NCBI RefSeq assembly: GCF_007993815.1
Contig: NZ_VJWE01000013.1
Span: 186,001 to 250,000, forward strand
DNA from: Acidovorax delafieldii
Lineage (GTDB): Bacteria; Pseudomonadota; Gammaproteobacteria; Burkholderiales; Burkholderiaceae_C
Length of the DNA stretch: 64,000 nucleotides
Direction: 5' to 3'
In this document: one piece after another, positions 1 to 64,000 of the stretch
How the letters are laid out: each line of letters opens with the position of its first letter
Numbering within the stretch: the stretch's first letter is position 1
Made by a program: the position numbers and the translations under genes
The notes under the pieces: model-generated
Databases searched by the model: none
Seen by the model: the letters and a program-made list of their open reading frames with translations, nothing else
What the model was told of the DNA's origin: nothing

Positions 1-2
1 GC

Positions 3-116
3 GAACTGCTGCCAGTGCCACTGGAGCTGAAACAGCGACTGATGGAGCTAGACAACCCCCTGGTCCGCCTGGAACTGGTGGGGGATGTGCTGGAGCGGAC
101 GGGGATCGCGCAGTAG
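3..116 (+). CDS. C-terminal end of a probable Lon substrate-binding-domain protein (partial)
   Basis: An open frame enters from the left edge and ends at a TAG at 114-116, giving 37 residues (begins ELLPVPLELK, ends ERTGIAQ). The helical, Leu-rich tail with the LDNPLVRLELV stretch resembles the C-terminus of the stand-alone LON substrate-binding-domain proteins common in beta-proteobacteria. The start and most of the protein lie outside the window, so the family call is recognition of a short tail only. It converges with the minus-strand glycan operon 27 bp away. Confidence 0.5.
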   Translation, partial: ELLPVPLELKQRLMELDNPLVRLELVGDVLERTGIAQ

Positions 117-143
117 CGCGAGAGACACAGGCCGCAGCCTGAG

Positions 144-1943
144 TCAACGGACTGTGTATTCAGGTACCAGACTCTGGAGCCAGGCACGCAGCGACGAAGC
201 TGCCGGGGCAACCCCTAAACTCTCAATATCGCTGCAGACCGTCTCAGGGTTCAGGCGGCCCGGTGAGCTGGTTTTGGCTACGTGCAGTTTGGGATGTGGT
301 GTCGGAATAGTGGTTTCGCCATTGGCAAGAAGCTCTTCGTAGAGTTTCTCTCCGGGTCTGAGCCCTGTGAACACCACAGGAATTTCCTGCTCGTTTTTGC
401 CAGACAACCGTATCAATATCTTCGCGAGATCAAGGATTTTGACGGGCTCCCCCATATCCAGCACAAAAATCTGCCCTGATTGCCCCATCAAACCAGCCTG
501 CAGAACCAGTTGGGCAGCTTCCGGAATCGTCATGAAGTAACGAACAATGTCCGGATGCGTGACTGTTACAGGACCGCCACGTGCGATCTGAGCAGAAAAC
601 AACGGAACAACCGAGCCACTGGAACCCAACACGTTTCCAAAACGCACGGCCACAAAACGCGTGCTTTCGCATTCGCTAGCCACCGACTGCATAACCAGTT
701 CAGCGAGCCGTTTACTCGCACCCATGACATTGGTCGGGTTGACCGCTTTATCGGTGGATATCAGCACAAAACGCGTAGCTCCGACAGCGCCAGCGACGCG
801 AGTAGCATTCAACGTTCCTAACACATTGGTGCGCAGGGCTTCCACCTCGTTCAAAGACTCCATCAAAGGAACATGCTTGTAGGCGGCAGCATGAAATACC
901 ACCGTCGGTCGGTGGAGCTGAGCAATGGCAAGCAATCGCTCATATTCTCGGACGTTGGCGGTGTAGTAAAGCCCTTGCATTTGGGGATGAGCCCTGCGTA
1001 GCTCTTGCTCCAATTGGTAGATGGCGTATTCGGACACGTCAACACACACAAGCCGCGCAACACCAAAGCGCGCAATCTGGCGGCACAATTCAGATCCAAT
1101 CGAACCTCCTGCACCGGTGACCAGCACCGTCTCTCCGGTAATGAGATCAGACAGGCCCTTTTCATCCAGCGCCACAGGCGCTCTACCCAGCAAGTCCTCC
1201 AGCTCGATACGCCTAGGTTGACCATCTTCAGCGCGCAGCCACTCGTCCGGCCGCGGCATTGTCAAAAGGGGCAGACTCGCTTCGCTAGCACCCATGAGCA
1301 CTTCTCGCCGGGCATCAGACCCTGCGGCCAAGACCACAAGGGCGGCTACCGCTTGGGTGCGCGCAGCAATATGGGAGAGGTCGCCCAAACCTCCCAGCAC
1401 GCTCAGTCCCTGCAGGCTGCGGCCTTTTTCGGCGGCGATGGGACTGACGATACCCACCGGCGACCACAGCCGCGCCCCGCGCAACGCAGGCAGTGCCGCT
1501 GCCGCGTCTTGAACCGAACCCACCAGCAGCAAGGGCTTGCCGGTAGGTGCACTTTGCCCACGGTTGACCAGCAATAGTCGGGCGCTGATGCGGGCACCGC
1601 CCAAAAGCAGCAACACCAACATGGGATGCAACAGCAGCACCGAGCGCGGGAAGGACCCGACTCGCAGCATCAGCACTGCAGACGCAGACAACAAACCGGC
1701 GAACACCACGCCATATACAAGGCGCGTGAGTTCGGCCACGCTGGTATAGCGCCAGATGTGGCGGTACACCCCCCATACCAGCAGACTCGTACCAAACCCG
1801 AGCAACGGCCATGGCAGGGTGTCAACCATCATGGCCTGGAATTCATCGGGTGTCTCGAGGTTGAAGCGGAGCCAAAACGCAAGCCACCAGCCAAGTGCAA
1901 CCAGTGCCAAGTCGATCGGCAGCTGCAGCCAACGGTTGCTCAT
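144..1943 (-). CDS. Nucleoside-diphosphate-sugar 4,6-dehydratase, WbpM/CapD/PglF type membrane protein
   Basis: Polysaccharide-biosynthesis protein of about 599 residues. The N-terminal quarter has four hydrophobic segments (from LALVALGWWLAFWL on), followed by a CoA-binding-like Rossmann region and a C-terminal extended SDR domain with VTGAGGSIGSEL. The family forms UDP-4-keto-6-deoxy-HexNAc from UDP-GlcNAc, the precursor of QuiNAc, FucNAc or bacillosamine. It is the last gene of the glycan operon, after pseI. I chose the ATG at 1943 (MSNRWLQ) because it starts at the first membrane segment; ATG 1967 and GTG 2018 are in frame, and the latter would overlap pseI. No clear Shine-Dalgarno decides it. 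With PseB present upstream, this retaining-type dehydratase implies a second UDP-sugar in the glycan. Confidence 0.88.
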   Translation of the reverse strand: MSNRWLQLPIDLALVALGWWLAFWLRFNLETPDEFQAMMVDTLPWPLLGFGTSLLVWGVYRHIWRYTSVAELTRLVYGVVFAGLLSASAVLMLRVGSFPRSVLLLHPMLVLLLLGGARISARLLLVNRGQSAPTGKPLLLVGSVQDAAAALPALRGARLWSPVGIVSPIAAEKGRSLQGLSVLGGLGDLSHIAARTQAVAALVVLAAGSDARREVLMGASEASLPLLTMPRPDEWLRAEDGQPRRIELEDLLGRAPVALDEKGLSDLITGETVLVTGAGGSIGSELCRQIARFGVARLVCVDVSEYAIYQLEQELRRAHPQMQGLYYTANVREYERLLAIAQLHRPTVVFHAAAYKHVPLMESLNEVEALRTNVLGTLNATRVAGAVGATRFVLISTDKAVNPTNVMGASKRLAELVMQSVASECESTRFVAVRFGNVLGSSGSVVPLFSAQIARGGPVTVTHPDIVRYFMTIPEAAQLVLQAGLMGQSGQIFVLDMGEPVKILDLAKILIRLSGKNEQEIPVVFTGLRPGEKLYEELLANGETTIPTPHPKLHVAKTSSPGRLNPETVCSDIESLGVAPAASSLRAWLQSLVPEYTVR

Positions 1944-1998
1944 AGGCTGCACACTGCTCACGGGCATATCGGTTGCGTGACACAGGGTAGCACGGCGC

Positions 1999-3057
1999 TC
2001 ACGAGTCCTGGCCTTCACCTAGCAGCGACCATGCCATGGGGGTGCCGGCCTTCACATCTTGTCCGATGGACAAACCCAATAGGCTGCCCAGATGCTTGGG
2101 CGCGAGACCGAATCCGGGCCGCACACAGCGCAAGTTTTCAGAGGTGAGCACCTCACCGGCCTGCAAGTCCTTCGCGATGTAGAGCGATCGGCGAAAAGCA
2201 AGTGACCTCATCTCGGCTGCTGTAGGGCCGTAGCTCACTTGCCCCAGTGCCTGCCAAGCACGCTCAGTCTCTTCACGCAACTGACGCAGCTCCTGAGGCT
2301 CCATCGAGAAAGAAGAATCTACGCCACCGTCGGCGCGGTGCAGAGTAAAGTGCTTTTCGATCACCGTTGCGCCTAAAGCTGTAGCCGCCACCGCCACGCC
2401 GCAACCCAGGGTGTGATCCGACAGACCGACTTCGCAGCCGAACAGAGTGCGCATGTGCGGGATGGTCGAAATATTGGTGTTGTCGGCACTCGCCGGGTAA
2501 GTGCTGGTGCACTTGAGCAGCACAAGGTCACGGCATCCGGCGTCGCGCGCAGCGCGCACGGCCTCATCAATCTCGCCTGCCGTGGCCATGCCGGTGGACA
2601 TGATTATGGGCTTGCCGGTAGCCGCCACGCGGCGGATCAGCGGCAGGTCGGTGTTCTCGAACGAGGCAATCTTGTATGCCGGCACATTCAGCGATTCAAG
2701 AAAGTCTACCGAACTGAAATCGAACGGTGTGCTGAAACAATGCACACCGTGGCTGGCAGCGCGCTCCATGATTGGCACGTGCCATTCCCAAGGGGTATGG
2801 GCTTCCGCATACAGCTCGTACAACTGGCGCCCCGCCCATAGACTTTTGGGGTCGTCAATCGTGAAGCCGGGCATGCACAGGTTCAGCGTCATGGTATCGG
2901 CGGTGTAGGTCTGCAGCTTGATGGCGTCAGCACCGTGCGCGGCGGCGGCATCCACGATGGCCAGCGCACGTTCCAGCGACTGGTTGTGGTTGCCAGACAT
3001 TTCCGCGATGAGATAGGGGCGCTGGCAGAGGCCTATGGTGCGATCGAGGATTTTCAT
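1999..3057 (-). CDS. pseI: Pseudaminic acid synthase (NeuB/PseI family)
   Basis: 352 residues. Condenses 2,4-diacetamido-2,4,6-trideoxy-L-altrose with phosphoenolpyruvate to give pseudaminic acid in the cytoplasm. The N-terminal NeuB TIM barrel shows YLIAEMSGNHN and AIKLQTYTADTMTL, then GLSDHTLG and VIEKHFTLHRADGGVDSSFSMEP (family motifs); a C-terminal antifreeze/SAF domain (RSLYIAKDLQAGEVL) follows. The start MKILDRTIG at 3057 is fixed by a 4-nt ATGA overlap with the stop of pseG; an in-frame upstream extension would run into that gene. The EMSGNHN variant and the neighbouring pseG, pseC and pseB argue for PseI rather than sialic (NeuB) or legionaminic (LegI) synthase. Confidence 0.93.
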   Translation of the reverse strand: MKILDRTIGLCQRPYLIAEMSGNHNQSLERALAIVDAAAAHGADAIKLQTYTADTMTLNLCMPGFTIDDPKSLWAGRQLYELYAEAHTPWEWHVPIMERAASHGVHCFSTPFDFSSVDFLESLNVPAYKIASFENTDLPLIRRVAATGKPIIMSTGMATAGEIDEAVRAARDAGCRDLVLLKCTSTYPASADNTNISTIPHMRTLFGCEVGLSDHTLGCGVAVAATALGATVIEKHFTLHRADGGVDSSFSMEPQELRQLREETERAWQALGQVSYGPTAAEMRSLAFRRSLYIAKDLQAGEVLTSENLRCVRPGFGLAPKHLGSLLGLSIGQDVKAGTPMAWSLLGEGQDS

Positions 3058-4589
3058 GATTCGGTGTATTCCGAGGCAGGCAATGGGCCAACCAATTTCC
3101 GGTATCGCAAAGGCCCCCAATGGTATCCAGCAACCTGAAACAGACGTTGTGATGCGGTGTTGCCAGGCAGGACCTGTGCCTCCAAGGTGAAGCCGCCGGG
3201 GTGCAACGCAAGCAGCGCCTGTTCACCGGCCGCCAGCAGTCGCTGCCCCAGGCCCAGGCCTTGCAGGTCTGGGTCGGTATAGAGCGAAACCTCAACATGT
3301 CCGCTGTCGAGCCAGTCGAAACGGATGCTGCCCACGGACAATTGGCCGATCTGGGCAACGAACAACCAGCGCGCAGGGTTCTCCAACACGGCGTGCAGCC
3401 AGCGCTGGTGCGCGTCAAAGGCGATTGTGTCCTGGGAGACCGACACCACGCGCACAGAGAGGTGGTTACGCCACGCATGCAACTGCGAGGCGTCGTCGGG
3501 GGTGGCGGGGCGCAGTTGCAGATGGTCGCGCAGAAGCATCAGAGCCACGCGCTGGGCGCCACGGCCATCAACCAGTGCTGCCGCACGCTCAGAAAGCACA
3601 AGCCGTGCAGTGGGATCCGCGATAAGTTCACGCAGCACGCCCGGCAGGGTCGCTTCATCGGCGGAACGCACCGCGCCCAGTTCTGCCAGACCAGCCACCA
3701 CAGCCGATTGGTTGGCCGCCATGACCAAGGCGACGGTGGGGGCACCGACACAGCAACGCTCCCAGGTCGCCCCACCACCAGCGCCGATCTGCAGGTCATG
3801 GCGTGCGAAGAAGGCCGAGAGATCGGATTGATCTACTGTCAACATGACGCTGGAGTCCGCGGCACAAACCTCACGCAGCGCGTCCAGGCGCGGATTGGCC
3901 GAAGTGGACACAACCTCGATGAGTCCGACAAAACCTGCTGCCCTGCAGGCATCCAACACGCGGGCCGACACGCCCTCCGGGTCGGTTCCTCCCATGAAGA
4001 TACCAAGGCTGCTCACCTTGGGCTGGTAGGCGTAGCGCAACCCTCTCCGGTATGCGGGTGAGAGCAAAGCGTAACGCGGACCAGCCAACCAGCGCGACTC
4101 GCACGCCAGCCGACCCGCGTATTTGGCACGGTGGTCGGGCGCCCAGTTGGGGTCCAGCAAGACATCGGCACTTATTGCACGGTCTGCGGTGTCGTCAATC
4201 ACTAACAGGCGGCAGCCGAGGGATGTACGAACAGTCTCATGCCAGCGCGCATCAAAGGCATAGTGGTCTACCACAATCCAGTCGGGTTGCTTGCTTCGCA
4301 GGGCGTTCGCGGTGTCCTCGGCGTCCTGAAACCACGAAACACGTGCCCATGCAGCATGTGGCGTGGCGGTTGTATTGGTCGAAGTGTCGCCACTGGGTGC
4401 AGGCAACCAGTGCAAACAGCAAGGCGTTTCACGCGACAACACCTGCGCCGCTACAGCGTCCAGAGCGCGCGTTACCAGTATGACCTGAGCACCTTGTTCT
4501 AGGAGCGCGTGCGTCAATGACAGGCAACGCGTTAGGTGACCGGTGCCCATGTTCGCAGATGCATCTACGCGAATCGCCACAAGCGTCAT
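3054..4589 (-). CDS. pseG: PseG UDP-sugar hydrolase fused to a GNAT N-acetyltransferase (PseH-like)
   Basis: 511 residues in two parts. Residues 1 to about 345 are PseG: RVDASANMGTGHLTRCL with the family catalytic His at residue 18, and GAGGATWERCC in the GT-B-like second half. It removes UDP from UDP-2,4-diacetamido-2,4,6-trideoxy-L-altropyranose. Residues about 355-505 are a GNAT fold (LRPATPDDASQLHAWRN, then LQGLGLGQRLL as the acetyl-CoA loop), suited to the PseH step that acetylates the 4-amino group. No separate pseH is present, so the fusion probably supplies it. PseH acts before PseG, so one chain would hold consecutive steps. It sits 6 nt after the methylase and overlaps pseI by 4 nt. 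Confidence 0.9.
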   Translation of the reverse strand: MTLVAIRVDASANMGTGHLTRCLSLTHALLEQGAQVILVTRALDAVAAQVLSRETPCCLHWLPAPSGDTSTNTTATPHAAWARVSWFQDAEDTANALRSKQPDWIVVDHYAFDARWHETVRTSLGCRLLVIDDTADRAISADVLLDPNWAPDHRAKYAGRLACESRWLAGPRYALLSPAYRRGLRYAYQPKVSSLGIFMGGTDPEGVSARVLDACRAAGFVGLIEVVSTSANPRLDALREVCAADSSVMLTVDQSDLSAFFARHDLQIGAGGGATWERCCVGAPTVALVMAANQSAVVAGLAELGAVRSADEATLPGVLRELIADPTARLVLSERAAALVDGRGAQRVALMLLRDHLQLRPATPDDASQLHAWRNHLSVRVVSVSQDTIAFDAHQRWLHAVLENPARWLFVAQIGQLSVGSIRFDWLDSGHVEVSLYTDPDLQGLGLGQRLLAAGEQALLALHPGGFTLEAQVLPGNTASQRLFQVAGYHWGPLRYRKLVGPLPASEYTES

Positions 4590-4595
4590 GTCAGG

Positions 4596-5216
4596 TCAAC
4601 GCTTTTCCATCAAGAACCAAGTGATGTCGTCCTGCGGAAAGCTGGGGTCGCGGCGGTAGGCAAAGCCGTAATCCACTAGTTGCAATTGCGGGTGGCGATC
4701 CATGATCTCGCCCGCAAAGTCGCGCTTGAACAGACGGTCGTCGTGGCCACGATAGGGAATGGCCACCGGCACCGGGTTGTAGTACTCAGCTACCAGAAGA
4801 TAGCGACCGCAGGCGGCGAACAGCTTGTCGTACACCTGGGGGAGCACCTCCTGGTTGATGTGGATGAGCACACCTTTGACAAGGGTCAGGTCCCATTGGC
4901 GCATAGGCACGAAGTCCAAGATAGACGTGTTATAGACTTTTGCCGACGGGATGACCTCGCCCAGTTGGTTCGCGGCCGCGGCGTTGATCTCTATGGCGTA
5001 GGCGTCAATGCCAGGGTGCAGCAGCTTAAGTGCCCTGAGGTTCATGCCGATGTTCGCGCCGAATTCGATACAGCTGCGAAAGCCGCTGGCCTGACGCAGG
5101 GCCTTGCCGAAGAAATCGAGGTTGGAGGCGAGCAGCGCATCGCCCTGGTTGCGCCGGATGTACTCGGTGCCGAAATCGCCGGCCCAGAAGGCTTCCTGCT
5201 CAGTCTTGAAGGTCAT
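4596..5216 (-). CDS. Pseudaminic acid biosynthesis-associated methylase (TIGR03587-like)
   Basis: 206 residues, class I SAM-dependent methyltransferase fold: glycine-rich loop CIEFGANIGMNL near residue 50 and the acidic strand AYAIEIN. The short, distinctive N-terminus (TEQEAFWAGDFGTEYIRRN) and the VKGVLIHINQE segment match the methylase family found almost only in pseudaminic acid loci. Its exact substrate is, as far as I know, unproven; O- or N-methylation of a Pse intermediate or of the sugar nucleotide is the usual proposal. Start overlaps the stop of the SpsF-like gene by 4 nt, so it is translationally coupled inside the pse block. Confidence 0.88.
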   Translation of the reverse strand: MTFKTEQEAFWAGDFGTEYIRRNQGDALLASNLDFFGKALRQASGFRSCIEFGANIGMNLRALKLLHPGIDAYAIEINAAAANQLGEVIPSAKVYNTSILDFVPMRQWDLTLVKGVLIHINQEVLPQVYDKLFAACGRYLLVAEYYNPVPVAIPYRGHDDRLFKRDFAGEIMDRHPQLQLVDYGFAYRRDPSFPQDDITWFLMEKR

Positions 5217-5968
5217 GGGTTATTCTTGACGGTCTGGGTTTCGTTCGCTGGCTTCTGCATGATGTGCTGGTTGAGCGCGATCCAGTCGGGGTGCTGGTCC
5301 AACAGTGTCAACACGTCGGCCTGATTGAAATAGGGCTTGGTCGGCATCAAGTGGTCGAACAAACGACTGACGAGCGCATAGTCCTCGGGGGTATCCACAG
5401 TCCAGCGATGCTGGCTCAGGTCCACAGGGCTGGCAACATTGCACAGGCGGTAACGCTCGGGGCGCCAGTAGAGAAATGGCGTGACGTGCTCACGCTCGGC
5501 CGCTTGGGTGGCTTCTTCATGGGCCTGAGCCAGCACAGCCTCGCTAAACACCTCCACAGCCATGCCGTATGGCCAGGTTGGCGGCAGCATATTGGAGACG
5601 TAGTCGCCGCAGCCCTCTTCATAGGCGTTGATCACCCGGTCGATCAACGCCGGGTCGATCAGCGGACAATCGGAGGTGACGCGCACAACCGTGTCGGCGC
5701 CGTGCAGTCGTGCAGCGTCGGCATAACGGGAAAGCACGTCGTGTTCGAGCCCCCGATGGCAGGAAACGCCCAGCTGCGCGCACAGCCCAGCGATCGGATC
5801 GTCGGTCACGTTGGTGGTGCTGGCAACGACGATACCGTCGGCGCGCTGCACTCGGCGCAGCCGCTCGACTAGCCGCGTGAGCATAGGTTCGCTAGCCAAG
5901 GGCAGCAGCACCTTGCCCGGCAGTCGGGTCGAGGTCATGCGCGCCTGGACGATGATCAGTGTGGTCAT
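5213..5968 (-). CDS. SpsF-like cytidylyltransferase, probable CMP-pseudaminate synthetase
   Basis: 251 residues, nucleotidyltransferase of the SpsF group. It opens with IIVQARMTSTRLPGKVLLPL, the nucleotide-binding loop of this group, and has VRVTSDCPLIDP and a C-terminal RWTVDTPEDYALV. In Bacillus sps loci the corresponding protein sits with PseC-, PseG- and PseI-like enzymes. No classical PseF/NeuA-type synthetase (ARGGSKR motif) is encoded in the window, so this gene is the likely source of CMP-Pse. That role is inferred from position; the sequence only shows the nucleotidyltransferase family. ATGA overlaps on both sides (with pseC and with the methylase). Confidence 0.85.
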   Translation of the reverse strand: MTTLIIVQARMTSTRLPGKVLLPLASEPMLTRLVERLRRVQRADGIVVASTTNVTDDPIAGLCAQLGVSCHRGLEHDVLSRYADAARLHGADTVVRVTSDCPLIDPALIDRVINAYEEGCGDYVSNMLPPTWPYGMAVEVFSEAVLAQAHEEATQAAEREHVTPFLYWRPERYRLCNVASPVDLSQHRWTVDTPEDYALVSRLFDHLMPTKPYFNQADVLTLLDQHPDWIALNQHIMQKPANETQTVKNNP

Positions 5969-7140
5969 GCCTGCAAGGCCGCTGTCAGCGCCGCCACCAC
6001 ACGGTCCTGTTGAACATCTGTCAGGGATGGGTAAAGCGGGATTGAAAGGGCTTGTACAGCATAGGCCTCGGCGGCCGGGAACTGGCCAGGCTGAAAGCCC
6101 AGGCCGCGATAGTACGGCTGCAGCGGAATCGGTTCGTAGTGCACATTGACACCGATGCCAGCCTCGCGCATACGAGTGAACACGGTGGCGCGGTCGGCCA
6201 CGCCAAGGCCCGGCAGCAGCTCCACCACGTAGAGGTGCCAGGACGAATGGGCAGTCGAGCCCGGGCCGGGCACGCGGGCCGGCCGCCGCAGGGGCAGCTT
6301 AGCCAGCAATTGGTCGTAGCGTTCGGCCAGACGTTCGCGGGCGGCTTGGAAGCTGTCGATGCGCTGTAGCTGCGAGTGGCCCAGGGCGGCCTGGATGTCC
6401 GTCATCCGATAGTTGAAGCCCAGGCTGTGCTGTTCGTAGTGCCAAGCACCCGTTTCAGGGTGATCCATCTCACACACCTCACGCGTGATGCCGTGCGACC
6501 GAAGCAGCTGTAGACTGCGCGCCAGCGCAGCGTCCTGCGTGGTCACCATGCCGCCTTCACCGGTGGTCACGATCTTGACCGGATGGAAGCTGAACACGCT
6601 GGCGTCGGCATATGCGCTCCCAATAGGCTGGCCGTTGTAAAGGGCGCCCACAGAGTGGGACGCATCTTCCAGGACCTTGAAACCGTAACGGTCCGCCAAC
6701 GCTCGCATGGGCACGAGGTCGCAGGGCAAGCCGCCGAAATGCACCGGAATCACTATGGCGGGCAGGCGGCCGTCGCGTTCGGCCTGTTCCAGTCTCACAG
6801 CCAAGCCCGCCACACTCATGTTCCGGGTGACGGGGTCGATGTCCACGAAGTCCACATCTGCACCGCAGTACAGCGCGCTGTTGGCCGAGGCAACGAAGGT
6901 ATTCGGGCTGGTCCACACGGTCTTACCTGGACCTGCACCTAGAGCAAGGCAGGCGATGTGCAAGCCGGCGGTGGCGTTGGACACGGCCACCGCGTGAGCT
7001 ACACAGTGCCGCTGCGCGAAAGCCTGCTCAAACCTTGGCACAGCTGGGCCCTGGGTCAACCAACCCGAGGTCAGAGCCTCGCGCACTGCTGCCAAGTCGT
7101 CTTCATTGATCGACTGTGTGGCGTAGGGGATGAAGTCCAT
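5965..7140 (-). CDS. pseC: UDP-4-amino-4,6-dideoxy-N-acetyl-beta-L-altrosamine transaminase
   Basis: 391 residues, PLP-dependent DegT/DnrJ/EryC1 aminotransferase. It transfers an amino group to C4 of the 4-keto product of PseB. Seen: SNATAGLHIA (phosphate-binding), EDASHSVGA with the Asp that contacts the PLP ring, and SFHPVKIVTTGEGG with the Schiff-base Lys at residue 189. The start MDFIPYATQ at 7140 lies 13 nt after the pseB stop and matches the family N-terminus; the open frame runs further up into pseB but that extension has no family resemblance. Length agrees with PseC. Confidence 0.93.
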   Translation of the reverse strand: MDFIPYATQSINEDDLAAVREALTSGWLTQGPAVPRFEQAFAQRHCVAHAVAVSNATAGLHIACLALGAGPGKTVWTSPNTFVASANSALYCGADVDFVDIDPVTRNMSVAGLAVRLEQAERDGRLPAIVIPVHFGGLPCDLVPMRALADRYGFKVLEDASHSVGALYNGQPIGSAYADASVFSFHPVKIVTTGEGGMVTTQDAALARSLQLLRSHGITREVCEMDHPETGAWHYEQHSLGFNYRMTDIQAALGHSQLQRIDSFQAARERLAERYDQLLAKLPLRRPARVPGPGSTAHSSWHLYVVELLPGLGVADRATVFTRMREAGIGVNVHYEPIPLQPYYRGLGFQPGQFPAAEAYAVQALSIPLYPSLTDVQQDRVVAALTAALQA

Positions 7141-7153
7141 GACGCTGCCCGGA

Positions 7154-8152
7154 TCAGATGCGGCCGATCTTGTCCTGGTGCTGGGCGATCCAGGCCTGCA
7201 GGGCGGACACGTCCATCCACTCGGTGTTATTGTCACTGGCGTAGGTGAAGCCTGCGGGCACGCGCCGCCCGTCCTTAATACGCTTGAAGTCCTCGTGCCA
7301 GCTGTGAATGGCGGGCAGTATCTTGAAGTGCTCCGGGTATTCATAAGTGTAGTAGGCGTCTTCCGGACTGATCATCTGTTCATGCAGTTTCTCGCCAGGA
7401 CGGATACCCACGATCTCGTGCTGTGCTTCAGGGTCGACCGCCAGGGCGATATCGGTCACCTTCATCGACGGGATCTTCTTGACATAGATCTCGCCGCCCT
7501 CCATGTCCTCGAATGCGTGCCAGACCAGCTCCACGCCCTGTTCAAGGCTGATCATGAAGCGGGTCATGCGCGCGTCGGTCACTGGCAAAGATCCTTTACC
7601 CTTCTGTGTCAGGAAGAATGGAATGACCGAACCGCGCGAACCCATGACATTTCCGTAGCGCACTACCGAGAACTTGCATCCATCGACACCAGCGTAGGAA
7701 TTCCCTGCAACGAACAACTTATCAGAAGCGAGCTTGGTCGCTCCGTAGAGATTCACTGGGCTGCTGGCCTTGTCGGTGGACAGGGCCACCACACCCTTGA
7801 CCCGCCGGTCAATACATGCATCGATCACGTTCATAGCACCATTCACGTTAGTTTTGACGCATTCGAACGGGTTGTACTCTGCTGTGGGTACGATCTTGGT
7901 GGCGGCGGCGTGAACCACGTAATCCACCCCATCCAGCGCCCGGTACATGCGCTCGCGGTCGCGTACGTCGCCGATAAAAAAGCGCACTCGTTCGTCACCC
8001 CGGAACAACTTGGCCATTTCCCACTGCTTCATCTCGTCGCGCGAGTAAACGATGAGCTTGCGAGGGTTGTAGCGCGCCAGGGTCATGGGCACGAAAGTGT
8101 GGCCGAACGATCCGGTGCCGCCGGTGATGAGTATGGTGGACTGGTTCAGCAT
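7154..8152 (-). CDS. pseB: UDP-N-acetylglucosamine 4,6-dehydratase (inverting), PseB
   Basis: 332 residues, short-form extended SDR. First step of pseudaminic acid synthesis: C5-inverting dehydration of UDP-GlcNAc to the 4-keto-L-arabino sugar. Seen: ITGGTGSFG nucleotide loop (residues 10-17), VHAAATKIVPTAEYNP, and the catalytic set STDKA (Asp127, Lys128) with Tyr136-x3-Lys140 (NLYGATK). The lack of an N-terminal membrane domain separates it from the WbpM-like protein at 144-1943. A 45-nt AT-richer gap separates it from the upstream HisF-WbpG gene, the widest gap in the operon, and might hold an internal promoter. Confidence 0.94.
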   Translation of the reverse strand: MLNQSTILITGGTGSFGHTFVPMTLARYNPRKLIVYSRDEMKQWEMAKLFRGDERVRFFIGDVRDRERMYRALDGVDYVVHAAATKIVPTAEYNPFECVKTNVNGAMNVIDACIDRRVKGVVALSTDKASSPVNLYGATKLASDKLFVAGNSYAGVDGCKFSVVRYGNVMGSRGSVIPFFLTQKGKGSLPVTDARMTRFMISLEQGVELVWHAFEDMEGGEIYVKKIPSMKVTDIALAVDPEAQHEIVGIRPGEKLHEQMISPEDAYYTYEYPEHFKILPAIHSWHEDFKRIKDGRRVPAGFTYASDNNTEWMDVSALQAWIAQHQDKIGRI

Positions 8153-8197
8153 GTCCTGAGAGCGGATTAAAGTGGAAAAAAATGCCTAGCGATTCAC

Positions 8198-10240
8198 CTA
8201 GTCACTGAGCTCGTGTCTCCTCCAGCCACCATCAAACCACCATACCCGCGGGTCCCGGAAGGTGTCAGCGATAGCATCGAAGGTGGTTTCATCCATACCC
8301 ACGTAATTCAGCCAGCGCTGCACATCAAACGGCTTGACCGGGTCGTGATGCCGAGCCAACGCAATGCCTTCAGCGCGCGATAGTACGCCACTGCGGATGT
8401 CTTTGGATGCGTGATCTGTACAGCGGCCATAACCGAACTTCACGTATTTCATGTAGTCGTGCGCGCCGTTCTCGTGCATGTCGTCTAGGTTGGACGCTCG
8501 GCGGTAGGTGCGTTCAAACGGCGTGTTGCCTGCCTCAAAACCGTACAACTCAGAAGCCAGTTTACTGTTAGCGTTACCGTCCCATGGTACATAGTTAGAG
8601 AGGTAGATACCCTTGAGGTTGAGGTCAAAAAGCTCTTGATCACTGGGGTACTGGTAAGGCACCATGTCAGCCGCCGTGATGTCTTCGAAGCCCACCATGT
8701 AGTTCCACTCGTAGCCGCGGCCAAAATGCTCAAGGCGATTGCGGTAGCTCCACTCAACAAAGTCGTTCATGGAGAACTGCCCGCACAAGTCGGCATAGCC
8801 GTGCTCACCCCAAACTACCAAAGGAATCTTATGCAACGCAGCGATTTTCATTGGCAGTGTGGCGATACCCATATGGCCGTGCCAGTTCATATCCCCCATA
8901 ATCTGGAAGCCTAGGCGATTGAGCTTTTTCAGCAGGGTCACACTGGGTTTGTAGATGATGTGATCTACATCGAACACCTCGGCCATGCGCCGCAAGTTGT
9001 ATTCGCCCTCTGGGGTGTAGTTGTTGCCGTAATACGTTACCAAGAGCGGTTTGTAGCCCAACACGTTCTTTACGTAGTGAGTCTGGAAGTAGCTATCCTT
9101 GCCACCTGAGACGCCAATGACGCAGTCGTGCCGCGTTCCGTCGGATGAACGGGCTTGTTCAAAAATTCCTCGCAGGATTGTGCCGCGACGTTGCCATTCC
9201 GAGGCTCCGAAATCGGTCTTCATCTGCGCCATCTGGCAACCCGTGCACAACCCCTTGGCGTCGTACTCCATGGGTGTGGCACTCAGTGATGGATACAGAC
9301 ATTGTGTGCACCAGCGCATCTTTCGTTCACGCGGATCCTGCGCCGCTGCGAAAAGACCTTGGCGCGCATGGCTCATCCGCATCTCGAGTTTGGCTTTTTC
9401 AATTTGAAAGTCGTATTGCGGTTCACGCGTAAACCACTTGTTGGCGAGTTGCACGGGCCGCATGGCAACCCCCGCATCGATGCAAGTTTTTTTGGCGTGC
9501 GGGTAAGCCAGCTCATAGAAGTTGAAGATGTTGGCTGCAGCTGCGGCACTGGCGCCGGCTTCATTCAAAGCGGGCACGAAGTCAGCGTATGTGCCGACAC
9601 CACCGCAAGCAATCACGGGGATCGATACTGACGTTGTAACCGCCTGAACCAATGCAAGGTCATAGCCGGTGCCAGCACCATCGCGGTCCACAGAGTTGAG
9701 CACGATCTCGCCCGCGCCCCGTTGTTCACACTCGCGTGCCCACGCCAATGGATCAAGCCCAGTCGGCGTTCTACCGCCGTCGATCATCACTTCCAAGCGA
9801 CCATCGCGATGGCGAAGCACGTCGATGCTTACCACCACGGCCTGGGCACCAAATGCCCTCGAGGCCTCAGTCAGCAGTGCAGGGTTGCGCACCGCCTCGG
9901 AGTTGATGACGCATTTGTCTGCACCTGCAGCAAAGCGTTCGCGCATAGCCTCGATATCTCGAATGCCGCCTCCCACCGCCAGCGGCATGAAGCACAGTTT
10001 GGCGATCTCAGGAAGCAAGCCCAGCAGGGTGGTGCCTTGGTATTGCACCTGGAGGTCGTCGCGACGCAGGTCATGGCGGTCTTCGGTAGAGATATCGAGC
10101 AAGATCAGCTCATCAACGTTCCAGTTGGAGAGCCGACGCACCGTGTGCATAGGGTTACCGATGCTTTGATGGATACTGAACAGTTGGCTACGTACTATCA
10201 GTCCGTTCTTGAGCAGTAGCACCGGGATGAGGCGTTTCAT
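8198..10240 (-). CDS. HisF-like / N-acetyl sugar amidotransferase (WbpG/PseA) fusion
   Basis: 680 residues. Residues 1-255 are a HisF TIM barrel (AVGGGIRDIEAM, IACGGVGTYADF, Asp140 in VVVSID), but the N-terminal IPCLDV of true HisF reads IPVLLLKNG, so the catalytic Asp11 of the cyclase is replaced by Leu. Residues about 305-680 are an N-acetyl sugar amidotransferase: Cys pairs CTQC (311-314) and CTGC (332-335), then the ATP PP-loop SGGKDS (378-383) and PLVVWGEHG. The family uses ammonia relayed from HisH through the HisF barrel to turn an N-acetyl group into an acetamidino group. In known loci (P. aeruginosa wbpG/hisH/hisF, Campylobacter pseA) these are separate proteins. HisH lies 6 nt upstream. 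Confidence 0.92.
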   Translation of the reverse strand: MKRLIPVLLLKNGLIVRSQLFSIHQSIGNPMHTVRRLSNWNVDELILLDISTEDRHDLRRDDLQVQYQGTTLLGLLPEIAKLCFMPLAVGGGIRDIEAMRERFAAGADKCVINSEAVRNPALLTEASRAFGAQAVVVSIDVLRHRDGRLEVMIDGGRTPTGLDPLAWARECEQRGAGEIVLNSVDRDGAGTGYDLALVQAVTTSVSIPVIACGGVGTYADFVPALNEAGASAAAAANIFNFYELAYPHAKKTCIDAGVAMRPVQLANKWFTREPQYDFQIEKAKLEMRMSHARQGLFAAAQDPRERKMRWCTQCLYPSLSATPMEYDAKGLCTGCQMAQMKTDFGASEWQRRGTILRGIFEQARSSDGTRHDCVIGVSGGKDSYFQTHYVKNVLGYKPLLVTYYGNNYTPEGEYNLRRMAEVFDVDHIIYKPSVTLLKKLNRLGFQIMGDMNWHGHMGIATLPMKIAALHKIPLVVWGEHGYADLCGQFSMNDFVEWSYRNRLEHFGRGYEWNYMVGFEDITAADMVPYQYPSDQELFDLNLKGIYLSNYVPWDGNANSKLASELYGFEAGNTPFERTYRRASNLDDMHENGAHDYMKYVKFGYGRCTDHASKDIRSGVLSRAEGIALARHHDPVKPFDVQRWLNYVGMDETTFDAIADTFRDPRVWWFDGGWRRHELSD

Positions 10241-10246
10241 GTTCGA

Positions 10247-10882
10247 TCAGCGGAAGTGACAAACTAGTGCGTGAAGGAGGTCCAAGCCGGGCTCCTGGCT
10301 TTTCTCAGGGTGAAACTGAGTCCCCAGCACTCGACCCCGAGCCACAATGCTGGCGATGTCTTCTTCAGCAAAACGCGATGTGCCGATGCAGTGAGAAGGC
10401 GACTTCACCTCAAAGTGGTAGCTATGCACATGGTAGAAATTAGCGCCGTCGAGAACGGCTGGTAGCATTGCCGTTGAATACTCGTTCAAATGAACCGTGC
10501 GCCAGCCTACATTTGGCACGCGATGGTCTGGCAGCTTTTCTCGCAACCTGACCACCTGCCCTGGGATCAGTCCCAAACCTGGATGTTCGCCATGCTCCTG
10601 GCTGGAATCTCCGAGCAGCTGCATGCCCAAACAGAACCCTACAACGGGACGCTGGCGCTCTAAAGCATGGTGTTGAATCACCTCCGCCAGCCCGCTTTGA
10701 AACAAGCGTCGCGAAGCCTCTGCAAATGAGCCTACACCCGGCAGTACCAGCAGGTCAGCCTGCGCTATCGCGGCTGCATCGCGTGCAACTATCACCCGCG
10801 CGCCCACCAAATTCAGAGCTTGGGTCACTGACAATATATTCTGGATTTGCAAGTCCACCAAAGTAACTACGCGTTGGGGCAT
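10247..10882 (-). CDS. hisH: HisH-type glutamine amidotransferase subunit of the sugar amidination system
   Basis: 211 residues, class I glutamine amidotransferase. It hydrolyses glutamine and passes ammonia to the partner synthase. Catalytic triad is intact: Cys84 (VGFCLGMQLL), His191 and Glu193 (GTQFHPEKSQ). The oxyanion strand LPGVGSF is present. It lies directly before the HisF-WbpG fusion with a 6-nt gap, far from any his operon, so it is the glycan paralogue (HisH2-like) rather than the histidine biosynthesis enzyme. A role in histidine synthesis is unlikely because the adjacent HisF lacks its cyclase aspartate. Confidence 0.9.
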   Translation of the reverse strand: MPQRVVTLVDLQIQNILSVTQALNLVGARVIVARDAAAIAQADLLVLPGVGSFAEASRRLFQSGLAEVIQHHALERQRPVVGFCLGMQLLGDSSQEHGEHPGLGLIPGQVVRLREKLPDHRVPNVGWRTVHLNEYSTAMLPAVLDGANFYHVHSYHFEVKSPSHCIGTSRFAEEDIASIVARGRVLGTQFHPEKSQEPGLDLLHALVCHFR

Positions 10883-10918
10883 CGAAGACCTGTTCGTGTG
10901 ACTGGATATGGTAGTTGC

Positions 10919-11929
10919 TCAAATTGGCTTGCGCGCCAAGACCCAGAGATTTGAGGAAAGCCCTTGCGCTATCAGATAGTCTTGGAACGCTTGGCCATGC
11001 TGCTCCCATCCGTCAAGCAACACCCTCTTCAAAAACGGCTGATGGCTCAGGTCGAATGAACCTTCGAGCACCTTGTTGCGCACCAATTCGGCATCCAGCA
11101 AACCCGGGGTGAACGACTCTAGTACGTCCAAGCCAACGCGCCGCAGCATTTTTTCAAGCGATGCGGCATTGAAGTAGTTCAGATGCTCATGATCAACCGT
11201 ATCGCTCACAGGGCCAAGTGTCTCGATGTCAAAGCCTTGTCCATTGGGGCAGGTCAGCAACAGCAGCCCGCCAGGGCGCAGCAAGCGAACCATCTGCAGG
11301 GCAAAGTCCAGGGGGCTAAACAGGTGTTCGATAACTTCGAAGCTGGCGACTACGTCGAACAAGTCCGTAGACTGCAGAGTGACCTCCTCGATCGGCATTT
11401 CGAGCACTTCAATGCCACGCTCTCGGCAACTGATGGCAAGCCCTGGTGTCGGCTCGACAGCCACGACTCGCTTGAAAACGTTTCGCGACATGAGCTCAGC
11501 ACAGAAAGTACCGAATCCCGCACCGACTTCCAGTAGTGAGTCCGTCCGGGTCTGGTGCCGGGCGCATATCTCCAGCAAGCGATTGACCCGAGGCACAAAA
11601 ATCCGAGTCCTCCGCGAAACCTCCGATGCAGGGAAGATGTGGGCATTCCAGTACGCGTAGTTTGGAGAGTCGCGGTAAAACCAAGCCAAAACTTCAGCTG
11701 TAGGCCGGGGTGAGACATAGAGAGTTTGGCAATCTTCACACCGAACGTACCGTAGTCCATTTTTGCTGTACTGCGCTGTACGTCGATGAACGCCACACGC
11801 TGGGCAATCCACCTCAACGAATTCACTGTAGCGCGTGAGAAGACGACCCACGTCGGTAAGTGCTGCGACCTTCTGGCCCGTCATCAAATTTTTCGGGCGA
11901 ATTTCTTCCTCAGTCAGTTTTGTCGTCAT
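10919..11929 (-). CDS. SAM-dependent methyltransferase with N-terminal zinc ribbon
   Basis: 336 residues. Residues 40-70 carry CPAC (42-45) and CEDC (64-67), a zinc-ribbon pair. Residues about 130-235 are a class I methyltransferase domain with motif I LLEVGAGFGTF, motif II VVAVEPTP and FEVIEHLFSP. The layout is like the C-methyltransferase and unknown methyltransferases of O-antigen loci (COG2227-like). The substrate is not evident. It overlaps the stop of the glycosyltransferase gene by 4 nt and precedes hisH by 36 nt. It is unrelated in sequence to the second methylase at 4596-5216, so the operon encodes two different methyl transfer steps. Confidence 0.82.
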   Translation of the reverse strand: MTTKLTEEEIRPKNLMTGQKVAALTDVGRLLTRYSEFVEVDCPACGVHRRTAQYSKNGLRYVRCEDCQTLYVSPRPTAEVLAWFYRDSPNYAYWNAHIFPASEVSRRTRIFVPRVNRLLEICARHQTRTDSLLEVGAGFGTFCAELMSRNVFKRVVAVEPTPGLAISCRERGIEVLEMPIEEVTLQSTDLFDVVASFEVIEHLFSPLDFALQMVRLLRPGGLLLLTCPNGQGFDIETLGPVSDTVDHEHLNYFNAASLEKMLRRVGLDVLESFTPGLLDAELVRNKVLEGSFDLSHQPFLKRVLLDGWEQHGQAFQDYLIAQGLSSNLWVLARKPI

Positions 11930-13194
11930 GGAGAGTTCAAAAGTTGTAGAGCCAGCTCGGCAATGCGGGGTGTAGCAGGCCCTTGAGGGACAGACACAGG
12001 GCGGTCAGCAGCTGGCGCTGGGCGATTGTTGAGCATGGTTGCAATCTCGTCGAGGCTGTTTACCAACTCACTGGGGCCAAGACTCCCCAAGTCGAAGTCG
12101 GCACTCTGAACCCAGGCGGAAAACCCAAGGTGGAGTACGCGCTTACCGAGCACGGCCGCTTGCAGTCCAACCGTACTAACTTGGTGGATCACCGTATCAG
12201 CTGCTTGCAGCAAGGGGGCAATCGGATCCACCCTCGGGATACTCAAGTGCACACATTCCTGCGGTGCTAGGCGCGCAAACTCGTGATACTGAGCCGGGTG
12301 GTAGCGAACGATCAGACCGGTCTGAGGCGTATTCTTGACCCAGGCTCGCAGAGCTTGCTCTACGGCCAGGCCAAAAGCAGCGCCGGGAAAAGTCGCGTGA
12401 TCCGGCTCAAGTATCCCGGCCCAAAGCACTATGTGAAATCCTTCCCAGCCCAACTTCGCCCTCAGAGCTCGACCCTGCTCCACAGCGCAAGGGTCAAAAA
12501 GTTCGTCGAAATCGGGGCTACCGGTCACAAACACCTGATTAGATGCGAGGCCGTGGGCAAGGAATCTCTCACGCACCTCTGTGGCGATGACAGTAATGCA
12601 CCGGGCATGCACAGGTCTGTAGAGAAAGGGGTCAGACTCTGGCGCAAACAAATCAACCATCGTGAGCGTTGGGATACCACGACTAACTGCGGAACGAATC
12701 GCTGCCTCCTCGGATCGAGGCGTGCTGGTAGCCACGACTAGGCCGGGCTGCAGAGCATCCAGCACCCGCCCCATGAAATCGACCGGCATGAACCCTTGGC
12801 GACCCCTCTGCTGATACCGCAGGCGGGCGGCCACCTCACCTTCGGCATCAACCCATTGCAAGAAGTTGATACCCAAGTAGCAACGCGTTTCCTCCAAATC
12901 GACTTCGGGATGTGTGTTGCCGACCAGCAGGCGATCTCCCCACGATAGTGCCTCCTCCATTCGAGGACCTAGCAGGGGCAGGAAATCCCGATAGCCCATA
13001 GGTTCAAGTCCCAGCTGCCGAGCCTTCGGATAGCCAATCGTGAGTGCCATCAACAAACACTCAACGCCCTGTCGTCGCAACTCGCGAACCACTGGCGCAA
13101 TTTTGGCGATGTGGCCAGCGCCATAGCTAACAAAAAAAGCCCTTCGCCGCGGATCGCGCGTGCGGAAGCGCGGCAGAGTCTGCGAGTTCAGCAT
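11926..13194 (-). CDS. GT-B-fold glycosyltransferase, candidate nonulosonate transferase
   Basis: 422 residues. The N-terminal VSYGAGHIAKIAPVVRELRRQG is a GT-B entry motif as in UDP-GlcNAc 2-epimerase-like and capsule transferases. In the C-terminal domain are RYHP (His299-Pro300) and VIHQVSTVGLQAAVLGKR (Ser340-Thr341). An HP motif followed by an S/T-S/T motif is the nucleotide-binding signature of bacterial sialyl- and Kdo-transferases, so transfer of CMP-Pse is a reasonable guess, but a CDP- or UDP-sugar user cannot be excluded. Start ATG 13194 (MLNSQTLP) overlaps asnB by 7 nt; another ATG lies at 13206. Confidence 0.7.
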   Translation of the reverse strand: MLNSQTLPRFRTRDPRRRAFFVSYGAGHIAKIAPVVRELRRQGVECLLMALTIGYPKARQLGLEPMGYRDFLPLLGPRMEEALSWGDRLLVGNTHPEVDLEETRCYLGINFLQWVDAEGEVAARLRYQQRGRQGFMPVDFMGRVLDALQPGLVVATSTPRSEEAAIRSAVSRGIPTLTMVDLFAPESDPFLYRPVHARCITVIATEVRERFLAHGLASNQVFVTGSPDFDELFDPCAVEQGRALRAKLGWEGFHIVLWAGILEPDHATFPGAAFGLAVEQALRAWVKNTPQTGLIVRYHPAQYHEFARLAPQECVHLSIPRVDPIAPLLQAADTVIHQVSTVGLQAAVLGKRVLHLGFSAWVQSADFDLGSLGPSELVNSLDEIATMLNNRPAPAADRPVSVPQGPATPRIAELALQLLNSP

Positions 13195-14969
13195 GCAGTA
13201 CTCCAAATTTCTAACGCGGCCAGCGCACGTAGCTCCCGAGTGAAGTTACCTTGGCCGTCCCTATGCCGATCCAACATACAGCCCAATATTGTGGGATCGA
13301 ACAATCGTCCGATTACTTCACTGCCCTGCAGGGTCTGACGCAACCAGCCATGCAACTCGCCTTGGAACCAATCACCGATGGGCACAGTGAACATTTGCTT
13401 CTTGCGGTACGCCAATTCGTTACCTATCAGCGGTGCAGCCGCCCGCTTCAACCAATGCTTTTTGTCGCCCCGCGCCGATAGCTTGGTCGCGCCGCGCGAG
13501 CGAAAGGCGAACTGCATCATCCGCCAGTCCAGGAATGGTGTGCGCGCCTCAATACTCGCAGCCATACCCATCCGGTCGGGCTTGACAAGGTTGTTACCGC
13601 TCAGTAGCAGCTGCATATCTAAGTAGAGCGCCTGGTTGATACGGTCAAAATGGCATGCCTCTTCGAACCAGGGTTGGGCCGCAGCAGTGAAGCTGTCGAC
13701 GCCAGCCAGTTGCGCGCGCACTTCTGACCGATACAGCGCGGTCTTGGCCTTGGGAGTGAATAGCGAAATACTGTCAAAGTAACTGCGCTCAAACGCGGTT
13801 TGCGGCAAAGTCAGTGCATCTGGCTGCGCGAAGAACTGGGCATATTTGTCGTAACCAGCAAATAGTTCGTCGCCGCCGTCACCTGTCAGCACCACCTTGA
13901 CCTGCTTCGCCGCGAGTTCGCTCACGCGCAGGGTGGGCATGAAAGAAGCATCACCATGCGGCTGGTCCAGGTGATGCAGTGCGCGGGGCCACTGCGCCAA
14001 CATATTCAATTCGGCAACTTCCATCGTATGGTCACAACCAAAACGCTGGGCGGCCTGTAGAGCGAAGGCCGACTCGTCGTAGCGCAAGTCTTCAAAGCCT
14101 ATACAAAAGGTTTTGACCGGCTCCCGCACGTGGCGCGCCATCAGTCCGACGATGGTGCTCGAATCGACCCCACCCGAAAGGAAAGCGCCAAAGGGTACGT
14201 CGGCACGCAAGCGGATGCGGGTGGCGTCGTCGAGCAAAGCCATGAACTCATCGGACCAATCGCCAAACTCAAAGTCTTGCTCACGCTGGTCTGCCAGGCT
14301 CCACCAGCGCTGCGTCTGCACATGGCGGCCCCGCGTGTATTTGTGCCAGGTGCCAGGCATGACATGGCACACGCCTTCGTAGGCCGTCCACGGCGCAGGG
14401 ACATAGTTGAACGTCAGGTAATGATGGATTGCTTCCAGGCACATACCAGGCTTGCGCCGAACGGCCGGCCACAGGGCCTTGGGCTCAGAGCCAAACAGCA
14501 TACGTTGGCCGTCGTCGTACACAAACAGGGGCTTGACGCCGATGCGGTCGCGCGCCAGATACAACGCGTCTTCGCGCGCATCGTCGATGGCAATAGCGAA
14601 CATACCGTTCAGGCGACTCAGGCAGGAGATGCCCTCGCGCTCGTACAGGCGCAGGATGACTTCGGTGTCCGACTGCGTGCGCAGACGCACGCCCTGGGAG
14701 CGCAGCTCGGCGGCCAACTCCAAGTGATTGAAGATTTCGCCGTTTTGCACCACGGCAACCAAGCCGTCGTCGCTGACAAAGGGCTGGTGACCGCCGCCTA
14801 GATCGATGATGGACAGCCGCCGGTTGCCGATAGCTACACCCCGCTGGGGCTGGTGGTGGATGCCTTCGTCGTCCGGTCCGCGGTGCACCAGCGCTTGCGC
14901 CATGCCGCGCAGGACTTTATCGTCCAACGACTGTTGTATGCGATCCCAGTAGCCAAAGATACCGCACAT
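13188..14969 (-). CDS. asnB: AsnB-type glutamine-dependent amidotransferase
   Basis: 593 residues. N-terminal Ntn glutaminase with Cys2 as nucleophile (MCGIFGYWDR), VHRGPDDEG and QNGEIFNH; C-terminal ATP-pyrophosphatase domain with SGGVDS (265-270) and VLTGDGGDELFAGY. The family adenylates a carboxylate and amidates it with glutamine-derived ammonia. It may be an asparagine synthetase, but a position between a phosphoglycosyl transferase and a glycosyltransferase suggests amidation of a uronic acid, as proposed for WbpS in Pseudomonas O-antigen loci. The sequence alone does not decide between the two. Three nt separate it from the upstream gene. Confidence 0.88.
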   Translation of the reverse strand: MCGIFGYWDRIQQSLDDKVLRGMAQALVHRGPDDEGIHHQPQRGVAIGNRRLSIIDLGGGHQPFVSDDGLVAVVQNGEIFNHLELAAELRSQGVRLRTQSDTEVILRLYEREGISCLSRLNGMFAIAIDDAREDALYLARDRIGVKPLFVYDDGQRMLFGSEPKALWPAVRRKPGMCLEAIHHYLTFNYVPAPWTAYEGVCHVMPGTWHKYTRGRHVQTQRWWSLADQREQDFEFGDWSDEFMALLDDATRIRLRADVPFGAFLSGGVDSSTIVGLMARHVREPVKTFCIGFEDLRYDESAFALQAAQRFGCDHTMEVAELNMLAQWPRALHHLDQPHGDASFMPTLRVSELAAKQVKVVLTGDGGDELFAGYDKYAQFFAQPDALTLPQTAFERSYFDSISLFTPKAKTALYRSEVRAQLAGVDSFTAAAQPWFEEACHFDRINQALYLDMQLLLSGNNLVKPDRMGMAASIEARTPFLDWRMMQFAFRSRGATKLSARGDKKHWLKRAAAPLIGNELAYRKKQMFTVPIGDWFQGELHGWLRQTLQGSEVIGRLFDPTILGCMLDRHRDGQGNFTRELRALAALEIWSTAC

Positions 14970-14972
14970 GGT

Positions 14973-15527
14973 TCAGTTCGCGCCCTGGCCGCCCAGGCGC
15001 TTGAATGTCCACCAGCAGATCTTCAGGTCGAGCCAGAGCGAAGCTTCGCGTGTGTAGCACAGGTCGGCTTCGAGCCGCTGCACCTCTGTCGAATCGGACC
15101 GGTACAGGGCCTGAGCCAGCCCTGTGATACCGGGTCGCACGCTGCAACGCTGCGCCCAATCAGCGTCGGTGTATAGGCTGCGCTGAGCGGGCACGTCGGG
15201 ACGCGGGCCGACTAAGCTCATCTCACCCGTAAGCACATTAAATAGCTGAGGCAGTTCATCGATGCTGGTGCGGCGTATGAAGCGGCCAACGCGGGTGATG
15301 CGCGGATCATTTTCAGCGGTGAAATATGGCCCCATCTGAGCCGCATTCTTCACCATGCTGCGAAATTTGTACATGCCGAACTCTTGGCCATTCAGACCCA
15401 GGCGGGTCTGCCGGAAAAGAACCGGAAAACCCGTTTCTAAAGCAATCGCCAGCGCAGCCACCAACAGCAGCGGGCCCAGGACCAGCAGCGCCACCAAGGA
15501 AAGCACGATATCCACGCCGCGCTTCAA
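14973..15527 (-). CDS. Monotopic phosphoglycosyl transferase (PglC/WcaJ-domain type)
   Basis: 184 residues, the minimal bacterial sugar transferase domain. One reentrant/hydrophobic segment (VDIVLSLVALLVLGPLLLVAALAIAL) is followed by PVLFRQTRLGLNG, the catalytic Asp-Glu dyad in SIDELPQLFNVL (residues 90-91) and MSLVGPRPD. It moves a sugar-1-phosphate from a UDP-sugar to undecaprenyl phosphate, the initiating step for a lipid-linked glycan. The small size is PglC-like; UDP-bacillosamine or a QuiNAc/FucNAc relative would fit with the WbpM-like dehydratase at the operon end. Start overlaps the aldolase stop by 4 nt. Confidence 0.9.
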   Translation of the reverse strand: MKRGVDIVLSLVALLVLGPLLLVAALAIALETGFPVLFRQTRLGLNGQEFGMYKFRSMVKNAAQMGPYFTAENDPRITRVGRFIRRTSIDELPQLFNVLTGEMSLVGPRPDVPAQRSLYTDADWAQRCSVRPGITGLAQALYRSDSTEVQRLEADLCYTREASLWLDLKICWWTFKRLGGQGAN

Positions 15528-16357
15528 TCCACTGCCTCTACAGTCCGCACGAACATGGACGTTGCAATAGAACGTATCACACTGCTGATACGTAGCCTGT
15601 CTGCAACGACCTGCTCTGCCGTACGCGTTGACAAGGTCTGCTCAGACTGCCGCAGGGCTTCAACCTCGGCCTCAAAGGTGTGCACGGCAGCCCCCGATTC
15701 GTCTGGTCGATGAAAAGTGCGCGACAAAATCACGCCTCGTGAGCCTAAGCGAACATGCTCAGCCAACACATCACGGCCCGGAAGCAGCCCTTCGTCCAAT
15801 CGTGCGATGCCGCCAAAACCAAAGCGCAATCCATACGCATGAGCCTTGAGTGCCACGCCGTCCAGCAGCCCCTGCGCCAGGGGCTCGAACATGAATCTGC
15901 AGCCCAGCGACAGATGCAAGTCGTTCAGCCCCACGAACACTTCACACAGCCCCGGGGTATCCGCCCAAGCATCCAGTGAATGCAGTGCACCCGCCGTCTC
16001 CAGCAACGCAACGATAGGAGCCCGCCCTGCCACGATACGGCTGAAGGCACGCAACTCGTCGGGGGACTGGAACATGGGCAACATCACCGAGTCGGCACCT
16101 TGCGCCAGCACTGTGTCTAACTCCATGGCCGTGCCTTCGTGCAACGGGTTCACCCGCACCATCAACTGGGACCGCCGCAACTGAGCCTTGATACGACCTA
16201 CATCCTCGGGTTGGTGCGTGCTGATGAACGTGTTACGTCCTGCCTGGCGCGCGGCCTTGCCATTCCTTTCCAGATCGACAAACAAGCGCATACCGGGCAG
16301 CGCATCGCAACGGCGCGCCAGATCTGGGTCATTGGTGATCTGTAGAAAATCCATCAT
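15524..16357 (-). CDS. HpcH/HpaI (CitE-like) aldolase family protein
   Basis: 277 residues, PEP-utilising TIM-barrel family. Visible are RVNPLHEGTAMELDTVL, GADSVMLPMFQ, VALLETAGAL with the metal-binding Glu, and VFVGLNDLHLSLG with the metal-binding Asp. Relatives make or split C-C bonds with pyruvate, oxaloacetate or acetyl-CoA. It is unusual in a polysaccharide operon; a role in making an acyl or keto-acid substituent, or in pyruvate supply, is possible but not shown. Start chosen at the first ATG of MMDFLQITN (16357), 13 nt after the flippase gene; the upstream open part overlaps that gene. Confidence 0.83.
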   Translation of the reverse strand: MMDFLQITNDPDLARRCDALPGMRLFVDLERNGKAARQAGRNTFISTHQPEDVGRIKAQLRRSQLMVRVNPLHEGTAMELDTVLAQGADSVMLPMFQSPDELRAFSRIVAGRAPIVALLETAGALHSLDAWADTPGLCEVFVGLNDLHLSLGCRFMFEPLAQGLLDGVALKAHAYGLRFGFGGIARLDEGLLPGRDVLAEHVRLGSRGVILSRTFHRPDESGAAVHTFEAEVEALRQSEQTLSTRTAEQVVADRLRISSVIRSIATSMFVRTVEAVD

Positions 16358-16370
16358 GGTTGGGATCGGA

Positions 16371-17897
16371 TTATGACCGCAGGGCTTGGCGCAATCCGGG
16401 GCCAACGAACCAACCAGACGCTATAACAAAGAGAGCAGCTACCACAGATAGAAGAAACGCTTGAACCTGTTTTGATCCAGAAATCGAAGAAGGCGTTGCT
16501 CCTGCAAGGCCAAGCCATTGCGTCACGGTCACCCAGGCCACCAGCATGAAAAAGGGCGACAGCAAGGCCCTCACCGGAACCCAGCGCCGCATGGCAGGAA
16601 CGCCCAGCGCGCCCCAAGCCACCACCGCAGCACCAAGGAACCCCGCGTTCAGAGCCCACATCAACTGGTGCCCCGCCGTGTAACCCATGACTCCAGCAAC
16701 GAGCACTATCGCCAGGGCGAGCGCATAGGCCAGCACTGCAAAACGCATGCGCCCTACGGTGGCCAAAATTGTCAAAGCTACTGCCAAAAGTGCTTGCGGC
16801 AACAAGCCCCAGGCACCCACACTACCCCAGGCTGCAATCTGCACCAAAGCTGAGGCTTGCATGCGCCCCCAGCCGAAGAGCACACTGGAGATAGCGGGAG
16901 CCCCCACCAACAACGCTGCTGCTGCTGCGCAGGCCAATGTCCAGGCCAATATCAGGGCGCCGCGTACGGCAGATGCCATCGCTTCCTCGTTTGAATTTTC
17001 AGAGTCGGTTTGCCTACCGTGGGCGTGGGCGATGGCGGGGAAAGCCAGCGACGCCACCAATTGGATCGCCAGAACCAACGGCAACTCCACCAGTTTCCAT
17101 GCATAGTTGAAGGTAGCAAGAGCCCCCTCACCCGCGCCAGACGCGAAGGTACGCGCCACGAAGGGCAAGGTCAGTGGCAGACCGGCCCCCAAAACCGCCC
17201 ATATCCAGATGCGCCAGCCGGGCAAAGGGCCAGGCGCGATGGAAGAAGAGGGCGGGGAGTTGCCATGGCGGTACAGCGGTCGCATGCGCCAGCCCTGCCA
17301 CAGCAGCCTCATGAAGACCGCTACCAACAGAAAGACACCCAACGTTGGCACCGCCCCTTCGCCCGTCGCAGATCCACGCGTGCTCCAAAAGACCAGCGCT
17401 GTAATCAATACACCATTGACCACCAGGTTCGCGCTATACATGCCCAGGAAGTCCCTCTCATGCTGCAGCCGCGTTGCCCACAGACCCGCCAGCATGGCGG
17501 CTGGCAAGGCAAGAGCACTCCAAACCACCGCTTGACCGACTGAGCCCTCAAGGGAAAGCGATATTCCCGGCACCAGCAGAGGCCCCAATGAAGCATGGGT
17601 CGCCGTCATCACACTTGTAAGCAGGATGCTTCCCCACAGCAGATACCTGGCCACCCGATGTTGTGTGGCATTCTGCTGCGTGGCCGACTCTCTCGCCCAA
17701 TGCGGCAGCAGAACATAGGCCAACGCACCGCTGACGAATACGCCCGCAAGCCAATCCGGCAGGGTCAACATGACGATGGCCACATCTGCCATGCCTGAGC
17801 TGCCAAAAGCAGCGGCCAATGCTGTTTCACGCAACACCCCCAATACGCGACTGACCAGCAGCAACAGCAGTGAGAGGAGGCCCGCTTTAAGAAACAT
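16371..17897 (-). CDS. MurJ/MviN-family lipid-linked oligosaccharide flippase
   Basis: 508 residues, highly hydrophobic with about 13-14 predicted membrane spans. The N-terminus ([22 protein letters not shown]) contains the family's R-x-x-G-x-x-R-E element. The MOP superfamily flips undecaprenyl-linked glycans across the inner membrane. As first gene of the glycan operon it probably exports the pseudaminic-acid oligosaccharide, taking the place of Wzx; the essential lipid II flippase murJ may instead be elsewhere. No Wzy polymerase or O-antigen ligase gene is in the window. Divergent from lysS. Confidence 0.85.
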
Positions 17898-18016
17898 GCG
17901 GCAAATTATCCGGGCTCAGACGGGTACAAGCACCCCACGGCACGTGCAAAAAACTAAAATCACAGGTTTTGGTTCGAATAACGCCTCTGAACGCCTCCAT
18001 TTGCGGGCGGCTCTCC
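17898..18016. other. Divergent intergenic region between glycan operon and lysS
   Basis: 119 bp between the start of the flippase gene (minus) and lysS (plus). It must hold the main promoter of the glycan operon and probably that of lysS. An A/T-rich patch around 17945-17970 (with TAAAAT at about 17955) is the only promoter-like part I see; no convincing -35/-10 pair or operator is evident on either strand. Confidence 0.4.
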
Positions 18017-19561
18017 ATGTCTGACACCACCACCACCCTCCCCCCCCAGGACGACAACCAGCTCATCGCCGAGCGCCGCGAAAAGCTCCGCGCTCTGCGC
18101 GAAGCCCAGGCCAACGGCGGTAGCGTTGCGTTCCCCAACAACTTCAAGCCCGGCCACAAGGCTGCCCAGTTGCACCTGGAACACAGCGCTGCCACGAACG
18201 AGTCTCTGGAAGCCACGCCGGTGAATGTGTCTGTAGCTGGCCGCATGATGCTCAAGCGGGTGATGGGCAAGGCCAGCTTCGCCACGATCCAGGATGGCTC
18301 GCTGGGCGAAGTGGGTGGGCGTATCCAGCTCTACGTGACCCGTGACGCTGTGGGCGAAGAGCTGTATGCGGCCTTCAAGCACTGGGATCTGGGCGACATC
18401 GTGGGTGCCGAAGGCTTGCTGATGAAGACCAAGACCGGCGAGCTGTCGGTCAAGGTGAACAGCCTGCGCCTGCTGACCAAGAGCCTGCGCCCGCTGCCCG
18501 ACAAGTTCCACGGCATGGCCGACCAGGAGCAGAAGTACCGCCAGCGCTATGTGGACCTGATCACCGATGAGCAGGCCCGCAAGCGCTTCGTGGCCCGCAG
18601 CAAGGCCGTGAGCGGCCTGCGCGAGTTCATGGTGAGCCACGGCTTCCTCGAAGTCGAAACGCCCATGCTGCACCCCATCCCGGGCGGTGCCAATGCCAAG
18701 CCGTTTGTGACGCACCACAATGCTTTGGAGCAGGAGATGTACCTGCGCATCGCGCCCGAGCTGTACCTGAAGCGCCTGATCGTGGGCGGCTTCGAGCGCG
18801 TGTTCGAGATCAACCGCAGCTACCGCAACGAAGGTATCTCGGTGCGCCACAACCCCGAGTTCACCATGATGGAGTTCTACGCGGCGTACTGGAACTACCT
18901 GGACCTGATGGACTTCACCGAGACGCTGATCCGTGAAGTGGCGCTCAAGGCCACGGGCTCGCTGCAGATGACCTACCAGGGCCGCGCGGTGGACCTGACC
19001 CAGCCGTTTGCCCGCCTGACCATCCGTGAAGCCATCTTCCAGTACACCGAGGCCGGTGCCCATGTGGACGATGCCGCCTGGCTCATCAGCGCATTGAAGA
19101 AGCTGGGCATGACCGAAGAGAAGGACAAGCTCTCGACCCGCACGCTGGCCAGCCTGCAGGTGTTGTACTTTGAAGAAACGGTGGAAGACAAGCTGTGGCA
19201 GCCCACCTTCATCATGGAACATCCCACCGAAATTTCGCCCCTGGCGCGTGCCAACGACACCCGCCCCGAGGTGACCGAGCGCTTTGAGCTGTACATCACC
19301 GGCCGCGAGTTCGGCAACGGCTTCAGCGAGCTAAACGACGCCGAAGACCAGGCCGCACGCTTCCATGCCCAGGTGGCCGCCAAAGACAGTGGCGACGACG
19401 AAGCCATGTTCTACGATCACGACTTCGTGCGCGCATTGGAGTACGGCATGCCACCCACGGGGGGTTGCGGCATTGGTATTGACCGCCTCATGATGCTGCT
19501 GACTGACAGCCCCAGCATTCGCGACGTGATTCTGTTCCCTGCGCTGCGCCGCGAGTCCTGA
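18017..19561 (+). CDS. lysS: Lysine--tRNA ligase (class II)
   Basis: 514 residues. N-terminal OB-fold anticodon-binding domain ([21 protein letters not shown]), then the class II core: motif 2 [20 protein letters not shown] and motif 3 [13 protein letters not shown]. It charges tRNA-Lys in the cytoplasm. ATG at 18017 ([13 protein letters not shown]) is preferred over the upstream GTG-type start at 17969, which would put a non-family extension ahead of the protein. The codon use is strongly GC-biased, in contrast to the preceding glycan operon. Confidence 0.96.
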
Positions 19562-19633
19562 GGCCTGATTTGCGTCGGAGGGCGGTCTGCGACTGCCCCC
19601 TCTACCGGTCACCAGGCACCAAGGAGACATACC

Positions 19634-20668
19634 GTGCCCTTCAGCTCCAGCAACGCGCCCTACCCTGCCAACGAGCCCCCGCCTTCGGGCAATGCTTTTT
19701 CGGTACTGGTGGTCGAAGACCAGGGGTCCGTGCGCGCGGCGCTGGTGGCCGAACTGCGGCGGGCGGGGGTGTCAGACATCTTCGAGGCACCCGAGGGCCC
19801 GGCTGCGCTGCATCTGTTCAAGACCCACCGGCCCGATCTGGTGCTGCTGGACATCAAGCTGCCGGGCCAGGATGGCTACTGGGTGGCGCAGCAGATGCGT
19901 GAGAGCGAGGCGGGGGACTGGACGCCCATCATCTTCCTGTCGGGCCTGGACAACGAACTGGATGTGTGGCGCGGCATTGAGGTGGGGGGCGACGACTACC
20001 TGGTCAAACCCGTCAAGCCCATCGTGCTGATGGCCAAGCTGCGCGCCATGCGGCGGTTGCTGGACATGCGCCGACGGCTGGTGTCGATGTCGGCCGAGTT
20101 GCATGTCGCCAACCAGCGGCTCAACGAGATGGTGGAAATCGATGCGCTCACGGGCCTCGTCAACCGCCGCGGGTTTGACCGCATCCTGCACAACGAGATC
20201 CTGGCCGCGCGACGCGACGGCACGCCGCTCACGCTGATGCTGTGCGATCTGGACCACTTCAAGCTTTTCAACGACGCCAGCGGCCACGTGCAAGGAGACG
20301 CCTGCCTGAAAGAGGTGGGCCGCCTGTTGCGCGAGGTCTGTGTGCGCCCCCGGGACGTGGCCTCGCGCTACGGGGGGGAAGAGTTCGCACTCATCCTGCC
20401 CAACACGCCCCGCTCCGGCGCCATGACCTTTGCACGCGCCCTGGGGCAGCTGCTCAAGGTGCGTGCCATTGCACACGCAGACTCCCCACTGGGCGACACA
20501 CTGACCCTGTCGGGTGGCATCACCACCTGCGTGCCCGACGACAGCACCAACGCCGAGAGCATGATCATGCGGGCCGACCAGGCGCTCTATGCCGCCAAGG
20601 CCCAGGGCCGCAACCGCTTCTTCAGTTTTGAAATGCAAATGGACACCGTGGAGCAATTGCGCAATTGA
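19634..20668 (+). CDS. Response regulator with GGDEF diguanylate cyclase output
   Basis: 344 residues. Receiver domain 22-140 with phospho-acceptor Asp73 (LVLLDIKLPG), acidic pair VVEDQ and Lys125 (VKPVKP); coiled linker; GGDEF domain from about 168 with active site GGEEF (247-251). The I-site RxxD (Arg238-Asp241) lies five residues before it, so product inhibition by c-di-GMP is expected. The GTG start at 19634 is supported by AAGGAGA at 19620-19626, 7 nt upstream. No cognate kinase is next to it. The following channel gene overlaps its stop. Confidence 0.92.
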   Translation: MPFSSSNAPYPANEPPPSGNAFSVLVVEDQGSVRAALVAELRRAGVSDIFEAPEGPAALHLFKTHRPDLVLLDIKLPGQDGYWVAQQMRESEAGDWTPIIFLSGLDNELDVWRGIEVGGDDYLVKPVKPIVLMAKLRAMRRLLDMRRRLVSMSAELHVANQRLNEMVEIDALTGLVNRRGFDRILHNEILAARRDGTPLTLMLCDLDHFKLFNDASGHVQGDACLKEVGRLLREVCVRPRDVASRYGGEEFALILPNTPRSGAMTFARALGQLLKVRAIAHADSPLGDTLTLSGGITTCVPDDSTNAESMIMRADQALYAAKAQGRNRFFSFEMQMDTVEQLRN

Positions 20669-21390
20669 GTTTCTTCCACTTCTTCTCGTTCGACGCGACC
20701 GAACGCAACGCCCGTACCGCCGTCTCCCGCATGCAAGTTCTGAAAACCCGACTGCCCGAGTGGATGCAGGACTGGCTTGAGGTCATCATCCCTGGATCGC
20801 AGATCCTGCTGATTCTGTTTGTCGCCTGGCTGTTGCAGCGCACACTGAGGCGCCTGGTGCGCCGTGCCAGCGCCCACTACCAGTTGCCCAATGAACTGCT
20901 GGTGCCCATCAACGGCCTGATCCGCTGGCTCATCATTGCCAGCGCCGTGCTGCTGGTGCTGGAGCGCATGGGGGTGTCCGCCACGGTGCTCTGGACCGCC
21001 TTCACCGGTTTTGCCACTGTGGGTGCCGTCGCGTTCTTCGCAGCCTGGAGCGTGCTGTCCAACCTGTTTTGTGCGCTGCTGATCTTCACCGTGCGGCCCT
21101 TCAAGATCGGCGACTACATCGAGGTGCTGGACACCGCAGAGAAGCCTGGCGCCAAGGGGCGCGTGGTGGACATCAACCTGCTTTACACCACGCTGGAAGA
21201 CCACGGGGCAGCCACCGGTCACACGGCCTGGCTGCAGATTCCGAATGCGCTGGTGTTCCAGCGCGTGGTGCGCAGGTTTCAGGGGGTACCGCCGCCCCCT
21301 GCCCCGCCTGCGACCACTGCGGATGCGATAGCCAATGCCTCACCGGCCGCACCGACACCTGTGACGCCAGGGCCCTTCAACACGCCCTAG
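20665..21390 (+). CDS. Small MscS-family mechanosensitive ion channel
   Basis: 241 residues with a TTG start at 20665 overlapping the previous stop, or 219 residues from ATG 20731 (MQVLKTRLPEW); the N-terminal stretch before that ATG looks coding, so I kept the longer form with doubt. Three hydrophobic segments (residues about 47-62, 88-106, 115-150) are followed by the MscS beta domain (RPFKIGDYIEVL). The third segment is Gly/Ala-rich (FATVGAVAFFAAW) as in MscS TM3. It releases osmolytes on membrane tension. The tail is Pro/Ala-rich and not conserved. Confidence 0.85.
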   Translation: MSFFHFFSFDATERNARTAVSRMQVLKTRLPEWMQDWLEVIIPGSQILLILFVAWLLQRTLRRLVRRASAHYQLPNELLVPINGLIRWLIIASAVLLVLERMGVSATVLWTAFTGFATVGAVAFFAAWSVLSNLFCALLIFTVRPFKIGDYIEVLDTAEKPGAKGRVVDINLLYTTLEDHGAATGHTAWLQIPNALVFQRVVRRFQGVPPPPAPPATTADAIANASPAAPTPVTPGPFNTP

Positions 21391-21451
21391 CGGGTAACAC
21401 ACTCGGCACCGCAAGGGGTGGCGCCGTACCGGACACACCACCACGCGCAGG

Positions 21452-22543
21452 TCAAGGCAACAGGTCCAGCGCCTGCAGGTAGGCAGGCTGGTACATCAGT
21501 TCATCCCAGGCTTGCGGCAGGGTTTCGGGCAGCAGCGCCAGGCGGCGGGATTCGCTGTCCACACTGGGTTGCCAGCGCCCCTGGTTGCGGGCGTTGTCGA
21601 GGCCCGTGATGAGTTCGTCCACCGCCTTGCCATCGCCCACGCTCTGGTTGCACAGCAGCACCAGGTCGCAACCCGCTTCCAACGCCGCCACGGCGGCATC
21701 GGTGTAGCTGACCACCTGGCCGTCCAGGCGGCGGGCACCTTCCATGCTGAGGTCGTCGCTGAAGATCGCGCCATCAAAACGCATCTCTCGGCGCAGGATG
21801 TCTTGCAGCCAGCGCTGCGAGAAACCGGCGGGGCGGTTGTCCACCTTGGGGTAGATCACATGGGCCGGCATCACACTGGTGAGCGTGCTGCTGAGCCAGG
21901 GGTAAGGCGCCGCATCGTCGGCCAGGATGGCCTTGAGGCTGCGCTTGTCTACAGGTACCTCGGTGTGCGAGTCCGCCTTGACAAAGCCGTGGCCAGGGAA
22001 GTGCTTGCCGCAGTTGGCCATGCCCGCCTGCAGCAGGCCGTGCATGAGGCTCTTGGCCAGCAGCGCCACCACACGGGGGTCGCGGTGGAAAGACCGGTCT
22101 CCGATCACTCCGCTTTCGCCCCAATCCAGGTCGAGCACGGGCGTGAAGCTGAAGTCCACACCGCAGGCGCGCAATTCGGTACCCAGCACATAACCCGCCG
22201 CCGTGGCCGCATTGGTGGCGCGCAGGGCGCCGCTGCCGGGCACAGCCTTGGCGCCCTTGCCGTCATCCATCCACATCTCCCCCAGCGCACGCATGGGCGG
22301 CAGGTGGGTGAAACCATCGGTGCGAAAACGCTGCACGCGGCCGCCTTCGTGGTCCACACAGATCAACAGGTCGTCGCGCACGGCCTTGATGCTGCTGGTG
22401 AGCTGCAGCAGCTGTGCGCGGTTTTCCCAGTTGCGGGCAAACAGGATGACACCACCCGTGAGTGGGTGCGCCAGGCGGCGGCGGTCATCGGCATTGAGGG
22501 TGGTGCCAGCGACGTCGAGGATCAGGGGTGCGTGTTCAGTCAT
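21452..22543 (-). CDS. nagZ: Beta-N-acetylhexosaminidase NagZ (GH3)
   Basis: 363 residues. Releases GlcNAc from 1,6-anhydro-MurNAc muropeptides in the cytoplasmic peptidoglycan recycling path. GH3 barrel with DHEGGRVQRF, GKHFPGHGFVKADSHTEVP (the mobile loop with the His-Asp pair) and AIFSDDLSMEGA carrying the catalytic Asp. ATG 22543 (MTEHAPLIL) matches the family start; a TTG 12 nt upstream is less likely. Last gene of the recO-pdxJ-acpS-nagZ run. Converges with the mscS-like gene. Confidence 0.95.
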   Translation of the reverse strand: MTEHAPLILDVAGTTLNADDRRRLAHPLTGGVILFARNWENRAQLLQLTSSIKAVRDDLLICVDHEGGRVQRFRTDGFTHLPPMRALGEMWMDDGKGAKAVPGSGALRATNAATAAGYVLGTELRACGVDFSFTPVLDLDWGESGVIGDRSFHRDPRVVALLAKSLMHGLLQAGMANCGKHFPGHGFVKADSHTEVPVDKRSLKAILADDAAPYPWLSSTLTSVMPAHVIYPKVDNRPAGFSQRWLQDILRREMRFDGAIFSDDLSMEGARRLDGQVVSYTDAAVAALEAGCDLVLLCNQSVGDGKAVDELITGLDNARNQGRWQPSVDSESRRLALLPETLPQAWDELMYQPAYLQALDLLP

Positions 22544-22560
22544 GGGACGTTTCAAGGGTC

Positions 22561-22606
22561 AATTGCTACTCAATTGATAGCTATCAGCACATATGAATCA
22601 TGCGCT
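22561..22606 (-). repeat. Dispersed intergenic repeat, copy A
   Basis: On the minus strand it reads gaagcgc ... gatagctatcaattgagtagc, sharing the order AGCGC - spacer - AGCTATCAA - AGTAGC with copies at 23033-23079 and 51775-51824. It fills the acpS-nagZ gap almost exactly. I recall elements of this kind being common between genes in Comamonadaceae. Copies are diverged, so this is by-eye similarity only. Confidence 0.45.
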
Positions 22607-23014
22607 TCAAGGTAATTTGGTTTGGATTTTTTCTACCACACAGAAGCTGGCGGCGTAGTCGGTTTCGTCGGTCACGCTCAGGTGCGCCTGCAAGCCTTGG
22701 GCCTCAAACCATTCCTTGAGCGCGCCGTGTAGCACGATGACAGGCTGGCCGCTGCGTAGCTTGGCGACCTCGCAATGGCGCCAGGTCATCGGCATGCGCA
22801 TGCCCAGACCGATCGCCTTGCTGAAAGCCTCCTTGGCCGAGAACCGGGTGGCAAGGTAGCGCAAACCCCGGTCGGGCCAGCGCGCGCTGCGTTCACGCCA
22901 GGTGGCCAGTTCGCCCTCGGCCAGCACCTTTTCAGCAAAGCGATCGCCGTGGCGCGCCAGGCTGGCCGCGATGCGGCGCACGTCGCAGATGTCGGTGCCG
23001 ATGCCGTAGATCAT
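22607..23014 (-). CDS. acpS: Holo-[acyl-carrier-protein] synthase
   Basis: 135 residues. Transfers 4'-phosphopantetheine from CoA to the serine of acyl carrier protein. Signature [12 protein letters not shown] at the N-terminus (metal-binding Asp) and [15 protein letters not shown] with the Glu/Lys of the active site. In Comamonadaceae as elsewhere it follows pdxJ. Its substrate acpP is in the same window at 36044. Both flanking gaps hold copies of the short dispersed repeat. Confidence 0.95.
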
Positions 23015-23032
23015 GAAATTTCAATCAAAATG

Positions 23033-23079
23033 GCTAGAAGCGCTAGTGAAACATGCTTCTGCAGCTATCAAATCAGGAG
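23033..23079 (+). repeat. Dispersed intergenic repeat, copy B
   Basis: Plus-strand reading gaagcgctagtgaaacatg, then cttctgcagctatcaaatca. It matches copies A and C in the AGCGCTAGT block and the GCAGCTATCAAA block. It lies between acpS and pdxJ and supplies the last codon and stop of pdxJ on the minus strand. Confidence 0.45.
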
Positions 23080-23855
23080 TTCCCAGCGCCCAAAAAGCCC
23101 TGGGCAATGCAGTCCAGGTACGCCTGCACGGTTGCGGCGTAGCCCAGCTCCAGCGCATCAGCAATCAGCGCATGGCCAATCGAGACCTCCAGAACGCCCG
23201 GCACTTCGCGCACAAAAGCCGCAAGGTTGTCCCGGTTGAGGTCATGGCCAGCGTTGACGCCCAATCCGACGTCCAGCGCGGCCTGGGCGGCTGCGGCATA
23301 GCGTTTGAGCTCGGCCGCCTGCTGCGCCGAGCCCCAGGCGGCGGCATAGGGCTCGGTGTACAGCTCCACCCGGTCGGCTCCCACGGCCTTGGCCGCTGCC
23401 ATTTGCTCGGGGACCGGGTCCATGAAGAGGCTCACGCGCACACCCAGTGCCTTGCATTCAGCCACCAGCGGCGCCAGGCGCTCGGCATCTTGCGGAAAGC
23501 TCCAGCCGTGGTCGCTGGTGAACTGGTCCTCGCTGTCGGGCACAAAAGTCGCCTGCTGGGGGCGCACCTGGCGAATGAAGTCCATCAGGTTCTGCGACGG
23601 GTTGCCCTCGATGTTGTATTCGCGGTCGGGCCATGCCTTCATCAGGGTTGCCAGCTCATGCACGTCCTGGCTGCGGATGTGGCGTTCGTCGGGCCGGGGG
23701 TGCACCGTGATGCCCTGCGCACCCGCTTGCAGGCACAACTCGGCCGCGCGGGTGACGCTGGGAATGCCCAGGTGTCGCGTGTTGCGCACCAAGGCCACCT
23801 TGTTGACATTGACGGACAAGGCGGTGCGCAGGGGAGAGTGAGAGGATGGATTCAT
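23073..23855 (-). CDS. pdxJ: Pyridoxine 5'-phosphate synthase
   Basis: 260 residues. Condenses 1-deoxyxylulose 5-phosphate with aminoacetone phosphate to pyridoxine 5'-phosphate. TIM barrel with [28 protein letters not shown] (active-site His/Arg), YNIEGNPS with catalytic Glu, and LGVNAGHDL near the C-terminus. The start overlaps the recO stop by 4 nt (ATGA), the usual coupling of this pair. Confidence 0.96.
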
Positions 23856-24616
23856 AGGGCCTGCAAATCAATCATGAGCTGGCGGGTGCGCAGCGTCGGG
23901 CTGCCGCAATGGTATTGCAGCAGGGCACGCAGCTGCGGCTTGAGTTCAGTCGCCACGGGGGCACATGCGCGCAAGGTGGCGGTGTAGCTGGCCACGTCAT
24001 CCAGGCCATGCTGCAGGGCCCGCCACTGGCTGCCCAGCAGGCCTGCGCGGTCCGCTGCCGACGCGGCACGCAAGCCGCCTTCGGGCACCAGGGTGTAGCG
24101 GGTGCCCGGCTCCAGGGGGGCGAAGGTCATGGTCTGCACGTCCAGTCCCGGCAAGAGGCCGATCTCGCGCAGGAGCAGCAGCTCAAAACTGCGCAGCACC
24201 GCCTCGAGCGCATCGCCATGCTCACTGGCCAGCACGCGCACCACTCCTGCATAGGCATCAAACAATGCCGGGTGCGGGTCTGCCCTCGCCAGCAGGCGCA
24301 GCAGCAGTTCATTGAGGTACATGCCCGACAGCAAGGCATCTCCCGTGGGCATCACATGCCCCCCCACCCATTCGGCGCCCTTGAGCGTGTGGATGTCCGC
24401 ATGGCCATCGCCCGTGAGCGTGTAGGTCACCAGCAAGGGCTGCAGCGGCAGCAGCACCGGGCGGAAGTTGGAGCTGGGCTTCTTGGCCCCTTTGGCCACG
24501 AGTGCGGTCCGCCCTTGCTGGCGGCAGAAGACTTCCAGGATCAGGCTGGATTCGCTCCAGTCGTAGCTGTGCAGCACGAACGCAGGTTCATCAGAAATGC
24601 GCTTGGCTACGGCCAC
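23852..24616 (-). CDS. recO: DNA repair protein RecO
   Basis: 254 residues. Partner of RecR in loading RecA at SSB-coated gaps. N-terminal OB fold with [24 protein letters not shown] and [12 protein letters not shown], then the helical domain with [23 protein letters not shown]. The start appears to be GTG at 24616 (MAVAKRIS). The zinc-binding cysteines seen in some RecO proteins are not conserved here. Between era and pdxJ as in most proteobacteria; 91 bp separate it from era. Confidence 0.93.
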
Positions 24617-24707
24617 GGTGCTGCGGGGATGAATGGTACGGAGGGATCGCCCGTGACGCCTGCTGCGGGGTGTGCGCGCAGGAAGACGGGGAAGTCAGCT
24701 TTCGGGG

Positions 24708-25712
24708 TTATTCGTAGCCGAAGGAGCGGACCCGGGCTTCGTCATCGGCCCAGCCGGAGCGGACCTTGACCCACAGCTCCAGGAACACCTTGGCGTCCAT
24801 GAGCTTTTCCAGCTCCTGGCGGGCCTCGGTGCCAATGCGCTTCAGGCGCTCGCCCTTGTCGCCAATGACCATCATCTTGTGGTTGTCACGCTCCACCACG
24901 ATGGTGGCGGCAATCTTGACCAGGCGTTTGTGCTGCTTGCTCTTTTCCTCATCGAACTTGTCGATGACCACGGTCGAGGTGTAGGGCAGTTCGTCGCCCG
25001 TGAAGCGAAACAGCTTCTCGCGCACGGTTTCAGAGGCCAGGAACTTCTCGCTGCGGTCGGTCAGTTCATCCTCGCCATACCACCAGGCCTGCTCGGGCAG
25101 GTATTTGGCGCAGATGCCAAACAAACGCTCGATGTCGCCCTTGTTCTTGGCCGACATGGGCACGAACTCGGCAAACGGGTGGCGCTCCTGCATGCTCTTG
25201 AGCCAGGGAGCCAGCTCGGCACGGCGGTGCACCATGTCCAGCTTGTTGGCCACCAGCAGCGTGGGAATGCCCGGCTTGAACAGCGAAAGCACCTTGGCAT
25301 CCGCCAGCGTGAAGTTGCCGGCTTCCACCACAAAAAGGATCAGGTCCACGTCGCCAATCGCGCCCATCACAGTCTTGTTCAGCGACTTGTTGAGTGCGGT
25401 GGCGTGCCGGGTCTGGAAGCCAGGGGTGTCCACAAAAATGAACTGCGTCTGGTCCAGGGTGCGAATGCCCGTGATGCGGTGGCGCGTGGTCTGCGCCTTG
25501 CGCGAGGTGATGCTGATCTTTTGCCCCACCAGGGCATTGAGCAGGGTGGACTTGCCCACGTTGGGCTTGCCAACAATGGCGATCACACCACAGCGTTGGC
25601 CGGGCACAGCCGCCGGAGCCCCCGCAGCAGCCAGCATGGCTTCCAGATCGTTTTGCACCGGGGCGCTTTCAGCACCCTGGTCAGGAGCTACATCTTTGGT
25701 AGCGTCATTCAT
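24708..25712 (-). CDS. era: GTPase Era
   Basis: 334 residues. Binds the 3' end of 16S rRNA and acts in 30S assembly. G motifs: [12 protein letters not shown] (G1), RHRI...T (G2), DTPGFQ (G3), NKLDMV (G4) and SAKNKGD (G5); C-terminal KH domain with [13 protein letters not shown] and [15 protein letters not shown] 25712 overlaps the rnc stop by 4 nt. The protein is about 30 residues longer at the N-terminus than typical Era; part of this extension (codons for ATKDVAPDQ) reads like a repeat remnant (see findings). Confidence 0.95.
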
Positions 25713-26392
25713 AAATTCTTTGCTTTCAATGTGGCCAGCATGGCCGCGGCGGCGGCTTGCTCGCCTGCCCTGCGGGAACCGCCGATGCCACGCTCGGTCA
25801 GGCCCAGTTCGGGAATATCGCACTCGACGTCAAAGGTCTGGCGGTGGGCCGCACCCACCGTCGCGACCACCTTGTACTGCGGCAGCCTCATTTTGCGGCC
25901 CTGGAGCCACTCCTGCAACGCGGTTTTGGCGTCCTTGGATGCTGCCTGCATCTGCGGGTTGATCTCCACGCCCTGGAAAAGACGGTGCACCAGCGCTTCT
26001 GCGCTGGCGTAACCGGCATCCAGATACACCGCGCCAATCAGGGCCTCCAACGCGTCCGCCAGGATGGAGGGGCGCTGCTGCCCCCCTGATTTCGCCTCCC
26101 CCTCTCCGAGGCGCAGTACCTCTGAGACTTTGAGTCGCACCGCCAACTGGTGCAACGTGTCCTGCTTGACCAGATTGGCCCGCACCCGCGACAAGTCACC
26201 CTCGGGCAAGGCAGACAAACGCTGGTACAGCAGGCTGGCCACCGCCAGGTTCAAAACCGAGTCGCCGAGAAATTCAAGCCGCTCGTTATGGTCCGCAGAG
26301 AAACTGCGGTGTGTGGTGGCACGCTGGAGCAGCGAAGGATCGGCAAACACATGCTGCAGGCGATCCTGCAGAGCTAAAAGACCGGGCTGCAC
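25709..26392 (-). CDS. rnc: Ribonuclease III
   Basis: 227 residues. Double-strand-specific endonuclease for rRNA and mRNA processing. Signature [17 protein letters not shown] with the catalytic Glu/Asp, [17 protein letters not shown], and a C-terminal dsRNA-binding domain ([19 protein letters not shown] ... [15 protein letters not shown]). GTG start at 26392 abuts the TAG stop of the DUF4845 gene with no gap, so translation is coupled. Confidence 0.95.
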
Positions 26393-26755
26393 CTAGTTGG
26401 TCTGCGCATCAAAGCGGTAGACCAGATAGGCTGGGCCCGCCAGGGGAATCTCGCGCGAGTATTTGAACGACACCACCACCTTGTCGCCTCGCTTCGTTAC
26501 CTCAAGGTCCGACCCCTTGATGGATTTGATGTCGTCAATGGCCGCAGCACGATCAAACGCAGCGCGCACCCCGGGCACCGTACTCTCCACCTTGGCCTTC
26601 TCAATGGCCTTTTTCGCCGAAGCGAACTCTAGGAAGATCGGAACTGATTGACCTCCGATAGCAAAAGCCGCCACAGCGATCAGCCCCACAAAAATCAGCC
26701 CGAAAAACGACAGCCCGCGTTGGCTTGAGCGGCTTGCAGTGCGATATGTTTTCAT
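26393..26755 (-). CDS. DUF4845-domain single-pass membrane protein
   Basis: 120 residues. A basic, Ser-rich N-terminus (MKTYRTASRSSQRG) and one membrane segment (LSFFGLIFVGLIAVAAFAIGG) precede a periplasmic domain with repeated alpha/beta character (KAKVESTVPGVRAAFDRAAAID). The family sits between lepB and rnc across beta- and gamma-proteobacteria; no function is established. The N-terminus is pilin-like in look (short positive leader before a hydrophobic helix), which is suggestive only. Start ATG 26755. Confidence 0.88.
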   Translation of the reverse strand: MKTYRTASRSSQRGLSFFGLIFVGLIAVAAFAIGGQSVPIFLEFASAKKAIEKAKVESTVPGVRAAFDRAAAIDDIKSIKGSDLEVTKRGDKVVVSFKYSREIPLAGPAYLVYRFDAQTN

Positions 26756-26792
26756 CAATGACCCCCTCAATGTTATTTGCAATCGCCCGCAC

Positions 26793-27767
26793 TCAATGGA
26801 ACGAGCCGATGCGCTTGAGATTACCGAAATTCATCCAGACAAAAAAGGCCTTGCCCACGATGTTGCCCTCGGGCACAAACCCCCAGTAACGGGAATCGAG
26901 CGAGTTATCGCGGTTGTCGCCCATCATGAAATAGTGCCCCTCCGGCACCTTGCAAGTGACACCTTCTACACTGTAGCGGCAGTTTTCACGATAGGCAAAA
27001 TTGCTGGCGCCTTGTACGAAAGCGGGCACATCGGGGTTATTCAACAACCGATGGGGCTGATCGCCGAGTTGCTCTTCAAACTGCTTGAAGTAACGCATGG
27101 AGTCTTCTTCAAAGAAGTCGGGCAACGCCTTGGTGTCAACAGCTTTACCGTTGATGGTGAGGCGCTTGTTGATGTAGGCCACCTCATCGCCCGGCACCCC
27201 TACCACACGCTTGATGTAGTCCATGCTGGGCTGTGGTGGATAGCGGAACACCAGAACATCGCCGCGAACGGGCCTGGAGCCCTCGGTCAACCGTGTGTTG
27301 ATAACAGGCAGTCGAATGCCATAGGTGAATTTATTCACCAAAATCAGGTCGCCAACGAGCAGCGTTGGGATCATGGAGCCCGATGGAATCTTGAAAGGCT
27401 CGAAAAGAAACGAGCGCAAGAAAAACACCGCAGCGATGACTGGGAACAACCCCGCAGTCCAGTCCAGCCACCAGGGTTGCATGAGGATGCGGCCCTTGGC
27501 TTCCTGCACATCCACATCCACCTTCTGGATGCCCATGCGATCTAGCTCCGCACGCCGCTCGGTTGCTGCGTCCTCGATGGCCTGCGCCGCGCGGCGCCGC
27601 CGGGGCAGAAAATAAATGCGCTCTGCCAGCCAGTAGATGCCGGTGACGACCGTCGCCAGAAACAAAAGCAGTGCAAAGTTGCCCTCGATAGCTCCGGTAT
27701 ACCAGGCACCGATATAGCCCACGAAGGCCGTCAGCACCAGTGACGTCAAAATTTGCATGAATTGCAT
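26793..27767 (-). CDS. lepB: Signal peptidase I
   Basis: 324 residues. Cleaves signal peptides at the outer face of the inner membrane. Two N-terminal membrane segments, a cytoplasmic loop, a further segment (FPVIAAVFFLRSFLFEPF) and the catalytic Ser in IPSGSMIPTLL; box with Lys in YIKRVVGVPGDEV; GDNRDNSLDSRYWGFVP near the C-terminus. ATG 27767 overlaps the lepA TGA by 1 nt. Encoded with lepA as is usual. Confidence 0.95.
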   Translation of the reverse strand: MQFMQILTSLVLTAFVGYIGAWYTGAIEGNFALLLFLATVVTGIYWLAERIYFLPRRRRAAQAIEDAATERRAELDRMGIQKVDVDVQEAKGRILMQPWWLDWTAGLFPVIAAVFFLRSFLFEPFKIPSGSMIPTLLVGDLILVNKFTYGIRLPVINTRLTEGSRPVRGDVLVFRYPPQPSMDYIKRVVGVPGDEVAYINKRLTINGKAVDTKALPDFFEEDSMRYFKQFEEQLGDQPHRLLNNPDVPAFVQGASNFAYRENCRYSVEGVTCKVPEGHYFMMGDNRDNSLDSRYWGFVPEGNIVGKAFFVWMNFGNLKRIGSFH

Positions 27768-29575
27768 CAATCTTCCACCTGCAAAATGGCCAGGAATGCC
27801 TCTTGAGGCACCTCGACCGATCCGATCTGTTTCATGCGCTTTTTGCCTGCTTTCTGCTTCTCAAGAAGCTTGCGTTTGCGGGTGATATCGCCGCCATAAC
27901 ATTTGGCCAACACGTTTTTGCGCAGTGCCTTGATGGTTTCGCGCGCAATGATGTTGGCGCCAATGGCCGCCTGGATGGCCACGTCATACATCTGGCGGCT
28001 GATGATCTCGCGCATCTTGGCAACCACTGCCCGGCCGCGGTACTGCGACTGCGAACGGTGCACGATGATGGACAAGGCATCCACCTTTTCTCCGTTGAGC
28101 AGGATATCCACCTTCACCACATCGGAGGCACGGTACTCCTTGAACTCGTAGTCCATGGAGGCGTAGCCGCGCGAGACCGATTTGAGCTTGTCAAAGAAGT
28201 CGAGCACGATCTCACCGAGGGGCATTTCATAAGTGAGCATTACCTGGCGACCGTGGTACGCCATGTTCATCTGCACGCCACGCTTCTGATTGGCCAGCGT
28301 CATCACCGGGCCCACATAGTCCTGCGGCATGTACAGATGGACCGTCACGATAGGCTCGCGGATTTCCTCCAGACGACCCTGGTCAGGCATCTTGGAAGGG
28401 TTCTCGACCATGATCACTTCGCCGTCGGCCTTGACCACCTCATAGACCACACTGGGGGCCGTCGTGATGAGGTCCTGGTCGAATTCGCGCTCCAGCCGCT
28501 CTTGCACGATCTCCATGTGCAACAGTCCGAGAAAGCCGCAGCGGAAGCCAAAGCCCAGCGCCTGACTCACCTCGGGCTCATAGTGGAGCGAAGCATCGTT
28601 GAGCTTGAGCTTTTCCAGGGCGTCACGCAGCGAGTCGTACTCGCTGGCTTCGGTGGGGTAAAGACCTGCGAACACCTGGGGCTGGATCTCCTTGAAACCA
28701 GGCAGCGCGTCCGTAGCAGGCCCTGCATTGTTGGGGAGCTTCTTCTCGAGCGTGATGGTGTCACCCACCTTGGCGGCCTGCAGCTCCTTGATGCCGGCAA
28801 TGATGTAGCCCACCTGCCCTGCATCGAGGGAATTGCGCGGCTCGTTGGCGGGCGTGAACACCCCCAGGTTGTCGGCGTTGTACACCGCGCCCGTGGCCAT
28901 CATCTTGATGCGCTCGCCCTTGAGCAAGCGGCCATCGACCACACGCACCAGCATGACCACCCCGACGTAGCTGTCGAACCAGCTGTCGATGATCATCGCG
29001 CGCAGCGGGCCATCGGCATTGCCACGTGGTGCGGGCACCTTGGCAACAATCGCCTCCAGAATCTCATCGATTCCCATACCGGTTTTGGCAGAACAAGGAA
29101 TCGCGTCGGTGGCATCAATGCCGATCACATCTTCGATCTCGGCCTTGGCGTTGTCTGGATCAGCGTTGGGCAGATCCATCTTGTTGAGCACCGGCACCAC
29201 TTCCACACCCAGATCCAGAGCGGTGTAGCAGTTGGCCACAGTCTGCGCTTCGACCCCCTGCGATGCATCCACCACCAACAGCGCACCCTCGCATGCAGAC
29301 AGCGAACGACTCACCTCATACGAGAAGTCCACATGCCCTGGCGTGTCGATCAGATTGAGGTTGTAGACCTGCCCATCCTGGGCCTTGTACTGCAGCGCAG
29401 CGGTCTGCGCCTTGATGGTTATCCCACGCTCTTTTTCGATATCCATCGAGTCCAGAACCTGGGCCTCCATCTCACGGTCTGCAAGACCTCCGCACCGCTG
29501 AATCAAGCGGTCGGCAAGCGTCGACTTGCCATGGTCGATGTGCGCAATGATGGAAAAATTTCTGATGTGATTCAT
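27767..29575 (-). CDS. lepA: Elongation factor 4 (LepA)
   Basis: 602 residues. Ribosome-associated translational GTPase. G1 [15 protein letters not shown]3 DTPGHVDF, G4 NKMDLP, and the EF4-specific C-terminal domain ([20 protein letters not shown], then [24 protein letters not shown]). Start is ATG 29575 (MNHIRNFSI); the TTG just before it is not needed. An intrinsic terminator on the same strand lies 45-75 nt upstream of the start, which makes an independent promoter or a leader attenuator likely. Confidence 0.96.
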
Positions 29576-29619
29576 CAACGGAAAGCGTCAAGTGATTGAA
29601 TTAAAACAGTGCGCACAAG

Positions 29620-29650
29620 AAAAAAGGGCGCGTCGAATGGCGACGCGCCC
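29620..29650 (-). terminator. Rho-independent terminator upstream of lepA
   Basis: Perfect 10-bp stem GGGCGCGTCG / CGACGCGCCC (29626-29635 with 29641-29650) with a 5-nt loop. On the minus strand it is followed by six T residues (29625-29620). No such tract exists on the plus strand, so it acts on leftward transcription. It lies before, not after, lepA. Confidence 0.8.
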
Positions 29651-29684
29651 TGAACCAACAATCATTGGCAACTGCGATAGTTGG
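29620..29684 (-). ncRNA. Candidate small RNA or lepA leader fragment
   Basis: On the minus strand a TTTTTC (29718-29713), 16-bp spacer, TACAAT (29696-29691) could act as promoter. A transcript from about 29684 would be near 65 nt, with a small hairpin CAACT-atcgc-AGTTG (29683-29669) and the strong terminator as its 3' end. This could equally be the premature-termination product of a lepA leader, or the 3' end of a degQ transcript. Purely sequence-based. Confidence 0.25.
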
Positions 29685-29765
29685 AGCTTCATTGTAGGCA
29701 AAAAGGCCGCCTGAAAAAGCCCGCCCCTCGGCATCCAAGGGAAGTTGCCAGGGTGCAACAGGAAT

Positions 29766-29834
29766 TTTATACACAGTTTATACACAGTCCGCACAAGAAC
29801 AACGCTGGACAACTTGTGGGTGAGCTGTGGATCA
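29766..29834. promoter_or_regulatory. DnaA-box cluster
   Basis: Two perfect matches to the DnaA box TTATNCACA (29767-29775 and 29778-29786) lie in tandem as an exact 11-bp direct repeat TTTATACACAG, one helical turn apart. Opposed weaker boxes follow: TGTGGGTGA (29815-29823, 7/9), TGTGGATCA (29826-29834, 8/9) and TGTGCATTG (29837-29845, 7/9). Known role of such clusters is DnaA binding at origins, titration sites or DnaA-regulated promoters. No dnaA, dnaN or rpmH is near. Confidence 0.5.
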
Positions 29835-30044
29835 ACTGTGCATTGCTCAAAAACATCCCACATCGTGAACAGAGCGCCCGTCGATATGCAGATAAGCGTT
29901 GAACGCAAGTCTCTATTCTATCGAAACTGGTTGATGGACCTCTGAAAAGTTAGCAAAAGCTAACATCCAGACTGGTGTGGACGCCTCCTACCAACCCCTC
30001 AAAAAAAACCAAGCACCGACAATGGCCCCCTTGAAACGTAGGGA

Positions 30045-30064
30045 ATGGCCCGACTCCGGGCCAT
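30045..30064 (-). terminator. Possible degQ terminator stem
   Basis: 8-bp perfect stem ATGGCCCG / CGGGCCAT with a 4-nt loop, 22 nt beyond the degQ stop. On the minus strand it is followed by tccctacgttt, a poor T tract, so termination here would be weak or Rho-assisted. Confidence 0.35.
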
Positions 30065-30085
30065 CCTCGTTCTCGCTTGTGGCGC

Positions 30086-31555
30086 TTATCTGCCGGGGCG
30101 AATCAGCGCGTACTGAGCCCATTCGCCGCGGCGATACAGCACATTGATGGACTTGCTCTTATCAGCCTTGGAAAGCACGGATTCAAACTCTTTCACGCCC
30201 GCCACTTCGGTGTTGGCAACCGACAGGATGATGTCCCCTTCCCGGAGGCCAGCGCGTGCTGCCGCGTCCGTGGCGGTCGCCACGACCACCCCGCCCTTGA
30301 GCTTGAGTTCCTTCTTCTGGGCATCCGTCAGTTCCGTCACTGACAAACCGATCTGCTGTGCAGCGGCAGAGGCCTTGGGCTTCTCCTCGCGCTCGGCTAC
30401 TTTGGTGGCGGGCTTGTCAGGTTCGATCTCCGCGATGGTGATGGCCAGATCGCGGGATGCACCGCGACGGAACACCGTCACCGAACTGCGATTGCCTGGT
30501 TTGGTGTTGCCCACAAGGCGCGGCAGGTCTGCCACCTTCTCGATGGGTTTGCCATCAAAGCGCGTGATGATGTCGCCCGCCTCCACACCCGCTTTGTCTG
30601 CGGGCGATCCTGCCTCCACTCCGGTCACCAGAGCGCCCTGCGCCTTGCCCAGGCCAATCGACTCAGCAACATCCTTGGTGACTTGCCCGATCTGGACACC
30701 GATACGGCCACGCGTCACACGGCCCGAAGCGCGCAGCTGCTCACTCACACGGATGGCTTCATCCATGGGGATGGCGAACGAAATACCCATGAATCCGCCA
30801 GAGCGGGAATAGATCTGGCTGTTGATGCCCACCACCTCACCACGCATGTTGATGAGCGGCCCGCCAGAGTTTCCGGGGTTGATGGCCACATCCGTCTGGA
30901 TGAAGGGCAGGTAGTCACCCGTATCGCGCTGCTTGGCGCTGACGATGCCAGCAGTGACCGTGTTTTCCAGCCCAAAGGGTGAACCGATCGCCATCACCCA
31001 CTCGCCCACACGGAGGCGACTCACATCCCCCACTTTCACAGCAGGCAATCCTGACGCCTCGATCTTCACAACGGCCACGTCAGTGCGCTTGTCAGCCCCC
31101 ACGATGCGCGCCTTGAACTCACGCTTGTCCGTCAAGGTCACAATGACCTCGTCAGCGCCTTCAACCACATGCGCGTTGGTCATCACAAACCCGTCAGAGG
31201 TCAGAATGAAACCCGATCCCACTCCACGTGGCTGCGCCTCTTCTTCCTGTTGAGGCCGTTGAGGCCGCTGTTGACGCGGAGCATTGGGGATGGGTACCCC
31301 AAACCGGCGAAAGAATTCCAGCATCTCTTCGTCCATGCCATTGGCGTTGGCTCGACTGGACGCTTTCTCGACGGTGCGGATGTTGACCACCGACGGCCCC
31401 ACCTGATCCACCAGATCGGTGAAATCAGGCAAACCCCGAACCAGCGGTGCAGGTTGTGCCAACGCCGCATGGGGCGCTACCGAGACCGTGGCCAGACCAC
31501 CCATCAGGCATGCCACTGCCACCGAACGCAACATACTTCCATCAAACTTCGGCAT
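30086..31555 (-). CDS. degQ: Do-family periplasmic serine endoprotease (DegQ/MucD)
   Basis: 489 residues. Signal peptide MLRSVAVACLMGGLATVSVAPHAALAQ. Trypsin-like domain with catalytic His (TNAHVVEGADE), Asp (KRTDVAVVKI) and Ser (NPGNSGGPLIN), followed by two PDZ domains (IGVQIGQVTKDVAE... and LREGDIILSVANTEV). Degrades or refolds damaged envelope proteins. A Gln/Arg-rich loop (PQQEEEAQPRGV) sits before the His motif. It is the last gene of the rpoE-rseA-rseB-degQ envelope stress group, separated from rseB by 161 bp. Confidence 0.94.
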   Translation of the reverse strand: MPKFDGSMLRSVAVACLMGGLATVSVAPHAALAQPAPLVRGLPDFTDLVDQVGPSVVNIRTVEKASSRANANGMDEEMLEFFRRFGVPIPNAPRQQRPQRPQQEEEAQPRGVGSGFILTSDGFVMTNAHVVEGADEVIVTLTDKREFKARIVGADKRTDVAVVKIEASGLPAVKVGDVSRLRVGEWVMAIGSPFGLENTVTAGIVSAKQRDTGDYLPFIQTDVAINPGNSGGPLINMRGEVVGINSQIYSRSGGFMGISFAIPMDEAIRVSEQLRASGRVTRGRIGVQIGQVTKDVAESIGLGKAQGALVTGVEAGSPADKAGVEAGDIITRFDGKPIEKVADLPRLVGNTKPGNRSSVTVFRRGASRDLAITIAEIEPDKPATKVAEREEKPKASAAAQQIGLSVTELTDAQKKELKLKGGVVVATATDAAARAGLREGDIILSVANTEVAGVKEFESVLSKADKSKSINVLYRRGEWAQYALIRPGR

Positions 31556-31716
31556 CTTCGACCTTTCTTGATTCTTGGCGAATGCTGTTCACGAATTGTG
31601 TGTGACTGTGAAGAGTGTGACGCCAAATGGTTCCCCGCATTCGTCACGCCCTCCATGCCCACACAAACCGCCAAATGACCGGGTATGGCGGCCCGCAGCC
31701 ATCGGCAGCGCGGCTG

Positions 31717-32778
31717 TCAGCGCAGGCGCTCCAGCTGACCTACAAAAAGGCGTAGTGTCTGCAGAGGTACCTCTCCCACTGCGGTCAACCACGTGTCTGA
31801 CGGCCCACGCTGGGCTACCAGCTGTGTAGCGCCCATACTGGACACCTGGGGCTGCGCGGGATGGCGCTGCGGGTCGAAGGGCTCCAGAAACAACGACACC
31901 GAGGCCAGTCCATCGGAGTACAGGCACTGCAAGACACTGGAGGCATCCGGAGCGTCAGACATCGCCCGTCGGTGACAGCTGACAGGCACGAATCCGGCCA
32001 CGGGCTGGCGCAAGGCCCAACCTTCGGCCTTTGCCGTAGTTTTGACCACTGAGGGTGCAACCACCTTGTAACCCGACGTCGCGTCCATCAGACGCGTCAG
32101 CTGATCAACCTTCACCGGTGCATTGAGATCCAGCTCAGAAAAAGCCGCTTGCTCCAAGACCCGACCATCAGCCGCCAGCGTCTGCAGCTTCACCACCAGC
32201 CCGGTTTCACGCTCGCTCCAGAGCCGATAACCGAAACGCAGGGTATCCGTAGGCTGAAACCAGACCACGTCCGACACGAAGCCAGCCACCCGCTCCTGCC
32301 CCAGCAGGCGGGGCGTGTAGAACTGGGCGATCGATGTACCGCTGACCACAGGTACGCGCGGAAAGAGCCCAGATGCATCGCGGCGGTCTGACCGCACAAT
32401 GCGCGCCTGGGGCAGGAAGGTACGAACTTCGTCGTTACGGCGATAGACAGTGCGCGGAGTGCCACTGAGCGATTCAACCCGCTCCAATTGTTGCTGGCCA
32501 TCACATGCGTGCCAGATGCGTGAACTGGACATGGCGCCGTTGGCCGACAACACCACAAAGGTTCCGGCATAGGCTCGGATGCACGGTGCGCTGTGCATGC
32601 GCTCGATCCACTGCGCCATGTCGCGCTCTGCCACTGCAGTGGTAGTTGACTCAGAGGATGCAGCAGGAGCCCCCGCCACAGGCCCCACGAACAAGCCACA
32701 CATCGCTGCGGCTATCAGCGAGCCAAGCCATCGAACCCGGGTATTTCCAAAGACCTTCGCAACTCCAGAGGGGTTCAT
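31717..32778 (-). CDS. rseB: Sigma-E factor regulatory protein RseB/MucB
   Basis: 353 residues. Signal peptide ending near VGPVAGAPAAS; MucB/RseB N-terminal lipid/peptide-sensing domain (ERMHSAPCIRAYAGTFVV, SGTPRTVYRRNDEVRTF) and C-terminal domain (SDGLASVSLFLEPFD). In the periplasm it binds RseA and protects it from DegS until misfolded porins or LPS displace it. ATG 32778 follows an in-frame GTG. It lies after rseA with a 35-bp gap. Confidence 0.92.
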   Translation of the reverse strand: MNPSGVAKVFGNTRVRWLGSLIAAAMCGLFVGPVAGAPAASSESTTTAVAERDMAQWIERMHSAPCIRAYAGTFVVLSANGAMSSSRIWHACDGQQQLERVESLSGTPRTVYRRNDEVRTFLPQARIVRSDRRDASGLFPRVPVVSGTSIAQFYTPRLLGQERVAGFVSDVVWFQPTDTLRFGYRLWSERETGLVVKLQTLAADGRVLEQAAFSELDLNAPVKVDQLTRLMDATSGYKVVAPSVVKTTAKAEGWALRQPVAGFVPVSCHRRAMSDAPDASSVLQCLYSDGLASVSLFLEPFDPQRHPAQPQVSSMGATQLVAQRGPSDTWLTAVGEVPLQTLRLFVGQLERLR

Positions 32779-32813
32779 CACACGATCTCAGCGCCAGACA
32801 TACCGTTCACGAT

Positions 32814-33464
32814 TCAGCGGCCAGGAGTCTCAAAAGTAGCGTTGCGCAAAAAGCCAGCAGGCATCTGCAGGGCCGAAGTGCTGCCAAACTGCTTATGGGC
32901 CGCCAGCAACTCATCCAAGCGAGGATCCCGGATCATCACTTGCTGGCCGTCCGCATCAGCAACAGCCACGACAGGCGCACCTTGCGCCGTCGCACGCTCG
33001 GGGGAAGAAGCGGCCAGTTGAGCCCCCGCTCCGCCCGCCCCCTGCAGTTGGGAGAACGAGGTCCAGCCAATGGCGGCCACGGCGGCCAGCGACGCAAAGC
33101 CCGCAACTATCTTCCAACGGAAAACCGAAGCATTGGCAGCCACAGGCAGAGGGGTCGCTACGATGCCCAGTTGTGCTGGAACATGGGGACGCTGTGGCGG
33201 AGCTTCCTTGGCCAGCTCTTCGCGCAAGCGGGACAGAAACGCTGGATTTGCTGGCCGCGCCAAATCAGAAGAACGCAACGCATCGCCCACAAGGTGGTAA
33301 ACCGCCCATGTGTCGCGTCCTTCGTCTTCCGCCGCCCAGGCCAGCGCATCGGCAAACTCATCGCCGTGCAGCTGACCATCCGCCAGAGCAGATAGCTGTT
33401 CGCTCCGTCCGCCGGTCAAGCTGACGTCCGCCGAGGCGGTGATACCTGTTTGTGCCTTGTTCAT
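32814..33464 (-). CDS. rseA: Anti-sigma-E factor RseA/MucA
   Basis: 216 residues. N-terminal cytoplasmic anti-sigma domain (EQLSALADGQLHGDEFADALAWAAED, then DTWAVYHLVGDALRSSDL), one membrane segment (IVAGFASLAAVAAIGWTSF) and an Ala-rich periplasmic part that meets RseB. Sequesters RpoE at the membrane. It starts 9 bp after the rpoE stop. The periplasmic tail is short and not strongly conserved, as is usual for the family. Confidence 0.92.
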   Translation of the reverse strand: MNKAQTGITASADVSLTGGRSEQLSALADGQLHGDEFADALAWAAEDEGRDTWAVYHLVGDALRSSDLARPANPAFLSRLREELAKEAPPQRPHVPAQLGIVATPLPVAANASVFRWKIVAGFASLAAVAAIGWTSFSQLQGAGGAGAQLAASSPERATAQGAPVVAVADADGQQVMIRDPRLDELLAAHKQFGSTSALQMPAGFLRNATFETPGR

Positions 33465-33473
33465 TCAATCACC

Positions 33474-34100
33474 TCACCACCGTTTGCCCGACTGGTTTTC
33501 GAGCAAGGGTCGCACTTTGGCCGAAATGGCTTCTCGCGCCCGAAAAATTCGAGATCGCACCGTACCAATGGGGCACCCCATCGCGGTAGCAATTTCTTCA
33601 TAACTGAGCCCTTCAATCTCTCGCAGCGTGACAGCTTGGCGCAGATCATCGGGCAAGGCCTCCATGGCTGCATTCACGACCTGGGCGATTTCCTGGGCCG
33701 CAAGGACAGTTTCGGGGGTTTCGTCGCTGGTTAGTTCGTGTCCAAGGCGGGAAGTTTCATCCTCGTCCTCCGAACCCCTGAATGCATTTTCGGAAATGAC
33801 TGGGTTGCGCTTCATGTCCATGAGCGCCTTCTTGGCTGTGTTGACAGCAATCCGGTACAGCCAGGTGTAAAACTGGGCGTCGCCGCGAAACTGGTGCAGC
33901 GCCCGATAGGCGCGAATGAAGGTTTCCTGGGCAATGTCCTGCACCAGGTCCGTGTCGCGCACCATGCGCCCGATCAGTCGTTCGATGCGGCGTTGGTACT
34001 TGATGACCAGCAATTCATAGGCGCGCTGGTCGCCCGCTACCGTGCGCTCCACCAGTTGGAGGTCGCTGTCTTCGGAGGGGGAAGGCGGAATTACAGTCAT
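33474..34100 (-). CDS. rpoE: RNA polymerase sigma factor RpoE (AlgU-type ECF)
   Basis: 208 residues. ECF sigma factor for the envelope stress response. Region 2 contains YELLVIKYQRRIERLIGRMVRD, DIAQETFIRAYRALHQFRGD and FYTWLYRIAVNTAKK; region 4 has LPDDLRQAVTLREIEGLSYEEIATAMGCPIGTVRSRIFRAREAI. It directs transcription of protease and chaperone genes when RseA is degraded. First certain gene of the rpoE-rseA-rseB-degQ module. I did not find a clear self-regulated promoter of the GAACTT/TCTGA type upstream. Confidence 0.95.
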   Translation of the reverse strand: MTVIPPSPSEDSDLQLVERTVAGDQRAYELLVIKYQRRIERLIGRMVRDTDLVQDIAQETFIRAYRALHQFRGDAQFYTWLYRIAVNTAKKALMDMKRNPVISENAFRGSEDEDETSRLGHELTSDETPETVLAAQEIAQVVNAAMEALPDDLRQAVTLREIEGLSYEEIATAMGCPIGTVRSRIFRAREAISAKVRPLLENQSGKRW

Positions 34101-34106
34101 GGATAC

Positions 34107-34616
34107 TCAGTATTCACGCCCTGGGGCAGCTTGCCGGGCGGTTTCGTCAGCGTTGTCAGCGCCCGATCTGGCGCGCGAATATACCGCACGGCGCAAGTCC
34201 ATCCAGCGCTCTGGCTGACTGGAACGCTCCAGCCACAACCACAGCGGCGGATGTCCGACGAGCAAGATGCGCACCCACAGATGCGCCTGCAGATCCAGAA
34301 GCACCTCAGGGGGCGCTGAAAGCGTCAGCGGCACACTGGTGGGCGGCACCACTCGGTTCAGCGTCCAGGCTTGGCCGTCGAACTGCAAAACTCCACGGGC
34401 TTGGCTCCACCAAAAATGCATTACAGCCGCCATCGCTGGCAGCCAGAAGCACAGGGCCACTGCGATAGACAGATGCGCAGCACGGCTCCCCAAAGCGATC
34501 CAGGCAACCAAAACGGCACCACCAGCAAGCACCCAGGCAGCCAACAGCACGCCCAGAGCCCGACTGCGACGCAGCGAATATTGGACAGAGGGAGGCCGCC
34601 TCGAAAGCCGCGTCAC
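34107..34616 (-). CDS. Hypothetical membrane protein between fabF and rpoE
   Basis: 169 residues. I do not recognise the family. The basic N-terminus (MTRLSRRPPSVQYSLRRSR) is followed by two hydrophobic helices (ALGVLLAAWVLAGGAVLVAWIAL and SIAVALCFWLPAMAAVMHFWW) and a soluble tail with LQFDGQAWTL and WMDLRRAVYSRARS. This topology, and a position next to rpoE, resembles YgfX-like proteins, but that is weak. GTG 34616 is preferred because AGGGAG lies about 8 nt before it; a TTG at 34652 gives a longer form. It ends 6 bp before rpoE, so it is probably co-transcribed. Confidence 0.7.
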   Translation of the reverse strand: MTRLSRRPPSVQYSLRRSRALGVLLAAWVLAGGAVLVAWIALGSRAAHLSIAVALCFWLPAMAAVMHFWWSQARGVLQFDGQAWTLNRVVPPTSVPLTLSAPPEVLLDLQAHLWVRILLVGHPPLWLWLERSSQPERWMDLRRAVYSRARSGADNADETARQAAPGREY

Positions 34617-34750
34617 AAGACAGCTCCCTTCGACGGACGAATCAAGCGCCAACTCGATGACAGACCGACACCACAGTCAATGACACATCGCCCGCAGGCC
34701 CACGAGCGATACGTATTGCCACCGGATCCGAGATTGGTATGTGCGCGCAA

Positions 34751-35995
34751 TCAGACGCGTTTGAATACCAGCGTTCCGTTGGTGCCGCCAAAGCCAAAGT
34801 TGTTCTTGACGGCCACATCAATCTTCATGTCCCGCGCCGTATTGGCGCAGTAGTCGAGATCGCACTCCGGATCCTGGTTGAACAGGTTGATGGTGGGCGG
34901 CACTTTTTGTTCATGCAGTGCCAGCACGGTGAACACACTCTCAATCCCCCCCGCACCACCGAGCAAGTGGCCCGTCATGGATTTGGTGGAGCTCACAACG
35001 GTCTTGTAGGCGTGGTCACCCAAGGCCGCTTTGATTGCATTGGTTTCGTTGATGTCACCCAGAGGAGTGGACGTGCCGTGGGCGTTAAGGTAATCCACCT
35101 GATCGGCATTGATCCCGGCGTTGCGCAACGCGCTGAGCATGGCGCGCCGGGGCCCATCCATGTTGGGAGCGGTCATGTGACCTGCATCTGCGCTCATGCC
35201 GAAGCCGCTGAGTTCGGCATAAATCTTGGCGCCTCGCGCCTTGGCGTGTTCATACTCTTCGAGCACCATCACACCGGCGCCTTCGCCCAGCACAAAACCG
35301 TCGCGGTCCTTGTCCCAGGGGCGGGATGCCGTCTTGGGATCATCGTTGCGGGTAGACAGGGCCCGCATGGCAGCAAACCCGCCGATGCCCAGCGGAGATA
35401 CCGTGGATTCGGTACCGCCAGCCACGACCACGTCCGCATCGCCGTATTCGATCATGCGACCGGCCTCGCCGATACAGTGCAAGCCTGTCGTGCAGGCAGT
35501 CACCACGGCAAGGTTGGGACCCTTGAAGCCAAAGCGCATGGACACATGCCCTGCCACCATGTTGATGATGGACGCAGGTACAAAAAATGGAGTGATACGC
35601 CGTGGCCCGCGGCTGACCAGCTCGGCGTGTGTGTTTTCGATCAGCGGGAGGCCGCCAATGCCGGAGCCGATCACGCAGGCAATGCGTGTGGCGAACTCCT
35701 CACTGAGCGCTTCACCCGTGGGAAGCCCTGCGTCCTGGACGGCCTGCGCTGCAGCAGCGATGCCATAGTGGATGAAGGTATCCATCGCGCGCGCATCCTT
35801 GGCGCTGATGTACGACTCCAGGTCAAGACCTTTGACCTCTCCCGCAATCTTGCAGGCGAAGTTCGATGCATCGAACTTGGTGATGAGATCAATGCCGGAC
35901 TGGCCGGCAAGGAGATTGGCCCAGGACTCGGCCACCGTGTTACCCACGGGGCTGACGCAACCCAGGCCGGTCACGACAACGCGACGACGGCTCAT
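34751..35995 (-). CDS. fabF: Beta-ketoacyl-[acyl-carrier-protein] synthase II
   Basis: 414 residues. Elongating condensing enzyme of fatty acid synthesis. Catalytic triad visible: Cys in [14 protein letters not shown], His in [11 protein letters not shown], His in [16 protein letters not shown]-terminal [17 protein letters not shown] is typical. Ends the fab cluster, 48 bp after acpP, and it probably receives transcripts from acpP. Confidence 0.96.
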
Positions 35996-36043
35996 GCGTA
36001 TAAAACCTTCTGCTGATCGCTTGAGTCAGGCGCAGGGCGCCGC

Positions 36044-36319
<276 letters not shown>

Positions 36320-36386
36320 CTAGCCGCTTAAGGAGAAGCCCCTAAACGACCTGCCGTCCGGATGAACCGGCGTTAACTTTCAATAA

Positions 36387-37145
36387 CTACATGTACATGC
36401 CGCCATTGACATGCAACTCCTGCCCCGTCACATAGCCTGCCTCGCGCGAGGCAAGGTACGCCACCGCGTGCGCGATGTCGGCCGGCTTGCCCATGTGACC
36501 CAGCGGGATCTGCGCATTGAGCGCTTTTTGCTGCTCTTCGGGCAACACGGAGGTCATGTCGGTCTCGATGAAACCGGGTGCCACGCAGTTCACGGTGATA
36601 CTGCGGCTGCCCAGCTCACGGGCCAGTGCGCGCGTCATGCCCGCCACACCCGCCTTGGCCGCAGCGTAGTTGGCCTGGCCTGGATTGCCCGACGCACCCA
36701 CCACGCTGGTGATGCTGATGATGCGCCCAAAGCGCTGCTTCATCATCGGCCGGATCGCGGCGCGGCTCGTGCGGAATACCGCCTTGAGATTGGTGTCCAG
36801 CACGGCATCCCAGTCGTCGTCCTTCATGCGCATGGCCAGAGTGTCGCGCGTAATGCCCGCGTTGTTCACCAGCACATGCAGGCCACCTTGCTGCTTGACG
36901 ATGGCGTCCATCAGGGCCTCGACCGCAGCCACATCGTTCACATTCAGATTGGCACCGCGGCAACCAGGGTAAGCCGCCAGCGCCTGGCTGATGCGCGCAG
37001 CGCCTTCATCCGTGGTGGCTGTACCCACCACCTGGTAGCCGCGCACCGCCAACTCCAGGGCAATGGCAGCACCGATGCCGCGCGATGCACCGGTCACCAG
37101 CGCCACTTGCGCCGCTTGCACTGCTGTCTGGGTCGATTCCGTCAT
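36387..37145 (-). CDS. fabG: 3-oxoacyl-[acyl-carrier-protein] reductase
   Basis: 252 residues, SDR. NADPH-dependent reduction of beta-ketoacyl-ACP. Seen: VTGASRGIGAAIA, NNAGITRD, catalytic Ser in ISITSVVGASGN and Tyr-x3-Lys in NYAAAKAG. Start (MTESTQTAVQAAQ) overlaps the fabD stop by 4 nt. The N-terminus is about 10 residues longer than E. coli FabG, which is seen in relatives. Confidence 0.96.
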   Translation of the reverse strand: MTESTQTAVQAAQVALVTGASRGIGAAIALELAVRGYQVVGTATTDEGAARISQALAAYPGCRGANLNVNDVAAVEALMDAIVKQQGGLHVLVNNAGITRDTLAMRMKDDDWDAVLDTNLKAVFRTSRAAIRPMMKQRFGRIISITSVVGASGNPGQANYAAAKAGVAGMTRALARELGSRSITVNCVAPGFIETDMTSVLPEEQQKALNAQIPLGHMGKPADIAHAVAYLASREAGYVTGQELHVNGGMYM

Positions 37146-38092
37146 GCCAACAACTCCCGGGTTTCAGCCAGCGTGGCCGAGTCAAACAATGCTGCGCCGA
37201 CCAATTCAGGGTCGATGCGTTTGGTGAGGCCTGCCAGCACCTTGCCAGGGCCACATTCAATGATGTGCGTCACGCCACGGCCTTTCAGCGCGTGCACGCA
37301 TTCCACCCAGCGCACGGGGCCAAAGGCCTGGCGGTAGAGCGCCTCGCGAATGGCATCAGCGTCTTGCTGTACCAACACGTCCACGTTGTTGACCACCGGA
37401 ATCTGAGGGGTAGCAAGCGCAACCTCCGCCAGCGCCATACGCAGCTTTTCAGCCGCAGGCTTCATCAGGCTGGAATGGAAAGGCGCCGACACTGGCAGGG
37501 GCAATGCGCGCTTGGCGCCTGCCGCCTTGAGCACCTCACAGGCCTTGTCTACACCCGCCTTGGTACCGGCGATCACGGTCTGGATCGGGTCGTTGAAATT
37601 GACAGCCTCCACCACCTCAGCCGTACCTGGCCCGAACGATGCCAAAGCCTCAGCACAACCAGCGATGACCTTGGAAGCCTCCATGCCCAGAATGGCCGCC
37701 ATGGCGCCTGTGCCGACAGGCACCGCCTCTTGCATGGCCGCCGCACGCAGCCGCACCAGCAGGGCCGCCTGCGCGAGCGTCAACACACCAGCCGCCACCA
37801 GAGCGGAGTATTCGCCCAGCGAATGCCCGGCAACGGCCACCGGGGCTGCGCCGCCTTCTGCGCGCCACACCCGCCATGCCGCCACGCCAGCGACCAGCAT
37901 CACCGGCTGGGTGTTGGTGGTGAGGGCCAAAGCCTCCTTGGGGCCTTCCTTGATCAGCAGGCCGACATCCTCACCCAAAGCATCCGAGGCTTCCTGCAGG
38001 GTCTGCGCCACCACCGGGTGGTCACCCCAACCATCGAGCATGCCAACCGATTGCGAGCCTTGCCCCGGAAAGACAAATGCAAAAGACTTCAT
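37142..38092 (-). CDS. fabD: Malonyl-CoA:ACP transacylase
   Basis: 316 residues. Loads malonate from CoA onto ACP. Active-site GHSLGEYSALVAAG (Ser), the N-terminal FVFPGQGSQSVGM and the C-terminal VSAPFHSSLMKPA with the catalytic His. Its overlap with fabG implies translational coupling; fabH is 59 bp upstream. Confidence 0.96.
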   Translation of the reverse strand: MKSFAFVFPGQGSQSVGMLDGWGDHPVVAQTLQEASDALGEDVGLLIKEGPKEALALTTNTQPVMLVAGVAAWRVWRAEGGAAPVAVAGHSLGEYSALVAAGVLTLAQAALLVRLRAAAMQEAVPVGTGAMAAILGMEASKVIAGCAEALASFGPGTAEVVEAVNFNDPIQTVIAGTKAGVDKACEVLKAAGAKRALPLPVSAPFHSSLMKPAAEKLRMALAEVALATPQIPVVNNVDVLVQQDADAIREALYRQAFGPVRWVECVHALKGRGVTHIIECGPGKVLAGLTKRIDPELVGAALFDSATLAETRELLA

Positions 38093-38151
38093 GAAAAATC
38101 CAGAAATATGATGAAACCGGCCGGCAGCGCAGGTACTTATTACGCCAGCAG

Positions 38152-39129
38152 CTACAACTTCAGGAGCACAGCACCCCAGGTAAAACCACCACCCACGCCT
38201 TCGAGCAGCAGGGTTTCGCCTTTCTTGACCTGACCGGTGCGCACCCCATGGTCCAAAGCCAGCGGAATGGAAGCTGCCGAGGTGTTGCCATGTTGGTCCA
38301 CCGTGACCACCACCTTGTCCATGGACATCTTCAGTTTGCGGGCGGTGCTCTGCATGATGCGGATGTTGGCCTGGTGCGGGATCAGCCAGTCGATATCAGC
38401 CTCGGTCAGCCCGGCCTTGGCCAGGGCCGCGTGGGCCGCCTTTTCCAGCACACCCACTGCCAGCTTGAAGACCGCCTGTCCGTCCATTTTGAGGACCGGA
38501 TCCCCAAGCACCTTGCCGCCGGACACATTGCCGGGCACACACAAAATATCGACATGCTTGCCGTCAGCGTGCAGGTCGCTCGACAGAATGCCAGGCGTGT
38601 CAGAGGCCTCCAGCACCACAGCGCCCGCACCATCACCGAACAACACACAGGTGGTGCGGTCGTTGAAGTCCAGGATGCGACTGAAAACCTCTGCACCAAT
38701 CACCAGCGCGCGATTGGCAGCACCTGTCTGGATCATGGCGTCCGCCACCGACAGGGCATAGACAAAACCGCTGCACACAGCTTGCACATCAAACGCAGGG
38801 CATCCATTGGCACCCAGCTTGTTCTGCAAGATACAAGCAACGGACGGGAACACCATGTCCGGCGTCGACGTGGCCACGATGATCAGATCGATATCGGTGG
38901 GCTGCAGGCCGGCGGCCTGCAGGGCATTGCGCGCAGCCTCCAATCCCAAGTCGCTGGCGGTCACATCCGGCGCCGCAAAGTGGCGCGCCCGGATGCCGGT
39001 GCGCTCCACAATCCATTCATCGGAGGTTTCGATACCGCGCTGGCCCAGTTCGGCAACCAGATCAGCGTTGGTCAACCGGCTGGGAGGCAGGTAGCTGCCG
39101 GTGCCGGTAATGCGGGAATAACGTCTCAT
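38152..39129 (-). CDS. fabH: Beta-ketoacyl-ACP synthase III
   Basis: 325 residues. Starts fatty acid synthesis from acetyl-CoA and malonyl-ACP. Cys in [16 protein letters not shown], His in [12 protein letters not shown] and Asn in [15 protein letters not shown] form the triad. The start codon overlaps the plsX stop by 1 nt. Confidence 0.96.
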
Positions 39130-40181
39130 TATTGTGCGGTCGCCGCAACGCCAGGCTGGGGCTGGGCATCTGCAGGCGCCAGCAGGGGCGCCGCGTGCGC
39201 AATCCGGGTCCGGACACGGTCGAGCAGGTTGTTGCGGGCTGCATCATACGCCCGGTTCAACGCCTGCTCGAAAGCCATGGCGTCTGCCGATCCGTGGCTC
39301 TTGAACACCAGCCCGCGCAGGCCGAGCAGCGCCGCGCCGTTGTAACGGCGGTAGTCCATGCGCTTCATCAACGCTTTTAAGATCGGATAGGCGACGATAG
39401 CGGCCATTTTAGTAAAAATGTGGCGCGAAAATTCGGTTTTAAGTGCTCCGATGATCATCGAGGCCACACCTTCGCTGGCCTTGAGCGCCACATTGCCCAC
39501 AAAACCATCACAGACCACGATATCCACCGTACCCTTGAAGATATCGTTGCCCTCGACATTGCCGTAGAAGTTCAAATCACCGGAATTAGCCGCAGATCGC
39601 AGCAATTCACCTGCTTTTTTGATAACTTCGCTACCCTTGATGACTTCTTCGCCAATGTTCAGCAACCCTACGGTGGGCTCGCTACCCTCTTGGAGGACCG
39701 ATACCAGGGCGGAACCCATCACGGCAAACTGCAGCAGGTGCTCTGCCGAGCAATCCACATTAGCCCCCAGGTCCAGCACCGTCGTGGCACCACCGGTGGC
39801 GTTGGGCAGCTGGGTGGCGATGGCAGGACGGTCGATACCATCCAGCGTCTTGAGCAGATAGCGGGCAATGGCCATCAAGGCGCCGGTATTGCCCGCAGAG
39901 ACAGCAGCCGAAGCCGTGCCATCCTTGACCTGCTGGATGGCCACGCGCATCGAAGAATCCTTCTTCTTGCGCAAGGCCACTTCCACCGGGTCATCCATAG
40001 CGACCACTTCGGTAGCGGGAACGATGGTGGCTCGGTCGTGGGAGAACGATTGCAGGCTGTCCGCCAGGCCAACGAGCAGCAGACGGGCATCCGGGTGGTG
40101 GTCGAGAAACTGGCGGCACGCCGCGAGCGTGACGCGGGGGCCATGGTCGCCCCCCATGCAGTCAACAGCCAGTGTGATCAT
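39129..40181 (-). CDS. plsX: Phosphate acyltransferase PlsX
   Basis: 350 residues. Makes acyl-phosphate from acyl-ACP for the PlsX/PlsY route to lysophosphatidate. Starts [15 protein letters not shown] (ATG 40181), with [31 protein letters not shown] and [17 protein letters not shown]. The C-terminal tail after RIAHAAPLL is Pro/Ala-rich. It sits between rpmF and fabH in the standard order. Confidence 0.95.
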
Positions 40182-40288
40182 GGGCGACTTGTCCGGCCGG
40201 CCCAAAGGGCCGAGAGATGAATACGACGGTCAAAACAAAGGCCCGCGCTACAGGGTTTGTAGCAACGGGCCTTTGGATGGAGTGAAGG

Positions 40289-40471
40289 TCAGGCTTCAGA
40301 CTTGTTCTTCAGCACCTGACGGCCACGGTAGAAACCGTTGGGGCTGATGTGGTGACGCAGGTGCGTTTCACCAGTGGTGGGTTCCACAGCAATGCCTGGC
40401 ACGTTCAGGGCATTGTGCGAGCGGTGCATGCCGCGCTTGGAAGGGGACTTTTTGTTTTGCTGAACGGCCAT
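40289..40471 (-). CDS. rpmF: 50S ribosomal protein L32
   Basis: 60 residues. [20 protein letters not shown] and the C-terminal [21 protein letters not shown] identify bL32. The zinc-binding cysteines found in some bL32 proteins are absent (a C-minus form). ATG at 40471; an in-frame upstream extension is not real. It lies between yceD and plsX, the common proteobacterial order. Confidence 0.95.
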
Positions 40472-40582
40472 GATGGCTCCTGATCTGGAATAGGTTGGTA
40501 AAAACGCGATCAGCCCAAAAAGACACGATGGGGTTCGCGTGAAGCCCACGATTATAACCCAAATGATTTTTGGGTCGATGAA

Positions 40583-41131
40583 TCAGTCTTTGGCGTCTTT
40601 GCGCAAGGCTGCCAGCGCGGCAAACGGGTTGGGTTTTTCGGCGTTGGCTTCTTCAAAATCGTCGTCCGAAGACGCCAGCGGCATCGAGGTCGGGCACTCG
40701 TCGTGTTTGGGCACCACGGGCAACGCCATCAACAGTTCATCTTCGATGAGTTCGTGCAGATCAAACTCGCGGCTCAGGGCCAGCAGGTCTTCTTCGCTCT
40801 CATCGTCAAGGGCCTCGGCCGTGGCTTCGTCCGCCACAAAGCGGAACTCACGATCCACCTCCAGGGGCACATCGACCGGCGTCAGGCAGCGCTGGCACTC
40901 CATGGGGAAGCTGGCGCGCACCATGATGTGCAGCCAGACCTGCCCCATGCCTCCCAGGGCAGTGCGCACCTCGCCCGTCGCCTCCCAGTCCACCAGCAGA
41001 TCGGGGTGCAGGCCCTTGGCCTCCTGCGCCAGGCGTTCGTATTTCAGCAGCGAGTCGTGGCCCGCCAGCCGACCGCCCGCCTGTGCAAAGGCTTTCACGT
41101 CGAGGCGCTGTGCGGAGAATTCCTTGGTCAT
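40583..41131 (-). CDS. YceD/DUF177 family protein
   Basis: 182 residues. DUF177 family, upstream of rpmF in most bacteria; linked in the literature to 23S rRNA accumulation, mechanism unclear. Seen: VRASFPMECQRCLTPVDVPLEV with the CxxC, an acidic middle (ALDDESEEDLLAL), HELIEDELLMALPVVPKHDEC, and the end NPFAALAALRKDAKD. Start ATG 41131 (MTKEFSAQRLD); the in-frame ATG at 41158 would overlap divergent maf. Confidence 0.92.
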   Translation of the reverse strand: MTKEFSAQRLDVKAFAQAGGRLAGHDSLLKYERLAQEAKGLHPDLLVDWEATGEVRTALGGMGQVWLHIMVRASFPMECQRCLTPVDVPLEVDREFRFVADEATAEALDDESEEDLLALSREFDLHELIEDELLMALPVVPKHDECPTSMPLASSDDDFEEANAEKPNPFAALAALRKDAKD

Positions 41132-41156
41132 GGCGGCAGTGTAAGAGAATCGGCGC

Positions 41157-41756
41157 ATGCATCAATCCCCCTCCCCGCAACGCCCTCTGGTATTAGGCTC
41201 GACCTCGCGCTACCGGCGCGAATTGCTGGAACGGCTGAACCTGCCTTTCGAAGTGACCGCCCCCCATGTCGATGAGACCCCCCTGCCCGGCGAGGCGCCC
41301 CGCGCCCTGGCCATGCGCCTGGCTCTGGCCAAAGCGCAAGCTGTGGCGCGGCAGCACCCCGAAGCCGTGGTGATCGGATCCGACCAGGTGGCAGACCTGG
41401 CCGGAGAGCCGCTGGGCAAACCGGGCCAGCACGATCGCGCGGTGCAGCAGTTGCGCCAGATGCGCGGCCAGACGGTGGTGTTCCAAACCGCCCTGGCGGT
41501 GGTGTGCGCGGCCACCGGCTTTGAACAGGCGGACCTCGCCCCCGTGGAGGTGAAGTTCCGCGACTTATCGGATGAAGAAATCGAGCGCTACCTGCGCGCC
41601 GAGCAGCCCTACGACTGCGCGGGCAGCGCCAAGAGCGAAGGCCTTGGCATTGCCCTGCTGGACGCCATCCACAGCGACGACCCCACGGCACTCATCGGTC
41701 TGCCGCTGATCCGCACATGCCGCATGCTGCGCGCAGCAGGGCTGGTGCTGCCATGA
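41157..41756 (+). CDS. Maf-type nucleoside triphosphate pyrophosphatase (YceF-like)
   Basis: 199 residues. House-cleaning NTP pyrophosphatase that removes modified nucleotides. Seen: LVLGSTSRYRRELLERL, VDETPLPGEAP, the substrate-binding GSDQVADL and YDCAGSAKSEGLGIALL. The GSTSRYR start and GSDQ motif point to the YceF (m7GTP) subgroup rather than YhdE. Divergent from yceD with 25 bp between the starts; stop overlaps the next gene by 4 nt. Confidence 0.94.
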   Translation: MHQSPSPQRPLVLGSTSRYRRELLERLNLPFEVTAPHVDETPLPGEAPRALAMRLALAKAQAVARQHPEAVVIGSDQVADLAGEPLGKPGQHDRAVQQLRQMRGQTVVFQTALAVVCAATGFEQADLAPVEVKFRDLSDEEIERYLRAEQPYDCAGSAKSEGLGIALLDAIHSDDPTALIGLPLIRTCRMLRAAGLVLP

Positions 41757-42529
41757 ACGTAAAAACCGGCACGCTGTACCTGGTGCCCGCCCCCCTCGAC
41801 TTTGGCTGCGACACCCAGGCCCCACTGCAGGATGCCCTGCCCTCAGCCACCCTGCAGACAGCCGCCCGACTGACCCACTGGGTGTGCGAAAACGCCAAGA
41901 GCACGCGCGCCTACCTCAAGCGCATTGACGCGCTGCACCCCCTGGCCCTCTCTCTGCAGCAACAGCAGATCACTGAGTTGCCGCGTGAAGTGCACAAAAA
42001 AGGCGACCACGGCGACAAGGGCTCAGCGTCGTTCGACGCCCGCCCGCTACTGGCTGCGGCCCTGAACGGGCACGACATCGGCCTGGTCAGCGAAGCGGGC
42101 ATGCCCGCAGTGGCTGACCCTGGCTCGTCGGTGGTGCGGGCTGCGCACGACCTGGGCCTGCGCGTGGTGCCGTTGGTAGGGCCGGTGTCGCTGCTGCTGG
42201 CCCTGGCCGCCAGTGGCCTCAATGGACAAAACTTCGCCTTCGTCGGCTATCTGCCACAAGACGGACAAGAGCGCACACAGCGCATCAAGGAGCTGGAAGG
42301 CATCGCGCTGCGCACGGGCCAGACCCAGCTGTTCATCGAGACCCCGTACCGCAACCCGGCCCTGTGGCAGGCACTGGTTCAGACCCTGCAGCCGCACACC
42401 CGGCTGGCGCTGGCCAGCGGGCTGACCCTGCCCGACGCGCGGGTGCAAAGCCAGCTGGTGCGCCAGTGGAAGCAGCAGCCCGCACCACCGGACAACCGCA
42501 CCCCCGTGGTGTTTGCGCTGGGGCGTTGA
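41753..42529 (+). CDS. RsmI-like SAM-dependent tetrapyrrole-methylase-fold methyltransferase
   Basis: 258 residues. TP-methylase fold related to RsmI, the 16S rRNA 2'-O-methyltransferase for C1402. GTLYLVPAPLDFG replaces the RsmI start, followed by DIGLVSEAGMPAVADPGSSVVRAAHDLGL and LALAASGLNGQNFAFVGYLP. The changed start (PAPLDF instead of TPIGNL) suggests a paralogue of RsmI whose substrate is not proven. ATG 41753 overlaps maf by 4 nt. Confidence 0.85.
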   Translation: MNVKTGTLYLVPAPLDFGCDTQAPLQDALPSATLQTAARLTHWVCENAKSTRAYLKRIDALHPLALSLQQQQITELPREVHKKGDHGDKGSASFDARPLLAAALNGHDIGLVSEAGMPAVADPGSSVVRAAHDLGLRVVPLVGPVSLLLALAASGLNGQNFAFVGYLPQDGQERTQRIKELEGIALRTGQTQLFIETPYRNPALWQALVQTLQPHTRLALASGLTLPDARVQSQLVRQWKQQPAPPDNRTPVVFALGR

Positions 42530-42562
42530 GACAGCGACGGGGTAACACGCTACGGGCGAGGC

Positions 42563-42597
42563 GCCTGGAATGCTACATATTCAGGAGCATTCCAGGC
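42563..42597. repeat. 12-bp perfect inverted repeat in convergent gap
   Basis: GCCTGGAATGCT (42563-42574) and AGCATTCCAGGC (42586-42597) with an 11-nt loop, 33 bp after the stop of the rsmI-like gene. No T tract follows on the plus strand (atattccac), so if it terminates transcription it is atypical. The half ATATTC...GGCATATTCC pieces echo the arm. Confidence 0.6.
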
Positions 42598-42698
42598 ATA
42601 TTCCACTAGCGCAACCGCCCCAAAACACCCCCAAACCCCTCAGACCGCTGCACAACGGCCCCACACCGGCACCGCAGCACAGCGCAACCAGGCCCAAC

Positions 42699-42732
42699 AA
42701 AAAAGCCCCGGCAGATACCTCTGCAGGGGCTT
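42699..42732 (-). terminator. Rho-independent terminator after sppA
   Basis: On the minus strand AAGCCCC-TGCAG pairs across a 6-nt loop with CTGC-GGGGCTT (one internal mismatch), followed by TTTTTT and TGTT. It lies 72 nt past the sppA stop in the convergent gap. Confidence 0.75.
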
Positions 42733-42803
42733 CGAATAGACATCTGCCGTCGATGCAAGGGCTTGCGCGGATGATCACGCCCCTGCCGACTCCGAGGCGA
42801 GTA

Positions 42804-43850
42804 TCAGCGCAACTGTGGCCCCGATATGGCCAGTGACTTGACGGCGCCCATGCCCACCGCCGCGCCAAACCGCTTGGCCAGGCGCTCGGCCACGTTGTCG
42901 CGGCGGGTGTAGTCGATGATGTCTTCGGCCTTGACCACTTCGCGCGCGACATAGTCCAGGTTGCCCAGCTTGTCCGCCAGGCCCATTTCCACGGCCTGCT
43001 GGCCCGTCCAGAACAAGCCGCTGAAGGTATCGGGCGTGGTCTTGAGACGGTCACCGCGCCCTGCTTTCACCACGGCAATGAACTGTTGGTGGATCTGGTC
43101 GAGCATGGTCTGCGCGTAGGCGCGCTGCTTCTCGGTCTGCGGGCTGAAGGGGTCCAGAAAACCCTTGTTCTCGCCTGCGGTGAGCAGGCGGCGCTCCACG
43201 CCCACTTTTTCCATGACGCCGGTGAAGCCGAAGCCATCCATCAGCACCCCGATGCTGCCCACGATGCTGGCCTTGTCCACGTAGATATCGTCGGCGGCAG
43301 CTGCAATGTAGTAAGCAGCCGAGGCGCAGGTTTCTTCGACCACCGCGTAGATCGGCTTGTTGTGCTTGGCTTTCAGGCGCACGATCTCGTCGTTGATGAT
43401 GCCGGCCTGCACCGGGCTGCCACCGGGCGAGTTGATGAGCAGCACCAGCGCTTGCGAGCCCTCATCCTCCAGCGCGCTGCGCATGGCGGCCACCACAAAC
43501 TCGGCACTGGCCTCGGCGCCACTCGCGATCTCGCCCTTGATGTCCACCACGGCGGTGTGCGGCGTGCTTTTGCTGGTGCTGGGCGATGCCTGACGCAGGG
43601 CCACGAACGCAACAGCAGCAAACAACACCAGCCATATCAGGCGGAAAAAAATCTTCCAGCGGCGGGCGCTGCGTTGTTCGTTGAGGGCGGCAAAGGCCAG
43701 CTTTTCCAGCGTGGCGCGTTCCCACCCGGGTTCACGCGATGAATCGCTCACAGGGGCTCCTGAATTAGTAGCTGCTTGCGCCCACAGATCGGGGGCGGAA
43801 TTGCTTTTGGGGTCAAAGCCCGACGAGGCGGGCTGCTGGGGGTCAGTCAT
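42804..43850 (-). CDS. sppA: Signal peptide peptidase SppA (S49 family)
   Basis: 348 residues. Inner-membrane serine protease, active site on the periplasmic side, that degrades cleaved signal peptides. Cytoplasmic N-terminus of about 65 residues, one membrane helix (FFRLIWLVLFAAVAFVAL), then the S49 domain with INSPGGS, nucleophile Ser177 in TCASAAYYIAAAAD (ASGGYY in most relatives) and VGSIGVLMDGF; the catalytic Lys is probably in AGENKGF. Short single-domain form. ATG 43850 chosen (MTDPQQPAS). Codons for QAATNSGAP resemble the dispersed repeat. Confidence 0.92.
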   Translation of the reverse strand: MTDPQQPASSGFDPKSNSAPDLWAQAATNSGAPVSDSSREPGWERATLEKLAFAALNEQRSARRWKIFFRLIWLVLFAAVAFVALRQASPSTSKSTPHTAVVDIKGEIASGAEASAEFVVAAMRSALEDEGSQALVLLINSPGGSPVQAGIINDEIVRLKAKHNKPIYAVVEETCASAAYYIAAAADDIYVDKASIVGSIGVLMDGFGFTGVMEKVGVERRLLTAGENKGFLDPFSPQTEKQRAYAQTMLDQIHQQFIAVVKAGRGDRLKTTPDTFSGLFWTGQQAVEMGLADKLGNLDYVAREVVKAEDIIDYTRRDNVAERLAKRFGAAVGMGAVKSLAISGPQLR

Positions 43851-43942
43851 GTCATGCGTCCTGGGCACTGCACCGCTGCGGCCCGCGCTTTGCGGTGGCC
43901 CACATCGGGCGGCAGCACATCAGGGTAATTCATCTGGATTTT

Positions 43943-44353
43943 CTAGAACTCTGCAGGCTGCAGGTTGTAGGCAGTATGCCAGCGCACCACACCATCGCTC
44001 TCCGACAGGGCAATTTTGACCAGCCCACCGCGGCAGGGACCGCCCGCACACTGGCCGGTATGGGGCAAGTAGGCCGCCCCGTGGGTGGCACACAACAGCC
44101 AGTTGCCTGTGTCATCAAAAAAGCGGTTGGGCTGGTAGTCCATCTCCATCGCCACATGGGTGCAGCGGTTGAGGTAAGCGTGCGGCAGGCCTCGGTAGCG
44201 AATCGCAAAGGCCCTGCACGTCTGGCCTGTGTACTGCACATCAAACGGCACGGCCAGGCCTCCATCGACAAGGTCGGCACTGTTGCACAGCGCGATAGGC
44301 TGATCAGTGGAGGGTATGGTCATGGGCTCGTCCCGCTCCGATACCCGCGTCAA
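43943..44353 (-). CDS. Rieske [2Fe-2S] domain protein
   Basis: 136 residues. A single Rieske domain: Cys64-x-His66 (NRCTHVAME) and Cys88-x2-His91 (LLCATHGAAY) ligate the cluster, and PHTGQCAGGPCRGGL is the proline-loop region. No membrane anchor or catalytic oxygenase domain. It resembles the stand-alone ferredoxin-like Rieske proteins placed beside gph and sppA in beta-proteobacteria; the electron partner is unknown. It overlaps the gph stop by 4 nt. Confidence 0.88.
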   Translation of the reverse strand: MTRVSERDEPMTIPSTDQPIALCNSADLVDGGLAVPFDVQYTGQTCRAFAIRYRGLPHAYLNRCTHVAMEMDYQPNRFFDDTGNWLLCATHGAAYLPHTGQCAGGPCRGGLVKIALSESDGVVRWHTAYNLQPAEF

Positions 44354-45024
44354 GCGTTGTGCAGCAGCCAGTCGTGCAGCTCGCGCACCGAATGCACAAC
44401 CGCCAGCGGCTGGAGAGCATGAAAGGCGTCGGGCTCGTGTGCGCCATAGCTCACCCCTACGCTCGCACAGCCCGCGTTGACCGCCATCTGCAGATCATGG
44501 GTGGTGTCGCCAATCATCAGCAGGCGCTCAGGCGCCACGTCAAATTCGGCCATCAGCTCCTGCAGCATCAGGGGGTGCGGCTTGCCAGCGGTCTGGTCGG
44601 CGGTGCGGGAGCCGTCGAACACGCCGCGCAAATCCACCGAATGCAGCGCCTCATCCAGCCCGCGCCGGCTTTTGCCCGTGGCCACGGCCAGCAGGTGCCC
44701 ACGTTCACGCAGATCGCTCAGCAGCGGCAACACGCCATCGAACAGGCTCAGGTCGTCCTGGTGCTGGATGTAGTGGAAGCGGTAGCGGTTGCCCAGCTCG
44801 GTGTACTTTTCGGGCGGCACATCGGGGGCAGCATGGGCCAGCGCCTGCATCAGGCCCATGCCAATCACATAGGCGGCCTCCTTGTCTGTGGGTACCGTGC
44901 CGCCCACGTCGCGCACCGCTGCCTGGATGCAGCGCACGATGATGGCGGTGGAGTCGAACAGGGTTCCATCCCAATCAAAGGCGATGAGGTCGAAGCGGCG
45001 CGGACGGAAGTTTTTGGCAGACAT
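44350..45024 (-). CDS. gph: HAD-IA hydrolase, phosphoglycolate-phosphatase-like
   Basis: 224 residues. HAD motifs: FDWDGTLFDS (nucleophile Asp), VATGKSRRGLDEAL (motif II), KPHPLMLQEL and MIGDTTHDLQMAVNAG (motifs III/IV). The four-helix cap is of the Gph/PpaX type. Substrate could be 2-phosphoglycolate or another small phosphate ester. ATG 45024 chosen (MSAKNFRPRRF). It lies 25 bp after rluC. Confidence 0.88.
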   Translation of the reverse strand: MSAKNFRPRRFDLIAFDWDGTLFDSTAIIVRCIQAAVRDVGGTVPTDKEAAYVIGMGLMQALAHAAPDVPPEKYTELGNRYRFHYIQHQDDLSLFDGVLPLLSDLRERGHLLAVATGKSRRGLDEALHSVDLRGVFDGSRTADQTAGKPHPLMLQELMAEFDVAPERLLMIGDTTHDLQMAVNAGCASVGVSYGAHEPDAFHALQPLAVVHSVRELHDWLLHNA

Positions 45025-45049
45025 GGAGGGGGTTCTTCGCGCAGGATCG

Positions 45050-46051
45050 TCAGGCAGGGGACACAAAATCGGCCAGCTCAGGGGGTAGCTCGGCAATCAG
45101 TTGCACACGCTCGCCCGACGCGGGGTGGTTGAACTGTAACCGCCATGCGTGCAGGAACATGCGCTTCATCGAGAGCTTCTGCAGGCGCTTGTTGAGGTCA
45201 AAGTCACCGTATTTGTCATCACCCACGATGGCGTGGCCCTGGCTGGCCAGGTGCACACGGATCTGATGGGTGCGGCCGGTCTTGATGGTCACCTCCAGCA
45301 GGGACATCGCCGGCAGGCCTTGAGCGGGGCGCGCGGGCACGGTGCTGCGCACCTTGACCAGCGTGATGGAGCGCATGCCATCCGGGTCATCGGCCGTGGT
45401 CACACGCACGCGGCGCTCGCCGTCGGCCTGCAGGTACTTGTGCAGTGGCAGGTCGATGACCTTTTTGTTGGCAGGCCAGGTGCCCGTGACGAGTGCCAGA
45501 TAGGTCTTGCCTGTCTCGCGCTCACGGAACTGGTCTTGCAGGTGAGTGAGCGCTGACCGCTTCTTAGCCACCAGCAGGATGCCCGAGGTCTCGCGGTCCA
45601 GGCGGTGCACCAGTTCCAGGAACTTGGACGCCGGCCGCGCCTGGCGCAATTGCTCGATCACGCCAAAACTCACGCCGCTGCCGCCGTGCACCGCCACGCC
45701 CGCGGGCTTGTCCAGGGCGATCAGGTGCTCGTCTTCGAGCAGGATGGGAAATTCGCGCGCAGGCGCCGGACGCTCGGCCTTCTCGGCCACCTTGTCGGAG
45801 ATGCGCACGGGCGGCAGGCGCACCACATCCCCTGCTTCCACGCGGGTGTCGGCACTCACGCGGCCTTTGTTGATGCGGACCTCACCGCTGCGGATGATGC
45901 GGTAGACATGCGTTTTTGGCACGCCTTTCAAGTGGCGTATCAAAAAGTTATCGAGCCGCTGGCCAGCGGAGTCAGCATCCACTTCCACCAGGCGGGCTGC
46001 GGGAAGCCCCGCAGGGGCTGTGGGCGGTTTGGCCCCTATAATGTGTTTCAC
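45050..46051 (-). CDS. rluC: Ribosomal large subunit pseudouridine synthase C
   Basis: 333 residues. Modifies 23S rRNA uridines (955, 2504, 2580 in E. coli). S4 domain (QRLDNFLIRHLKGVPKTHVYRIIRSGEVRINKGRV) then RluA-type catalytic domain with LVHRLDRETSGILLVAKK (catalytic Asp) and IKTGRTHQIRVHLASQGHAIVGDDKYG. Start taken as GTG 46051 (MKHIIGAKPP) because upstream in-frame sequence has no family resemblance; no good Shine-Dalgarno. Divergent from rne. Confidence 0.92.
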   Translation of the reverse strand: MKHIIGAKPPTAPAGLPAARLVEVDADSAGQRLDNFLIRHLKGVPKTHVYRIIRSGEVRINKGRVSADTRVEAGDVVRLPPVRISDKVAEKAERPAPAREFPILLEDEHLIALDKPAGVAVHGGSGVSFGVIEQLRQARPASKFLELVHRLDRETSGILLVAKKRSALTHLQDQFRERETGKTYLALVTGTWPANKKVIDLPLHKYLQADGERRVRVTTADDPDGMRSITLVKVRSTVPARPAQGLPAMSLLEVTIKTGRTHQIRVHLASQGHAIVGDDKYGDFDLNKRLQKLSMKRMFLHAWRLQFNHPASGERVQLIAELPPELADFVSPA

Positions 46052-46650
46052 CTGCGCGTTGTTATGTAAGTGGTTGATTTGTCTGGAGTTTAGTCCACAC
46101 AGCCCTTGCCCCTCACGCAGGCAGGTCGATGCCACCGGGCGTCGTGCGCGCAGATTGCAGGCCAGATGCCTGTGGTGGCCAGCACGCCGTGCGGCGGGCT
46201 GACAGATTGAAACACTGATACGGAATCCCCCAAGCTGGCAGATGTTCCCTACCCGGGCGCAGCCTGTCAGCGGATCAAAGCGAGCATGTGGTTGTTGATG
46301 AGCTGGATGGTGACCTTGTGGCGGTGGCTGATGCCCCCGGCTGCACGCTCCAATTCAGCCCCAACGCCCAGCCAGCAAGCGCAATCAGCTACTCTTTTGC
46401 TAGCAAAACTGCGCTCCTACCACTCGCCCCCATCCACGCGCCCCTGCCTCACGATGCTGCGCTAGAGCGCGGCAGATCATTGGCATTCCCGGCAATTCCC
46501 TTCGTTTCGATGCGTCAGTCCAGGCATTCACAGCTCCTGTAGAGCTTGTTGTATTGGTTTGGAAACTGTGGGCAGCAGCCCGCGCAGCCCTCCCTGTGGG
46601 TCAGGTGGGCTGCACCGCTGCTGTCCGCGAAACACTGAAGGAATCGCATC
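46052..46650. other. 599-bp region between rluC and rne; probable long rne leader
   Basis: No supportable gene. It holds the rluC promoter on the left and probably a long rne 5' leader. In enterobacteria the rne leader is long and used for autoregulation; sequence similarity to that is not expected here. I see an 8-bp long-range pair GCTGACAG / CTGTCAGC (46198-46205 with 46264-46271), a weak dispersed-repeat relative around 46381-46414, and the hairpin described separately near the start codon. Confidence 0.5.
46575..46613 (+). promoter_or_regulatory. Alternative hairpins just upstream of rne start
   Basis: GGGCTGC at 46607-46613 can pair with either of two copies of GCAGCCC (46575-46581 or 46584-46590). 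The two pairings exclude each other. They end about 37 nt before the ATG and 25 nt before the GAAGGAAT ribosome-binding area. This could tune rne expression; it is an inference from sequence only. Confidence 0.3.
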
Positions 46651-49600
46651 ATGAAGCGGATGCTCATCAACGCCACGCAGCCCGAAGAACGGCGCCTGGC
46701 CATCGTCGACGGACAAAAGCTCCTCGACTACGAAATCGAAATCGAAGGGCGTGAACAGCGCAAGGGCAACATCTACAAGGCCGTCGTCACCCGCGTCGAG
46801 CCTTCGCTGGAAGCCTGTTTTGTGGACTACGGCGAAGACCGCCACGGTTTCCTGCCGTTCAAGGAAATCTCGCGCAGCTATTTCACCCCCGGTGTCTCGC
46901 CCAGCCAGGCGCGCATCAATGAAGTGATCAAGGAAGGCCAGGAACTGCTGGTCCAGGTCGAAAAAGAAGAACGGGGCAACAAGGGCGCGGCCCTGACCAC
47001 CTTCGTCTCGCTGGCCGGCCGCTATGTGGTGCTGATGCCCAACAACCCCCGTGGCGGTGGCGTTTCACGCCGCATCGAGGGCGAGGACCGCGCAGAGCTC
47101 AAGGAGGCGATGGACCAGCTGGAATACCCGAACGGCATGTCCATCATCGCGCGCACCGCTGGCATTGGCCGCACCGCGCCCGAGCTGCAGTGGGACCTGA
47201 ATTACCTGCTCAAGCTGTGGAACGCTATCGACGGCGCCGCCAAGGGCGGCAAGGGCGCCTTCCTGATCTATCAGGAATCGAGCCTGGTGATCCGCGCGAT
47301 CCGCGACTACTTCAACAATGACATCGGTGACATCCTCATCGATACCGACGACATCTACGAACAGGCACAGCAGTTCATGGCGCACGTCATGCCCGAGCAT
47401 GCCGCCCGCGTGAAGCGCTACCGCGACGACGCCGCCCTGTTCAGCCGCTTCCAGATCGAGCACCAGATCGAATCGGCCTACGCCCGCACCGTGCAGCTGC
47501 CCTCGGGTGGCGCCATCGTGATCGACCACACCGAAGCGCTGGTCAGCGTGGACGTGAACTCGGCCCGCGCCATCAAGGGCGGCGACATCGAGGAAACCGC
47601 CACCCGCACCAACCTGGAAGCCGCCGACGAAGTGGCGCGCCAGATGCGCCTGCGCGACCTGGGCGGCCTGATCGTGATCGACTTCATCGACATGGAAGAG
47701 TCGAAGAACCGCCGCGAAGTGGAAAACCGCCTGCGCGACGCGCTGCGCCAGGACCGCGCCCGCGTGCAATTCGGCACCATCAGCAAGTTCGGCCTGATGG
47801 AAATGAGCCGCCAGCGCCTCAAGCCCGCCTTGAGCGAAGGCTCGTCCATCCCCTGCCCACGCTGCGGCGGCTCGGGCCACATCCGCGACACCGAATCGTC
47901 GGCCCTGCAGATCCTGCGGATCATTCAGGAAGAGTCGATGAAGGACAACACGGCCGCTGTGCACTGCCAAGTGCCGGTGGAAGTGGCTTCGTTCCTGCTG
48001 AACGAGAAGCGCACCGAGATCGCCAAGATCGAACTCAAGCAACGCGTGGCCGTGCTGATGGTGCCCAACAAGACGCTGGAAACCCCCAACTACCGCCTGG
48101 AACGCCTCAAGCACGACGACCCGCGCCTGGACCACATCGAAGCCAGCTATAAGCTCGCCGAAGAAGTGGAAGACCCCACCGCCGTGACGCGCCGCTCGCA
48201 AGAGCCCACCAACAAGCAGACCCCGGTGATCAAGGGCGTGCTACCTGACGCACCCGCCCCCGTGGCAGAGCCCCGCCCCGAAGGCGCCGCACGCCCACCC
48301 CGTGGTGGCCAACGCCCTGCAGCCGCTGCCACCCCTGCACCGGCACCAGTAGCCGCTCCAGCACCCGCCCCAGCCGCACCGCAAGAGCAAGGCTTCTTCG
48401 CCTGGCTCAAGAGCCTGTTTGGCTTTGGCAGCGCGCCGGCAGCCCCCACCCCGGTCACAACGGCATCGCCCGCTGCCGCACCTGCCGCTGCCGAAACCAC
48501 CAGCCGTGGCGAACCGCGCCGCGAAGGCCGCAACGGTGAAAGCCGTGGCCGCCGTGGCGGCCGCGATGGCAACCGGGACGGTCAGCGCGAAGGCGCACCA
48601 CGTGATGGCAACCGCGAAGGCAGCTCTGGCGAAGGCCGTGGCCGCCGTGGCGAACGCTCGGCCGAAGGCCGCGCTCCCCGCGATGCAGACAGCCGTCCAC
48701 CCCGCGACGCAGAGCGCCGTCCCGAAGGCGAAGGCCGTGAAGGGGGCCGCAACGGACGTGGCGAAGGCCGTGAAGGGGGCCGTGGCCGCCGCGACAGCGA
48801 GCCGCGCAACCTGAACGCTGGCGTGAATGGTGACAACACCAACGCTGCAACCACTCCGGTGGAAGGCCCCAACGCAGGCAACACCGGTGGCGCAGAAGGC
48901 CAGCCGGCGCAGCAACCCCGTGGCGAGCGCGGTCCGCGCCGCGAACGTGGTGATCGCGGTGGCAACCGTGGTGAACGCGGTGAACGCGCTCCTCGCGCGG
49001 TCGAGGCCCAGGAGGCAAGCGCCACGGCCGCCGCTGGTGACTTTGCGGACACCGCTCCACTGGCATCGCTGCCGGACCTGGACCTGAGCGGCAATGACGC
49101 ACCCGCCAACGGCAATGGCGCCACCGAAGAGCAGCGCCGCGAGCGCCGCTCCCGCGACCGCTATGGCCGTGACCGCCGCGAACGTGGCGAGCGTGGCCCG
49201 CGCGACAACAACGGCAACGCCGAAGCAGCTGCGCCAGCGATGCTGGACTTTGACCCCACCCAGGCCGAGCCCACACCGGCACAGGACGAGGCGCCGCGCC
49301 GCAGCTACTTCAGCAACGCACCCGCCGCCGAGCCCGTGGCACCGGTGGCAACCCCTGTCGCAGCTCCTGTGGCAGCCCCAGCCGCTTCAGCCACTGAGCC
49401 AGCCGCAGCGCCTGTTACCGCGGCAGCTGTTGCAGCGCCCGTTGCAAACCCTGCAGCCGCCCCGGTGGCTGCACCGGCGCCTGTCGCAGTACCCGCACCG
49501 GCGGTAGCCGCCCAGGCACCCGTAGCAACAGCTGCGCAAGCCAAGGGACTGCCCCGCGTTCAGGCGTTCACGCTGCCCATCGATGAACTGCAGCAAGTGG

Positions 49601-49809
49601 CTGCCGCATCGGGCCTGCAGTGGGTGAACTCTGACGCGGACAAGATCGCTGCCGTGCAGGCCGCCATCGCTGCCGAGCCCAAGCCCATCCGCGTGCCCCG
49701 TGAGCGCCCCCCTGCGGTGGTGCTGGACGAAGGTCCGCTGGTGCTGGTGGAAACCCGCCGCGACCTGTCGGCCATGGCGCTGCCGTTTGAGCAGCCCCCA
49801 GCAGCCTGA
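46651..49809 (+). CDS. rne: Ribonuclease E
   Basis: 1052 residues. Endonuclease at the core of the RNA degradosome. Residues 1 to about 510 are catalytic: S1 domain ([23 protein letters not shown]), metal-binding Asp in VSVDVNSA and IDFIDME, and zinc-link CPRCGG (Cys402, Cys405). The remainder is disordered: Arg/Gly/Glu-rich tracts with an exact DNA repeat, then a long Ala/Pro/Val-rich stretch, ending in a short conserved-looking segment ([23 protein letters not shown]). ATG 46651 is preceded by GAAGGAAT. Strong terminator follows. Confidence 0.95.
48727..48782 (+). repeat. Exact 23-bp direct repeat within rne
   Basis: GGCGAAGGCCGTGAAGGGGG plus CCG occurs at 48727-48749 and again at 48760-48782, a period of 33 bp (11 codons, in frame), coding twice for GEGREGG. 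It lies in the Arg/Gly/Glu-rich disordered arm and could change copy number by slippage. Confidence 0.85.
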
Positions 49810-49851
49810 TGCGCTGCAATGGCTGCTGCCCTCAGGGCCGCAGCCCACGCA

Positions 49852-49883
49852 AAGAAGGCGGCTCAGGCCGCCTTCTTTTTTTT
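49852..49883 (+). terminator. Rho-independent terminator of rne
   Basis: 11-bp perfect stem AAGAAGGCGGC / GCCGCCTTCTT with a 4-nt loop, followed by a run of T to 49883. It starts 43 nt after the rne stop. Confidence 0.92.
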
Positions 49884-50036
49884 GGGCAACTGAGCAAGCA
49901 CCGTGCTGGGCGCCAATACCCGCAAGCGACAGAAGACGGTCGTCCAGCAGGTACCATTTCAGGCCGCTGGCGCAGCCAGCAACCCGCGCTTTCCAGGCCA
50001 CACTTCACCCCCGAGATCCACGGACCCTTTGCCCCC

Positions 50037-50822
50037 ATGCTGTTCCTGCTGTCTCCCGCCAAATCGCTCGACTACGACACGCCCGTTCCCGAAGGCCTGC
50101 CGCACACCACGCCCCAGTTTGTGCCGCAGTCCACGGCCCTGATCGAAGTCCTGCGGGAGCAGTCGCCGCAGCAGATCGCGTCGCTGATGGAACTGAGCGA
50201 CACGCTCGCGGCGCTGAACGTGGCGCGTTACCAGGCCTGGCGCCCCCGCTTCACGGCCCACAACTCGCGCCAGGCGGTGCTGGCCTTCAATGGCGACGTG
50301 TACGAGGGGCTGCAAGCCCGCAGCCTGAGCGCTGACGACCTGGACTGGGCCCAGAGCCATGTCGCCATCCTCAGTGGCCTGTATGGCGTGCTGCGGCCGC
50401 TGGACCGCATGCAGCCCTATCGCCTGGAGATGGGCACGCGCCTGGCCACCGAGGCAGGCAGCAACCTGTACCAGTTCTGGGGCCGCCAGATTGCCGAGCA
50501 CCTGAACACCCGGCTGCGCGCCGACACCACGCCGGTGGTGATCAACCTCGCCTCGCAGGAATACTTCAAGGCCGTGGACCGCAAGGCACTCAAGGCCCGC
50601 GTGATCGAATGCGTGTTCGAGGACTGGAAGGGCGGCAACTACAAGATCATCAGCTTCTTTGCCAAGCGCGCACGCGGCCTGATGGCTCGCTATGCCATCA
50701 CCCACCGCCTTGCCACGCCCCACCAGCTCGAAGGGTTTGACCTGGACGGCTATGCCTTTGCCCCGGCATCATCCGAGCCCGAGCGCCTGGTCTTCCGGCG
50801 CAAGACTCCGCCCTCCGCATAA
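50037..50822 (+). CDS. yaaA: Peroxide stress protein YaaA (UPF0246)
   Basis: 261 residues. YaaA lowers free iron during peroxide stress in E. coli and binds DNA. Family hallmarks: [50 protein letters not shown], and [15 protein letters not shown] 50037 matches the family start exactly; the longer open frame upstream runs through the rne terminator. Confidence 0.94.
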
Positions 50823-50858
50823 ATCCGCCCACCACCCTGCTCTTGTTGAAGGACCGCC

Positions 50859-51764
50859 ATGGCATCGCGTTCTGACCAGCACCCGGACAGCACCACCACC
50901 CAGCACGCCAGCGCAGCGCGGCAGGCCATCACCCCCGAGTTGCGCCGCTGGATCATCGAGCAGGCCCAGGCGGGCTACGCTGCGCCCGTGGTGCTGCAGT
51001 CCATGCGTGACGCAGGCTGGGACGAAGACGTGGCGGCGGATGCGCTGGAGATCACGCTGCAGGAGCACCTGAACGACCTGGCTGTGCAGCAGGGCCTGCC
51101 CTCGGCCGTGCGGGTGCCCGAGCCCCGGCTGGATGAATCCCCCGCCCAGGTGGACTGCGGAGACCGCACCGTGAATGTGCTGCTGGCCATGGCACAGCCG
51201 CGCATCGTGGTGTTTGGCAACCTGCTGTCGCCTGAGGAGTGCGATGCACTGATAGCCGCTGCAGAGCCCCGCATGGCACGCTCGCTCACCGTGGCCACCA
51301 AGACCGGGGGCGAAGAGATCAATGCCGACCGCACCAGCGACGGCATGTTCTTCCAGCGCGGGCAAAGTCCCCTGATCCAGCGCATCGAGGAGCGCATTGC
51401 GCGCCTGCTCCACTGGCCCATCGAAAACGGCGAAGGCCTGCAGGTGCTGCACTACCGCCCCGGCGCCGAATACAAGCCGCACTACGACTACTTCGACCCC
51501 GCCGAGCCCGGCACGCCCAGCATCATCCAGCGCGGCGGCCAGCGCGTGGGCACGCTGGTGATGTACCTGAACACACCTGACAAAGGCGGCGGCACCACCT
51601 TCCCCGACGTGCACCTGGAGGTGGCGCCGCAGCGTGGCAACGCGGTGTTCTTCAGCTACGAGCGCCCGCACCCGTCCACCCGCACCCTGCATGGCGGCGC
51701 CCCCGTGATCGCCGGGGACAAATGGATTGCCACCAAATGGCTGCGTGAGCGGGAATTTCGGTAA
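50859..51764 (+). CDS. 2OG-Fe(II) oxygenase, prolyl-4-hydroxylase-like
   Basis: 301 residues. Residues about 110-295 form the double-stranded beta helix: Fe ligands His and Asp in YKPHYDYFDP and distal His in TRTLHGGAPV, then Lys in AGDKWIATKW for 2-oxoglutarate. N-terminal residues 25-70 (ELRRWIIEQAQAGYAAPVV, then MRDAGWDEDVAADAL) look like a UBA/CUE-like helical module. P4H-type enzymes hydroxylate proline in proteins such as EF-Tu or collagen-like repeats; the substrate here is unknown. Follows yaaA by 36 bp. Confidence 0.9.
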   Translation: MASRSDQHPDSTTTQHASAARQAITPELRRWIIEQAQAGYAAPVVLQSMRDAGWDEDVAADALEITLQEHLNDLAVQQGLPSAVRVPEPRLDESPAQVDCGDRTVNVLLAMAQPRIVVFGNLLSPEECDALIAAAEPRMARSLTVATKTGGEEINADRTSDGMFFQRGQSPLIQRIEERIARLLHWPIENGEGLQVLHYRPGAEYKPHYDYFDPAEPGTPSIIQRGGQRVGTLVMYLNTPDKGGGTTFPDVHLEVAPQRGNAVFFSYERPHPSTRTLHGGAPVIAGDKWIATKWLREREFR

Positions 51765-51774
51765 AAACCCCGGC

Positions 51775-51824
51775 ATGCGCTAGTCGAACACGCGCCAGCA
51801 GCTATAAAAATAGTAGCAATAGCA
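51775..51824 (+). repeat. Dispersed intergenic repeat, copy C
   Basis: Reads atgcgctagtcgaacacg then gccagcagctataaaaatag and tagcaatag. It shares GCGCTAGT, CAGCTATMAAA and AGTAGCAAT with copies A and B. It occupies the gap between the oxygenase gene and queF. Confidence 0.5.
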
Positions 51825-51863
51825 CAGACCCCCTTGGAACCCACACACCCGAAAGACCAGGCC

Positions 51864-52709
51864 ATGAACACGCCAGAACAATCCCAACTCGGCAAGGCAT
51901 CGGCCTACGTGGACCAGTACGACGCCTCGCTGCTGTTCCCCATCCCCCGCGCGGGCAAGCGGGCCGAGATCGGCATCACCGGCTCGGCGCCCTTCTTCGG
52001 GGCCGACCTGTGGACGGCGTTCGAGCTGTCCTGGCTGAATGCGCGTGGCAAGCCGCAGGTGGCGCTGGCGCACATCACCGTGCCCTGCGAGACGCCCAAC
52101 ATCGTCGAGAGCAAGTCGTTCAAGCTGTATCTCAACAGCTTCAACAACACCCGCTTTGCCGATGCGGCCGAGGTGCAGGCCCGCATCCGCGCCGACATCA
52201 GCGAAGCCGTATGGCGTGGCGCCGACCACCCCGCCACCGTGGGCGTGAAGCTCATCGCACCCGAGCTGTTCGACCAGGAGCCCGTGCATGAGCTGGATGG
52301 CCTGAGCCTGGACCGGCTGGACGTGGAATGCACGCGCTACCAGCCCGCGCCCGACCTGCTGACGGCCACATTCAACGAAGCGCCCGTGACCGAAACCCTC
52401 ACCAGCAACCTGCTCAAGAGCAACTGCCTGGTGACCGGCCAGCCCGACTGGGGCAGCGTGCAGATCAGCTACAGCGGCCCGCAGATCAACCAGGAAGGGC
52501 TGCTGCAGTACCTGGTGAGCTTTCGCAACCACAACGAGTTCCATGAGCAGTGTGTGGAGCGCATCTTCATGGACGTGTGGACACGCTGCAAACCCATCAA
52601 GCTCACGGTGTATGCGCGCTACACGCGCCGGGGCGGGCTGGACATCAACCCCCTGCGCACCAGCCACCCGCAGGCCCTGCCGCGCAACGTGCGCACTGCC
52701 CGGCAGTAG
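51864..52709 (+). CDS. queF: NADPH-dependent 7-cyano-7-deazaguanine reductase QueF
   Basis: 281 residues, two-domain YqcD/QueF long form. Reduces preQ0 to preQ1 for queuosine in tRNA. Seen: [20 protein letters not shown] (QueF motif with Glu), nucleophilic Cys in [18 protein letters not shown], and [16 protein letters not shown] 51864 ([11 protein letters not shown]) chosen over a TTG 30 nt upstream. Confidence 0.95.
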
Positions 52710-52744
52710 GCCTGCCCCCGCCACCCGTCAACCGACCGCATCCG

Positions 52745-53011
52745 TCAGTTGCGCGCATCGATCCAGTCGCACCGCAGGGTGTGGCGCAGGTGCGCGCGGG
52801 TACGCCAGGCAACGTACAGGCTGGGGACAAAAATGCCGATCAGGCAGACCGGCGCGGCGCAGGGCTCGCCAAAAGCGCAGATGGGAAACCAGCCCACCCA
52901 GCCCAGCATCCAGACCGTCAGCACCAGGTCCCACAGGTGGTATTCGAGCGGGTGGTCGGCCTTGTGCGCCACATGCCACTGCTTGATGCGCTGCAGCTCG
53001 TCGAGGGTCAT
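52745..53011 (-). CDS. Small hypothetical membrane protein
   Basis: 88 residues. No recognised function. MTLDELQRIKQWHVAHKADHP (amphipathic, His/Lys-rich) is followed by two hydrophobic helices (HLWDLVLTVWMLGWVGWF and AAPVCLIGIFVPSLYVAW) and a basic end. Good Shine-Dalgarno GGGAGA just before the ATG. Convergent with queF. Confidence 0.75.
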   Translation of the reverse strand: MTLDELQRIKQWHVAHKADHPLEYHLWDLVLTVWMLGWVGWFPICAFGEPCAAPVCLIGIFVPSLYVAWRTRAHLRHTLRCDWIDARN

Positions 53012-53104
53012 GGTGATCTCCCGGAAAACGGGAAAATCACTGTAAGTTACGAGTAAGAATTCGTCAAGGTGCGAGTATTCCTTGGCGGCTCGTTGCAGCG
53101 CCGC

Positions 53105-54664
53105 TCACCCCAGCCGGAACACATCCACCGAGCGGCCCAGCGACACCGCGCTTTCCTTGAGGCCCTGGGCGGCGGCGGCCGACTCCTCCACCAGCGCGGC
53201 GTTCTGCTGCGTCACGGTGTCGAGCTGCGTCACCGCCTCGTTGACCTGGGCAATGCCCTGCGACTGCTCCTTGGTGGCGCTGCTGATCTGCTGGACCAGC
53301 GTGCTCACGCGCTCCACGGCGTGCACGACGCCCTCGATGGTGGTGCCCGCATGGTCCATCTGCTGCGCGCCGCTGGCGATCTGGTTCACCGTGACGCCGA
53401 TCAGGCCGCTGATCTCCTTGGCCGAGCTGGCGCTGCGTTGCGCCAGGGCCCGCACCTCGCCCGCCACCACCGCAAAGCCCCGGCCCTGCTCGCCTGCACG
53501 GGCCGCCTCCACGGCGGCATTGAGCGCCAGCAGGTTGGTCTGGAAGGCAATGCCCTCGATCACGCCCACGATCTCGCTGATCTTGGTGGACGACAGCTTC
53601 ATCTGCTGCATGGCCGCCCCCACCTCCTGCACCGCCTGGCCACCGCGCGTGGCGATGTCGCTGCTCTGTGCGCTCTCGTGCGACACCTTGGCCGCTGTCT
53701 CCGACGTCTGCAGCACCGTGCTGGCCAGTTGCTCCATCGCAGCGGCAGTTTCTTCCAGGCTGCTTGCCTGCGACTCGGTGCGGGCCGACAGGTCCATGCC
53801 GCCGCGTGCGATTTCGTCGGCCGATTCGATGAAATTGCGCACCTCGGTGCGCACGTCGCCCACCACGGCGCGCAGGTTGACCTGGGTCTGCTGCAGGCGC
53901 TGCATCAGCGCGCCCAGGGGTTGGGGGTAGTCGGTGCCCACCGACGTGGCAAGGTTGCAGGCCGAGATGTCGGACGCGAAGCGGGTGGCATCGTGCACGC
54001 CCTGAAGCACCGTGGCCTGAAAGCGCCACAGCGTCCACCCCGCCCCCAGCAACAGCAGCACCAGGCGGGCCACCCAGGCGGTGGTGCCTTGCAGCCCCAT
54101 CACGTCGGGCAACAAGGCCAGCAGCACCGTCATCAGCAGCAGGATCGCCATGCGGGGCAGCAGCGCCATCTGCGCCAGGCGCTGCTGCCAGCCACGCACT
54201 CCCCGGTAGCGCACGTTGCCCGAGTCCAGGTAGAAGCTGCTTGCGCCCGAAGCCGCCTCGCTGCGCATCTGGGCATACAGGGCCTCGGCGGCCACCATCT
54301 CGGCCGCACTGGGCTTGGTGCGCACCGACATATAAGCGCGTGGCTTGCCGCCCTCCATGATGGGGGTGACGTTGGCTCGCACCCAGTAGTGGTCGCCGTT
54401 CTTGCGGCGGTTCTTGACCAAGCCCGTCCAGGGCTCGCCCCGGCCAATGGTGCGCCACATGTCCTTGTAGGCCTCGGCCGGCATGTCGGGGTGGCGAATG
54501 ATGTTGTGCGGCTGGCCGATGAGCTCGTCGTAGCTGTAGCCACTGACGCGCACAAACGCCGGGTTGCAGTGCGTGATCTCGCCCTTGGTGTTGGTGCTGG
54601 ACACCAGCAGCTCATCACCGGGGTAGTCAAAATTCTGCTGGGTCACTGGCAGGTTGATGCGCAT
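53105..54664 (-). CDS. PAS-domain methyl-accepting chemotaxis protein (Aer-like)
   Basis: 519 residues. N-terminal PAS domain (residues about 10-115) with [41 protein letters not shown], as in Aer-type redox/energy sensors. One or two membrane helices around 155-195 ([32 protein letters not shown]), then the MCP signalling domain with the hairpin tip [37 protein letters not shown]. The PAS domain is cytoplasmic, so it probably senses flavin/redox state. ATG 54664 has AGGAG 8 nt upstream. Confidence 0.92.
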
Positions 54665-54857
54665 TCGAGGCTCCTGAAGGGCCTGCGGCAGGGGCAGGCG
54701 GCGCGGCTTTTTCTGGCGTGTTGTATGTAACCGCTTGATACGAATCAAGTCTAACTGCTCCCTCCCCTGCTTTGCCCCAAAAAGGTGCCTCCCCACGCCC
54801 CTCAAAGCGCAAACACTGAAAGCCTGCTCACCGCCTTTTGGAAATCCGCAGCCTCAA

Positions 54858-56117
54858 TCAAAAAAGCTGCCCGGTTTCCATGGTCGCCTCTGCCCGAGGC
54901 CCGCGCCGACGCCCCTCTGCGGCCGCTGTGGCACGCGGCTCTGGCGCTGGTTCTTCCCCCCGCCGCGCCAGTGTGCTGGCCCGCACGCCGAGCAGCCGCA
55001 GGCGCTTGTCCAGCGGCACGCGCTTGAGGCATTGCCCGGCCAGCTGCCGGATGGTCGCCCCGTCGGCGGTGTAGCTGTTGGCGGTATGGTCACGCGTCGC
55101 GATCTTGAAGTCGTCATAGCGCAGCTTGATACCGATGGTGCGCGCCACATAGCCCTTGCGCTGCAGATCTTCGGCCAGCCGCATGCACAGGTCGGTAAAA
55201 ATGGTGCCCAGCTCGGCCCGGTCACGCACCGCATGCAGGTCGCGGTCGAAGGTGGTCTCGCGGCTCATGCTCACTGGCTCGCTCTCGGTCACCACCGGGC
55301 TGTCGTCGCGGCCCCAGGCCACGCGGTGCATCCAGGCGCCGGTGGATTTGCCAAAGTGGCCCATCAGCCACTGCTCATCCTGCGCGGCAAGCTGTCCGAT
55401 GGTTTCAATGCCCAGCCGCGCCAGCTTCTCGCCCGCCTTGGGACCGATGCCGTTGATCTTGCGCACGTTCAGAGGCCAGATCTTGCTCTGCAGGTCTTCC
55501 TCGTAAACGATGGAGATGCCGTTGGGCTTGTTGAACTCGCTGGCCATCTTGGCCAGCAGCCGGTTGGGCGCCACGCCGATCGAGCAGGTCAGCCCGGTCC
55601 TATCAAAGATGCTTTTCTGGATGAGCCGCGCCAGCACCCGCCCGCCTTCGCGCTGGCCGCCGGGCACGTCGGTGAAGTCGATGTACACCTCGTCCACCCC
55701 CCGGTCCTGCATCACCGGTGCGATCTCGGTGATGGTGCTCTTGAACAGGCGCGAAAAGCGTCGCACCTCGTCAAAATCCACCGGCAGCACGATGGCCTGC
55801 GGGCACAGCTTGGCGGCCTTCATCATGCCCATGGCCGAGCCCACGCCGAACTGCCGTGCGGGGTAAGTGGCCGTGGTGATCACGCCCCGGCCCACGTAGT
55901 CCTTGAGCAGCGGAAAGTCTTCCACCGGTATGAAGCGCCGCTCGCGCTCCTCGGTGCCGTCTGGCCCGCGCAGCAGCAGCTCGTCCACCTTGCGCCGCCC
56001 GCCACCGATCACCACAGGCAAGCCTTTGAGTTGCGGGTAGCGCAGCAACTCCACGGACGCAAAGAACGCGTCCATGTCCAGGTGCGCGATGCGGCGCAAC
56101 GACATCATGTGATCCAT
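54858..56117 (-). CDS. dinB: DNA polymerase IV (DinB)
   Basis: 419 residues. Y-family translesion polymerase. Palm acidic residues in AHLDMDAFFASVE and VDEVYIDFTDV; YPARQFGVGSAMGMMKA; C-terminal little-finger domain with DSPVVTESEPVSMSRETTF. The insert KVDELLLRGPDGTEERERRFIPVEDF lengthens the fingers region relative to E. coli. Start ATG 56117 (MDHMMSLRR) or one of the following ATGs. No LexA box was recognised in the 83-bp gap upstream. Confidence 0.93.
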   Translation of the reverse strand: MDHMMSLRRIAHLDMDAFFASVELLRYPQLKGLPVVIGGGRRKVDELLLRGPDGTEERERRFIPVEDFPLLKDYVGRGVITTATYPARQFGVGSAMGMMKAAKLCPQAIVLPVDFDEVRRFSRLFKSTITEIAPVMQDRGVDEVYIDFTDVPGGQREGGRVLARLIQKSIFDRTGLTCSIGVAPNRLLAKMASEFNKPNGISIVYEEDLQSKIWPLNVRKINGIGPKAGEKLARLGIETIGQLAAQDEQWLMGHFGKSTGAWMHRVAWGRDDSPVVTESEPVSMSRETTFDRDLHAVRDRAELGTIFTDLCMRLAEDLQRKGYVARTIGIKLRYDDFKIATRDHTANSYTADGATIRQLAGQCLKRVPLDKRLRLLGVRASTLARRGEEPAPEPRATAAAEGRRRGPRAEATMETGQLF

Positions 56118-56200
56118 CTCAGTGCTTGATCGTCGATAGCACAGAGAAGGACGGCCATGGCTGCACAACGGCGATCATCACTTGCACACCTGCCAATAAA

Positions 56201-56950
56201 TCAGGCAGCGCCTGCAACCTGGAGCCGAATCCGAAGCCGCGCCAACATCTCGTCTGACGGCAGTTGAACGTCGGTCAGAGTCGCGTCATGCAATCCATGA
56301 TCGGGAATCGGTAACCCCGCCTGCTGATAATCGTAGCTCCAGTTGGATTCGTAAAGCACCGTCCAGCGGCCAGTCCATTCCATTCGCAAACGATGCGCAC
56401 GAACAAGGTCGAACATGAGCCGGTCGCACTTGGGCGTTGCAGCGCGTGGAATCATCCCCCAAAGGGTCCACACGAATGCGGCTGAACGATGAAAGGACAT
56501 GCAGCTGGTATCGACATGCTGCCGCGAAACATCCTCTTGCGACACCAAGCGCAAGTGTTCATGCCCCGGCAAAAAAATGTACCGGGACCCAAAAACGGCA
56601 TCGAGTGGAACGCCATCATCTATCGCACGCTGATAGGCAGACACTAGGCTTTCCAGGTGCTCGGGCTCGAACAAGTTATCTGCGTCGAGAAAGCAAGCCA
56701 CGTCCGCCCCTTCGTTCAGTGCCAGCAAAGCGCCTACGCTTCGCGGAGTGCACCCATAGTCTGCATGCGCACTGGGCAAATTAACTGCCACTACGCGCTC
56801 ATACCCCTCCATCACCTCAGGCCTGGGATGACCATCGGCCACCATGTAGTGCACAAAATTTCGATAGGTTTGCCTCTGCACGCTGTCCATTCCGCGACGC
56901 AATACCGCCTCAGACTCTTTGAAATAAGGCGTGATGACAGCAACTTTCAT
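56201..56950 (-). CDS. GT2-family glycosyltransferase
   Basis: 249 residues, GT-A fold. [29 protein letters not shown] at the N-terminus and the DxD-type [16 protein letters not shown] for nucleotide-sugar/metal binding. [15 protein letters not shown] and [15 protein letters not shown] follow. No membrane segment. It overlaps the UDP-glucuronate decarboxylase gene by 4 nt, so a UDP-xylose or UDP-glucuronate donor is a reasonable guess. Confidence 0.85.
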
Positions 56951-57954
56951 GACGCACCTTCCTCACGCATTACTTGAACAACGCCATCCACAGAAGTGGT
57001 TGAGGTGGCTGACAAAAGTTGCCGAAAATAGTCCACCGTCTTTTCCAACCCAACGGACAGAGGCACTGTGGGCTCCCAACCCAGTACGTGCTTGGCGCGC
57101 GTAATGTCCGGACGCCTCTGGCGGGGATCATCTTGGGGCAAAGGACGAAAGTCCACCGCGGTGCACGCCCCCGTCAACGTCAGTACACGATCCGCAAGCT
57201 CACACATGGAAAGCTCGGTGGGATTGCCCAGATTGATGGGTCCGGTTACCTCCAGCGGGCTTGCCATCAATGCGAGCAGCCCTTCGATCAGGTCATCAAC
57301 GTAGCAAAACGATCGCGTCTGCGAGCCATCACCGTACACCGTTAGGGAATCGCCACGCAACGCTTGCACGATGAAGTTGCTCACCACTCTCCCGTCATCT
57401 GGCTGCATGCGAGGTCCATACGTGTTGAAGATTCTCGCTACCTTGATGGCCACTCCGTGACGGCGATGGAAATCGAAAAACAGGGTTTCAGCGCAGCGCT
57501 TTCCCTCGTCGTAACAAGCCCTTGGCCCCAAGGGATTGACATGGCCCCAGTACGCCTCGGTCTGTGGACTGACCTCAGGATCACCATAGACCTCGCTGGT
57601 AGACGCTTGCAAAATGCGCGCGCCACACCGCTGGGCGAGTTCGAGCAGATGGATAGCCCCGTACACGGAGGTTTTGACGGTATGCAACGGATCGGCCTGG
57701 TAATGCGGAGGCGATGCCGGACAAGCAAGGTTGTAAATTTCATCAACCTCCATCCCGGCTGGCAACGGTTGTGCGATGTCGTGCGTTATCAGTGCAAAGT
57801 TCCGGTGCGCCAAAAATGAGGCGACATTCGCATGCGATCCCGTCAGGAACGAATCCATGCAGAGGACGTGACACCCAGAACGCAGCAATCGCTCACACAA
57901 GTGGGAACCCAAAAAGCCAGCACCACCAGTAACAAGAATGCGTTTGGAGACCAT
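56947..57954 (-). CDS. UDP-glucuronate decarboxylase (UDP-xylose synthase)
   Basis: 335 residues, extended [22 protein letters not shown] (NAD loop), the UXS-type [27 protein letters not shown], catalytic Ser in [15 protein letters not shown], Tyr-x3-Lys in [10 protein letters not shown], and [22 protein letters not shown]. Oxidises and decarboxylates UDP-glucuronate to UDP-xylose (via the 4-keto sugar). The substrate is made by the divergent UDP-glucose dehydrogenase. Start ATG 57954. Confidence 0.92.
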
Positions 57955-58161
57955 GGAAACCTTGCAGGAACGAAGGCGGAATGCAATGAGCAAGTGAACT
58001 GCATAATTATCAGTGCCTACCGTTGCTGGGATCTACATGATGATGGATACCGACGCGCAGGCAACGGACAACAAAATCTTCGCTGCGCTGAGGTAAGGAC
58101 ACCTGCAGCGCACTCTGCGGGTACTACCCACCCGGGTACATCCTCCGCCTCTCAAGGTCCC
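57955..58161. promoter_or_regulatory. Divergent intergenic region of the UDP-xylose cassette
   Basis: 207 bp between the divergent decarboxylase and dehydrogenase genes. AT-rich around 58000-58012 (gcataattatcag), where a GATAAT-like -10 on the minus strand is possible. CACCCGGGTA at 58129-58138 contains a small palindrome. No operator is recognised. Confidence 0.4.
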
Positions 58162-59328
58162 ATGAAAATAGCTGTCGCTGGAATCGGGTATGTTGGTCTT
58201 TCCGTGGCCGTGTTGCTTGCGCAACACCACGATGTTGTATTGATCGATATCGCACCAGACAAAGTACAGCAAGTTTCTGACCGGATATCGCCCTTCTGCG
58301 ACCCCGATATCCAACAGTATTTGAGCGACACGTCGTTGCGCCTAGAGGCCACACTAAGCCAGCAAGCAGCCTATGAGCGAGCAGACTATGTGATCGTGGC
58401 AACGCCCACAGACTTTGATCAGAAGACCGGCACTTTCGACACTGCCTCTGTGGATGCTGTCATACAGAGCGTATTGGCGATCCAACCCAATGCGGTGATC
58501 GTGATTCGCTCAACCGTGCCAGTAGGATTTACTGAGAACGCAAAGACCCGTTGGGGTACCAATCAGCTGGTTTTCTGTCCAGAGTTTCTGCGGGAGGGCC
58601 AAGCTCTGCATGACACGCTCAACCCCTCACGTATCGTTGTGGGTGAGCGCTCGGAACGAGCACAGACTCTTGCAGGTCTTCTATTGGAAGGCGCGCGCTC
58701 CAAAGAAGTCCCCGTGTTGTTCACCAACGCCAGAGAAGCAGAGTCGATCAAGCTTTTTGCCAATGCCTATTTGGCGATGCGTGTGGCGTACTTCAATGAA
58801 CTTGACAGTTTTGCTGAAACCCACGAGCTCAACACGCGGCAGATCGTCGAAGGCGTGTGCGCCGACCCTCGCATTGGCGGGCACTACAACAACCCATCGT
58901 TTGGCTACGGCGGGTACTGCCTGCCTAAAGACACCCAACAGCTGCAGGCCCAATTCGACGGTATCCCTCAACACCTGATCAGTGCCATCGTACGCTCCAA
59001 TGTTGCACGGCAACATTTCATTGCTGAGCGCATCATGCAACGCGACCCGCAGAGGGTGGGAATATTTCGGCTGATCCACAAGCAAGGATCGGGAAACTTC
59101 CGCACATCCAGCATCCAAGGGGTAATGATGCATTTACAGGATCGAGGAGTTGAAATACTTGTCTACGAACCGAACTTGAATGCAGCAGACTTCCTTCATT
59201 TCCGAGTGGAGCATGATCTCGACACCTTCAAGCGCTGCTGCGATGTCATCCTCGCCAATCGAATTACAGATGTCCTCAACGACGTGGTGCACAAGGTCTA
59301 CACCCGAGACCTCTTTGGCCGAGACTAG
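58162..59328 (+). CDS. ugd: UDP-glucose 6-dehydrogenase
   Basis: 388 residues, same length as E. coli Ugd. Oxidises UDP-glucose to UDP-glucuronate with two NAD+. MKIAVAGIGYVGLSVAVLLAQHHDV (Rossmann), VIRSTVPVGFTE, FCPEFLREGQALHDTLNPSRIVVG, Lys in ESIKLFANAYLAMRVAYFNELD, and the catalytic Cys in GYGGYCLPKDTQQL. ATG 58162 chosen; the long open frame further upstream crosses the divergent promoter. Confidence 0.95.
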   Translation: MKIAVAGIGYVGLSVAVLLAQHHDVVLIDIAPDKVQQVSDRISPFCDPDIQQYLSDTSLRLEATLSQQAAYERADYVIVATPTDFDQKTGTFDTASVDAVIQSVLAIQPNAVIVIRSTVPVGFTENAKTRWGTNQLVFCPEFLREGQALHDTLNPSRIVVGERSERAQTLAGLLLEGARSKEVPVLFTNAREAESIKLFANAYLAMRVAYFNELDSFAETHELNTRQIVEGVCADPRIGGHYNNPSFGYGGYCLPKDTQQLQAQFDGIPQHLISAIVRSNVARQHFIAERIMQRDPQRVGIFRLIHKQGSGNFRTSSIQGVMMHLQDRGVEILVYEPNLNAADFLHFRVEHDLDTFKRCCDVILANRITDVLNDVVHKVYTRDLFGRD

Positions 59329-59391
59329 CGCCACCAGTTCGCCAACAATAACTGCTAGCTCCCAATCCACTCTATGGGTAGCAGATGTGGG

Positions 59392-60378
59392 CTATGGACC
59401 TCGCCCAAGCTTCTGACCAAAACCCATAGAAATCAGCATCAGCACCATCCCCCCCAGCTGCCAACCGCCCAAGGTGTGCTGAAAGTACAACCAGTCCACC
59501 ACGATGGCGACCGTGGGGTAAGCAAACTGCAGTACCGCCACCCGGGCCGTCGCCAGACGGGACATGCCTGCGTACATCAAGGTATACGCCAAGCCGGTGT
59601 GGATCAGGCCCAGCCCAGCCAGCCATGCCCAGGAGACACCCCAGGCAGGCCAACCGTGCCCTACGGGGGCCACCCACAGCACGGCCGCACCCAGCGCACA
59701 TTGCCACCACGCCAAGGTCCCCAGCGGCAACACCCCCAAGCGCTTGGCGACCACGGTGACGGTGGCTGTGCACAGCGCACCGATCAGGCACAGGCCCACG
59801 CCCACCCAGTAGCCTGGCGCGTGGCTACCGCCCGATGGAGTCAACCCCTCCGCAACCCCCGTGGCCAGGACCAGCCCCACCATGGCGACCAGCACCGACA
59901 CCACGCGCTGCCCGGGCACGGACTCTTTCAACCACCAAGCCCCCAGCAGCAACACCCACAGCGGTTGCACATGGAACAGCACCACCGCCACCCCGGTGGG
60001 CACCTGCTGGATCGCGGTGAAAAACAGCCACCAGCTCGCCAACATGAGCCCGCTGAGAAGCAACACCCACGGCAAAGCAGCCCAGCCCACCCAGAGCCCC
60101 CGCCGAAGTGCCGACCAAGACTGGTTGCGCCAGGCCATCCACAACGTGAGCCCGATGAGGCCAAACGCGCACCGGAACCACGTCACCGTCAACGGCGCCG
60201 CCTGCGCCTCGTGCACAAACACGCCGATGGTGCCCAGCAGCGCGTTGCCCAGCACGAAGGCGACCCAGCCATCCAGCCGGCGGGCATCCGGCAGCACGTG
60301 GGCAACAGCCACAGGTGAAGCGGACGCTGGAACCACGGGTGCGGATGTGCCTGAAACGGTAGAGGAAGACTGCTGCAT
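59392..60378 (-). CDS. EamA/DMT-family transporter
   Basis: 328 residues with about ten hydrophobic segments in two EamA repeats (WVAFVLGNALLGTIGVFVHE..., and GYWVGVGLCLIGALCTATVTVVAKR...). The family exports small metabolites such as amino acids or purines. The cytosolic N-terminus is Ser/Val-rich. Divergent from a LysR gene 93 bp away, so it is the probable target. Substrate not predictable from sequence. Confidence 0.9.
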   Translation of the reverse strand: MQQSSSTVSGTSAPVVPASASPVAVAHVLPDARRLDGWVAFVLGNALLGTIGVFVHEAQAAPLTVTWFRCAFGLIGLTLWMAWRNQSWSALRRGLWVGWAALPWVLLLSGLMLASWWLFFTAIQQVPTGVAVVLFHVQPLWVLLLGAWWLKESVPGQRVVSVLVAMVGLVLATGVAEGLTPSGGSHAPGYWVGVGLCLIGALCTATVTVVAKRLGVLPLGTLAWWQCALGAAVLWVAPVGHGWPAWGVSWAWLAGLGLIHTGLAYTLMYAGMSRLATARVAVLQFAYPTVAIVVDWLYFQHTLGGWQLGGMVLMLISMGFGQKLGRGP

Positions 60379-60435
60379 GCCCGCAGTGTGGCTGCCAGTC
60401 TTTGCAATCCAAAGCGCATAATTTACACACCAACC

Positions 60436-60450
60436 ATTCGATCATCGAAT
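60436..60450. promoter_or_regulatory. Candidate LysR-type operator
   Basis: Perfect palindrome ATTCGAT-c-ATCGAAT, containing T-N11-A as in LysR-family boxes. It lies 22 bp before the lysR start codon in the gap shared with the divergent exporter gene, where autoregulation and exporter control would be expected. Confidence 0.5.
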
Positions 60451-60471
60451 ACATCATCACTGGGGCAATCC

Positions 60472-61351
60472 ATGAGCTACCGCGATTTGCAATTCGATTG
60501 GCTTCAGTGTCTGGTGGCTGTGGTGGATGCAGGCTCGCTCTCCGGCGCGGCGGCCGAGGTGCACCGGTCCCAGTCGGCGGTCAGCATGCAGCTCAAGAAG
60601 CTCGAAGACGCTGTAGGCCACCGCCTGCTGGAGCGCGATGCCCGCAAGCAGCACCTCACGCCCGAGGGTGAAACCCTGCTGGGCTATGCGCGCCGCATTC
60701 TGGAACTGCACGCAGAAGCACATGACGCACTGAACGGCGACGCCCTCACAGGCCGGGTGCGGCTGGGGGTGCCGGATGACTACGCAGCGCGCTACCTCAC
60801 GCCCGTGCTCAAGCGCTTTGCGCCCCGTCACAGTGCGGTGGAGATTGAGCTGGACTGCGAGCAGTCCACCGCACTCATCCCGCGTGTAGCCAATGGCGAC
60901 CTGGACCTGGCCCTGATCTCGCGCGATCACGCACGCCGGGGCACGCTGCTGTTCCATGAGCCCATGGTGTGGGTGGGGTCGGCGCAGTTCGAGTTGTGGA
61001 GGCGTGACCCGCTGCCGATTGCGGTGTACGAATCGGCCAGCCTGGCGCGGCGCGGCGCCATCCACGCGCTGGCGCAGCAGGGGCGCCGCTACAAGGTGGT
61101 CTATCACAGCTCCAGCCTGGCCGGGCAAATTGCAGCGGTGGAATGGCCTGGCCGTGGCCGCCCTCACCCACTGCAGCGTGCCATCGCAGCTGCAGGTGCT
61201 CGGCACCGAGCAAGGCCTGGGGCCACTGGCCCCTATGGAGGTGGCCGTGTACCGCAGCCGCGCATCGCGCGGCTCCAAGGCGGTGGACAGCCTGCAGAAC
61301 CTGCTGGTGCAGACCCTGCGGCAGTCGGGCGGCGCCCGCGTGACCGGCTGA
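60472..61351 (+). pseudogene. LysR-family transcriptional regulator, frameshifted
   Basis: From ATG 60472 (MSYRDLQFDWLQCLV) a LysR protein runs through the winged helix (AGSLSGAAAEVHRSQSAVSMQLKKLE) and most of the substrate domain to SSLAGQIAAVE at about 61143. There the reading shifts: the next frame continues with GLAVAALTHCSVPSQLQVLG to a TGA at 61349-61351, as expected of the family, while the original frame turns into Pro/Arg/Gly-rich nonsense. One extra base or two missing bases at 61143-61145 would explain it (family reading would be VESGLAVAAL). True mutation or sequencing error cannot be told apart here. Confidence 0.8.
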
Positions 61352-61374
61352 GCGCCTAAGTACGAGACGGTGGC

Positions 61375-63060
61375 CTACTTCTTGGAGAGTGCTGCACTGC
61401 GAATGCCCTGCAGCGTGCCGGTGGGCGTGATCGCCTCGGGGTCGATCAGGCAGTGCAGCACGCTGGGCAGGCCGCTGGCACGGGCGCGGGAGAGTGCAGG
61501 GGCGAAGTCTTCGGTGCGCTCCACCCGCTCGCCGTGGCCCCCAAAGGCCTGCGCGTAGGCCTTGAAGTCAGGATTCTTGAGCTGCGTGGCGCTGATGCGG
61601 CCGGGGTACTCGCGCTCTTGGTGCATGCGGATGGTGCCGTACATGGCGTTGTCCAGCAGCACCACGAGGATGGGCAGGCCGTACTGCACGGCGGTTGCAA
61701 ACTCCTGACCGTGCATTAGGAAGTCTCCGTCACCCGCAAAGATCACCACCTCGCGCTGCGGCCACAAGCGCTTGCCGCCCACGCCTGCGGGCAGACCGTA
61801 GCCCATTGACCCGCTGGTGGGCGCCAGCTGGCTCGCGTAGGTGGTGAAGGGCCAGAAGCGGTGAATCCACGTGGCAAAGTTGCCTGCGCCGTTGCAGAAG
61901 ATCGTATCGGCGGGAAGCACTTCCTTGAGGTGCTGCATCACCTGGCCCATTTGCAGGTTGCCAGGGATGCGGATGGGCGCCGTGTCGCTCCAGGCCAGGT
62001 ACTCGGCATGGGCCGCTTCAGCGTGCGCCTTCCAGGGCACTGCCGCCGTGGGCCGCACAGAATTCAATGCAGCTGTGAAAGCCTGTGGCGTGGCGTGGAT
62101 GGCCTGGGTGGGGCGATACAGCTTGCCCAGTTCATCCGCATCGGCATGCACATGCACCAGGGGCTGCGCGGGGGTGGGAATGTCGAACAGCTCATAGCCC
62201 TGCGAGGGTACTTCAGACAGACGCCCGCCCACCACCAGCACCAGGTCCGACGCCTTGATGCGCGCCAGCAGCTTGGGGTTGACGCCCAGGCCCAGGTCAC
62301 CGCCGTAGCAGGCATGTGTGGCCGGGAACAGCATCTGGCGGCGGAACGAGCAGTACACGGGAATCGACCACGCTTCGGCAAACGCGGTGAACTCGCGCAC
62401 CGCCTGCTCGGACCAGCGGCTGCCACCCAGGATGGCCACGGGATTTTTGGCGGCTTGCAGGCGCTGTGCCAGCTCGGCCATTTGCGCAGTGCCAGGGTGG
62501 GTCTCCGTCACCTGGTAGGGCAATGCATCGGCCACAGTGGCGGCCTCGGTCAGCATGTCCTCGGGCAGCGCCACCACCACGGGGCCAGGGCGGCCCGAGG
62601 TGGCGACATGGAAGGCGCGCGAGATCAGCTCCGGCACGCGCGCCGGGTCGTCAATCTGCACCACCCACTTGGCCATGGTGCCGAACACCGCGCTGTAGTC
62701 CAGCTCCTGAAACGCCTCGCGCCCCACGGCACCGCGTGCCACCTGGCCTACGAACAGGATCATGGGGGTCGAATCCTGGTGGGCAATGTGCACACCGGCC
62801 GATGCATTGGTGGCGCCGGGCCCGCGCGTCACAAAGCAGATGCCGGGCTGGCCGGTGAGCTTGCCCTGCGCCTCGGCCATCATGGCCGCCCCGCCCTCCT
62901 GACGGCACACGGTCACGCCGATGTCGGCATCGTGCAGGGCATCGAGCACGGCCAGGTAGCTTTCGCCGGGCACGCAAAAGAGCTGCTTCACACCATGGGT
63001 GATGAGCTGCTGCACCAGGATCTGGCCGCCGGTGCGGGGGGTGAGGGAGGTCGTGTTCAT
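61375..63060 (-). CDS. ThDP-dependent enzyme, acetolactate-synthase-like
   Basis: 561 residues. Three-domain ThDP enzyme: activating Glu in VCRQEGGAAMMAEAQG, central nucleotide-like domain (NPVAILGGSRWSEQAV), and ThDP motif GDGDFLMHGQEFATAVQYGLPILVVLLDN. N-terminal GGQILVQQLITHGVKQLFCVPGESYL is as in IlvB-type proteins. No small regulatory subunit gene is adjacent, so a catabolic or orphan acetolactate-synthase-like function is more likely than branched amino acid synthesis. It lies just after the aminotransferase gene on the same strand. Confidence 0.88.
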   Translation of the reverse strand: MNTTSLTPRTGGQILVQQLITHGVKQLFCVPGESYLAVLDALHDADIGVTVCRQEGGAAMMAEAQGKLTGQPGICFVTRGPGATNASAGVHIAHQDSTPMILFVGQVARGAVGREAFQELDYSAVFGTMAKWVVQIDDPARVPELISRAFHVATSGRPGPVVVALPEDMLTEAATVADALPYQVTETHPGTAQMAELAQRLQAAKNPVAILGGSRWSEQAVREFTAFAEAWSIPVYCSFRRQMLFPATHACYGGDLGLGVNPKLLARIKASDLVLVVGGRLSEVPSQGYELFDIPTPAQPLVHVHADADELGKLYRPTQAIHATPQAFTAALNSVRPTAAVPWKAHAEAAHAEYLAWSDTAPIRIPGNLQMGQVMQHLKEVLPADTIFCNGAGNFATWIHRFWPFTTYASQLAPTSGSMGYGLPAGVGGKRLWPQREVVIFAGDGDFLMHGQEFATAVQYGLPILVVLLDNAMYGTIRMHQEREYPGRISATQLKNPDFKAYAQAFGGHGERVERTEDFAPALSRARASGLPSVLHCLIDPEAITPTGTLQGIRSAALSKK

Positions 63061-63083
63061 ATCAACGGTATCGGATCAAAAAT

Positions 63084-64000
63084 TCAGAACAGGGCCTGGC
63101 ATGCGCGCTGGATGCGTGCGCAGGCCTCTTGCAAATCGGCGGTAGAGGCGGCGTACGAGATGCGGAAGTATGGCGCCAGCCCCAGCACCCCGCCAGGCAC
63201 CACGGCGACATGGTGTTCGCGCAGAAGGTAGGCGCAGAAGTCGGCATCGGTGCGCAGCAGCATGCCGCCCGGCGTGGTGCGGCCCAGCACACCTTCGCAG
63301 CTGGCAAAGGTGTAGAACGCGCCCTCCGGCACACGGCAGCGCAGGCCGGGCGATGCATTGAGTGCGGCCACCACCAGGTCACGCCGGTCCTGGAACGCTT
63401 GGCAGCGCTCGCGCACCACGTCTTGCGGCCCCGTCAGCGCCGCCACGGCAGCCGCCTGGCTGATGGACGACGGGCAGGACGTGGCCTGGCTCTGCACCAC
63501 GGCCATGGCTGCAATCAGTGCCTTGGGGCCTGCGCCGTAGCCCAGGCGCCAGCCCGTCATGGCATACGACTTGGAGACACCGTTCACCGTCAGCGTGCGA
63601 TCGCGCAGCGAGGGCAGCACGGCGGCGGGCGTGGCAAAAGCGCGGCCGTCGTACAGGATGTGTTCGTAGATGTCGTCCGCCAGCAGCCACACCTGCGGGT
63701 GGCGCTCCACCACTTCCAGCACGGGCAGCAGCTGCTCGGCACTGTAGGCGGCCCCGCTGGGGTTGGAGGGCGAGTTGATGAACACCCAGCGCGTGCGCGG
63801 CGTGATGGCCGCCTCCAGCTGCTCGGGCGTGATACGAAAGCCGTTGGCCTCGGTGCAGGGCACCACCACGGGTACACCGCCTGCAATCAGCACCATGTCG
63901 GCATACGAGGTCCAGTACGGCGCGGGCAGGATCACCTCGTCGCCAGGGTTCACCGAGGCCATCAGCGCGTTGTAGAGGATCTGCTTGGCACCCGCGCCTG
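63084..64000 (-). CDS. PLP-dependent aminotransferase, aspartate-aminotransferase type (partial)
   Basis: C-terminal 305 residues; the frame stays open to the right window edge (AGAKQILYNALMASVNPGDEV), so the start is outside. Fold type I: PAPYWTSYADM, INSPSNPSGAAYSAEQL, LADDIYEHILYDG, Schiff-base Lys in TVNGVSKSYAMTGWRLGY and Arg in YFRISYAAST. The first internal ATG at 63962 is not the true start. A 23-bp gap separates it from the ThDP enzyme gene, suggesting one operon. Confidence 0.9.
   Translation of the reverse strand, partial: GAGAKQILYNALMASVNPGDEVILPAPYWTSYADMVLIAGGVPVVVPCTEANGFRITPEQLEAAITPRTRWVFINSPSNPSGAAYSAEQLLPVLEVVERHPQVWLLADDIYEHILYDGRAFATPAAVLPSLRDRTLTVNGVSKSYAMTGWRLGYGAGPKALIAAMAVVQSQATSCPSSISQAAAVAALTGPQDVVRERCQAFQDRRDLVVAALNASPGLRCRVPEGAFYTFASCEGVLGRTTPGGMLLRTDADFCAYLLREHHVAVVPGGVLGLAPYFRISYAASTADLQEACARIQRACQALF

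Follow-up and report, generated by a model that had tools for sequence, protein, structure and literature searches.

A HisF-WbpG fusion protein in the pseudaminic acid locus of Acidovorax delafieldii, a predicted glutamine-fed N-acetyl-sugar amidotransferase

Genes of the pseudaminic acid locus

We analysed a 64,000-nt stretch of Acidovorax delafieldii contig NZ_VJWE01000013.1 (the window, to whose positions all coordinates refer), in which all genes of the locus lie on the (-) strand. The pseudaminic acid (Pse) genes comprise PseI (1999..3120 (-); NCBIfam 489 bits, cut-off 340), a PseG-PseH fusion (3054..4589 (-)) with 220 bits for PseG (cut-off 154) and 49 for the PseH half (cut-off 93), a pseudaminic acid biosynthesis-associated methylase (4596..5216 (-); TIGR03587, 280 bits, cut-off 112), a cytidylyltransferase in the PseF position (5213..5968 (-)) that matched KdsB-like and other models, none reaching cut-off, PseC (5965..7140 (-); NCBIfam 492 bits, cut-off 424) and PseB (7154..8152 (-); NCBIfam 529 bits, cut-off 408). 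The PseC reading frame is open to 7344, and a start near 7140 is likely, since the PseC model aligns only from residue 71 of the 5965-7344 ORF onwards. Next to these genes lie a HisF-WbpG fusion (8198..10240 (-); 680 aa) and a HisH-type glutaminase subunit (10247..10882 (-); 211 aa; TIGR01855, 191 bits, cut-off 105). An earlier note on this DNA had placed HisH and a HisF-amidotransferase fusion beside PseB and PseC, and we recovered every one of these genes at the same positions and on the same strand. Its further claim of a co-operonic position with all Pse steps is supported, with PseB, PseC, PseI and PseG over cut-off and the PseH half and the PseF position lacking equivalog support.

The locus is flanked on one side by a dehydratase that we take to be WbpM/FlaA1-like (144..2018 (-)), the PseB-like domain of which scored far under the NCBIfam PseB cut-off. 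On the other side, beyond a methyltransferase gene discussed below, are a putative surface-carbohydrate glycosyltransferase (11926..13206 (-); weak sub-cut-off matches to the BFO_1060 family and to TIGR04396, and none in Pfam), an AsnB-like amidotransferase (13188..14969 (-); asn_synth_AEB over cut-off), an initiating sugar-phosphate transferase (Bac_transf; 14973..15527 (-)) and a MurJ-family flippase-like protein (16371..17897 (-)) over the Pfam cut-off and below that of NCBIfam MurJ. Pfam was also run on ten proteins encoded left of the locus: four gave matches, to YGGT alone in one case and to housekeeping or FimV families in the others (FimV_N, beta-CASP, NAD-GH), and six gave none.

The fusion protein and its two halves

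The fusion is built of a HisF-like barrel (9458..10240 (-); residues 1-261), an interdomain linker (9320..9457 (-); residues 262-307) and a WbpG/WbuX N-acetyl-sugar amidotransferase domain (8198..9319 (-)). It was found as a single open frame in eight genomes, with lengths of 680-693 aa after L100 had been trimmed of extra frame upstream, and the fusions were monophyletic both in the WbpG tree (43 rows; support 100/100) and in the HisF tree (support 100/99), from which seven HisA sequences were excluded. The SGGxDS motif was present in 39 of the 43 WbpG rows, the remaining four being non-fusions. Because eight genomes carry one open frame and each half forms one clade, a sequencing or frameshift artefact was ruled out. 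Across the eight fusions, 8 of the 46 linker positions are invariant. A plasmid search with the fusion returned 12 records, in which every match covered the HisF half alone and none spanned 80% of the query. A literature search for a HisF-WbpG fusion found no description, and one paper, in the part of its text available, names separate WbuX, HisF2 and HisH genes. The amidination chemistry itself is already known, and the fused architecture adds a minor new variant to it.

In HisH, the Cys of GFCLGMQ and the His and Glu of QFHPEK, which we assume to be catalytic, align with solved HisH. The HisF half scored 245 bits against WbuZ (cut-off 300), 217 against hisF (cut-off 295) and 215 against AglZ_HisF2 (cut-off 310), and by these sub-cut-off scores it is a HisF2-like domain outside the membership of the WbuZ and AglZ_HisF2 models. 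Of the two aspartates that we take, in numbering and role, to be the catalytic pair of HisF, the Asp130 equivalent is retained in the fusion, and the Asp11 equivalent, needed for cyclase chemistry, is Leu in the window and absent from all eight fusion HisF domains, so that the pair expected of an imidazole glycerol phosphate synthase is incomplete. Among unfused HisF genes of 22 WbpG loci (a count with no entries for L088, L093 and L110), the Asp11 equivalent is likewise gone from 23/23, which brings the loss to all 31 HisF domains, fused and separate, that were inspected at such loci; it is present in 9/9 ordinary HisF sequences aligned, from 9 of 17 retrieved loci. The equivalents of the ammonia-gate residues Arg5, Glu46, Lys99 and Glu167 are retained in 8/8 fusions, and the fusion barrel has 12 extra residues after the second strand compared with ordinary HisF. 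The loss of Asp11 together with the retained gate provides a sequence argument, and suggests that the HisF barrels of WbpG loci may serve as ammonia conduits.

Residues 308-658 of the fusion scored 274 bits against the WbuX model TIGR03573 (cut-off 203.2), which places this half in the family. The marks of N-acetyl sugar amidotransferases, an SGGxDS PP-loop and a CxxC...CxxC zinc motif (PMC10607449, in the portion available), appear in the window protein as SGGKDS and CTQC...CTGC, and both motifs occur in 8/8 fusions. In a Foldseek search with the predicted fusion model (pTM 0.82), the best match was the LpNASAT structure 8WEX (TM 0.80 by target length, 28% identity), which shares the fold, the PP-loop and the zinc tetracysteine of the WbpG half and covers that half alone, the other half being matched by HisF structures. 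The fusion thus reads as a putative glutamine-fed N-acetyl-sugar amidotransferase, and amidination, the chemistry proposed by the earlier note, appears likely from the passed WbuX model, the intact PP-loop and zinc cysteines and the lost cyclase aspartate.

Two other readings of the gene set were weighed against this one. HisH and HisF folds belong to the histidine pathway, and the set could be a relic or duplicated piece of it without a sugar function. This is extremely unlikely, as the frame and the amidotransferase motifs are intact in all eight genomes and all eight barrels have lost the cyclase aspartate; moreover, on a different contig of this genome a separate HisF passes its cut-off and has a HisA-like match as its neighbour, so the locus is not the histidine pathway. 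Histidine biosynthesis was ruled out on the missing Asp11 equivalent and this separate HisF. Alternatively, the AsnB-like protein, encoded within the same gene run, could amidinate Pse and leave the HisH/HisF-WbpG set another role; the available part of PMC6120980 putatively proposes Tanf_01265 of Tannerella for acetamidino formation on Pse. We regard this as very improbable, since the protein scores over cut-off against the general asparagine-synthase model and comes close to XrtA-type models without passing their cut-offs, and sugar amidination is attributed to WbuX-type enzymes (PMC10607449 and PMC3766260, as far as their texts were available).

Proposed reaction and its substrate

We consider it fairly probable that HisH and the fusion turn an N-acetyl group into an acetamidino group, likely on CMP-pseudaminic acid, for a surface glycan. 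In the predicted course, HisH would hydrolyse glutamine, and the ammonia released would travel through the HisF-like barrel, its own cyclase chemistry lost, to the WbpG domain within the same polypeptide, where the PP-loop and ATP would activate the N-acetyl carbonyl and ammonia would displace the carbonyl oxygen to give the acetamidino group. The substrate in A. delafieldii would most likely be CMP-pseudaminic acid from the neighbouring Pse pathway; the amidinated product would perhaps be N-methylated by the neighbouring methyltransferase, and the final sugar would be incorporated into the surface glycan, where an amidine alters the charge of the sugar. The genes, their fusion, the kept and missing residues and the co-occurrence are read directly from sequence; the chemical steps, the substrate, the methylation and the glycan are predictions. 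Since the barrel, thought to carry ammonia, is fused to the acceptor enzyme, the tunnel supposed for separate HisH, HisF and WbpG could be tested with two proteins rather than three.

The substrate assignment draws on the surrounding genes. As for a PseA-type enzyme, the Pse locus is complete (counting the PseH half and PseF position, which lack equivalog support) and PseI is the only nonulosonate synthase, being the sole NeuB-family match seen in the A. delafieldii genome. PseI was assigned throughout by TIGR03586 and not by the PF03102 score, which is unreliable for this purpose because the G799 gene (L135), at 298 bits, is not PseI. Of the eight fusion genomes (one of them, G421, 89% complete), four have no PseI over cut-off and carry another NeuB-type synthase instead. 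Furthermore, PseI and the fusion share a contig in only three of the eight (the window, L082 and L083), and in G037, G421 and G711 a NeuB-type gene (one of two in G711) has a second, separate WbpG nearer to it than the fusion is. Pse adjacency was therefore rejected as proof of the substrate. The earlier note had predicted acetamidino-Pse from the co-operonic position; its observation is confirmed as real and its interpretation is partly supported, in that Pse is the sole nonulosonate seen here but adjacency alone is insufficient.

These genomes also bear on the possibility that the fusion amidinates a different N-acetylated sugar of the glycan, e.g. one made via the WbpM-like dehydratase, and that Pse remains diacetylated. 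Besides the four genomes without PseI, this is favoured by WbpM-like proteins (41-48% identity) encoded, as they are in the window, in the regions surrounding the fusion in G037, G421 and G711, and by the known targets in the accessible text of PMC10607449, where WbuX acts on FucNAc and WbpG en route to ManNAc3NAmA. However, in a sample of 399 Burkholderiales genomes, not independent of one another, 17 of the 19 genomes with near relatives of the window WbpG (E <= 1e-50, a split chosen after inspection of the table) carry PseI, in all 17 within 10 kb. A NeuB-family match is likewise present in 8/8 fusion genomes, though also in 9/14 controls. We judge amidination of another sugar unlikely, and acetamidino-pseudaminic acid remains the most likely predicted product in A. 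delafieldii.

In the same 399-genome sample, 18 of the 57 PseI-positive genomes have a WbpG-type gene within 10 kb; the best 4 or 5 first-look candidates per genome were scored in these counts, so absences in the whole-genome searches are not proof. Pse loci containing HisH, HisF and WbpG recur in Burkholderiales, and amidinated nonulosonates or other amidinated sugars have been reported or predicted for Legionella, Aliivibrio, Tannerella, Clostridium and E. coli O145 in the literature passages available. The earlier note's view that such glycans are rarely described outside Campylobacter- and Pseudomonas-like bacteria is not supported, and the genomic pattern is not rare; the survey figures suggest that amidinated pseudaminic acid is possibly widespread in Burkholderiales and not confined to a few pathogens.

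Known systems and the companion methyltransferase

The Campylobacter jejuni PseA system, in which we assume HisH and HisF to be gene neighbours of PseA and HisF and PseA to be separate genes, resembles the window in that a complete Pse locus includes an N-acetyl-sugar amidotransferase and acetamidino-Pse is the predicted product; it differs in that the window HisF is fused to the amidotransferase, and the likeness is drawn from locus and function. Pseudomonas aeruginosa O5 WbpG (WbpG-HisH2-HisF2) and E. coli O145 WbuX, of which HisH and HisF are presumably the partners, belong to the same family as the window WbpG half (TIGR03573) and, to our knowledge, are unfused. Unlike the product proposed here, theirs are ManNAc3NAmA and FucNAm, not nonulosonates (PMC10607449, part of text). 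PseA is by name the CMP-Pse5Ac7Am acetamidino-synthase in the available part of PMC13317340.

For the pairing of an amidotransferase with a methyltransferase, PtmG/PtmH, which work on CMP-Leg, and Legionella ORF 28/ORF 8 provide a precedent, in which a CMP-nonulosonate is amidinated and then N-methylated (PMC3766260, in the excerpt available); these enzymes act on legionaminic acid and not on Pse, and the window methyltransferase is likened to them by gene position. The Methyltransf_23 gene (10919..11929 (-)) is adjacent to the fusion or one gene off in six of the eight cases and was not seen near the fusions of L094 and L100, the latter of which starts at a contig end. Under the same candidate limit, five carriers turned up among the 399 genomes, each of them WbpG-positive, so that its occurrence is tied to the amidotransferase, as expected of a PtmH-type enzyme. 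We infer a candidate N-methyltransferase of the amidine and, because every carrier found also has WbpG, an N-methylated amidine is a possible end product by analogy with PtmH on legionaminic acid. A more far-reaching and rather doubtful, though conceivable, idea is that the fusion, as an amidotransferase with a hard-wired ammonia tunnel, would accept a broad range of nonulosonates and together with the methyltransferase would yield N-methylacetimidoyl pseudaminic acid in A. delafieldii, the HisH/fusion/methyltransferase cassette serving another nonulosonate in genomes lacking Pse.

With regard to a flagellar target, PF01973, which we take to be linked to Maf, had no match in the A. delafieldii genome, and among control genomes the search matched archaea only. 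The genome encodes flagellins on a different contig.

HisF-WbpG fusion, its gene run and its relatives

The earlier note had observed a fused HisF-WbpG protein beside the pseudaminic acid (Pse) genes, and this observation is borne out. In the 680-aa protein (window 8198-10240, minus strand), the N-terminal part (residues 1-261) is HisF-like, and the stretch 308-658 matches the N-acetyl-sugar amidotransferase model WbuX above cut-off. Full-length relatives were found in seven further genomes, and the eight fusions form a single clade in both the WbpG tree (support 100/100) and the HisF tree (100/99), in keeping with one fusion event behind all eight. Two relatives (G037, G421) belong to the order of the window genome and two (G441, G711) to the same phylum; in a Ramlibacter MAG, Rhodoferax and Magnetospirillum aberrantis, the WbpG half was matched and the HisF half then joined. 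The linker between the halves varies: across the fusions 8 of its 46 positions are invariant, compared with 102 of 261 in the HisF part and 165 of 373 in the WbpG part. As none of the 35 genomes searched within the same genus shows a full-length fusion, the locus is probably accessory. No description of such a fusion was found in the open-access literature, as far as its texts were available. At the contig start of G441 (L100, 1-260), just upstream of HisH, a frame end resembles the PseB C-terminus by eye.

In the direction of transcription, the minus-strand run comprises genes for a MurJ-like protein, an HpcH-family protein, an initiating sugar-phosphate transferase, an AsnB-like amidotransferase, a putative glycosyltransferase, a methyltransferase (10919-11929) and HisH (10247-10882), followed by the fusion, PseB, PseC, a cytidylyltransferase, a Pse-associated methylase (TIGR03587, 4596-5216, minus strand; the second methylase of the locus), PseG-PseH, PseI and a WbpM-like dehydratase. 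PseB, PseC, PseG and PseI pass curated cut-offs; the PseH half remains below its own (49 bits vs 93), and the cytidylyltransferase matches KdsB-type and other models, always under cut-off. PseG and PseH share a single frame (3054-4589), and comparable joined frames recur in related loci. The AsnB-like amidotransferase (13188-14969) is close to XrtA/PEP-CTERM-type models, under their cut-off. Among ten proteins scanned with Pfam to the left of the locus, four gave matches (YGGT, FimV_N, beta-CASP, NAD-GH) and none resembled glycan-locus proteins; on the right, the long ORF at 17969-19561 is, judging from its sequence, presumably a lysyl-tRNA synthetase.

Active-site residues and the proposed reaction

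In the HisF half of the window fusion, Leu occupies the position of Asp11, which we take to be a catalytic aspartate of HisF, just as we take Arg5, Glu46, Lys99 and Glu167 to form its gate. The Asp11 equivalent is lost in all eight fusions and in 23/23 separate HisF genes from 22 WbpG loci, and is present in 9/9 ordinary HisF proteins (nine of 17 fetched, with HisA also present at seven of the nine loci). All four gate residues are retained in every fusion; among the 23 separate proteins Arg5 and Glu167 are each retained in 23, Glu46 in 21 and Lys99 in 19. The equivalent of the second catalytic aspartate, Asp130, is kept in 8/8 fusions and 21/23 separate proteins. Furthermore, the eight fusions and ten separate relatives exceed ordinary HisF by 11-13 residues in the segment that follows the second strand, and these 18 proteins form one clade in the HisF tree (100/98). 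Window HisH retains its Cys and His/Glu, and the WbpG half its PP-loop and four cysteines. AlphaFold models the fusion with pLDDT 82 and pTM 0.82; in a Foldseek search, the WbpG half matched 8WEX (TM 0.80 by target length) and the other half matched HisF. We infer a reaction in which HisH would act as glutaminase, the HisF half as ammonia conduit and the WbpG half, on the same chain as the conduit, as ATP-using amidotransferase.

Candidate sugar substrates

From the co-operonic Pse genes the earlier note had predicted an acetamidino-Pse or an amidinated co-sugar, a reading that the evidence upholds in part. In favour of Pse, the only NeuB-family match in the window genome is PseI, above cut-off and within the same gene run. 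Moreover, among 399 genomes of the order, window genome included, a WbpG-type match (E <= 1e-25) occurs in 38, PseI in 57 and both in 20 (Fisher 2.6e-9). For near relatives (E <= 1e-50), 17 of 19 genomes have PseI, each time no more than 10 kb away on the contig that holds WbpG (5.9e-14; both tests ignore the kinship of genomes). The 19 genomes with weaker WbpG include three with PseI, one of them within 10 kb, and 18 of the 57 PseI genomes have WbpG within 10 kb. Four of 19 mapped loci (L103-L106) hold, in this order, PseB, PseC, a second NeuB-type gene, HisH, HisF, WbpG, PseG and PseI. However, PseI passes its cut-off in only four of the eight fusion genomes (window, Ramlibacter, Rhodoferax and G441), and in G441 it lies on a different contig from the fusion. 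G037, G421, G711 and M. aberrantis have NeuB-type synthases other than PseI; the first three also carry a second, separate WbpG, which has a NeuB-type gene some 2-4 kb away, and G711 has two NeuB-type genes, the fusion being the WbpG nearer to the other one. Provided that the assemblies are complete there (that of G421 is 89% complete), the fusion in genomes lacking PseI would act on something other than Pse. The LegB gene, above cut-off, that adjoins HisH and the fusion in M. aberrantis (L094, 7285-8292) hints that in this species the fusion could serve legionaminic acid. Pse is our best guess for the sugar in the window rather than a conclusion drawn from adjacency.

In the four loci L103-L106, the second NeuB-type gene, which does not resemble PseI, lies between PseC and HisH (L103, 7188-8264; L104, 8369-9460; L105, 7280-8359; L106, 7163-8248); the L103 copy, the one scanned, falls under the cut-offs of the PseI and NeuB models. 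In five other PseI loci (L107, L108, L109, L111, L113), a single HisH and a single HisF are grouped with two WbpG-type genes that surround them, as though a shared ammonia supply fed both amidotransferases; a doubly amidinated sugar is conceivable. A Margulisiibacteriota contig (L085, 341-9732) packs three WbpG-type genes and two sets of HisH/HisF into 9.4 kb.

The supposed rarity of such sugars outside Campylobacter-like and Pseudomonas-like bacteria does not hold, because amidinated nonulosonates or WbuX sets have been published in other bacteria. According to the available portions of these papers, acetamidino Pse is present in Campylobacter and predicted in Clostridium (PMC3958885, PMC13317340), Aliivibrio has an acetamidino legionaminic acid (PMC7371886), Tannerella has Pse5Am7Gra (PMC6120980), and a Sphingomonas polysaccharide locus holds a WbuX/HisF2/HisH set (PMC11340318). 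PMC10607449 describes this family of enzymes and what it makes in P. aeruginosa and in E. coli O145, and PMC13130089 deals with pseA prevalence in C. jejuni.

Methyltransferase and glycan target

In the window, L082, L083, L098 and L099 the methyltransferase adjoins HisH or the fusion, and in L101 it is one gene off, i.e. 6/8 fusions; it was not seen near the fusion at L094 and L100 (G441). At loci with separate HisF and WbpG, it adjoins WbpG in two of 12 mapped (L086, L092). With at most five candidates scored per genome, homologues at E <= 1e-45 occur in five of the 399 genomes (G000, G037, G421, G209 and G355, the last ~24 kb from WbpG), all among the 38 WbpG genomes (Fisher 6e-6, uncorrected). 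The methyltransferase therefore tends to keep company with the amidination module, including where there is no Pse. In CMP-Leg5Am7Ac, PtmH puts an N-methyl on the acetamidino group, according to the accessible part of the paper (PMC3766260), and we propose by analogy that the window product could be an amidine N-methylated by this candidate enzyme.

The window genome has three flagellin matches, on a different contig. PF01973, which we take to be Maf, had no match in the window genome; the same search matched four of 14 controls, all archaea, and bacterial Maf may escape it. No polymerase was recognised among the proteins scanned. Together with the initiating transferase, the single putative glycosyltransferase and the flippase-like protein, this makes a short surface glycan plausible. 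The frame at 11926-13206, a candidate Pse transferase, has weak matches, under the cut-off, to TIGR04396 and to the BFO_1060 family of glycosyltransferases.
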